Source: an uncultured Lentisphaerota bacterium
Lineage (GTDB): Bacteria > Verrucomicrobiota > Kiritimatiellia > CAIQIC01
Direction: 5' to 3'
Length of the DNA stretch: 32,582 nt
Assembly (NCBI GenBank): GCA_903871765.1
Contig: CAIQIC010000033.1
Location: 1 to 32,582 of the forward strand
Translations under genes and position numbers: made by a program
The notes under the pieces: model-generated
Told to the model about the DNA's origin: nothing
The model's input: the letters and a program-made list of their open reading frames with translations, nothing else
The model's database searches: none
In this document: piece by piece, positions 1 through 32,582 of the stretch
Numbering within the stretch: the stretch's first letter is position 1
Layout of the letters: every line of letters starts with the position of its first letter

Positions 1-2
1 CC

Positions 3-3000
3 GACAAAGTGGGCCGGTACCTTGCCGACAAGTACGGGCTGTCCACGACGTATCCTCCACTGACGCCCGATGCGAACATTCTGCTCTTCGGTTACCCCAG
101 CAATCTCGCCGTCATTGCCGGCACTGACATTACCTGGAGCTTCCCGTATGGGACGGTGGTGACGAACCTCGCGCCCACCTACACGCTGTCCTCCGGAACG
201 TGCGATCCGGCTTCCGGTTCCTCCCATGACTTCTCCTCCGGTCCGGTGACCTACACTGTCACCAATGGGGCCGCTGTCAATGCCTATACCGTCACCGTCA
301 GCTTTTTCGTTGGACTGAACGTGAGCACCTACTTCCTCAGCCCCAGCCAGAGCCTGCTGGCACCCATTTCCAATTTGATGGGGCAAACGCCCGCGGCGAC
401 AGGCATTCAAGTTGACAACATTGACTACCACAGTGGTACTTGGGGGGTTCCAGGGTCGCCCAGTGGTGATAACTTTGCGATACTTTGGGAGGGCTGGTTT
501 GATGTGCTGGCAGCCGGTGGACACGGCATCTACACCATGGGAACCTCCAGCGATGACGGCACCGCAATCTACATGGACTTGAATGGCAATAGCAGCTTCG
601 CCGACGCCGGCGAATACATTGTGAACAACAACAATTTTCAAGGTAATAACCCCGTAACAGGTCAGGTGACGCTGAACATGGATTCGGTTCACCTGGTGAT
701 CGGCTATTACGAGGGTGGCGGCGGCTATGACATGTCCGCCGCTTGGAAGAAGGGGACCTATTCGGACTTCAGCGATCTGGACCTCATCAACGGCACTTCA
801 GGCGTCTTCTTCCCTTATGACCCCCATCCGCCTGTGGCTCAGATCATGTCCTTTGGTATCCCGGGACATAGCGGCGTCATTAATCAGGGCGTGAAGACCA
901 TCACTTTGTATGTGCCGAATGGGACGGTTGTGACCAACCTCGCGCCCACCTACACGCTGTCTTCCGGGGCGTGCGTTCCGGCTTCCGGCGCCACCCGAGA
1001 CTTCACCAACCCGGTGACGTACACCGTCACCGATGGGGCCACCACCAACGCCTATACCGTGACGGTCACCGTCTTGCCGCCCGGCCCCCCGGTGACCGAT
1101 TATGCGCGCTGGTTCGACGCCTCAAAGCTCGGCTTGGCTGACAATGCCCCCGTTACGCAGTGGAATGACGGCAGCGGCAACAACGCCAACGCCACGGTGC
1201 CGGACGGCAATGCCACTCCCACCTACGTTGCCAACTCGGGGATGGAAAGCGGTCTCGGCGCAATCTACTTCGCCGGGAACAGCGGTGCCGGCGACAGTGC
1301 GGCCTTGGGGTTCACCCGGGACAGCAGCATCCGCACGGTCTTCTCCGTTTTCAAAGGCTGCAGCTTCCTCCTCACGGATCAAGACTGGTATCAATTCCAT
1401 CGCCCAAGCGACGACGATCCAACAAGTCCGCTCTTTACCGGATGGGCCCGTGACAATAACGGATATAATGAAGACAATGGACATATTACTTATCCCACTA
1501 CCGCAGATAATACTGGTTCGACGTATGTTAACGGAACGCTGGTTCAACCGTTTGACGACCGCGACTCGCCCTTCGCGATGCCCACTGACCAACATAATGG
1601 CTACAACCTTGTGGAGGTCCTCTCGGGTAACGCGTTGCAAGCCGATTCCTTCAACAAGGACCGCGTCTACCATTCGGGCAATCAATATCAGGCCGAAGTG
1701 ATTATTTACGACCGGGTACTTACCGAAGATGAGCGCGGGCAGGTCGAGACCTACTTGACGGACAAGTGGTTCGGCACGCCTCCCCCGTCTACGACGCCGC
1801 CGACCGTGCTCCGCGCGTACAACGTCGGCACGACCAACGTGCAGGTGCTCTTTTCCAAAACGGTCGAAGCCGCCAGCGCCACGAATATGGCCAACTACGT
1901 GTGCACCAACGGCCTCGCCATCACCATGGCCACGCTCGGCGCGGATAATGCCAGCGTCATCCTCACCATCGCCCCCATGACGTACGGCACGAATTACGGG
2001 CTGCTCCTCAACAATATCCGTGATCGCGCTTCCACGCCGAACACGATCGCAACCAACACGCTCGTCGGCTTCGTCGCGTTGCCCTATGCGTTGCAGGACA
2101 TCGGCGCCCCGGCCATCCCAACCGCCATGAGCGTCGCCGGTAATGGCGTGAACGTGACGGCGGGCGGCAGCGCCCTGGGCGGCACAACGGATCAAGGCGG
2201 CTTCGTCTTCCAGTTGCGGACCGGCGATTTCGACGTGAGCGTCCGCCTCGCCGGGCTGGGCAATTCGGATGTCTGGGCCAAGGCGGGCTTGATGGGCCGC
2301 GAAACGCTCGCGGCCAATAGCCGGTTCGCCGCGGTGTTCGCGACGCCGACGATGAATGGCACTTTCTTCGAGTATCGCGACCCGGCGGCAAGCGCGAGCC
2401 ACACCAGCGGCCATTTCCCGGCGAATTTCCCGAACGGCTGGCTCCGCCTCAAACGCGTGGGCAACGTCTTTACCGGCTACGCCAGCTACGATGGCCAGAC
2501 GTGGACCCCACTCGGCACCGTCACGATCGCGATGGCCAGCCAGATTTACGTCGGCCTCGTTGTGACCAGCCACAATGCCAGCTTGGCGACCACCGCCCAG
2601 TTTCTCGACATGACCGATAACACGGGCGCCGTCACCCTCGGCACCGTCGTCAACCCGCACGACGCACTTGGCCCGTCCAGCCGCCAGACGCCCATCGTGA
2701 TTTCGGAAATCATGTACAAGCCGGCGCCGCGCACCGACGGCAACAATGTCGAGTTCGTCGAAATTTACAACACCAACCCGTGGTTCCACGACATCAGCAA
2801 CTACCGGCTCGTCGCCGACAACCTCACGTATACGTTCCCGGCCGGCACCACTCTGGGCGGCGGCGCGTTCCTCGTCATCGCCGCCTCGCCGACCGGCATC
2901 CAAAGCGTTTACGGCATCAACAACGTCGTCGGTCCGTACACCGGCAGCTTGAAGAAGACCGGCACGCTCCAGTTGTTCGACGAACACAACGCGCTGCTGC

Positions 3001-6000
3001 TCACCGTCCCGTACGCCAACGCCGGCCCATGGCCCGCGGGCGCCGACGGCACCGGCCATTCGATCGTCCTGGCGTATCCGACCTACGGCGAAGGCGACCC
3101 GCGCGCCTGGGACATCAGCGACACCGTCGGCGGTTCGCCCGGCCAACCGGAAGCCTACCGGCCCAGTCCGCTGCGCAACGTCGTCATCAACGAGTTCCTC
3201 GCCCACACCGACCCGCCGGACTGCGATTACATCGAGCTGTACAACCACAGCACCCAGTCGGTGGATCTTTCGAGTTGCATCCTGACCGACGATCCGACGA
3301 CGAATAAATTCGTCCTCCCGTCGGGCACGATCATTCCGCCGCGCGGCTTCGTGTATTACAGCTCGACGAACATGAATTTCAATCTCAACAAGACCGGCGA
3401 AACGATTTATTTCAAGAACCCCGACCAATCGCGGGTGCTGGACGCGGTCGCCTTCGACGGCCAGGAAAATGGCGTGCCCATGGGCCGCTGGCCGGATGGC
3501 GCGAGCCCGTTCTACCGGTTGAGCGCGAAAACGCCGGGCGCGTCGAACGCCGCCATCCGCGTCAGCAATGTGGTGATCAACGAGTTGATGTACAAACCCA
3601 TCAGCGGCGATGACGACGACCAGTTCATCGAACTCTACAACCGCGGCACCAACACGGTGGACTTGAGCGGCTGGACGCTCAGCGACGGCATCAGTTTCAC
3701 GTTCCCGGCTGCGACCCTGCTGGCCTCGAACGGCTATCTCGTCGTGGCCCGCAACGCGGCGCAGTTGCGGTCGCATTACTCCAATCTGACCACGGCGAAC
3801 TGCCTCGGCGACTTCAGCGGCAAGCTGAGCCACAACGGCGAGCGCGTCGCGCTGACGATGCCGCAGTACGACATCGCAACCAACGGCGTGACGAATCTCG
3901 TGATGAACATCACCGTCAACGAAGTCAGCTACGGCACCGGTGGCCGCTGGCCGCAGTGGGCCGCCGGCGGCGGCAGCAGCCTGGAGTTGATTGATCCCAA
4001 CAGCAACAACCGGCTCGCCGCCAACTGGGCCGACAGCGATGAGACGGCCAAATCCGTCTGGACCAACATCGAAATCACCGCCGTCCTCGACAACGGCGCG
4101 AACTACGATTCGTTCATTGATTACGCCCAACTCGGCCTGCTCGACGTTGGCGAATGCCTCGTGGACAACCTCGAGGTCCGCGCCGGGACCAACGGGGTGA
4201 ATCTGGTTCTCAATTCCGACTTCGAGAGCGGCACGGCCAACTGGACGTTTCAAGGCTGTATGTCGCGATCGAGCCTGGAGAACACCGGTTACTCCAGCGG
4301 TCATTCCCTGCACATCCGCTGCAGCAGCCGGCTCTGGACCGGCGTCAATTCCTGCGAGTTGGCGCTGGCCAACAACACGCTCGCCTCCGGCCAAACCGCC
4401 ACGCTGCGGTTCAAGACGCGCTGGCTGCACGGCTGGCCGGAAGCATTGCTGCGCCTTAATGGCAACTGGCTCGAAGCCACCGGCCGGCTGCCCGTTCCCA
4501 CCAACCTGGGCACGCCCGGCCTGCCGAACAGCCGCCTGGTCGCCAATGCCGGTCCGGCGATCTACGAAGTCACGCACACGCCGACCGTGCCGGCTGCCAG
4601 CCAGGCGGTCGTCGTGACGGCGCGCGCCCACGATCCGAACGGCTTGAAGAATTTCACGTTGTATTATCGCCTTGACCCGGCCACGAACTACACCGCCGTG
4701 ACCATGACGGACAACGGCACCGGCGGCGATGCGCTGGCGGGCGATGGCGTGTACAGCGGCACGATTCCGGGGCAGGCGGCCAACACGATCGCCGCGTTCT
4801 ACCTGGCCGCGACGGACAACTTGGGAGCGGCGACGCGGTTCCCGGCGTTGCGCAACGACAACGCACCAGCGCCCGAAGGCGTGGTGATGTTCGGCGACAG
4901 CAATCCCAACAGCAGTTTCGGTGTGTATCATCTGTGGCTCACACAGACCAACGTGAACCGGTGGAGCAGCTTATCGGACCTGAGCAACGAAGAACACGAC
5001 GGCACGATGGTCAACGGCAACCGGGTCATCTACAACATGCAGGGCCGGTTCGCCGGCAGCCCGTACCATCAGGACTTCGACACGCCGGCCGGCAATCTCT
5101 GTCATTATAAATGGACGTTCCCCGACGACGACCAGTTCCTCGGCGCAACTTCGTTCAACAAACTCCATCAGCCCGGCAACGGCGCAGGTGACGACGGCAC
5201 CATCCAGCGCGAGCAAACCGCGAACCTGTTCCTGCGCGCGTTGGGCGTGCCGTGGCTCAACCGCCGCTATGTCGCCGTGTACGTCAACGGTAACCGCCGC
5301 GGTACGTTGATGGAAGACGCGCAGTGTCCCGATGCCGACGTGGTCGCGGAACACTGGCCTGACGATAAGGACGGCTGGCTCTACAAAATGCAGCCGTGGT
5401 TCGAATTTGCCCCGGTCCCCTCGGGGAATTGGATCGGGTTCGATAACGATGGCTGGTGTACGCTCCAGAAGTACACGACCACCGGCGGCATGGAGAAAAC
5501 GGCGCGGTACCGGTACAACTTCGAGGTGCGCCGCACGCCGGATTCGATGAGCAATTTCAACCCCGTCTTCGCGCTGGTGGACGCCAACAACACCGCCGGC
5601 ACGCCCAACTATGTTGCCAACCTGCAGAACCTCGCCGACATGGAGAACTGGATGCGCGTGCTCGCCGCCAACCACGCCGCAGGCAACTGGGACTGTTTCG
5701 GGGTGGCCAACGGCCAGAACCTCTACGGGTACATCGGCGCGCTCGGCACCAAGTATTCGCTGTTGATGTGGGACTTCAACATCGTGCTCGGCAACGGCTC
5801 GTGGGGACCGGGCGAAAACCTGTTCAGCACCGGCGGGGTGGATGCCATTTACCAGGAACCGGCGTTCCGCCGGATGTATTGCCGCGCGCTGCAGGAACTC
5901 GTCAACGGCCCGCTCAACGTGGCCAACAGCGGACCGTTGCTCGATGCCAAGTACAAGGCCTTTGGCGCCAACGGCCAAAACGTGACCAGTCCGAGCGGGA

Positions 6001-8456
6001 TCAAGAACTGGTTGGCGCAGGCCCACGACAGCATCGCGGCGCAACTGAACGCCCTGAACGCCAACACCAGCTTCGTCGTCAGCCCGACCGTGCCCGTCAC
6101 CAATGACGTCGCCATCATCAGCGGCACGGCGCCGGTCGGTGTGAAAACGGTGTTGTTTGACGGTATCGCCTGGCCGGTCGTCTGGACCGACCTGACCGAC
6201 TGGACGGCCAGCGTAGTGCTGGCCGCCGGCAGCAACGTGTTGAGTGTGGTCGGCGTGGACATGAACGGCCAGCCCGTGGCCGGCGCGAGCAACACCGTGA
6301 CCGCCGTGAACAACGGCACGATCCCATCGCCCGTCGGCCGAATCGTGATCAACGAAATCATGTACAACCCGGCTGTCGCCGGCGCCGAGTACGTGGAGTT
6401 GTTCAACAACTCGACCAACACCACTTTCGATTTGTCCGGCTGGCAGTTCAACGGTCTGTCGTACGCGTTCCCCGCCGGTTCACTGCTGGGCCCGACGAAT
6501 TACCTCGTCCTGGCCGCCAATGCGACGATCTTCGCCGACACGTATGGCGTGACCAACCCGGTGTTCGATGTCTTCGATGGCACGCTGCAAACCAACGGCG
6601 AAACACTCACGCTCATCCAGCCCGGCACCAACTCGGCCGGCAACGTCACCGTCGCCAAGGTCCGTTACGAAAACACCGCCCCGTGGCCGACAAACGCCAA
6701 CGGCACCGGCGCCGCGCTCCAATTGAGCGATCCGCGCCAGGACAACTGGCGCGTGGGCAATTGGTCCGTCATCGCCACCAACGGCACGCCCGCCGCCGCC
6801 AATGCCACGCTGACCAACCTGCCGGCGTTCCAGACGTTGTGGCTCAATGAACTCCAGGCCGACAACCTGACCGGCATCACCAACAGCGCCGGCCAACACA
6901 CCGCCTGGCTCGAACTCTACAACCCCAGCACCAACACCGTCGCCCTCGGCGGCCTCTTTCTCGCCAACACCTATACCAACCTCGCGCAGTGGGCGTTCCC
7001 GTCCAACGCGGTCATCAACCCCGGTCAGTTCAAAGTGATCTTCGCCGACGGCCTGACCAATCTCTCGACGCTCGCCGAATTGCACACCAGCTTCGTCCTG
7101 CCGAGCACGTCCGGCGCGCTCGCCCTGAGCCGGCTCACCAACAGCCAATACCAGGTCCTCGACTACATCAATTACTCCGGTCTCGGCGCCAACCATTCCT
7201 ACGGTTCGTACCCCGACGGCCAAAGCTTCACCCGGCAGGAATTTTATTACGTCACCCCCGGCGCCACGAACAATGGCTCCAGCGTGCCGCTGACGGTGAT
7301 GATCAACGAGTGGATGGCCGACAACACCCAAACCCTCGCCAACCCGGTCGGCGGCAAGTACGACGACTGGTTCGAACTGTACAACTATGGCACCGACACC
7401 GTGTACCTCGCCGGCTACTACCTCACCGACACCGTCAACAAGCCCTTCAAGTCCGTCATCCCGGCCGGCTACACCATCCCGCCGCACAGTTTCATCATCG
7501 TCTGGGCCGACAACACCAACACCACCAACACCCCCGACATCCATGCCAATTTCGCCCTGTCCAAGGGCGGCGAGAGTATCGGCCTTTTCGCGCCCGACGG
7601 CACCGTCATTGACTTCCTCAACTTCGGCGCACAACTCACCGACGTCAGCCAGGGCCGGTACCTCGACGGCGGCACCAACATTTGTTTCATGTACACTCCC
7701 ACGCCGCGCACCAACAACGTCATCCCGCTCCTCGCCATCACCGCCCCCGTCCCCATCGGCTCCGAGTCCGGCCCCACCAACGCCCTCTTCAACCTCACCC
7801 GCACCGGCGACACCAACGCTGCCATCACCGTCACCCTCCAAATCTCCGGCACCGCCTCCAACGGGGTTGACTACGCCACCATCGCCAATTCCATCCTCCT
7901 CCCCGCCGGCAACACCAGCACAAACATCACCATCGCCCCCATCCCCGACACCCTCGCCGAAGGCGATGAGACCGTCATATTCACCATCGCGAACAACCCC
8001 ACCGCCTACGCCATCGCCCCTCCCGGCTGCGCCCTCATCACGATTAAGGACACTCCGGTGGACAACTGGCGGTTCATCCACTTCGGCAGCAACGCCACCA
8101 ACCCCCTGATCGCCGGCGACCTGGCCGACCCTGACCACGACGGCCTCCCGAATCTTCTCGAATACGCCCTCGGTCTCGACCCGCTCGTTGCCAACACAAA
8201 CGGGATGCTGACCGGCGGCATCCTGAACGGATTCCTGACGTTCACCTACCCCAAGGCGAAAGCCGCCACTGATATCACCTGTGTCGTCGAAGTGACCGGC
8301 TCGCTGACCGGCGGATGGAGTTCCGCCACCGGCGACGTGGATCAATTCTGGCAGGTGGTGGACGGCTTGACGAACCAGACCATCACCGCCCGCGACCAAA
8401 TGCCGGTCACCAACGCCACGAGCCGATTTATGCGGTTGAAAGTGAGCCGGCCCTGA
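3..8456 (+). CDS. Giant secreted lamin-tail/CotH-type multidomain protein (5' end outside window)
   Basis: The reading frame is open from the left edge, and its first residues look like the end of a LamG jelly-roll domain, so the true start lies upstream. Counting from the GTG at position 9, I see two related beta-sandwich repeats resembling DUF5018 (about 27-100 and 283-358) around a PA14-like region (about 110-275). Next come a LamG domain (365-588), an SbsA-like Ig domain (594-684), a DUF1349-like sandwich (694-871), three lamin-tail domains (starting near 894, 1057 and 1188) and a carbohydrate-binding-like stretch near 1397. A CotH-like region (about 1620-2020), three more lamin-tail domains (near 2110, 2275 and 2430) and a Calx-beta domain (2570-2680) follow. 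The C-terminal module carries DPDHDGLPNLLEYALG and ends in RFMRLKVSRP, with no LPxTG or PEP-CTERM signal. CotH proteins are atypical kinases; here the usual WDxD reads WDFN near residue 1921. It is probably an exported adhesive or structural protein; activity is unproven. Confidence 0.85.
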   Translation, partial: DKVGRYLADKYGLSTTYPPLTPDANILLFGYPSNLAVIAGTDITWSFPYGTVVTNLAPTYTLSSGTCDPASGSSHDFSSGPVTYTVTNGAAVNAYTVTVSFFVGLNVSTYFLSPSQSLLAPISNLMGQTPAATGIQVDNIDYHSGTWGVPGSPSGDNFAILWEGWFDVLAAGGHGIYTMGTSSDDGTAIYMDLNGNSSFADAGEYIVNNNNFQGNNPVTGQVTLNMDSVHLVIGYYEGGGGYDMSAAWKKGTYSDFSDLDLINGTSGVFFPYDPHPPVAQIMSFGIPGHSGVINQGVKTITLYVPNGTVVTNLAPTYTLSSGACVPASGATRDFTNPVTYTVTDGATTNAYTVTVTVLPPGPPVTDYARWFDASKLGLADNAPVTQWNDGSGNNANATVPDGNATPTYVANSGMESGLGAIYFAGNSGAGDSAALGFTRDSSIRTVFSVFKGCSFLLTDQDWYQFHRPSDDDPTSPLFTGWARDNNGYNEDNGHITYPTTADNTGSTYVNGTLVQPFDDRDSPFAMPTDQHNGYNLVEVLSGNALQADSFNKDRVYHSGNQYQAEVIIYDRVLTEDERGQVETYLTDKWFGTPPPSTTPPTVLRAYNVGTTNVQVLFSKTVEAASATNMANYVCTNGLAITMATLGADNASVILTIAPMTYGTNYGLLLNNIRDRASTPNTIATNTLVGFVALPYALQDIGAPAIPTAMSVAGNGVNVTAGGSALGGTTDQGGFVFQLRTGDFDVSVRLAGLGNSDVWAKAGLMGRETLAANSRFAAVFATPTMNGTFFEYRDPAASASHTSGHFPANFPNGWLRLKRVGNVFTGYASYDGQTWTPLGTVTIAMASQIYVGLVVTSHNASLATTAQFLDMTDNTGAVTLGTVVNPHDALGPSSRQTPIVISEIMYKPAPRTDGNNVEFVEIYNTNPWFHDISNYRLVADNLTYTFPAGTTLGGGAFLVIAASPTGIQSVYGINNVVGPYTGSLKKTGTLQLFDEHNALLLTVPYANAGPWPAGADGTGHSIVLAYPTYGEGDPRAWDISDTVGGSPGQPEAYRPSPLRNVVINEFLAHTDPPDCDYIELYNHSTQSVDLSSCILTDDPTTNKFVLPSGTIIPPRGFVYYSSTNMNFNLNKTGETIYFKNPDQSRVLDAVAFDGQENGVPMGRWPDGASPFYRLSAKTPGASNAAIRVSNVVINELMYKPISGDDDDQFIELYNRGTNTVDLSGWTLSDGISFTFPAATLLASNGYLVVARNAAQLRSHYSNLTTANCLGDFSGKLSHNGERVALTMPQYDIATNGVTNLVMNITVNEVSYGTGGRWPQWAAGGGSSLELIDPNSNNRLAANWADSDETAKSVWTNIEITAVLDNGANYDSFIDYAQLGLLDVGECLVDNLEVRAGTNGVNLVLNSDFESGTANWTFQGCMSRSSLENTGYSSGHSLHIRCSSRLWTGVNSCELALANNTLASGQTATLRFKTRWLHGWPEALLRLNGNWLEATGRLPVPTNLGTPGLPNSRLVANAGPAIYEVTHTPTVPAASQAVVVTARAHDPNGLKNFTLYYRLDPATNYTAVTMTDNGTGGDALAGDGVYSGTIPGQAANTIAAFYLAATDNLGAATRFPALRNDNAPAPEGVVMFGDSNPNSSFGVYHLWLTQTNVNRWSSLSDLSNEEHDGTMVNGNRVIYNMQGRFAGSPYHQDFDTPAGNLCHYKWTFPDDDQFLGATSFNKLHQPGNGAGDDGTIQREQTANLFLRALGVPWLNRRYVAVYVNGNRRGTLMEDAQCPDADVVAEHWPDDKDGWLYKMQPWFEFAPVPSGNWIGFDNDGWCTLQKYTTTGGMEKTARYRYNFEVRRTPDSMSNFNPVFALVDANNTAGTPNYVANLQNLADMENWMRVLAANHAAGNWDCFGVANGQNLYGYIGALGTKYSLLMWDFNIVLGNGSWGPGENLFSTGGVDAIYQEPAFRRMYCRALQELVNGPLNVANSGPLLDAKYKAFGANGQNVTSPSGIKNWLAQAHDSIAAQLNALNANTSFVVSPTVPVTNDVAIISGTAPVGVKTVLFDGIAWPVVWTDLTDWTASVVLAAGSNVLSVVGVDMNGQPVAGASNTVTAVNNGTIPSPVGRIVINEIMYNPAVAGAEYVELFNNSTNTTFDLSGWQFNGLSYAFPAGSLLGPTNYLVLAANATIFADTYGVTNPVFDVFDGTLQTNGETLTLIQPGTNSAGNVTVAKVRYENTAPWPTNANGTGAALQLSDPRQDNWRVGNWSVIATNGTPAAANATLTNLPAFQTLWLNELQADNLTGITNSAGQHTAWLELYNPSTNTVALGGLFLANTYTNLAQWAFPSNAVINPGQFKVIFADGLTNLSTLAELHTSFVLPSTSGALALSRLTNSQYQVLDYINYSGLGANHSYGSYPDGQSFTRQEFYYVTPGATNNGSSVPLTVMINEWMADNTQTLANPVGGKYDDWFELYNYGTDTVYLAGYYLTDTVNKPFKSVIPAGYTIPPHSFIIVWADNTNTTNTPDIHANFALSKGGESIGLFAPDGTVIDFLNFGAQLTDVSQGRYLDGGTNICFMYTPTPRTNNVIPLLAITAPVPIGSESGPTNALFNLTRTGDTNAAITVTLQISGTASNGVDYATIANSILLPAGNTSTNITIAPIPDTLAEGDETVIFTIANNPTAYAIAPPGCALITIKDTPVDNWRFIHFGSNATNPLIAGDLADPDHDGLPNLLEYALGLDPLVANTNGMLTGGILNGFLTFTYPKAKAATDITCVVEVTGSLTGGWSSATGDVDQFWQVVDGLTNQTITARDQMPVTNATSRFMRLKVSRP

Positions 8457-8550
8457 GAGCGCTACGCGGAGCAGTTCAACTGTTCCACGCAGGATAACTG
8501 GCCGGGTTAGTCTTGAGGCTGAAAGCAGGGCTGAAAACCGAAGCTGAAAG

Positions 8551-8570
8551 TCCTTCCCCTATAGGAAGGA
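8551..8570. terminator. Candidate bidirectional hairpin between convergent genes
   Basis: A perfect 7-bp inverted repeat (TCCTTCC, 6-nt loop, GGAAGGA) lies between the stop of the giant protein gene and the convergent stop of thpR. No run of T follows on either side, so a classical intrinsic terminator is not proven. Three GCTGAAA copies lie just to its left, roughly 8519-8549. Its position between two converging genes is the main argument. Confidence 0.35.
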
Positions 8571-8595
8571 GCCCAAGACTGAAGGACGCCCTACT

Positions 8596-9198
8596 TTACG
8601 AACCACCGGACAAATTGGCTGCGTGCAGCGGGGTGTAACGCACGCCTTGCGATTCAAGATGACTCTGCATCAGGTCAATTTGATCGACGGGAACAAAACC
8701 ATAGGGCGCGCGGTCAGCCTGTTCCAGCGCCTTGGCCAGGGCGGATAGATCGGCGCGTCGCCCGGGCCGCACCCGGCCCAGCGTCACATGTGGATGAAAG
8801 GGGCGCTCCTCCGTGCGCAGCCCCAGCGCGTGCACCCGAACGTCGAGGTCATCGTACAGCGCGGCCAACTGGTGCACCGGACCGCTCAGTCCTGCCCATA
8901 AAACCCGGGGCGCCGGCGGTGAGCCGAAATAACCCAGTCCCGCCGCGCGCAGCGTGAACGGGGGATGCGCGGACGCCACCGCGTCCAGGGCCGCGGCCAA
9001 GTCGGGGATTTGGGCCCCGAAGACGTCGCCGAGGAACAATAGGGTCACGTGGAGATTCGCCGGCGCCACCCAGCCGACCCGCGCGCCGCTGTGTTGCAGC
9101 CGCGCCACTTCCTGCGCCAACGCCGCGCGCACCTCTTCCGGAATGGGCACGGCCACGAAGACGCGCAGGACCGCGTCGGCTGGCGGCAGGACATGCAT
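8596..9198 (-). CDS. thpR: RNA 2',3'-cyclic phosphodiesterase (2H phosphoesterase, LigT/ThpR family)
   Basis: This 200-residue protein has the family's usual length and both catalytic 2H motifs: HVTL at residues 50-53 and HVTL at 137-140. Each sits at the end of a beta strand, the second in the context RPFHPHVTLGR. Family members hydrolyse 2',3'-cyclic phosphates at RNA ends to 2'-phosphates and can ligate tRNA halves in vitro. The protein is cytosolic, with no signal peptide or membrane segment. It is the last gene of the leftward run, 46 bases after the DUF4340 gene, so it could be read from the same transcript although it has no obvious link with the ABC transporter. The chosen ATG has only a weak AGAG-like ribosome site. 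Identity is confident; the physiological substrate is unknown. Confidence 0.9.
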   Translation of the reverse strand: MHVLPPADAVLRVFVAVPIPEEVRAALAQEVARLQHSGARVGWVAPANLHVTLLFLGDVFGAQIPDLAAALDAVASAHPPFTLRAAGLGYFGSPPAPRVLWAGLSGPVHQLAALYDDLDVRVHALGLRTEERPFHPHVTLGRVRPGRRADLSALAKALEQADRAPYGFVPVDQIDLMQSHLESQGVRYTPLHAANLSGGS

Positions 9199-9244
9199 GC
9201 GCTGAAGTGATCTCTTCTCGCCCGTGAAGACAACTCAAAGTTGA

Positions 9245-10462
9245 TTACTTTTCGGACGTCTCCGGGGTCGCCGGGCTCGCGGGACTGACGTCGTTCGTCG
9301 CGGTCGAAACCGTGTTCGTCACCGGCGGGGGCGGCGGACGGAGCTTCGCCAACTCGCTGCGCGCCGGCAGCAGCTTGCGGCACGAGTCATCCGACACGAT
9401 ATACGTGAAGTGGCTGAACAGGGCGTTTTTCTCCTGCGCCTTCTTGGTATCCGCCACAACCTTGGCCTCGTATTCCTTCTTCAGCGTGGCCACCTGGTTG
9501 GAGGCGGCGGCATTGGTGGCGGCAGCCAGGGCGGTAACAAAATTCGTCGGCGCCCCCGGCTGCAGGTATGACACCGCCAAGCGCACATAGCGGCCAGCCG
9601 GGGCATTGGTGCCCGCCTTAAGGGTGTAGTTCAAGCCGGACCTGGTCGTCACTTCCAGCGTCGGCGGCTGCCCGAGGCCCAACGCGGCCTCCTGGCGGGC
9701 GGGATCGGCCACGCCGGCGGCGTCGAGCCATGCGAGCGCGCCGGCGAGAGATTCCGTCATCTCGGTGTTCAACTCCTCATTGGTGCTGATACCTTCCAGT
9801 TTGAACAGGCTGTTGGAATAAGCCAGCATCCACGTTTGATTGGAAACGGAACCTTTGAGCTGCAACACTTCGTCCCGGGTGATCTCCAGTAATCGGGCCT
9901 TCACCCAGGCAAAGGATTGGCGCGGCCAATCGGACAAGTTCTCCTTCACCAACACCACCGGCCCGGAACCGGCGCGTACATAGCAACCGTCCGGGTAGCC
10001 GCCAAATTCGGAGTTCTGCCCCCGCAGGCGGGCCAAGCCCACGGTCAGCGCGGCCAATTCCTTGCCGGCGGCATCGGTCAGGCGGACCTGCAACGGCGCC
10101 TTGTTAGACGTCGCCAGCAGGCCGACGTCCTTGAGATACTGGTCGCCGCCGGCCAGCACTTCGCCCGCCTTGAGATTGGCCAGCGTGCGCAGGTTGTCGG
10201 CAAGCTTCTCAAAATCCGCGGGATGGTTCCACCGCGTGGCCACCACCCACCGGCCGTCCTGCCTGGCCAGGCGCACGGTGTTTGTCCCGTCCCGCAGCTC
10301 AAATCCGGCCACGGCATTAACGTCCAAGGACGGGAAAAGCGTGCGTCCCACCTGGACACCGCCGGCGGTTGCGGGTCGCGACGGTGGACGGTGTTGCATC
10401 ACGGCCGTCAACACCAGCACCGCCAGCACAACGGTCAGCCCAAGTAACGTACGCGCTTTCAT
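9245..10462 (-). CDS. DUF4340 domain protein, partner of a Gld-type ABC system
   Basis: This is a 405-residue protein with one N-terminal membrane segment (about residues 5-22) and a long extracytoplasmic part. The stretch with GFELRDGTNTVRLARQDGRW followed by a region on residual lengths and repeats is typical of DUF4340, whose members normally sit beside GldG-like ABC auxiliary proteins. The C-terminus is rich in proline, threonine and serine and probably disordered. It starts one base after the stop of the upstream GldG-like gene, which implies translational coupling and a joint function at the envelope. No catalytic motif is visible, and its biochemical role is unknown for the family as far as I know. 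Confidence 0.8.
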   Translation of the reverse strand: MKARTLLGLTVVLAVLVLTAVMQHRPPSRPATAGGVQVGRTLFPSLDVNAVAGFELRDGTNTVRLARQDGRWVVATRWNHPADFEKLADNLRTLANLKAGEVLAGGDQYLKDVGLLATSNKAPLQVRLTDAAGKELAALTVGLARLRGQNSEFGGYPDGCYVRAGSGPVVLVKENLSDWPRQSFAWVKARLLEITRDEVLQLKGSVSNQTWMLAYSNSLFKLEGISTNEELNTEMTESLAGALAWLDAAGVADPARQEAALGLGQPPTLEVTTRSGLNYTLKAGTNAPAGRYVRLAVSYLQPGAPTNFVTALAAATNAAASNQVATLKKEYEAKVVADTKKAQEKNALFSHFTYIVSDDSCRKLLPARSELAKLRPPPPPVTNTVSTATNDVSPASPATPETSEK

Positions 10463-10463
10463 C

Positions 10464-12335
10464 TCAGGTCCTCCTCCGTCTGACCGCCCGCGCCACGCCG
10501 AACAGGATCACCAACAGCGGCATGCCCGCCAGGTTGATGATCTTGCAGCGCAGGCCCAACTGCTCGACGTCCCGGCGCAGGCTCTTGCGCACCTCTTTCA
10601 GTTGCTGGCGCGTGCGCACGGTTTCCTGGCGGAACTTCTCGATTTCGCTCTTCTGCTCGGCGGACAGAATGACCTGCTGCGACGGGTCCTTGGTCCGCTG
10701 CAACTCGCTGAGCCGGCGCTGGGCGTCCTGCAAGACATCGTTGAGGCGTTTTTCCTCGGCGCGCCACTGCTCGGCCGCGCGGCTTTCCAGCGCGATTACC
10801 CGGTTGAACGGCCGCTCGTAGGAACTGCGGCTGCGCAGGCCGATCAGGTCCTGGCTGCCGGTGAGTTGCTCGAGCATGTTGAATAAAAAGCTCAGGTTGT
10901 GATTGCGCATCTGGTACACGGGCTGGCCGAAAACCTCGCCGCGCGCCAGGCAAAAGGCGTCATGGAGCATATCCACGTCGGCCACCAGGACAACGGTGCC
11001 GTTCGTAGTGCTTTCCTTGAGTGAGGCGGTCTGCGAGAGCTGGTTGGTCACGGCCGGATTGCCGGCCGGGAAAGCCGTTTTGAATTTTCCCTGCAAACGC
11101 AGGGCCAGGAGCGGCGGCGGGCTGCTGCGCTCCACGGTGTTCAGCGCGGCGTCGGAGCCAAGGCCGGCCGCCATGGCGTCCACGAAACCAGCCGACGCGG
11201 TCGGCTGCAGCAGCGCGGTCATGGTCAGGCCCGCCGCGGGCTGCCCGGTAAAGCCGCCGGCGCAGGGCAGCAGCAGGTCGCGCAAGGAACTGGTGGTCAC
11301 GTCGTTGGAGTTGATATTTTCGGCGCGCAAGGTCAGCCACGTGGGGTTGCTTTCCGGCGCCTGTCCGCGGCGGAATGAACCGCGCGTGGCCAGGTAGGGA
11401 TCGCTCAGCACCTTGCCGGGCTTGAGCTCCAACCCCCAGGCCTTGGTCAGGGTATTCAGATCCGAGCCGCTGCCGCCAGCCATCATCATCGGATTGCCGC
11501 CCTGCGACGCGATCAGGCACTGTGGGTCCATGAACGCCAGCAGGCGTCCCCCACGCAGCACGTACTGATCGAGCGCATACGGCAAAGCGTCGCCGAGCTG
11601 CTGCGGATGGATGACCAGCAGGGCATTCAGATCCGCGGGGATCTCCGTCGCCTCGCGGCCGATGGTCACGATCTCGTACAGGCCTTTCAGCTCTTCCATG
11701 AAATACCACGGCGGCTGCGGCTGCTGCTGGGGCATGCCGAAGTTCATGGGCGGCTGGCCGCCCATGACAGGCAGCGGCGTCAACAAGCCCAGGCGCGGTT
11801 TCCGTTCCCGCGTGGTCTCATAGATGGCGCGGGTGATCTGGTACTCGAGCTGGTCCTCATTGACCGGCGAGAGGAACGGCAGCACTTCCTCCTTGGCGCC
11901 AGCCACCACCGCCAACCCGAGATAGATCCGGCCTTCCTCCGACAACGGGTCCGCGCCCTGCCCCACGATCCCGTAGCGTTGGGCGGACTCCTCGGCATCG
12001 GAGTCGGGCTTGGGATCGTAGGTTTCCAGTTCCACCCGGCCCTTACCCAGGGCGACAAACTCCTTCAGCAGATCCGCCACGCGATCGCCGTAGTTTTTAA
12101 GGGGCGGCGGCAGGTTGGCGGCGCTGCGGGCATAGTAGAACTTCAGCGTCACCGGGCGGTCGAGCTTGTGCAGCAGCCGCGCCGTGCCGTCAGACAGGGT
12201 ATAGAGCCGGTCCTGGGTGGCATCCCTGCGCAGGCGCACTTGACCGAGCAGGACGTTCGCCGCAATCAGGATGCCCAGGAAGAGGGCGACGCCAGCCGCG
12301 CCCTGAAGCCGTCGTGTAGTAAGCAGGTTTTTCAT
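10464..12335 (-). CDS. GldG-like ABC transporter auxiliary protein
   Basis: This 623-residue protein has a membrane segment at each end: about residues 13-31, and a hydrophobic stretch near 598-614 followed by a basic RRRR tail. Between them is a large periplasmic part. The N-terminal pattern (RLYTLSDGTARLLHKLDRPVTLKFYYAR, here split across the first 80 residues) is characteristic of the ABC_transp_aux/GldG family. A coiled-coil-like, charged stretch from about 540 to 590 precedes the last membrane segment. GldG works with the GldF permease and GldA ATPase; in Bacteroidota the set is linked to gliding, while outside that phylum the substrate is unknown. It lies 17 bases after the permease gene and touches the DUF4340 gene. 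A role in gliding should not be assumed here. Confidence 0.85.
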   Translation of the reverse strand: MKNLLTTRRLQGAAGVALFLGILIAANVLLGQVRLRRDATQDRLYTLSDGTARLLHKLDRPVTLKFYYARSAANLPPPLKNYGDRVADLLKEFVALGKGRVELETYDPKPDSDAEESAQRYGIVGQGADPLSEEGRIYLGLAVVAGAKEEVLPFLSPVNEDQLEYQITRAIYETTRERKPRLGLLTPLPVMGGQPPMNFGMPQQQPQPPWYFMEELKGLYEIVTIGREATEIPADLNALLVIHPQQLGDALPYALDQYVLRGGRLLAFMDPQCLIASQGGNPMMMAGGSGSDLNTLTKAWGLELKPGKVLSDPYLATRGSFRRGQAPESNPTWLTLRAENINSNDVTTSSLRDLLLPCAGGFTGQPAAGLTMTALLQPTASAGFVDAMAAGLGSDAALNTVERSSPPPLLALRLQGKFKTAFPAGNPAVTNQLSQTASLKESTTNGTVVLVADVDMLHDAFCLARGEVFGQPVYQMRNHNLSFLFNMLEQLTGSQDLIGLRSRSSYERPFNRVIALESRAAEQWRAEEKRLNDVLQDAQRRLSELQRTKDPSQQVILSAEQKSEIEKFRQETVRTRQQLKEVRKSLRRDVEQLGLRCKIINLAGMPLLVILFGVARAVRRRRT

Positions 12336-12352
12336 GGTCGATTGCCTCGTGA

Positions 12353-13096
12353 TTATTTAGCGGCCCGGCTCTGCAGCACGGCTTGCGTGCAGAAGATCAT
12401 GAAGGCCATGACACTGAAGAAATAGAAAAAGTCGCGCAGGTCCAGAATGCCGCGCTGCAAGCTTTCAAAGTGCGTCATGAAGCTGAACGCCGCCACGCTC
12501 TCCACCAGCCAGGCGGGCGCCCACCGGACGAGCAGGTCGGTCACAGGCGGGAACCCGGCCAGGATCAGGAACAGCCCGCCGACGACCGCCAGGATGAAAC
12601 TGACCACCTGGTTGCGCGTCAGCGCGCTGGTCATCATGCCCAGCGCAAGATAAGCGCCGGCCAGCAGCACGCTGCCCAGGTAGCCGCTGCAGATCACGCC
12701 GGCGTCCGGCCGGCCGAGATAGAGGGCCGTCGCCGGCATCGGGAACGTCAGCGCCAGCGCCAGGATGATGAAACCCCAGGCGGCGAGGAATTTCCCCAGG
12801 ATCGCCTGCAGCGGCGTCACCGGCAGGGTCAACAGCAGCTCCAGCGTCCCGGAGCGGCGCTCCTCGGCCCACAGCCGCATGGCCACGGCGGGCACGAGCA
12901 CGAGGTAGAGCCAGGGATGCCACACGAAGAAACCGCGCAGATCCGCGCGCCCGGCTTCGTAGAACTGGCTGACGGAAAAGGTGAAAAAGCCAGCGAGGCC
13001 CAGGAAGATGACCAGGAACACATAGGCCACCGGCGAGTCGAAGTAAGACCGCCACTCCCGCTTGGCCACCGTCCAGATAGTATGCAGCGCTTCCAT
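12353..13096 (-). CDS. ABC-2 type permease, GldF-like
   Basis: This is a 247-residue integral membrane protein with about six hydrophobic segments. The N-terminus (TIWTVAKREWRSYFDSPVAYVF) and the following LAGFFTF, EERRSGTLELLLTLPV and LGKFLAAW stretches are hallmarks of ABC-2 permeases of the GldF/NosY type. It forms the membrane channel for the ATPase encoded just upstream. Its ATG overlaps the ATPase stop in a TGATG arrangement, so the two are translationally coupled. The length fits the family. The transported substrate cannot be read from the sequence. Confidence 0.88.
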   Translation of the reverse strand: MEALHTIWTVAKREWRSYFDSPVAYVFLVIFLGLAGFFTFSVSQFYEAGRADLRGFFVWHPWLYLVLVPAVAMRLWAEERRSGTLELLLTLPVTPLQAILGKFLAAWGFIILALALTFPMPATALYLGRPDAGVICSGYLGSVLLAGAYLALGMMTSALTRNQVVSFILAVVGGLFLILAGFPPVTDLLVRWAPAWLVESVAAFSFMTHFESLQRGILDLRDFFYFFSVMAFMIFCTQAVLQSRAAK

Positions 13097-13845
13097 CAGG
13101 CCACCTCCTTCCGGCTCAGCTCGGATACGTCCTCGGTCACGGTGAGTTGGCGGAACACGTCATCCAGCCGTCCCGTCGGGCTGCGCCGCTTCAATTCGGC
13201 CGGCGTGCAGTCGGCCACCAACACACCGTCGCTGATGATGATCACGCGCGAGCAGATGGCCTCCACCTCCTCCAGAATGTGCGTGGACAGGATGATGACC
13301 TTCTCTGAACCCATCTGCCGGATCATGTTCCGCACGACGTGCTTCTGATTGGGATCCAGTCCCTCGGTAGGCTCGTCCATGATCAGGGCCGGCGGATCGT
13401 GCAGGATGGCCTGCGCAAAGCAGACCCGCTGGCGATAGCCGCGCGAGAGGGTGTCGATCGTCTGGTGACTCACGTTGCCGAGAAAACATTTCTGGATCGC
13501 CGCGTCCGCGCGCGCATCGCGCCCGGCCCCGGTGTACCCGCGCATCTCGGCGATGAAACGCAGGAAGTTCCGCACCGACATGTCGCCATAGACCGGCGCG
13601 TTCTCGGGCAGATAACCCAGCCGCTGGCGCACCGGGACGGGATCGGTCGTCACGTCGAATCCGTCCACCACGGCCGTGCCGGAGGTGGGCGTCAGGAAGC
13701 CCGTGATCATGCGCATCGTGGTGCTCTTGCCGGCTCCGTTGGGGCCCAGGAAACCCAGCACCTCGCCTTTCCTGACCTCGAACGAAATGCCGCGCACCGC
13801 CTCCCGGCGGCCGAAGCGTTTCCACAGTTTCTTCACCTGTATCAT
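13096..13845 (-). CDS. ABC transporter ATP-binding protein, GldA-like
   Basis: This 249-residue nucleotide-binding subunit has a complete motif set: Walker A GPNGAGKST (34-42), signature LSRGYRQR (133-140), Walker B LIMDEPT (154-160) with the catalytic Glu, a D-loop at GLDP, and the switch His at 189. The chosen ATG at 13845 has GGGAG nine bases upstream. The frame stays open further upstream to 14025, but those 60 extra residues are not ABC-like and cross a palindrome and the divergent promoter region, so the short form is preferred. It heads the leftward operon and powers the permease encoded next. The fit to the GldA/CcmA/NosF-type exporter class is good; the substrate is unknown. Confidence 0.92.
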   Translation of the reverse strand: MIQVKKLWKRFGRREAVRGISFEVRKGEVLGFLGPNGAGKSTTMRMITGFLTPTSGTAVVDGFDVTTDPVPVRQRLGYLPENAPVYGDMSVRNFLRFIAEMRGYTGAGRDARADAAIQKCFLGNVSHQTIDTLSRGYRQRVCFAQAILHDPPALIMDEPTEGLDPNQKHVVRNMIRQMGSEKVIILSTHILEEVEAICSRVIIISDGVLVADCTPAELKRRSPTGRLDDVFRQLTVTEDVSELSRKEVA

Positions 13846-14019
13846 GTCATGTGTCTCCCTTCCCTGACTCGTGCCATGCTCCATGTGGCGCGCGGAATTA
13901 GATTGGACCGGCCGGCGCCGGCCGCGTTCAAAATATTTTTCTGCCGCCGACTGACTGCTGGCCCTGCCAACCAACCACCCCCGCCGGTTAACCAATTTTC
14001 CCTGTTCACAAATATTTAC

Positions 14020-14047
14020 TTGCATTCATATCATCTCTTTCTATACT
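14020..14047 (+). promoter_or_regulatory. Sigma-70-like promoter for the basic repeat protein
   Basis: A TTGCAT -35 box (14020-14025) and a TATACT -10 box (14042-14047) are separated by 16 bases in an AT-rich island within a GC-rich region. The boxes lie about 60 bases upstream of the ATG at 14110. The island also separates this gene from the divergent ABC operon, whose own promoter is probably here too but could not be placed with confidence. Confidence 0.6.
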
Positions 14048-14109
14048 TACTGCGAAATTAGTCAAGGATACGAAGCACACAGCCAGCCAAGGAGTGAAAG
14101 GAAAGAACC

Positions 14110-14577
14110 ATGATAGACAACGCCGTTAAAGCACTAAAGCAGCGCCAGCATGCTGTCCATGAGCAGCTCAAGAGCCTGCGGGCGGAAGCCGGGAAGTTGG
14201 ATAAAGCCCTCAGCGTTCTTGCGCAATTGTCGGAGGTCGTGACGAAAAAGGCCCCGCGGGCCAAGAAGCGCAAGATGTCCGCGGCCGGACGCCGGGCCAT
14301 TGGGGCCGCCGCCCGTGCGCGCTGGGCCAAGCTGCGCGCTAAAAAAGGGGCTAAAGTTGCGCCGCCCGCGCCCGCCAAGAAACGCAAAATGTCCGTGGCC
14401 GGACGCAAGGCCATCGCGGCCGCCGCCCGCGCGCGCTGGGCCAAGCTACGCGCCCAAAAAGGGGCTAAAGCTGCGGCGCCCGTCAAAAAACGCCGACTCA
14501 GCGCGGCCGGTCGCAAGGCGATTATCGCGGCGGCCAAGGCCCGCTGGGCCAGAATCAGGGCCGCGCAGGCGAAGTAA
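14110..14577 (+). CDS. Small basic histone-H1-like protein with three Ala/Arg/Lys modules
   Basis: This 155-residue protein is strongly basic and alanine-rich. Residues 1-45 look like an amphipathic coiled coil (VKALKQRQHAVHEQLKSLR onward). Three copies of one module follow at residues 52-82, 90-120 and 126-152. Each starts KKR(K/R)(M/L)S, continues AGR(R/K)AI, then AAA and ARWA(K/R)(L/I)RA. Linkers contain APAK/APVKK. This composition suggests a nucleic-acid-binding, nucleoid-type protein with an oligomerising N-terminus; that role is inferred from charge and repeats, not from a named catalytic motif. The gene has its own promoter and a purine-rich AGGAAAG site six to eight bases before the ATG. 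Similar ARWAK-type tails occur in other bacterial hypothetical proteins to my knowledge. It has no secretion signal. Confidence 0.75.
   Translation: MIDNAVKALKQRQHAVHEQLKSLRAEAGKLDKALSVLAQLSEVVTKKAPRAKKRKMSAAGRRAIGAAARARWAKLRAKKGAKVAPPAPAKKRKMSVAGRKAIAAAARARWAKLRAQKGAKAAAPVKKRRLSAAGRKAIIAAAKARWARIRAAQAK
14263..14565 (+). repeat. Three in-frame tandem modules inside the basic protein gene
   Basis: The copies lie at 14263-14355, 14377-14469 and 14485-14565. The first two are very similar at the DNA level, including the GCGCGCTGGGCCAAGCT stretch and the shared AAAAAGGGGCTAAAG end, with a 114-base period. The third is more diverged. This points to a recent duplication of the first two, or to conversion between them. 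Confidence 0.8.
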
Positions 14578-14663
14578 GAGACGCCTGACGCTCCTGCGCC
14601 GTGCACCGCGCCAGCCGTCGGCGCCGCATCTTCAGCGGCCGCTTACTTGAACGCCGTCTGACC

Positions 14664-14695
14664 CCGCCGACTCGGCAGGGGGCGGTGCGGTTTTT
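14664..14695 (+). terminator. Candidate intrinsic terminator after the basic protein gene
   Basis: CCGCC (14664-14668) can pair with GGCGG (14681-14685) around a GC-rich loop that itself holds GCCG/CGGC. A run of five T occurs at 14691-14695. The stem is short and the T run is offset by five bases, so support is modest. It lies directly before tRNA-Leu. Confidence 0.35.
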
Positions 14696-14696
14696 C

Positions 14697-14777
14697 GGGC
14701 GAGTGGTGGAATGGCAGACACGCAAGACTTAGGATCTTGTGGCGCAAGCCGTGGGGGTTCAAGTCCCCCCTCGCCCA
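14697..14777 (+). tRNA. tRNA-Leu, anticodon UAG
   Basis: The acceptor arm GGGCGAG (14697-14703) pairs perfectly with CTCGCCC (14770-14776), followed by discriminator A. The anticodon stem CAAGA/TCTTG encloses the loop CTTAGGA, giving anticodon TAG (14730-14732), which reads CTA and other CTN leucine codons. A long variable arm built on GGC/GCC and a T arm with GGGGG TTCAAGT CCCCC fit a class II leucine tRNA. CCA is not encoded; the next bases are CAT. The 3' end also forms the left arm of a hairpin that continues downstream. Confidence 0.95.
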
Positions 14778-14888
14778 CATTCCATCCAGACGCATGTGGG
14801 CGGGATCCCTGCCCCGTGTCCGGTTTCAAAGCCCCCCCCTCGCCCACATTCAAACGAGATTCATGTGGGCGGGGCATCCCTGCCCCGC
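14772..14888. repeat. Two tandem hairpin repeats abutting tRNA-Leu
   Basis: The 9-bp arms CGCCCACAT and ATGTGGGCG occur twice, each pair around a 13-base loop: 14772-14780 with 14794-14802, and 14841-14849 with 14863-14871. The arms are identical and the loops differ. Each copy is preceded by a C run and followed by a GGG-ATCCCTGCCCCG-type stretch; in the second, GCGGGGC and GCCCCGC form another 7-bp hairpin (14869-14888). The left arm of the first copy overlaps the last six tRNA bases. The second copy ends 13 bases before the Nudix gene. Confidence 0.85.
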
Positions 14889-14901
14889 GTAAGGCAGAGA
14901 C

Positions 14902-15378
14902 ATGAAACCATCCTCCTCGTCCGTCCCCATCCAACCCGCATCCGCCATGGAACTGTTGGCGCGTGGCGTCTGTCTGCACCACGGGCGCCTGCTGCTCTGC
15001 CGCAACCGGCACAAGGGCAACGTTTATCTTCCCGGCGGGCACCTCGAAGGCGAGGAGCGCGCGCCGCAGGCGCTCCGCCGCGAAATCCGCGAGGAACTCG
15101 GACAGATCTGCACCGTTGGACGCTTTCTGGGCGTCGTGCAGCATGCCTTCGACGACCAGAACCAGCGCGTCGTGGAAATCAATCTGGTCTTTGCCTTCCG
15201 GCTCTCCAAGCCTCGGCTCGACCGGCCGCCCGCCTCGCGGGAGGACGCGCTGGAGTTTGTCTGGCATCCGCTGAAAACTCTCGGCCGCTCCGGCCTCGAA
15301 CCGCGGGTGCTGGCCGGATTGCTGCCCGCCTGGCTCAAGCCGTCCTTCCGCGGCAACCGCTGGGCGAGCACGTTCTGA
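14902..15378 (+). CDS. Nudix hydrolase
   Basis: This 158-residue protein contains a perfect Nudix box at residues 46-69, GX5EX7REX2EEXGX, with R60, E61, E64 and E65 as expected for metal binding. The N-terminal MELLARGVCLHHGRLLLCRN is the usual first strand region. Nudix enzymes cleave nucleoside diphosphates linked to another group; the substrate cannot be inferred from this protein, although a nucleotide or NTP-type substrate is common in this size class. The ATG at 14902 has an AAGG-like site; M16 at 14947 is an alternative start and would remove a poorly conserved, serine- and proline-rich leader. The next gene begins nine bases after its stop, suggesting co-transcription. It is cytosolic. 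Confidence 0.88.
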   Translation: MKPSSSSVPIQPASAMELLARGVCLHHGRLLLCRNRHKGNVYLPGGHLEGEERAPQALRREIREELGQICTVGRFLGVVQHAFDDQNQRVVEINLVFAFRLSKPRLDRPPASREDALEFVWHPLKTLGRSGLEPRVLAGLLPAWLKPSFRGNRWASTF

Positions 15379-15387
15379 AGAGGCCTC

Positions 15388-16794
15388 TTGAAACATTTCT
15401 TTAAGATTGGCTGCCTTTCCGTGTTGGGCTTATTGGTGCTGGGCGCGGCCGGATTGAGCCTATTCCTCGGTCATGTCCGTCGCACCGCACCGTCCTGGCC
15501 GGCACGCCTGCCGGGCGTCCGCCTCGAGCCCGCCCGCCCCACCCTGCGCGAGGCCGACGTCCAACCGGACAATGCCTACTATTATATCCGCCAACTGGCC
15601 GCATGGACCAATTCCCTGCGCCTACCCAAGGAGTGGGAACAACTCAAAGCCTGCGGCTATGAGCCGAAGGCCCAGCCGATAATGGATGCCTGGTTCGCCA
15701 GCAATGCGGCGCCGCTGGAACTCTGCCGCCAGGCGGCAGCTCTGACCAATTGCCAGGTGGCCACCATACTCTCGGTGAACCAATTGACGCCTTACATCAG
15801 GCCGGTTATATCGGCAGCGAAGATGCTCACACTGTGTGCGGAACAATCGGGGGCACGTCAGGAGTGGCCGCGGGCATTGGCCGATCTGCGAATAGCGCTG
15901 TGCCTTGGCGACCAGGTTAGCCGCGGGGGACCACTGATCAACAGCTTGGTTAATTTGGTCAGCGGCTCACAGACGTGTTGGGCAACACGCCGCATCGCGC
16001 TGACGACCCACCCGCCGGCGAATTTCCTGCGTGATGCCGGACAATTCTTCCAGACCACGGAAGAGCACTTGGAGCCTTTCTCCGAAACCATGCGGTATGA
16101 ATGGGTTTTTGCACGCGGAACGATCGAGGATCTCTGGCGGCACATGCCCGACAGCGAGACAAACAGCATGGTTAGAGAGCGGGAAATGCTGGGCATGAGC
16201 AAATGGCAGATGGCGTTGAGTTCTACAGAAATAATGCGGCATCATTTTGAGGACCTTTACTCACACCTGATTGCCTTCGCGGATGGACCTCCAGGCGAGC
16301 AAAAGTATCTCGCGGAGGTGAACACTTTTCTGGAGGATGAATCCAAACTGCACTGGCTTGCGGCCGGCGATATTATCGGACGGACCCTCGCCACCGTCAT
16401 GGTGCCCGGTGTGGCCGAAAATAGGACCAGATACCATGCTTACCTCGCCACTCTGCGCGGCACGCAGCTTTTTCTCGCCGTCTGCGCTTTCCGGGAGGAA
16501 CACGGCGGGCAGTTGCCGAAAACGCTGGAGGAACTCGTACCGGCCTATCTACCGAAACTGCCCGCCGATCCGTTTGCCAAGGACGGCCAGACGTTCCGTT
16601 ACCGCGTGGAGCAGAACCGTTGGGTGATCTACAGCATCGGACCCGACCAAAAGGACGATGGCGGGCAGTACGACTGGGCGAATCGCGAAGACCGATACAA
16701 ACCAGAAACCGATCTCCTTTTCGCCTCCGACGAATTCGACAAGGCCCGCGCACGCTACCTAGAAAAACAGAAGACTAAGCCAGCGGAGGAATGA
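15388..16794 (+). CDS. Membrane-anchored hypothetical protein with pseudopilin-like C-terminus
   Basis: This 468-residue protein has one N-terminal membrane segment (about residues 7-28) and a large predicted extracytoplasmic part. Residues 360-440 follow a pattern seen in many verrucomicrobial and planctomycete hypothetical proteins: AFREEHGGQLPKTLEELVP, then YLPKLPADPF, then a YSIGPD...DDGGQ stretch. That pattern resembles the C-terminal region of type II secretion pseudopilins, but the prepilin cleavage motif is absent. The start is a TTG with AGAGG just upstream, nine bases after the Nudix stop. Base composition in the middle of the gene looks more AT-rich than the neighbouring genes. I do not recognise a function. 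Confidence 0.7.
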   Translation: MKHFFKIGCLSVLGLLVLGAAGLSLFLGHVRRTAPSWPARLPGVRLEPARPTLREADVQPDNAYYYIRQLAAWTNSLRLPKEWEQLKACGYEPKAQPIMDAWFASNAAPLELCRQAAALTNCQVATILSVNQLTPYIRPVISAAKMLTLCAEQSGARQEWPRALADLRIALCLGDQVSRGGPLINSLVNLVSGSQTCWATRRIALTTHPPANFLRDAGQFFQTTEEHLEPFSETMRYEWVFARGTIEDLWRHMPDSETNSMVREREMLGMSKWQMALSSTEIMRHHFEDLYSHLIAFADGPPGEQKYLAEVNTFLEDESKLHWLAAGDIIGRTLATVMVPGVAENRTRYHAYLATLRGTQLFLAVCAFREEHGGQLPKTLEELVPAYLPKLPADPFAKDGQTFRYRVEQNRWVIYSIGPDQKDDGGQYDWANREDRYKPETDLLFASDEFDKARARYLEKQKTKPAEE

Positions 16795-16857
16795 CCTTCA
16801 CACCGTCGGCTTACACTGCACTTTGATCAATCAGCATGCCGATAATTGATCTGGAGG

Positions 16858-16927
16858 GGAACGCGTAAGCGTTCCGGCCCTGCTCCGCCACGGCTTCGCA
16901 GGGCAGGCCGGAATCGTCACCGATTCC
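16858..16927. repeat. Array of three interlocking hairpins upstream of the tatD-family gene
   Basis: Three perfect inverted repeats follow each other. GGAACGC/GCGTTCC (16858-16875) closes a GTAA loop. TTCCGGCC/GGCCGGAA (16872-16913) contains an inner GCCCTGC/GCAGGGC stem. GGAATCG/CGATTCC (16910-16927) closes a TCAC loop. Neighbouring stems share TTCC or GGAA bases, so not all can be complete at once. It ends 57 bases before the ATG at 16985 and may lie in that gene's leader. It reads as an intergenic repeat element; a regulatory role is possible but not shown. Confidence 0.7.
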
Positions 16928-16984
16928 GCTCCGACCGTTGCAAGAACTTATTTCGCTGCGAGCAATTCGGGGAAGGGAAAGGTT

Positions 16985-17782
16985 ATGGATTCGCCCATGT
17001 CACTGGTGGACACGCACGTACACTTCGACGACTTCCAGAAGACGGGCGATCTTACAGCCGTGCTGGACCGGGCCGCGGCCGCGGGCGTCGGGCGCATGAT
17101 CGCCATCGGCGGCACGGAGGCCGGCAACGACCTGGCCCTGGAATTGGCCGCCGCACAGCCTGAACGCATCCGGGCGGCGGTCGGCTTCGACCGCTACCTG
17201 GCCGATCAGGCCCCGGATTTCGATCGGCTCGCGCTGCAGGCCACCCGTCCCGGCGTGGCGGCCATCGGCGAATGCGGGCTGGACTATCATTACAGCCCGG
17301 AGACCGCCGCGGCGCAGCGGGCGCTCTTCGCCCGCATGCTCGCGCTGGCGCGCGACCGGCGGCTGCCGGTGGTAGTGCACAGCCGCGAGGCGGAGGACGA
17401 CACCCTCGCCATGCTCCAGGAACATGCGGCCGCCTGGGCCGGCGACCCGGCGCGGCTCGGCGTGCTGCACTGCTTCACCGGCGGCGAGGCATTCGCGCGC
17501 CGCGTGCTGGCGGGCGGCCTGCTGGTGAGCTTCAGCGGTATCCTGACCTTTCGCAATGCGGACTCCAACCGCGCCGCGGCGCGGTTGGTGCCGGCAGACC
17601 GGCTGCTGGTGGAGACCGACGCGCCCTATCTCGCGCCCGTGCCGCACCGCGGCCGGCGGAACGAGCCGGCCTTTGTCGTCGAGGTGGTTCGCGCCCTGGC
17701 CGCCGTGCGGGGCGAACCGGTGGAGCGCATCGCGGCGCAAACCACGCGCAACGCGGAGCATCTGTTCGGCCACCCGACCTAA
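16985..17782 (+). CDS. TatD-family metal-dependent hydrolase (putative DNase)
   Basis: This 265-residue amidohydrolase-fold protein has the TatD metal ligands: DTHVHFD (H11, H13), GECGLDYHY (E96), VVVHSRE (H132), LHCFTGG (H162) and ETDAPYLAP (D212), plus the RNEP motif near 225. TatD proteins are 3'-5' exonucleases or phosphoesterases active on DNA. The usual GxHP segment after the second strand reads GFDRY (68-72), which is atypical. The ATG at 16985 has GGGAAGGG upstream; M5 at 16997 is possible. It is cytosolic. The TAA stop lies inside the left arm of a 42-base palindrome. It has no close co-directional partner, so it may be monocistronic. Confidence 0.88.
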   Translation: MDSPMSLVDTHVHFDDFQKTGDLTAVLDRAAAAGVGRMIAIGGTEAGNDLALELAAAQPERIRAAVGFDRYLADQAPDFDRLALQATRPGVAAIGECGLDYHYSPETAAAQRALFARMLALARDRRLPVVVHSREAEDDTLAMLQEHAAAWAGDPARLGVLHCFTGGEAFARRVLAGGLLVSFSGILTFRNADSNRAAARLVPADRLLVETDAPYLAPVPHRGRRNEPAFVVEVVRALAAVRGEPVERIAAQTTRNAEHLFGHPT

Positions 17783-17818
17783 CACTAGATGTTCCGGCCG
17801 GATGCTTTATTGTTAGGT
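17777..17818. repeat. 42-base palindromic repeat, copy 1, overlapping a stop codon
   Basis: The arms ACCTAACA and TGTTAGGT flank an inner region containing GTTCCGGCCGGATG. With flanking bases the outer stem extends to CCGACCTAACA/TGTTAGGTCGG (11 bp). The inner arms have several mismatches. The TAA of the tatD-family gene (17780-17782) lies within the left arm. The stem could also act as a transcription terminator, although no clean T run follows. Confidence 0.85.
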
Positions 17819-17896
17819 CGGCCGGACGGCGGTGGAGCGCGGCGTCAAATATTCGCTTTGTTTTCAATCTATTTCGCAGGTTTCGCCCACAGCGCG

Positions 17897-17938
17897 ACCT
17901 AACACTAGACGTTCCGGCCGGAACATCTAATGTTAGGT
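17897..17938. repeat. 42-base palindromic repeat, copy 2
   Basis: This has the same length and arms as copy 1, 120 bases downstream, but is almost perfect: ACCTAACA, TAGA and GTTCCGG on the left pair with CCGGAAC, TCTA and TGTTAGGT on the right, with only two mismatched pairs (C opposite A). It lies between the tatD-family gene and the ROK gene. The sequence between the two copies (17819-17896) shows no gene. Confidence 0.88.
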
Positions 17939-18016
17939 GCGCCTGTGGAGGGGGCCCTGCTGACCGAGCCTCGTTCTGCGCCCCACTCCTGCCGTTGGAA
18001 GTCGGTTTTTGCCGCT

Positions 18017-18045
18017 TTGCAAAGTGCGCCTTTATGCGCTATGAA
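18017..18045 (+). promoter_or_regulatory. Possible sigma-70 promoter for the ROK kinase gene
   Basis: TTGCAA (18017-18022) and TATGAA (18040-18045) are spaced by 17 bases and lie about 36 bases before the ATG at 18082. The boxes are plausible but not strong, and no operator was recognised. Confidence 0.4.
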
Positions 18046-18081
18046 TGGGGCAGCGTCTGAACTGCTTAACAAGGAGCGCGC

Positions 18082-19056
18082 ATGCAGAAGAATAGAAAGC
18101 AGTACGCCATTGGCGTGGATTTTGGGGGCACCTTCGTCAAGATGGCGCTGGTCACCCACCAAGGCCAGTTGGTGGAACGCGAGCAATTCGCCACCCGCCA
18201 GGCGGCGACGCAGCCGGCTTGGATCGAGGCCGTCGCCGCGGCGACCGACCGCATGCTGCAAAAACGCGGCCTGCGCCCGTCAGCGCTGGCCGGCGTCGGG
18301 GTGGGCGTGCCCGGCTTCGTGGATTTTGACCGCGGCTTCATTCATAACCTGACCAATGTGCCCGGTTGGACCGCCGTGCCCTTAGCCGCCAAACTGCAGC
18401 GGCGCCTGAAACTCCCCATCTTTGTGGACAACGATGCCAACCTGATGGCCCTGGGCGAAGTCGCGTTCGGCGGCGGGAAAAACCTGCGGCAGGCCGTGTT
18501 TCTGACGCTCGGCACGGGTGTCGGCGGCGGCCTGGTGCTGGACGGCAAGCTGTACCGCGGCGCCTTCTCCATGGCCGGCGAACTGGGCCACATCTCGATC
18601 GAACGCAACGGCATCGTGTCGCCGCAGGGCCGTGGCGGACTGGAACAGTACATCGGCAACCGGCGGATTGTGGACTACACGATGGAACAGCTCGCGACAG
18701 GGCGGACCACCATGCTGCTGCAGCTCTGCGACGGCGACCGCAGCCAGCTCACGCCGGAACTGATTGCGCGCGCGGCCAAGCAAGGCGACCAGTTGTCGCT
18801 GGAGATTTTCGACTACGTCGCCGACTGCCTCGCCACCGCGCTGGCTTCGGTGACCTACCTGCTCCAACCGGAGGCGTTCATCATCGGTGGCGGCGTGGCA
18901 CAGAGCGGCACCATCCTGTTCACGCCGCTGCGGCGGCATCTGCGCGCGCGGCTGAGCCCGTATTTCGCCCGGCTGATCAAGGTGCTGCCGGCCAAGCTGG
19001 GCAACGATGCCGGCGCGCTCGGCGGAGCCGCGCTGGCGCTGCAGTCCGCACCATAA
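18082..19056 (+). CDS. ROK-family sugar kinase, glucokinase-like, lacking the zinc motif
   Basis: This 324-residue ROK protein has the N-terminal phosphate motif DFGGT (13-17), VDNDAN with the catalytic Asp at 118, LTLGTGVGGG (141-150) and GELGH (166-170). ROK kinases phosphorylate glucose or related hexoses and amino sugars with ATP; without a helix-turn-helix this is a kinase, not a repressor. The canonical zinc-binding CxCGxxGCxE segment is replaced at 180-188 by SPQGRGGLE, so all the cysteine ligands are gone while the terminal Glu remains. A strong AAGGAG site precedes the ATG by five bases. Sugar specificity cannot be told. The cytosolic location fits the absence of any signal. Confidence 0.88.
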   Translation: MQKNRKQYAIGVDFGGTFVKMALVTHQGQLVEREQFATRQAATQPAWIEAVAAATDRMLQKRGLRPSALAGVGVGVPGFVDFDRGFIHNLTNVPGWTAVPLAAKLQRRLKLPIFVDNDANLMALGEVAFGGGKNLRQAVFLTLGTGVGGGLVLDGKLYRGAFSMAGELGHISIERNGIVSPQGRGGLEQYIGNRRIVDYTMEQLATGRTTMLLQLCDGDRSQLTPELIARAAKQGDQLSLEIFDYVADCLATALASVTYLLQPEAFIIGGGVAQSGTILFTPLRRHLRARLSPYFARLIKVLPAKLGNDAGALGGAALALQSAP

Positions 19057-19107
19057 GATGGCCGGGCGGATAAAGGATTGTACTGGAGCGGTTCCGGTCA
19101 GGCTAAC

Positions 19108-19131
19108 GGCCACGACAAGGCGTGGCCCTTT
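19108..19131 (+). terminator. Possible terminator after the ROK kinase gene
   Basis: GGCCACG (19108-19114) and CGTGGCC (19121-19127) form a perfect 7-bp stem with a 6-base loop, followed by CTTTC. The T run is short. The hairpin lies in the 107-base gap before the patatin-like gene and would also be in that gene's leader if read through. Confidence 0.45.
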
Positions 19132-19163
19132 CAAGAATTCAATAACTGGCCTGTATTAATAAG

Positions 19164-20111
19164 ATGACCACACCACGTAAAATCGGCTTGGCCCTGGGCG
19201 GCGGTGCGGCGCGCGGCTGGGCGCATATCGGCGTCCTGCAGGCGCTGGCGGAGTTGGGCGTGCCCGTCCACGCCGTCGCCGGCACGAGCATGGGCGCGCT
19301 GGTGGGCGGCTTCTTTGCCGCCAGCCGGCTGTCTGCGCTGACGGCCCTGGCGCTGCAACTGGACTGGAAGCAGGCGCTGTATTTCTTCGTAGAGCCCTCG
19401 TGGCTCCGCGCCGGCTTGGTGGACGGCAAGAAGATTGTTGCTTTCGTCCGTAAGCACGTGGAAATAACCGCCATCGAAGCGTTGGCTCTGCCATTCAGCG
19501 CGGTGGCCACGGATCTGCTCACCGGTCGCGAAGTCGTCCTGGCCGATGGCGACCTGATCGAAGCCATCCGCGCCAGCATCGCCATCCCCGGCATGTTCAC
19601 GCCGGTGCCGCGCGCGGAGGCCCTGCTGGCGGACGGCGGACTGGTCAATCCCCTGCCGATCAGCGTGGTGCGCGCCATGGGCGTGGACGCGGTGATCGCC
19701 GTGGACCTTAACCTCCATCCGCTGGCTGGCGAGCGCGGAAAAGCGGGCCCCCAGGCCGTCGCGGAGCCGGAGCCCATGCGCTGGAAGCCGTATGGACACT
19801 GGGCTCCGCCAACCTTGGTGCAGAAAGTCAACGCGCAAGTGGCACGGCTGGATCAGAAGCGGCGGACCGCGATGCGGCAGTGGACGGATTTCCGCCGGCA
19901 GCCGACGATCTTCGACATCATCGGCCATTCCGTCCGCATCATGGAAGCCCAGATCACGGAAATGCGGCTGAAGCTGGAGCCGCCGGAAATCCTCATCCGG
20001 CCGGACCTCAGCCGCATCGGCTTCATGGAGTTCCATCGCGCCGCCGCGGCGATGGAGGCCGGCTACCAAGCAACCATGGCCCAGCGCGACGCGTTGCTCA
20101 AACTGGTCTAG
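19164..20111 (+). CDS. Patatin-like phospholipase, RssA/NTE type
   Basis: This 315-residue protein has the complete patatin catalytic layout: oxyanion glycines LGGGAARGWAH (11-21), nucleophile GTSMG with Ser42, and DGG with Asp157. Patatin domains hydrolyse acyl esters of phospholipids; the RssA-like group is cytosolic or peripherally membrane-bound. An extra C-terminal stretch (about 195-315) is rich in Arg, Lys and Gln and predicted helical. The ATG has no clear Shine-Dalgarno sequence; AATAAG is all that precedes it. It follows the ROK gene on the same strand across a hairpin, so joint transcription is uncertain. Its substrate is unknown. Confidence 0.87.
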   Translation: MTTPRKIGLALGGGAARGWAHIGVLQALAELGVPVHAVAGTSMGALVGGFFAASRLSALTALALQLDWKQALYFFVEPSWLRAGLVDGKKIVAFVRKHVEITAIEALALPFSAVATDLLTGREVVLADGDLIEAIRASIAIPGMFTPVPRAEALLADGGLVNPLPISVVRAMGVDAVIAVDLNLHPLAGERGKAGPQAVAEPEPMRWKPYGHWAPPTLVQKVNAQVARLDQKRRTAMRQWTDFRRQPTIFDIIGHSVRIMEAQITEMRLKLEPPEILIRPDLSRIGFMEFHRAAAAMEAGYQATMAQRDALLKLV

Positions 20112-20182
20112 GCTCCGTAGGATTTTAACGCAAAGGCACGAAGATAAAGCGCAAGACGCAGAGGAAGACTGCCTCTTCTTTC

Positions 20183-20259
20183 GTGGGCGTCCTCCTGCGG
20201 AGGACAGCCCCGCGATTGAGCTTCTGTTGGGTACGCGGGGCTGGAAGCCCCGCCCACAT
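20183..20259. repeat. GC-rich nested palindromic element
   Basis: The outer arms GTGGGCG (20183-20189) and CGCCCAC (20251-20257) enclose TCCTCC/GGAGGA (20190-20204), AGCCCCGCG/CGCGGGGCT (20206-20242) and GGGGCT/AGCCCC (20237-20251). The segment GCCCCGCCCACAT (20247-20259) is the exact reverse complement of 14863-14875 beside tRNA-Leu, so both belong to one repeat family. Just upstream, 20133-20165 has an AACGCAAAGGCACGAAG-like stretch of the kind often found between genes. It lies between convergent genes and could stop transcription from both sides. Confidence 0.75.
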
Positions 20260-20307
20260 AATTTGACGTTCCCGCCTTCCGTCGTCTATTTGTTCTGTGA
20301 TTATCCC

Positions 20308-20604
20308 CTATTTGCAATCAGCAAGCAGTCTTTCGCAAATCTCCGCGGCGGACAGGCCCCGGATCAGCACCCGTTTGCTGCGCCCGGTCAGGCCCGACAA
20401 CAGATACACCTGGCTGGCCGGGAGTTCCAACCGGTCGCTGAGGAACCGCAGCAGGGCCGCGTTCGCCTGCCCTTCCACGGGCGGCGCAGTGAGCCGGATT
20501 TTCAGCGCGTCACCGAGCACGCCCTGGACCGCGTCGCGCGCCGCGCGCGGCGCGATGCGCAGCGACAGCTTCACACCCTGCGGCGTCTCCTGCAGCCAGT
20601 CCAT
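20308..20604 (-). CDS. DUF167 (YggU-family) protein
   Basis: This 98-residue protein matches the small DUF167 family in length and pattern: it starts MDWL, has a LSLRIAPRAARD strand, the signature APPVEGQAN (40-48) and a GLTGRSKRVLIRG stretch (71-83). The family is widespread and its function is not established. The ATG at 20604 is preceded by AAGGA at seven bases; an upstream in-frame ATG at 20667 would add 21 non-conserved residues and run into the divergent gene. It is divergent from the membrane gene starting at 20649, with only 44 bases between the starts. It has no signal peptide. Confidence 0.85.
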   Translation of the reverse strand: MDWLQETPQGVKLSLRIAPRAARDAVQGVLGDALKIRLTAPPVEGQANAALLRFLSDRLELPASQVYLLSGLTGRSKRVLIRGLSAAEICERLLADCK

Positions 20605-20648
20605 GGGGACATCCTTAAGGCTTGAGCCGCGCCGGTCAAGCTGGGAAT

Positions 20649-21785
20649 ATGCCGGCGGTTGTGACAACGACTAATCCATGGGCGCGCCTGTTGCCGGTCG
20701 GACTTCTGTTGAGCCTGCTGATCGGACTGCCGTTGCTGGGCGTCCGGCTGGCGGGCCAGCCGCTGGCGGACTATCTCGAATTTCCGCCGCTGACCCGGCA
20801 CGTGGAGCACGCCGATTTTTCATGGCCGGTATTCATCCTGCTGGCGGCGCTGCTACTGGCGGCCATCCTGCTCTTCGATGATCGCGTGATCCGCAGCCGC
20901 AAACAACGGCCGGCGGCGCCGCCGGCGCGCGCTTTCCCGTGGTGGGGCTGGCTGGGCCTGACACTGGGCCTGGCCGCGTGGGTGCTGGCATGGACGCGCT
21001 GGGCCTGGTTCCAGCCGTGGCAGCGGCACACGTTCACGCCCCTCTGGCTGAGCTACATCCTTGTCGTCAACGCGCTGGCGTATCGCCGCACCGGCCGCTG
21101 CATGTTGCGCGACCGGCCGCGCTTCTTCCTGCTGCTCTTCCCGGTCAGCGCGGCGTTCTGGTGGTTCTTTGAATTCCTCAACCGCTTCGTCCAGAACTGG
21201 TATTACGCCGGCATCAGCGCGCTGACGCCGCTGCAGTATTTCTTTTTCGCCACCCTGCCCTTCGCCACCGTCCTGCCCGCCGTGCTCGGCACCGCCGAAT
21301 GGCTCGCCGCGCACCCGGCCAGCACCGCCGGGCTCGACCGCTTCGTGGTCGTGCGCCCGCCGACGCACCCGCGACCGGTCGCCTGCGGGCTGCTCATCGG
21401 CGCCGGTGTAGGGCTGCTGGGCATCGGCGTCTGGCCCGACGTCCTGTTCCCCCTGCTCTGGCTTGCGCCGCTGATCCTGCTCACCGCGCTCCGGACGCTG
21501 CAGGGCCGTCCGACGATCTTCGCGGATCTGGCGCGCGGCGACTGGCGCCGCCTCTATGCCCTAGCCATGGCTGGGCTGCTCTGCGGCTTCTTCTGGGAAA
21601 TGTGGAACTTTGGCAGCCTGGCCCGCTGGATCTACGACGTCCCGTACGTTGGCCGGTTCAAACTTTTCGAAATGCCCGTTCTGGGCTTCGCCGGCTACTT
21701 GCCTTTCGGGTGGGAATGCGCTGTCATCGGGGATGGGCTGGCGGAATGGCTGGACACCCCCAACCCGCCGCCGGAGAACGCATGA
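20649..21785 (+). CDS. Multi-pass membrane protein of unknown function
   Basis: This 378-residue protein has about nine hydrophobic segments, including ones near 10-30, 58-76, 99-117, 131-145, 160-178, 196-215, 250-265, 275-290 and 310-328. It is unusually rich in Trp and Phe. The C-terminal third carries motifs with the look of a conserved core: GLLCGFFWEMWNFGSLARW, then FEMPVLGFAGYLPFGWEC near the end. I do not recognise the family. The ATG at 20649 (MPAVV) is preferred over a TTG at 20622 because it precedes the first membrane segment more tightly; a GGGA site is near. Its stop overlaps the next start in an ATGA, so the three genes that follow this pattern are probably one operon. Confidence 0.75.
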   Translation: MPAVVTTTNPWARLLPVGLLLSLLIGLPLLGVRLAGQPLADYLEFPPLTRHVEHADFSWPVFILLAALLLAAILLFDDRVIRSRKQRPAAPPARAFPWWGWLGLTLGLAAWVLAWTRWAWFQPWQRHTFTPLWLSYILVVNALAYRRTGRCMLRDRPRFFLLLFPVSAAFWWFFEFLNRFVQNWYYAGISALTPLQYFFFATLPFATVLPAVLGTAEWLAAHPASTAGLDRFVVVRPPTHPRPVACGLLIGAGVGLLGIGVWPDVLFPLLWLAPLILLTALRTLQGRPTIFADLARGDWRRLYALAMAGLLCGFFWEMWNFGSLARWIYDVPYVGRFKLFEMPVLGFAGYLPFGWECAVIGDGLAEWLDTPNPPPENA

Positions 21786-23002
21786 TCACACCTGCCATCA
21801 ACCGCCGGAGCGGCGCCGGTATCCGACCAGCCGGCGCGGTCGGCGCGGCGCTGATCCTCGCCACCCTGGTCTGGCTACCGTGCCTGCACCTGCTGTTCCG
21901 ACCGCACCTGGCCCGGTTTTATGCCGAGCGCGGCATCCCGCCGCAGGCCCAGGCGCTCGCCGCGCAGCAGATCATGCTGTGCACCAACACCGCCGCGCGC
22001 GCCGGAGAAATCGCCGTACTGCGCCGGAGCAACGCGGAATGGGATTTCATGAGCCGCACCTACATGATCCTGGCGCTGGCCAACATGGGCCTGCGCCAGC
22101 CGGAACGCAAGGCCGCCTATCTCCCCGTCATGGACCGGCTGATTGAGGAGACCCTCCGCCTGGAACAGGAACGCGGCAAGTATTATTTCCTGATGGACTA
22201 TGCGACTAACGGCGCTTTCCGGGCCCGGCCGGCGCGCAGCTTGTTCGTGGACGGCGAAATCGCCGTCATGCTGGCCGCGCGGCGCCTGCTCGCGGAGCAG
22301 CCCGCCTACAAGCCCCTGCTCGACCAGCGCGTCGCCGCGCTGGTCGCCCAGATGCGCCAGAGCCCCGTCCTGTGCGGCGAGAGCTATCCCGACGAATGCT
22401 GGATGTTTTGCAACGTGCTGGCGCTGGACGCGCTGCGCATGGCCGAGGCGCTGGACGGCACTGACCACACCGATCTGCTGCGCGACTGGCTGGCCGTGGC
22501 ACAGCGCAAACTGATGGACCCGGAGACCGGCCTGCTGCTGGCCACCTTCACCTTCGACGGCCGTCCGCTGCAAGGGCCGGAAGGCTCCTCGATCTGGATG
22601 GTCGCGCACGGGTTGCAGATCGTGGATCCCTTTTTCGCCGTCACGCAATACCGGCGGGCCCGCCAGGAACTGGGCCGGCGCATATTTGGATTCGGCTTCG
22701 CCTGGGAATGGCCGGCGTCCTGGCGCGGGCAGGCCGACGTGGATTCCGGGCCGGTCGTCCCCGTGCTGGGTATCAGCGCCGGCTCCAGCGGCCTGGCCTT
22801 CGTGGGCGCGCGCGCGTTCAACGACCGGGACTACTTGTCCGCCCTGCTGACCACGCTGAACTATGGCGGCTTCCCTGTAATACGCCGCGGGCAATTGCGC
22901 TATTGCGCCAGTAACCAGGTCGGTGATGCGGTGCTGCTGTACTCCATGGTGCTGGGCCCCCTGTGGCGGGAAGTGGAGCGGAGGGGGATTCGCCCGCTAT
23001 GA
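21782..23002 (+). CDS. Linalool dehydratase/isomerase-like barrel protein, membrane-anchored
   Basis: This 406-residue protein has an N-terminal hydrophobic segment (about 17-40) and then an alpha-helical, aromatic-rich domain. Segments such as EWDFMSRTYMILALANMGLR (86-105), RSLFVDGEIAVML (152-164), ESYPDECWMFCN (200-211) and LDGTDH...DWL...LMDPETG (224-250) resemble the (alpha/alpha)6 linalool dehydratase/isomerase family. Comparison with the Castellaniella enzyme, from memory, suggests that the second catalytic Cys is kept (C210), the first is Ser201, and the conserved His of the GHLNLM strip is Glu159. The monoterpene reaction is therefore not assured and the substrate is unknown. ATGA overlaps couple it to both neighbours. 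The frame is open far upstream, but that region belongs to the previous gene. Confidence 0.6.
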   Translation: MITPAINRRSGAGIRPAGAVGAALILATLVWLPCLHLLFRPHLARFYAERGIPPQAQALAAQQIMLCTNTAARAGEIAVLRRSNAEWDFMSRTYMILALANMGLRQPERKAAYLPVMDRLIEETLRLEQERGKYYFLMDYATNGAFRARPARSLFVDGEIAVMLAARRLLAEQPAYKPLLDQRVAALVAQMRQSPVLCGESYPDECWMFCNVLALDALRMAEALDGTDHTDLLRDWLAVAQRKLMDPETGLLLATFTFDGRPLQGPEGSSIWMVAHGLQIVDPFFAVTQYRRARQELGRRIFGFGFAWEWPASWRGQADVDSGPVVPVLGISAGSSGLAFVGARAFNDRDYLSALLTTLNYGGFPVIRRGQLRYCASNQVGDAVLLYSMVLGPLWREVERRGIRPL

Positions 23003-23310
23003 ACCTCCCGGCCACGCCCTTGCGTTCACGACCGCTGGCGCGCGGCCTCCTGCTGCGCGCCGCGCTGCTCGTCGCATTCTATGGACTCTGCCAGGCGGCG
23101 GGCCTGCGGGAATACACCGGCTTCCTGAGCGGGACCCACCCCGGCACCCTGGCGCCCCTGCCGAGCGCCCTGCTGGGCCTCATCTACCTTGTCGCCTATC
23201 TCGGCGCCACGCTGCTGGCGCCGATCCTGCTGCTGGCCGCCGGCTTCCTGGGCCTGGGACGGCTCGCCCGGCACTATCTCCGAATAACAAAAATCTATCC
23301 GGCCGGATAG
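22999..23310 (+). CDS. Small two-segment membrane protein
   Basis: This 103-residue protein starts at the ATG that overlaps the previous stop (ATGA at 22999-23002). It has a hydrophobic stretch near residues 17-35 and a second, longer one near 55-90, with no soluble domain. The last nine codons and the TAG lie inside a perfect 38-bp palindrome, so its C-terminus (ITKIYPAG) is made by repeat DNA. I do not recognise a family. Its position suggests it acts with the upstream membrane protein and barrel protein. Confidence 0.6.
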   Translation: MNLPATPLRSRPLARGLLLRAALLVAFYGLCQAAGLREYTGFLSGTHPGTLAPLPSALLGLIYLVAYLGATLLAPILLLAAGFLGLGRLARHYLRITKIYPAG

Positions 23311-23321
23311 ATTTTTGTTAT
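23284..23321. repeat. Perfect 38-bp palindrome, possible terminator
   Basis: ATAACAAAAATCTATCCGG is followed directly by its exact reverse complement, with no loop bases; in practice the central bases would form the loop. The right arm holds ATTTTTGTTAT, so the RNA hairpin is followed or joined by a T-rich end in both directions, as in bidirectional terminators. The centre CCGGCCGG is the same as in the 42-base repeats at 17777 and 17897. The TAG stop of the preceding gene lies in the right arm (23308-23310). Confidence 0.9.
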
Positions 23322-23414
23322 ACCCCCGAATTAAGGACGCAGTGGCCAACAATCTTTGAAGATCGCTGGGGTGACAGGCGTATTATGGATGAAGTTCATC
23401 AGATCGAGGGCGGC

Positions 23415-23966
23415 ATGGAACAAAAGCACAGCCCGACCGCATCCGCCGTAAAGGACGGTCCGCTGGATATTGAGGCCGTTGTGGCTCAGCATGAAGCAGC
23501 CCTGTTGCGTTACGCCGCCCGCCTGGCGGGCAATCCGGTGCTGGCGCAGGATATCGTGCAGGACGCGTTCATCCGCCTGGTGCGGCACTGGCGCGACGGG
23601 GCCCAGCCGTCCGTGCCGCTGGTCCCCTGGCTGTACCGCGTCACGCACAACCTCGCCGTGGACTACATCCGCCACGAGGACCGGCTCCGGCAGTTGCATG
23701 CCCGCCAGGCCCAGGAGATCGCGCCGGACGTGCCGGCCGGACAGCGCCGCCAGGTCGAACGCCACGAGGCGTTGCAGTGGACGCAGCGGTTTCTGCGGGA
23801 GCTGGACCCGGCGGAACAGCAGGTGGCCATCCTGAGATTACAGGAGGGCCGCTCGTACAAGGAAATCAGCGAAATTACCGGCCGCAGCGCGGGCAACGTC
23901 GGCTGCCTCCTGCATCATGCCGCGAAGCATCTGGCGGAGAAACTGAAGCAGGTGGGCGCCATATGA
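23415..23966 (+). CDS. ECF-like sigma factor (sigma-70 family)
   Basis: This 183-residue protein has a region 2 helix set (about 29-90) with DIVQDAFIRLVRHWR (46-60) and WLYRVTHNLAVDYIRHEDR (72-90). A region 4 helix-turn-helix (about 117-175) follows, with LDPAEQQVAILRLQEG, SYKEISEITGRSAGNV and LLHHAAKHLAEKL. Regions 1 and 3 are missing, as in ECF factors. It directs RNA polymerase to its own promoters, normally held off by the anti-sigma factor encoded next. The ATG at 23415 has GAGG five bases upstream; an upstream in-frame ATG at 23385 would add ten residues. It ends in ATGA, opening the mini-ORF at 23963 and then the anti-sigma gene. No matching -35/-10 consensus was identified. Confidence 0.88.
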   Translation: MEQKHSPTASAVKDGPLDIEAVVAQHEAALLRYAARLAGNPVLAQDIVQDAFIRLVRHWRDGAQPSVPLVPWLYRVTHNLAVDYIRHEDRLRQLHARQAQEIAPDVPAGQRRQVERHEALQWTQRFLRELDPAEQQVAILRLQEGRSYKEISEITGRSAGNVGCLLHHAAKHLAEKLKQVGAI

Positions 23967-24010
23967 AGAGGACCCGACCGCAAACGATGGCCAGGACGAT
24001 GGAGACGTGA
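23963..24010 (+). CDS. Possible 15-codon coupling ORF between sigma and anti-sigma genes
   Basis: The ATG overlaps the sigma stop (ATGA at 23963-23966), and 15 codons later TGA ends at 24010, two bases before the ATG of the anti-sigma fusion. The peptide is basic (MKRTRPQTMARTMET). It may only keep ribosomes on the message to couple translation of sigma and anti-sigma. A stable peptide is not supported by anything else. Confidence 0.3.
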   Translation: MKRTRPQTMARTMET

Positions 24011-24012
24011 AC

Positions 24013-27000
24013 ATGAGCTGCCAGGAATATCAGGAACAATTGACCCTTTATCTGCTCGGCGATCTGGAGGCCGGGCAGGCGGCGCAGGTGCGCGCCCATC
24101 TGGAAACTTGCGCGGCGTGCCGGGCGGCGGCGGGCGAATTGGAACGGACCCTCGATCTGATGCGCTCCACGCTCGCCGTCAGCCCGGCGGCGCCCGCGCG
24201 GCTCGACGCGGCCCGCCGCCGGAAGATCCTCCGCGCCAAGTTCCGCTGGTGGCCGCGCCCGTGGCAGGATCTCGCCAAGGTCGCCGCCGTCCTGCTGGTC
24301 GCGATAGGCATCCTGAGCGCCGTGCTCATGCCGGCCGTGACGGATTCCCTGGTGAAGGGCAAGATGACCGGCGCACTCAGCAACGCCCGCAGCGTATATA
24401 TGGCTGCGTTTGGCAAGTCCATCGAAGATCCCACTGGTTCAGACGCCAATGCCGCCGCCGCTCTCCCCCGCTCGGCTCCCCCGTCAACCCCTGGCTCGGC
24501 CGCAACGACGCCGGCAGAGGTTAGTCGGTCGTCGCGGGTCGGCTCCACATGGGGATCAGCCGCGGAAGTCGAAAATGTCAGGCTGACCGAGGGTCGCGAG
24601 CGGGCCAACGAGGAGAAAGCCGCTCTGAGCGATACTGGCGTGTCCGGCGGCGGGATCCTCTTGGCTAATGCCGAGCGCAGGCGCGAATCCGGCCGTGCGG
24701 ATGCCCCGGACAAGAAACTCGGCGAAATGGTTCCGCTGCGGACGGAACTGCCCAAACCGTTGATCGTAGGCACGCCGACCCCGATCCGGGTGCCGAATGT
24801 CGAACCCGGGGTGCCGCATTACGACTATGCCGCGCGGAAAGGTGACAAGGAAACGGAGAGCCAGAGTTCGCCTGATCGCTCGAAACATGACGAGCGCGTC
24901 CCGGAGAAGATTCCGCTGCTAGGTGATCTACCTGTTACAGGCCGGCTGTTCGCCGAAGCGCGGACAGCCCAAGCGCCCCAACCGGACACGTCGCCGACCG
25001 CCGATGATTCCAGGCGCGACCAAGAACTCTATGTCACTGGCGGAAAAAGCAGGGTCGCGATTCAACACGAAGCAGTCGCCGCAGCGCTCCCGGCGCTCAA
25101 ACCACCTACGGTCAAACTACCCGTGGGCGGCCGCGAAGGCGCACAACCAGTGGGCACCGTTGTCAGTAGTAGTGGTCTTCTGGATTTGAACGGCGGCACA
25201 GTGGCGGATCACTTTGCCTATGGTCCCGGCGCCGCGCCAGCCGAGGGGCCCGTGCGGAAAGACAAGCTGGCAGAAAAGAAACCCGGCCAAGACCAGGTGG
25301 CGGTAAATAAGCCTGGCGGGGAGCCGTTGGGACTCCGCGATATTGATGACGATACCACGCCGGCCAGCGAAGCAAAACCCGCCGCCGGTCAGGTTGTCCG
25401 CGGCCTCACGGTGGATAAATGGGCTGCGGATGGCACCGTGGCGCCAGGCACGAATGCCAGCGTTCCGGCTGCTTGGGGATATGCCAACGCGGCCTCGGGT
25501 TCGGATCTGGCCAGCCCAACCAAGTCGGCGCAATCGCTCAAGGACATTGCGCACAGCCGCGGCGGCGCAGGCGGCGGCGAAGGTCGCGACACGGACGGCG
25601 ATCAACCTGACGGTAAAAGCGCCAAGGCCGGTGAAGAGATCATACCCTCCGACATGCGAGAAACGATAGATTCGCGGCAAGTTACCGCTCTGGCGAAAAC
25701 CGACCGCGAGAAATTTAAGACCGAAGCATCGCCGCAGGCGAAGGAGGGCAGCGCCACCTCGACAAGGAAGCTTGCTGAGAATGAGCACACTGCAACTAAA
25801 GAGCGCCTCAAGGAAATCATCATCCCGTCAATCGATTTGAAGCAAGCCAACATACAGGATGTCGCTCAATATCTATCTCAAACTGCCGGAGATTTGGATG
25901 AGCACAAATCAGGGATCAAGATTGAAGCGGATGCAGAACTGAAGGCGAGCCCCCCCATTACGATGAGCCTGCGCAGAGTCAGCACCTTTGATTTAATCAA
26001 GTATATCGCCGAATACGCCGACGCAGATTACAAGATCACGGATAAGGGTGCTGTGTTTATCCCGAAAGATTCCGATCAGCCGCGTATCGAGCGCCGCTAT
26101 CCGCTTTCGGCGCAACTGGTAACGGGTCCTGACCCCGATATCCAGAATATCCAGAAGTTCTTTGAGAAAGCGGGCATCCGTTTTCCTGCGGGCGCATCGG
26201 CTCGATATGATGAGAAAAAGGGTGAAGTCGTCGTGGTGAATACGCCGCGCATGTTGGAACAACTCGAATCGTGTATGACGACGATTGCTGTTGCGAAACC
26301 CACGGAGCCGACGACCAAGCCGATCTTCCGCGCGGCGGGGGTGAATCCGTGGGTGGCGGCGCAGGCGCAAACATTCTCGACGTTCTCGATCAGCGTGGAT
26401 TCGGCCTCGTTCACGCTGGCGCGCCGCTATCTCAACGGCGGGCAGCGGCCGCCGCCGGAGTCGGTGCGCACGGAGGAGTTCGTCAACTTCTTCGACTATG
26501 CCCTGCCCCCGCCGGGCCGCGACCTGTTCAGCGTCCAGGCGCAGGCGGCGCGCACGCCGTTCTGCCCGCCGGGCGTACAGTTGCTTAAGCTCGGCGTCAA
26601 GGGCCGGCACGTGGGCCGCGAGAACCGCGGCGCGAACCTGACGTTCCTGCTGGACACCTCCGGCTCGATGAACGCGCCCGACCGGCTGGAGTTGGCGCGC
26701 GCCGCGCTCAAGCTGCTCGTCGCGAAGCTCGGCCCGGCCGACCGCGTCGCGCTGGTCACCTTCAGCAGCCGCGCCCGGCTGGTGCTGGACTTCACGCCCG
26801 CCACGGAACAGAAAAAGATCCTCGCCGCGCTCGACGGCCTCCAGGCGGCGGGGTTCACGCACCTCGAAGGCGGCCTGAAGCTGGCCTACCAGACCGCCGC
26901 GCGCGGCTTCATCAGCGGCGCCGCCAACCGCGTCATCCTGATGAGCGACGGCGTCGCCAACGTCGGCGCGGCCGAAACCGCCGAGCTGCTGGCGCAGGTG

Positions 27001-27678
27001 GAGCGGTACCGCAAGCAGAACATCTTCTGCTCGGTCTTCGGCCTCGGCACGGGCACCTACGACGACACGATGCTGCAGGCGCTGGCCAGCCAGGGCCACG
27101 GCACCTACCTCTTCATGGACTCGCTCGACGAGGCACGCCGGGTGTTCGTGGACGAGCTGGCCGCGACGCTGAACAAGATCGCCGCCGACGTCAAGATCCA
27201 GGTCGAGTTCAATCCGCGGCGCGTGAAGCAGTACCGGCAGCTCGGCTACGAACAGCGCCAGCTCAAGACCGAGGACTTCCGCAACGACGCCGTCGCCGCC
27301 GGCGAGGTCGGCTCCGGCCAGGCCGTCACCGCGCTCTACCAGGTCGAGCTGCAGGGCGACGTCAACGAGCCGCTCGGCACGGTGCGCATCCGCGGGCGCA
27401 ACCTGGAAACCGGGCGCGTTGAGGAGCTGGAGCGTGCCATCACGGCGGCGGACCTGGCGCCGTCCTTCGAGCGGGCCGACGTGCGCTTCCGGCTCGCCGC
27501 CGCCGCCGCGCAGTTTGCCGAGATCCTGCGCGGTAGCCCCTATGCGGAAGGTACCAGCTGCGCCGACGTGGCCAAGGTGCTGCGGCCCATCGCGCTGGAA
27601 CTGAGCCTGGACCAGAAGGTGCAGGAGCTGCTGCGCCTGGTCACCGCCGCCCAGACCGCCCCGCCCGCTGCGGAGTGA
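24013..27678 (+). CDS. Transmembrane anti-sigma / secretin-like / von Willebrand A fusion protein
   Basis: This 1221-residue protein begins with a zinc-finger anti-sigma (zf-HC2) domain: C3, then HLETCAACR with H29, C33 and C36. One membrane segment follows (about 87-107), then a low-complexity region to about 590 that contains the secretin-type signature IPLLGDLPVTGRLF (300-313). Residues 602-693 resemble a secretin N0/STN fold, and 694-757 a companion secretin-like repeat. A YfbK-type N-domain (about 777-865) precedes the VWA domain (from 872), whose metal site is DTSGSM (D881, S883, S885), T949 and D979, and then a DUF3520-like tail. The zinc domain should hold the sigma factor encoded just upstream and the VWA part should face the outside; topology is inferred. 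GGAG eight bases upstream supports the ATG at 24013, not the GTG at 24007. The middle is visibly less GC-rich than both ends. Confidence 0.85.
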   Translation: MSCQEYQEQLTLYLLGDLEAGQAAQVRAHLETCAACRAAAGELERTLDLMRSTLAVSPAAPARLDAARRRKILRAKFRWWPRPWQDLAKVAAVLLVAIGILSAVLMPAVTDSLVKGKMTGALSNARSVYMAAFGKSIEDPTGSDANAAAALPRSAPPSTPGSAATTPAEVSRSSRVGSTWGSAAEVENVRLTEGRERANEEKAALSDTGVSGGGILLANAERRRESGRADAPDKKLGEMVPLRTELPKPLIVGTPTPIRVPNVEPGVPHYDYAARKGDKETESQSSPDRSKHDERVPEKIPLLGDLPVTGRLFAEARTAQAPQPDTSPTADDSRRDQELYVTGGKSRVAIQHEAVAAALPALKPPTVKLPVGGREGAQPVGTVVSSSGLLDLNGGTVADHFAYGPGAAPAEGPVRKDKLAEKKPGQDQVAVNKPGGEPLGLRDIDDDTTPASEAKPAAGQVVRGLTVDKWAADGTVAPGTNASVPAAWGYANAASGSDLASPTKSAQSLKDIAHSRGGAGGGEGRDTDGDQPDGKSAKAGEEIIPSDMRETIDSRQVTALAKTDREKFKTEASPQAKEGSATSTRKLAENEHTATKERLKEIIIPSIDLKQANIQDVAQYLSQTAGDLDEHKSGIKIEADAELKASPPITMSLRRVSTFDLIKYIAEYADADYKITDKGAVFIPKDSDQPRIERRYPLSAQLVTGPDPDIQNIQKFFEKAGIRFPAGASARYDEKKGEVVVVNTPRMLEQLESCMTTIAVAKPTEPTTKPIFRAAGVNPWVAAQAQTFSTFSISVDSASFTLARRYLNGGQRPPPESVRTEEFVNFFDYALPPPGRDLFSVQAQAARTPFCPPGVQLLKLGVKGRHVGRENRGANLTFLLDTSGSMNAPDRLELARAALKLLVAKLGPADRVALVTFSSRARLVLDFTPATEQKKILAALDGLQAAGFTHLEGGLKLAYQTAARGFISGAANRVILMSDGVANVGAAETAELLAQVERYRKQNIFCSVFGLGTGTYDDTMLQALASQGHGTYLFMDSLDEARRVFVDELAATLNKIAADVKIQVEFNPRRVKQYRQLGYEQRQLKTEDFRNDAVAAGEVGSGQAVTALYQVELQGDVNEPLGTVRIRGRNLETGRVEELERAITAADLAPSFERADVRFRLAAAAAQFAEILRGSPYAEGTSCADVAKVLRPIALELSLDQKVQELLRLVTAAQTAPPAAE

Positions 27679-27748
27679 AGATGGCGGAAGAGGAATCCAT
27701 CCGCAGATTGCACAGGTTGAAAGCAGCAGAAGAGATTGTGCGAACGAC

Positions 27749-29539
27749 ATGAACCCCCGCTTATCCAACTCCGCCAGGATGCCGTCGCCACAGCCAATGT
27801 TTGCAGAGTTTGCGCTGACGCGACCTGCCGCCACAACCACCCACCGGGGAGCAGCCGCTGCCGGACGATCCGCTTGTCTTGCATTCCAAGGATGGGGAAA
27901 AGAGCCGGCACTTTTCCAAAGCCTGACGCTGCGAGGCATGCTGCTCTTGACCGCTGCGCTGGCCTGGGCGGGCGTTGTCCAAGGTTATCCTGTCGGACCG
28001 CCCTTAAGCCTGGAGAAGCTGGCCGCTGCGGCCGACGTCATCTTCAAAGGCACGGTGGTCTCCAGCGGGCCCGTGCAGGACGAATGGTTCAAGCCGTATC
28101 CGGATTTCGTTGCCCGTGAGACCACGTTCGCGGTCGTTACAGTCATCCAGGGCGCCGTACCAGGCGCGATGCTCCGGTTCCATCATTATGCAGAAAGCCC
28201 GCAGCCCCACGGTCGCATGTTTGCGCCACAATATTACCGTTTTGAAGCTGGCAGGTCTTACGTTGTTTTCGCCAAACGGAGCTCGCCTACCGGCGTCTTC
28301 CGGCAACTCTGGGCCAACCACACAGGGAAGACGGATCAAGGCCAATGGTTGTGTTCCAACAACAAAGCGGTGACGGCCAAAACCGTGCCGGAAGTGCTTT
28401 GGAACGAACTGGTGCTGATGGTAAACAGCGACGACGCCAGCAATGTCACCTATGCCCTCAGGCAATTGGACCAGATGAGCGGCGGACAGAATCTCTACGC
28501 TGGCACACAGGATTTCGCGCGCACGAACGTACTGGCGGCCATCCATGACTTGATGACGAACTCCGATCCAAAGATCGCACAGGCCGCCATCGCCATGGTC
28601 GGTTCGCACAACCCCTACCTGTCCGACGAACGGACCATCTTCTGGCTGGCCACGGTGGGCAGTGCCGAGGTTCCTGGCATCGGCAAGATGGACCCGAAGA
28701 TGAAAAATACCGGGGGTGAACTGTATTGGAAGGATCTCGTGACCCTGGCCGATAGCAAGGCGAGCAACGCAACGCGCGCGATGGCCATCCAAGCCTTAGG
28801 TCTGCTGCGCGAACCGTCGCTGCAGACGGCCATCGAGCGCTGGCTGAACGATTCGGCGCCGGCCATCCGCGCCGCAGCCACCCTGTTGCTGGCGGACTTC
28901 CCCGGACCGGAGATTTGCCGGCGTTTGACGGCACTGGCCCATGATATTGAACCAGAGGTGCGTACGAGTGTGGCGCGCGCGACCGGTTTTGCACAGCAGG
29001 CGGAGATGGCCGACACACTGGCGAGACTCCTGTTGGACAAGGATCCCAAGGTCCGCTCAGCCGCCGCGATGAGTCTGCTATCGTTCGCACCGAAGACCAA
29101 GGCCATCGCCGGCGTCTTCCGGGAAAATCTTAAGAATGAGGAATTCAGACCGCTGTTCCTCATCGCGTTGGCTCGCGAAAATCCGGCAGATCACCTGGAC
29201 GCCCTGGCGCAAGCGGTGGAACAGAAAAGCGAGCCAAAGAACTTCTGGGGCGGGCAGATACCAGCCTTCACCGCGTGGAAAATCCTGTTTAGCCACCTAC
29301 AGACGCAGTCGTCCGCAATGTTGAACTCCGGCCAGCTGGACCGCTATCTCGACGCGCTGGAGAAGGTCGGCAACTACTCATCCTCCGAGCCGCGCGACAT
29401 CTACGCTTTTTATATCCAGCACAGCATGGCCGGGCGGGCGCAGAAGTTCCGCGCGGCAGCGAAAGCGGCTGCATCATACGACCTCGACTATTACTTTAAA
29501 CGGGTGGACGAAAATCCAGGGCTATATAAGCGACCGTAG
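27749..29539 (+). CDS. HEAT-like repeat protein with internal signal-type segment
   Basis: This 596-residue protein, if read from the ATG at 27749, has a hydrophobic stretch at about 62-82 (MLLLTAALAWAGVVQG) that looks like a signal peptide. The true start may therefore be M64 at 27938; neither start has a convincing ribosome site, so the N-terminus is uncertain. After the signal, an N-terminal domain (about 85-220) contains DVIFKGTVVSS and RFEAGRSYVVFAK, a pattern reminiscent of exported beta-sandwich domains. Residues about 330-460 hold HEAT-like helical repeats with AIRAAATLLLADF, EVRTSVARATGF and KVRSAAAMSLLSF. HEAT arrays bind proteins; no enzyme motif is visible. It lies 70 bases after the VWA gene and 46 before the next, so it is probably in the same operon. 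Its base composition is lower in GC than both neighbours. Confidence 0.7.
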   Translation: MNPRLSNSARMPSPQPMFAEFALTRPAATTTHRGAAAAGRSACLAFQGWGKEPALFQSLTLRGMLLLTAALAWAGVVQGYPVGPPLSLEKLAAAADVIFKGTVVSSGPVQDEWFKPYPDFVARETTFAVVTVIQGAVPGAMLRFHHYAESPQPHGRMFAPQYYRFEAGRSYVVFAKRSSPTGVFRQLWANHTGKTDQGQWLCSNNKAVTAKTVPEVLWNELVLMVNSDDASNVTYALRQLDQMSGGQNLYAGTQDFARTNVLAAIHDLMTNSDPKIAQAAIAMVGSHNPYLSDERTIFWLATVGSAEVPGIGKMDPKMKNTGGELYWKDLVTLADSKASNATRAMAIQALGLLREPSLQTAIERWLNDSAPAIRAAATLLLADFPGPEICRRLTALAHDIEPEVRTSVARATGFAQQAEMADTLARLLLDKDPKVRSAAAMSLLSFAPKTKAIAGVFRENLKNEEFRPLFLIALARENPADHLDALAQAVEQKSEPKNFWGGQIPAFTAWKILFSHLQTQSSAMLNSGQLDRYLDALEKVGNYSSSEPRDIYAFYIQHSMAGRAQKFRAAAKAAASYDLDYYFKRVDENPGLYKRP

Positions 29540-29585
29540 AAATAAACGACTGAACGGCACGCATGATTTGGAACGGGAGGTCAAG

Positions 29586-32582
29586 ATGAAGAAGCTACTG
29601 ACGGGTTGGCTGCTGCTGCTGGGCGCGGCAGGCGCGTGGGGCATGGGGCGGCCAGTGGTCGCGCCGGGCCAGGGCATCGTAATCGCGGAACTCGATCTGC
29701 GCGGGCGCATCGAGGGCGAGAACGTCAGCTTCACGCTCAACCTCCAGGCCGACGCGCCCGACCGCAGCCGGCTGACGGTGGTGGCGGGCGACGTCACCTG
29801 CCTGACCTCCGCCGTCCCGCGCGGCGTCACCCTGGTGCGCGAGGGCAAGGCCTACGTCCTCGTCTTCGAACGGCACGTCCAGGAAAAACTCAGCCTGACC
29901 TTCGCCAGCCTGCCCGCGAAGGAAGGCGACTGGCGCGCGACGCAGTTCGCGCTGCCGGGCGCCACGGTGCGGCGCGTGGCGATGCTGTGCGACCGGCCGG
30001 ACCTGCAGGTGGAGTTCCCCGGCGCCCTCGGCGTCGAGCGGCGCAAGACGGCAGACGGCCGCACGGAGATCGCGGCGAGCCTCGGCGTGATCCGCAGCTT
30101 CACCGTCCGCTGGAAGCCGGAGGTCAAGGCCCTGACCGGCGAACTGGCGGCGACGTGCGACGCGCACGCGATCTACAGCGCGAGCGTCGGCGTGCTGCGC
30201 ATGGACAGCCTGCTGACCTACCGCGTCATCCAGGGCGCGCTGGAGAAACTGACGCTGGCCCTGCCGCCGGAGCTGAACGTGACCCAGGTGCGCGGCCCGG
30301 ACATTCGCGAGTGGACTGTCGAGGCCGCCGCGCCGACCAACGCCGAGCGGCGGCTCGTCATCACCCTAAGCCGGCCGCAGGAAAAGATCTACCAGCTCGG
30401 CCTCGAGGCCGAGCGCGTGCTGGCGGCCTTCCCCTGCAAGTTCGAGCTGCCGCTGCCCGTGCCGCAAAACGTGCTGCGGACCAGCGGCTTCCTGCTCATC
30501 GGGACCGACAGCGCCGTGAAGCTGCTGGTGAGCAAGTCGCTGGGCCTGACGCAGATTGACCAGGCGGCCTTCCCCGCCCTGGCGGCGGCGGACAACCGCA
30601 CCCGGCTGGCGCCGGCGCGCACCGCCTACGCCTACCAGTATGCCAACCTGCCGGCCCGCGCCGAGCTGGGCGCCGACGACATCGTGAACACGCTGCACAG
30701 CGAGGAGCGGCTGACGCTGGCCCTGAGCGACAACGACCTGGCGTTCGACGCCAGCGTGGAGCTCGACATCCGCGACGCCCCCGCGCGCGAGGCGGCGCTG
30801 AACGTGGATCCGGCGTGGAGCGTCGTGAACGTGGCGGGCGCGAACCTCGCCGACTACGAGGTGCGCGACCAGGCCGGGACGCGGCAGATCAAGCTGTTCT
30901 TCAAGACGGCGGTGAGCGGCCGCACGCTGGTCGAGGTGCGGCTGGAAAAGACGCTGGCGGAAGGCCAGGCGGAGTTTGCCGCGCCGCTGTTCCGCGTGGC
31001 GGAGGCCCGCACCGAGCGGGGCCACCTCGTACTGCGCGCCGAGAAGGGCGTGCGGTTCAAACCGTCCGTGGTCACCAACCTGACGGAAGTCCATCTGGCC
31101 TCGCTGCCGACGCGCGTGCCGGACGCGCAGCAGGCCTTCCGCTTCAAGGACGGCGACTGGACCCTGGGCGCGAAAATCGAGAAGACCACGCCGGCGATCT
31201 ACGCCGAGCTGTTCCAGCTCGTCTCGGCGGGCGAGTCCGCGCTCTACGGCAGTTGCTCGATCACCTACCACATCGGCGGCGCGCCGGTGCGGCAGCTCCG
31301 CGTCCACGTGCCGGCGACGTGCCAGAACGTCGAGTTCACCGGGCACGACATCCGCGCGCGCGAGAAGACCAAGGACGGGACGAACGACGAGTGGCAGGTG
31401 ACGTTCCAGGAGAAGATCCTCGGCGACTATACGCACCTGGTGACCTATGACCGGCCCTTCGCCCTGGAGGGCGGCGGCGTCGAGCTCGGCGGCCTCGAGA
31501 CGCTGGGCACGGAGAACGAGTCGGGCTACCTCGTGCTGGCGGGCGCGGCCAGCCTGCAATTCCAAAGCCTGGACCAGGCCGACCCCGCGCTGATCAAGCT
31601 CGATCGCGCCGAAATCCCGCCGGCCTACGCGCTGCTGATCAACGACCCCGTGCTCGCGGCGTTCAAATACGTCGGCCGCCCGCACCAGGCCCAACTCAAG
31701 GTGCAGCGCTACAAGACGCAGGCGCTGCTCGCGCAGGTGGCCGACCACATCGGCTTCGCGACGCGCCTCAGCAAGGAAGGCGAAAGCGTTACGACGGTGA
31801 CCTATGACGTGAAGAATTCGTCGCAGCAATATTTCGGCCTCAAGCTGCCGGCCGGGGCACGGCTGCGGAACCCCAGGGTAGATGGCGTCACCGTGCAGGC
31901 GCTATCCGTGCCGCAGCAGGCGGGCAAGGTGCTCGTGCCGCTGCGCCGCCTGCGCGACCCAAACCAGCCGCTGCGCGTCGAGGTGGTCTATGACGAGATG
32001 AAGAGCGCCTGCCGCTGGTGGTGGCCGCAGACGGTGCGCTGGGATGCGCCGGTGACGGACGCCCAGTCGGTCTTCGCCAAGTGGACGCTAACGGCGCCGG
32101 AGCATTTCACGCTTGGCGCGGCGGGCGGCAACCTCGCGCCGGTCAAGGCGCCGTTCGCGGGCCTGCTGCGCCTTGCGGCGAATTTCGGCGAGCTCGTCGG
32201 CGGCATGGTGACGCGCGCCCTGGCTTGGCTGGTGTTCGTGAAACTGTTCTGCCTCGGCATCATCGTCCTGGCCTATCGCCGCGCGCGCGGCCTCAAGAAT
32301 CCGGTGTTTTACGCACTGGCCGCGGTGCTGCTCGGGGTCGCGCTGGTGGCGGCGCTCGCGGGTGAAGGGGCGCGCGGGCTGCGCATGGCCTTCAAGCAAA
32401 CCGATCTGGGCAGCGTGGCGCCGATGCAGGCAGCCTTCACGCGGCCGGTCAGTCCGGCGGGCAGCGATCTGGAACTGCAGGCGACGGTCCAGCCGGCGTG
32501 GCTCGGCCAGGAAGGTTCGCTCACCACCTTCGTCGTGGGCACGCTCGCGGGGCTCGTCTTGCTGGCCGGCGTCCGCCGCGGC
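29586..32582 (+). CDS. Large exported membrane-anchored protein of unknown function (3' end outside window)
   Basis: A strong GGGAGG site five bases before the ATG and an unbroken frame to the right edge (999 codons) define this gene. The first 20 residues (MKKLLTGWLLLLGAAGAWG) form a typical signal peptide. Roughly 850 residues of beta-rich sequence follow, with repeated sandwich-like spacing but no motif I can name. Hydrophobic segments then appear near 878-895, 905-925 and 981-995, so the C-terminal side is membrane-embedded and continues beyond the window. It comes right after the HEAT-like gene and downstream of the anti-sigma/VWA fusion, so it may be the structural or ligand-binding partner of that system. 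This is inference from neighbourhood only. Confidence 0.75.
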   Translation, partial: MKKLLTGWLLLLGAAGAWGMGRPVVAPGQGIVIAELDLRGRIEGENVSFTLNLQADAPDRSRLTVVAGDVTCLTSAVPRGVTLVREGKAYVLVFERHVQEKLSLTFASLPAKEGDWRATQFALPGATVRRVAMLCDRPDLQVEFPGALGVERRKTADGRTEIAASLGVIRSFTVRWKPEVKALTGELAATCDAHAIYSASVGVLRMDSLLTYRVIQGALEKLTLALPPELNVTQVRGPDIREWTVEAAAPTNAERRLVITLSRPQEKIYQLGLEAERVLAAFPCKFELPLPVPQNVLRTSGFLLIGTDSAVKLLVSKSLGLTQIDQAAFPALAAADNRTRLAPARTAYAYQYANLPARAELGADDIVNTLHSEERLTLALSDNDLAFDASVELDIRDAPAREAALNVDPAWSVVNVAGANLADYEVRDQAGTRQIKLFFKTAVSGRTLVEVRLEKTLAEGQAEFAAPLFRVAEARTERGHLVLRAEKGVRFKPSVVTNLTEVHLASLPTRVPDAQQAFRFKDGDWTLGAKIEKTTPAIYAELFQLVSAGESALYGSCSITYHIGGAPVRQLRVHVPATCQNVEFTGHDIRAREKTKDGTNDEWQVTFQEKILGDYTHLVTYDRPFALEGGGVELGGLETLGTENESGYLVLAGAASLQFQSLDQADPALIKLDRAEIPPAYALLINDPVLAAFKYVGRPHQAQLKVQRYKTQALLAQVADHIGFATRLSKEGESVTTVTYDVKNSSQQYFGLKLPAGARLRNPRVDGVTVQALSVPQQAGKVLVPLRRLRDPNQPLRVEVVYDEMKSACRWWWPQTVRWDAPVTDAQSVFAKWTLTAPEHFTLGAAGGNLAPVKAPFAGLLRLAANFGELVGGMVTRALAWLVFVKLFCLGIIVLAYRRARGLKNPVFYALAAVLLGVALVAALAGEGARGLRMAFKQTDLGSVAPMQAAFTRPVSPAGSDLELQATVQPAWLGQEGSLTTFVVGTLAGLVLLAGVRRG

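Follow-up and report, generated by a model that had tools for sequence, protein, structure and literature searches.

The window, the whole 32,582-nt stretch of DNA that was analysed from an uncultured Lentisphaerota bacterium, contains an ECF sigma factor gene (23415..23966; start at ATG 23415, alternatively at ATG 23385) with Pfam matches to Sigma70_r2 and Sigma70_r4 and a TIGR02937 match of 8.7e-26. It is followed by the gene of a 1221-aa protein (24013..27678), in which an anti-sigma domain is joined to a YfbK-type VWA part by a mosaic linker and which is here called the mosaic protein. These and all features described below are on the forward strand. The original prediction had described an ECF-like sigma gene next to a fusion protein with the zinc ligands C3/H29/C33/C36 and a single membrane segment, and the analysis bears this out: the N-terminal domain (24019..24123, C-x25-H-x3-C-x2-C) matches zf-HC2 over the cut-off (Pfam PF13490, 3.1e-10), and there is one membrane helix. 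The residue numbering used earlier agrees with a start at ATG 24013; GTG 24007 is also possible.

The ortholog group of the mosaic protein has 59 members, drawn from 58 genomes within a single class, and its named relatives are Lentisphaerae/PVC-group MAGs. The zf-HC2 domain with its N-terminal C/H/C/C ligands is present in 43 of 48 relatives, and an orthologous ECF sigma gene lies directly 5' of the mosaic gene, often with a 4-bp overlap, in 48 of the 52 copies that have enough upstream DNA for this to be tested. Conserved adjacency of the sigma and zf-HC2 genes across the class is what one expects of a sigma factor and its anti-sigma factor, a pairing that had been proposed for this locus. 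The domain architecture thus points to a membrane anti-sigma factor, which would bind the sigma factor encoded upstream.

At its C-terminus the protein carries, in order and all over the cut-off, the YfbK N-terminal domain (PF12450, 26326..26565, 9.3e-22), a VWA domain (26635..27126, 1.2e-19) and the YfbK C-terminal domain (PF12034, 27163..27654, 1.7e-36). The same order was found in 48 of 48 relatives, across which the metal-site residues D881, S883, S885, T949 and D979 are invariant. The complete metal site had been recognized previously; that the VWA part is specifically of the YfbK type had been missed. A PADLOC scan for defence families gave no match of note, and a DrmC hit (E=0.003), which falls in the VWA region, was ignored.

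Two further genes follow, both starting with a signal-peptide-like sequence when judged by eye. The first encodes an exported HEAT-repeat protein (27938..29539; HEAT_2, 5.8e-21) and the second a giant beta-sandwich membrane protein truncated at the contig end (29586..32582). The original prediction took both as exported proteins and candidate partners of the fusion, and of the two just the second is conserved at the locus: the giant gene lies directly 3' of the mosaic gene in 42 of 45 testable copies, whereas no homologue of the HEAT-repeat protein was found in related loci. A check of the gene neighbourhood thus supported the sigma, mosaic and giant genes and not the HEAT-repeat gene, whose product is probably outside the system. 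Elsewhere its slot is held by other genes, by a cystatin in G002 and G005 and by a serpin in G336. In relatives the giant protein is a membrane-anchored beta-sandwich protein of about 2000-2200 aa. Its AF2 model had a pLDDT of 83, a Pfam search gave no match, and a fold search returned only generic multi-sandwich matches (query TM-score at most 0.14). No conserved fourth gene was found beyond it; a pilin gene is present there only in G005.

The new point is the linker of about 700 aa between the membrane helix and the VWA part, which is a mosaic of pieces shared with other exported proteins: a pilin helix, a secretin signature, secretin N0-N1, an LPKP..GTP tail of discoidin proteins, an SPVIMKGIYG tail of a TonB-like protein and autotransporter repeats. 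The content and order of the modules differ among species. Four module motifs were found in 20, 13, 8 and 7 of the 59 linkers, compared with means of at most 0.73 in shuffled sequences, and many orthologs have none of the four. Searches for donors within each genome showed that the modules often match a protein of their own genome best.

The pilin module (24289..24483), which had gone unnoticed, consists of the membrane helix and about 45 following residues, and is 68 % identical over 65 aa to G000:C487, a pilin encoded in its own genome; a comparison over 57 aa gave 75 % identity to an own-genome pilin. For this segment the own pilin was the best of 8, and it was the best match in three genomes (G000, G004 and G005). 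With a pilin profile, 43 % of 53 membrane helices of the family outscored 99 % of 1500 control helices (p=1.6e-16); the extension is absent from the linkers of G001 and G002. The likeness to type IV pilins covers the C-terminal half of the helix and the next ~45 aa, and neither a prepilin leader nor an FTLIEL start was found.

Residues 240-270 (24724..24816) form the LPKP..GTP module, likewise not noted before, which is otherwise the N-terminal tail of exported discoidin-like proteins and is 63 % identical over 31 aa to G000:C5. The single best donor was a protein of the own genome in 8 of 14 genomes (permutation p=5e-5); the own protein was not best in G001, G004, G005, G167 and G276, and in G135 there was a near tie. 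For the pilin module and in about half of the LPKP cases the own donor is a better match than the other linkers, which speaks against a single ancient capture followed by vertical descent. A match of the linker to G000:C341 beyond the LPKP tail was set aside as read-through of untranslated sequence 5' of the discoidin gene. For the MKGI tail (SPVIMKGIYG) an own-genome match was obtained with p=0.002 in 6 genomes and was clear only in G030 and G329. In a search of ten genomes for this tail, the only hits apart from the anti-sigma proteins were ORFs of 292-590 aa, present in nine of the genomes and TonB-like where read.

Two modules resemble secretins. The signature peptide at residues 298-320 (KIPLLGDLPVTGRLF, 24898..24966) had been called secretin-type earlier; its profile match is weak (GspD, E=0.024), but the pattern recurs in 8 of 59 relatives and in 0 of 200 shuffles. 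The N0-like sequence noted at the same time was confirmed as an N0-N1 module (25783..26298) that matches the Amuc_1098 profile NF042912 at 1.5e-22 and is 41 % identical to the 925-aa secretin of the same genome. Structure prediction with AF2 gave a pLDDT of 73-84 for the N1 half and low confidence for N0, and Pfam gave no match to the secretin beta-barrel PF00263 in the window protein, which has just the signature and the N0-N1 piece. In the tree the module groups with the f1 secretins (97/99), and in each of three lineages the linker copies cluster with that lineage's own secretin. This grouping forces three separate changes, so that at least three acquisitions took place and a single ancient capture with vertical descent is ruled out for this module.

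Protein identity was kept in the modules while synonymous sites are near saturation (dN 0.21 and dS 1.42 for the pilin module of G000 against its own pilin; dN 0.16-0.21 and dS 1.4-1.5 over G000 and G005; dN 0.11 and dS 1.9 for the LPKP module), and hence selection, not recent DNA copying, maintains most of the matches. Recent copying is thereby ruled out as the general cause for most pairs; it does hold for G048, which has a DNA-identical copy of about 142 bp.

That related species repeatedly gained pieces resembling their own versions suggests a surface sensor working by imitation. Our preferred reading, held tentatively and at somewhat less than even confidence, is that the membrane anti-sigma factor uses imitations of envelope machine parts to monitor those machines in its own cell. 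The zf-HC2 domain would hold, on the cytoplasmic side, the ECF sigma factor encoded just upstream. Outside the inner membrane the linker carries look-alikes of the own pilin and secretin and of further exported proteins and leads to the YfbK-type VWA part, for which the product of the downstream giant gene is the probable partner. The individual segments may dock where the real parts do: the pilin helix at pilins or their platform, N0-N1 with the secretin N-domain ring, and the LPKP tail with whatever holds the tails of discoidin proteins. Depending on whether these sites are free or filled, the anti-sigma factor would be held or exposed to a protease; its cleavage would free the sigma factor, which might then control envelope genes. 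The direct sensing of PilA by PilS and the STN contacts of PupR and FoxR, described below, are precedents. The frequent turnover of linker modules counts against this reading, as it would be surprising in a sensor whose partners are fixed, and so do the exceptions to own-genome matching, the many orthologs with none of the four motifs and the low AF2 confidence for N0. If the reading is right, the bacterium keeps watch on its surface machinery through imitations attached to a sigma-factor switch and renews them with fragments gained from its own genes, and an uncultured lineage obtains a readable list of the envelope systems watched by each sigma factor. It would also link, in a way that can be tested, the known concept of decoy domains to that of anti-sigma factors whose outer modules can be exchanged.

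Integrated decoys would also suit modules that were gained repeatedly from the own genome, change quickly among species and are selected to stay like the real target. In that case the segments would serve as targets for envelope attackers (foreign proteases, phages using pili or secretins, predators), and an attack would cleave or pull the anti-sigma factor, freeing the sigma factor and switching on protection. The cystatin and serpin of the three genomes mentioned above, which represent two unrelated protease-inhibitor families and are encoded between the anti-sigma and giant genes, fit such a role, but most orthologs have no inhibitor gene at that place and the defence-family scan gave nothing of note; we consider this explanation rather unlikely. 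A broader proposal, though a doubtful one, is that the protein represents a new regulator class, in which an anti-sigma factor keeps an evolving panel of copies of own-genome envelope proteins (pilin, secretin, exported tails). These would act as baits or decoys that each lineage has regained and whose likeness selection preserves. The logic of such a panel is comparable to that of the integrated decoys of plant immune receptors.

The pieces could instead be functionless, piling up in a disordered linker that tolerates insertions, with only in-frame exportable sequence surviving. The rest of the linker does evolve fast (dN/dS about 0.5-0.6), some linkers have no module, and the copy in G048 shows that copying happens; however, the selection on the modules has already weakened this explanation, and the same few modules return in distant families rather than random exported genes, which makes it improbable. 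The original view of one fixed fusion sensing a surface partner through its VWA and secretin-like parts, with both downstream proteins as partners, gains from the conserved giant gene and the invariant metal site. Its secretin-like parts, however, belong to a variable mosaic of self-derived modules, the secretin N-domain occurs in only a handful of orthologs and therefore cannot be the common sensor, and the HEAT gene is not conserved; in this form it is very unlikely. Secretin N-domains form rings, and the anti-sigma factor might be built into the envelope machines themselves, with the pilin-like helix in the pilus base and N0 in the secretin ring, so that assembly state and not competition controls the sigma factor. 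Both modules, the pilin helix and N0-N1, are similar to type IV pilus or secretion parts of this genome, but the pilin-like segment lacks the leader and FTLIEL start and the other modules are not assembly subunits; this arrangement, too, has little probability.

A literature search of open-access papers found no match to this architecture. Membrane anti-sigma factors of the zf-HC2 (ZAS) type share the N-terminal Cys/His zinc domain, the one membrane helix and a gene adjacent to or overlapping that of an ECF sigma factor; here a mosaic linker, a C-terminal YfbK VWA part and a conserved giant partner gene are also present. YfbK-type VWA proteins share PF12450, VWA and PF12034, and in most relatives from other phyla no zf-HC2 domain was detected and no sigma gene is adjacent. 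RsgI of Clostridium thermocellum is also a membrane anti-sigma factor with a varying outer part, made of carbohydrate-binding, glycosidase or peptidase-like modules (PMC12203970). Its modules have external carbohydrates as ligands, with one sensor domain per protein, whereas several short self-resembling pieces stand in one linker here, and Pfam/NCBIfam searches found zf-HC2 and an ECF sigma factor instead of the RsgI N-terminal domain and its SigI partner. The cell-surface signalling regulators FecR, PupR and FoxR likewise combine an anti-sigma domain and a membrane helix with a periplasmic STN domain that is homologous to the signalling domain of the partner itself, as in PupR (PMC7186176), and in FoxR the contact of STN with its partner shields the protein from proteolysis (PMC11637429). 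STN is a normal constituent of these regulators and their partner is a TonB-dependent transducer, in contrast to an N0-N1 module that is type IV pilus secretin-like and was gained several times; Pfam gave no FecR match in the mosaic protein, and in the operon no TonB-dependent transducer was seen, the conserved downstream gene being that of the giant protein. PilS is a further membrane regulator tied to pilin and senses PilA by direct contact (PMC6058289). It is a six-helix kinase, whereas in the mosaic protein the regulator itself bears the pilin-like helix.

Four plus-strand genes form a row in the window, which is a complete contig (C33) of a draft genome in 573 contigs: an ECF sigma factor gene (23415-23966), the gene of a 1221-residue fusion protein (24013-27678), a gene for an exported HEAT-repeat protein (27749-29539, signal-like start at 27938) and that of a large exported protein, here called the giant, which is cut by the contig end. 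The fusion starts with a zf-HC2 domain and a membrane helix; a long linker connects these to a C-terminal YfbK_N-VWA-YfbK_C part. The sequence elements listed in the original prediction were all real according to Pfam and profile searches: zf-HC2, YfbK_N, VWA and YfbK_C exceeded the Pfam cut-offs, the VWA metal residues were unchanged across 48 relatives, and the secretin signature was present, although by itself it was a weak profile match (E=0.024). By sequence criteria the fusion is both a zf-HC2 anti-sigma factor and a YfbK VWA protein; it is not a member of the secretin, pilin, RsgI or FecR families, since their defining parts were tested for and not found. Structure prediction worked well for the YfbK part; within the secretin-like module confidence was moderate for N1 (73-84) and low for N0. 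Among solved structures, ArnA/ArnB, the archaeal Sec23/24-like core, came closest to the fold of the VWA part.

The YfbK part was detected in 122 of 346 genomes of the class (1e-60), and an ortholog set of 59 copies from 58 genomes was defined at ≥45 % identity; zf-HC2 was found in 43 of the 48 orthologs scanned. Sigma factor, fusion and giant form the conserved three-gene core of this one group. The sigma gene was immediately upstream in 48/52 copies with sufficient DNA, overlapping the anti-sigma gene by 4 bp in 30 copies, and the giant gene immediately downstream in 42/45. Co-occurrence in other genomes, which had been set as a test, was thus observed for these genes but not for the HEAT gene. 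Both downstream proteins had been proposed as partners; the giant remains a candidate, while no homologue of the HEAT protein was found at other orthologous loci. Judging from family and synteny, the zinc domain probably holds the sigma factor. Where the nearest relatives have named records, these are MAGs of Lentisphaerae or the PVC group. Beyond the class, zf-HC2 and an adjoining sigma gene are missing for most YfbK proteins, but the combination was seen in one Phycisphaerales, one Myxococcales and one Chthoniobacterales record, the last with a weak zf-HC2 match.

The first 1005 residues of the giant were predicted as a beta-sandwich array that has helices towards its end (pLDDT 83, pTM 0.43). 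Nothing was read into its matches to integrin and macroglobulin chains (query TM-score ≤0.14). The gene of the pilin with a segment resembling the linker lies directly 3' of the giant gene in genome G005 (L245:12564-13256; G005:C112:62578-63231) and in none of the other genomes examined.

The linker is a mosaic of pieces found in other exported proteins. That of the window contains the C-terminal half of a pilin helix with about 45 further residues (43/57 positions agree with a pilin encoded by this genome), an LPKP..GTP segment (LPKP) which elsewhere is the tail of exported discoidin-like proteins, right after the signal peptide, a secretin signature peptide and a secretin N0-N1 module. Linkers of relatives carry autotransporter PATR repeats (4/48), DUF4159 (2/48), LysM, TPR, STN and secretin fragments, and a tail (MKGI) otherwise present in a protein judged by eye to be TonB-like, with prenyltransferase-like repeats. 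Among 59 linkers MKGI occurred in 20, LPKP in 13, the secretin signature in 8 and PATR in 7, with shuffle means of at most 0.73. Module order varies: LPKP precedes the secretin signature in the window's genome (G000) and follows it in G135. Pilin-likeness is spread over the family, with 43 % of 53 membrane helices scoring above the 99th percentile of a control set of 1500, a conservative test because that set included a few overlapping copies of family members or pilins. LPKP and MKGI were picked by motif, whereas the pilin piece was first picked for its match in G000 and then tested elsewhere. The N0 halves of the secretin module are swapped in the linkers of G276 and G275 (L178:4438-4998, L179:263-847).

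Often a piece matches the protein encoded by its own genome. A single ancient capture would leave the linker copies roughly equidistant from every donor and nearest to one another. This is contradicted by the secretin tree, by the pilin pieces of G000 and G005 and by about half of the LPKP results. In the N0-N1 tree each of three linker copies, from G000, G073 and G069, grouped with its own lineage's secretin (support 97/99, 82/79 and 94/89), and well-supported branches forced three separate changes. Given the long G000 branch and a tree built without stand-alone N0 proteins, the immediate source could be such a protein; small exported or lipoprotein-like proteins of stand-alone or repeated N0 domains are common in the class (L333-L342, e.g. 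G000:C57:11906-12256). For LPKP, the own donor was the single best match in 8/14 genomes, and not one of 20,000 permutations attained the summed own score (p=5e-5); linker and donor shared 20/21 core residues in G326, and in G344 a variant seen only there. For MKGI the own-genome match (p=0.002 over 6 genomes) was clear only in G030 and G329. The own pilin was the best match in all three genomes with a pilin extension, with 30, 29 and 23 of 40 residues identical in G000, G005 and G004, compared to 19, 24 and 20 for the next best pilin; linkers of G001 and G002 lack the extension.

Most of these matches are maintained by selection and not by recent copying. The dN/dS figures are rough, because the sequences are short and near saturation: pooled LPKP from five genomes gave pN 0.10 and pS 0.69 (dN 0.11, dS 1.9), pilin segments dN 0.16-0.21 and dS 1.4-1.5 in G000 and G005 and dN 0.38 and dS 1.37 in G004, and the remaining linker a dN/dS of about 0.5-0.6 between close relatives. 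Identical codons at identical residues were near the cross-genome background, G135 being intermediate between background and a recent copy. Recent copying was seen in G048, where a zf-HC2 protein's linker has about 142 identical bp in common with an exported discoidin gene, in which the stretch comes directly past the signal peptide (L185:1-157, contig C6; L188:2597-2753, contig C4). This zf-HC2 gene has no VWA on its contig piece, and both contigs stop at the shared stretch, as at an assembly branch. A contig end of the same kind was present in G031 (L184).

In the most likely mechanism the outer part of the fusion bears imitations of the cell's own envelope parts, each of which would dock where the genuine part docks, and site occupancy would decide on cleavage of the anti-sigma factor. 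This proposal draws on analogy with PilS, a regulator in direct contact with the pilin PilA (PMC6058289), PupR, whose STN domain is homologous to its partner's own (PMC7186176), FoxR, in which partner contact shields the regulator from proteolysis (PMC11637429), and RsgI, which exposes exchangeable sensor modules (PMC12203970). If self-mimicry were shown to be the sensing principle, the fusion would be a new kind of system. The main rival is that the modules act as decoy or bait, which accounts for their turnover better than a docking sensor does. In G002 and G005 a cystatin gene, and in G336 a serpin gene, separates the anti-sigma gene from the giant gene (L045:9805-10575, L043:6485-7114, L148:7679-8932), which hints at a proteolysis theme, but in three genomes only. 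Functionless filler is an alternative weakened by the selection data, but it may still apply to the less conserved pieces.

Elsewhere in the window, the minus-strand ORF 14632-15396 is probably not a gene, because it contains a plus-strand tRNA-Leu (14697-14778) and has no Pfam match. Positions 3-8456 encode a very large protein (2817 residues) whose reading frame is open at the start of the contig; it has six lamin-tail domains, one CotH domain and a stretch resembling Calx-beta. An ABC transporter operon with DUF4340 and ABC_transp_aux protein (9245-14025, minus strand) resembles gliding-type transport operons.
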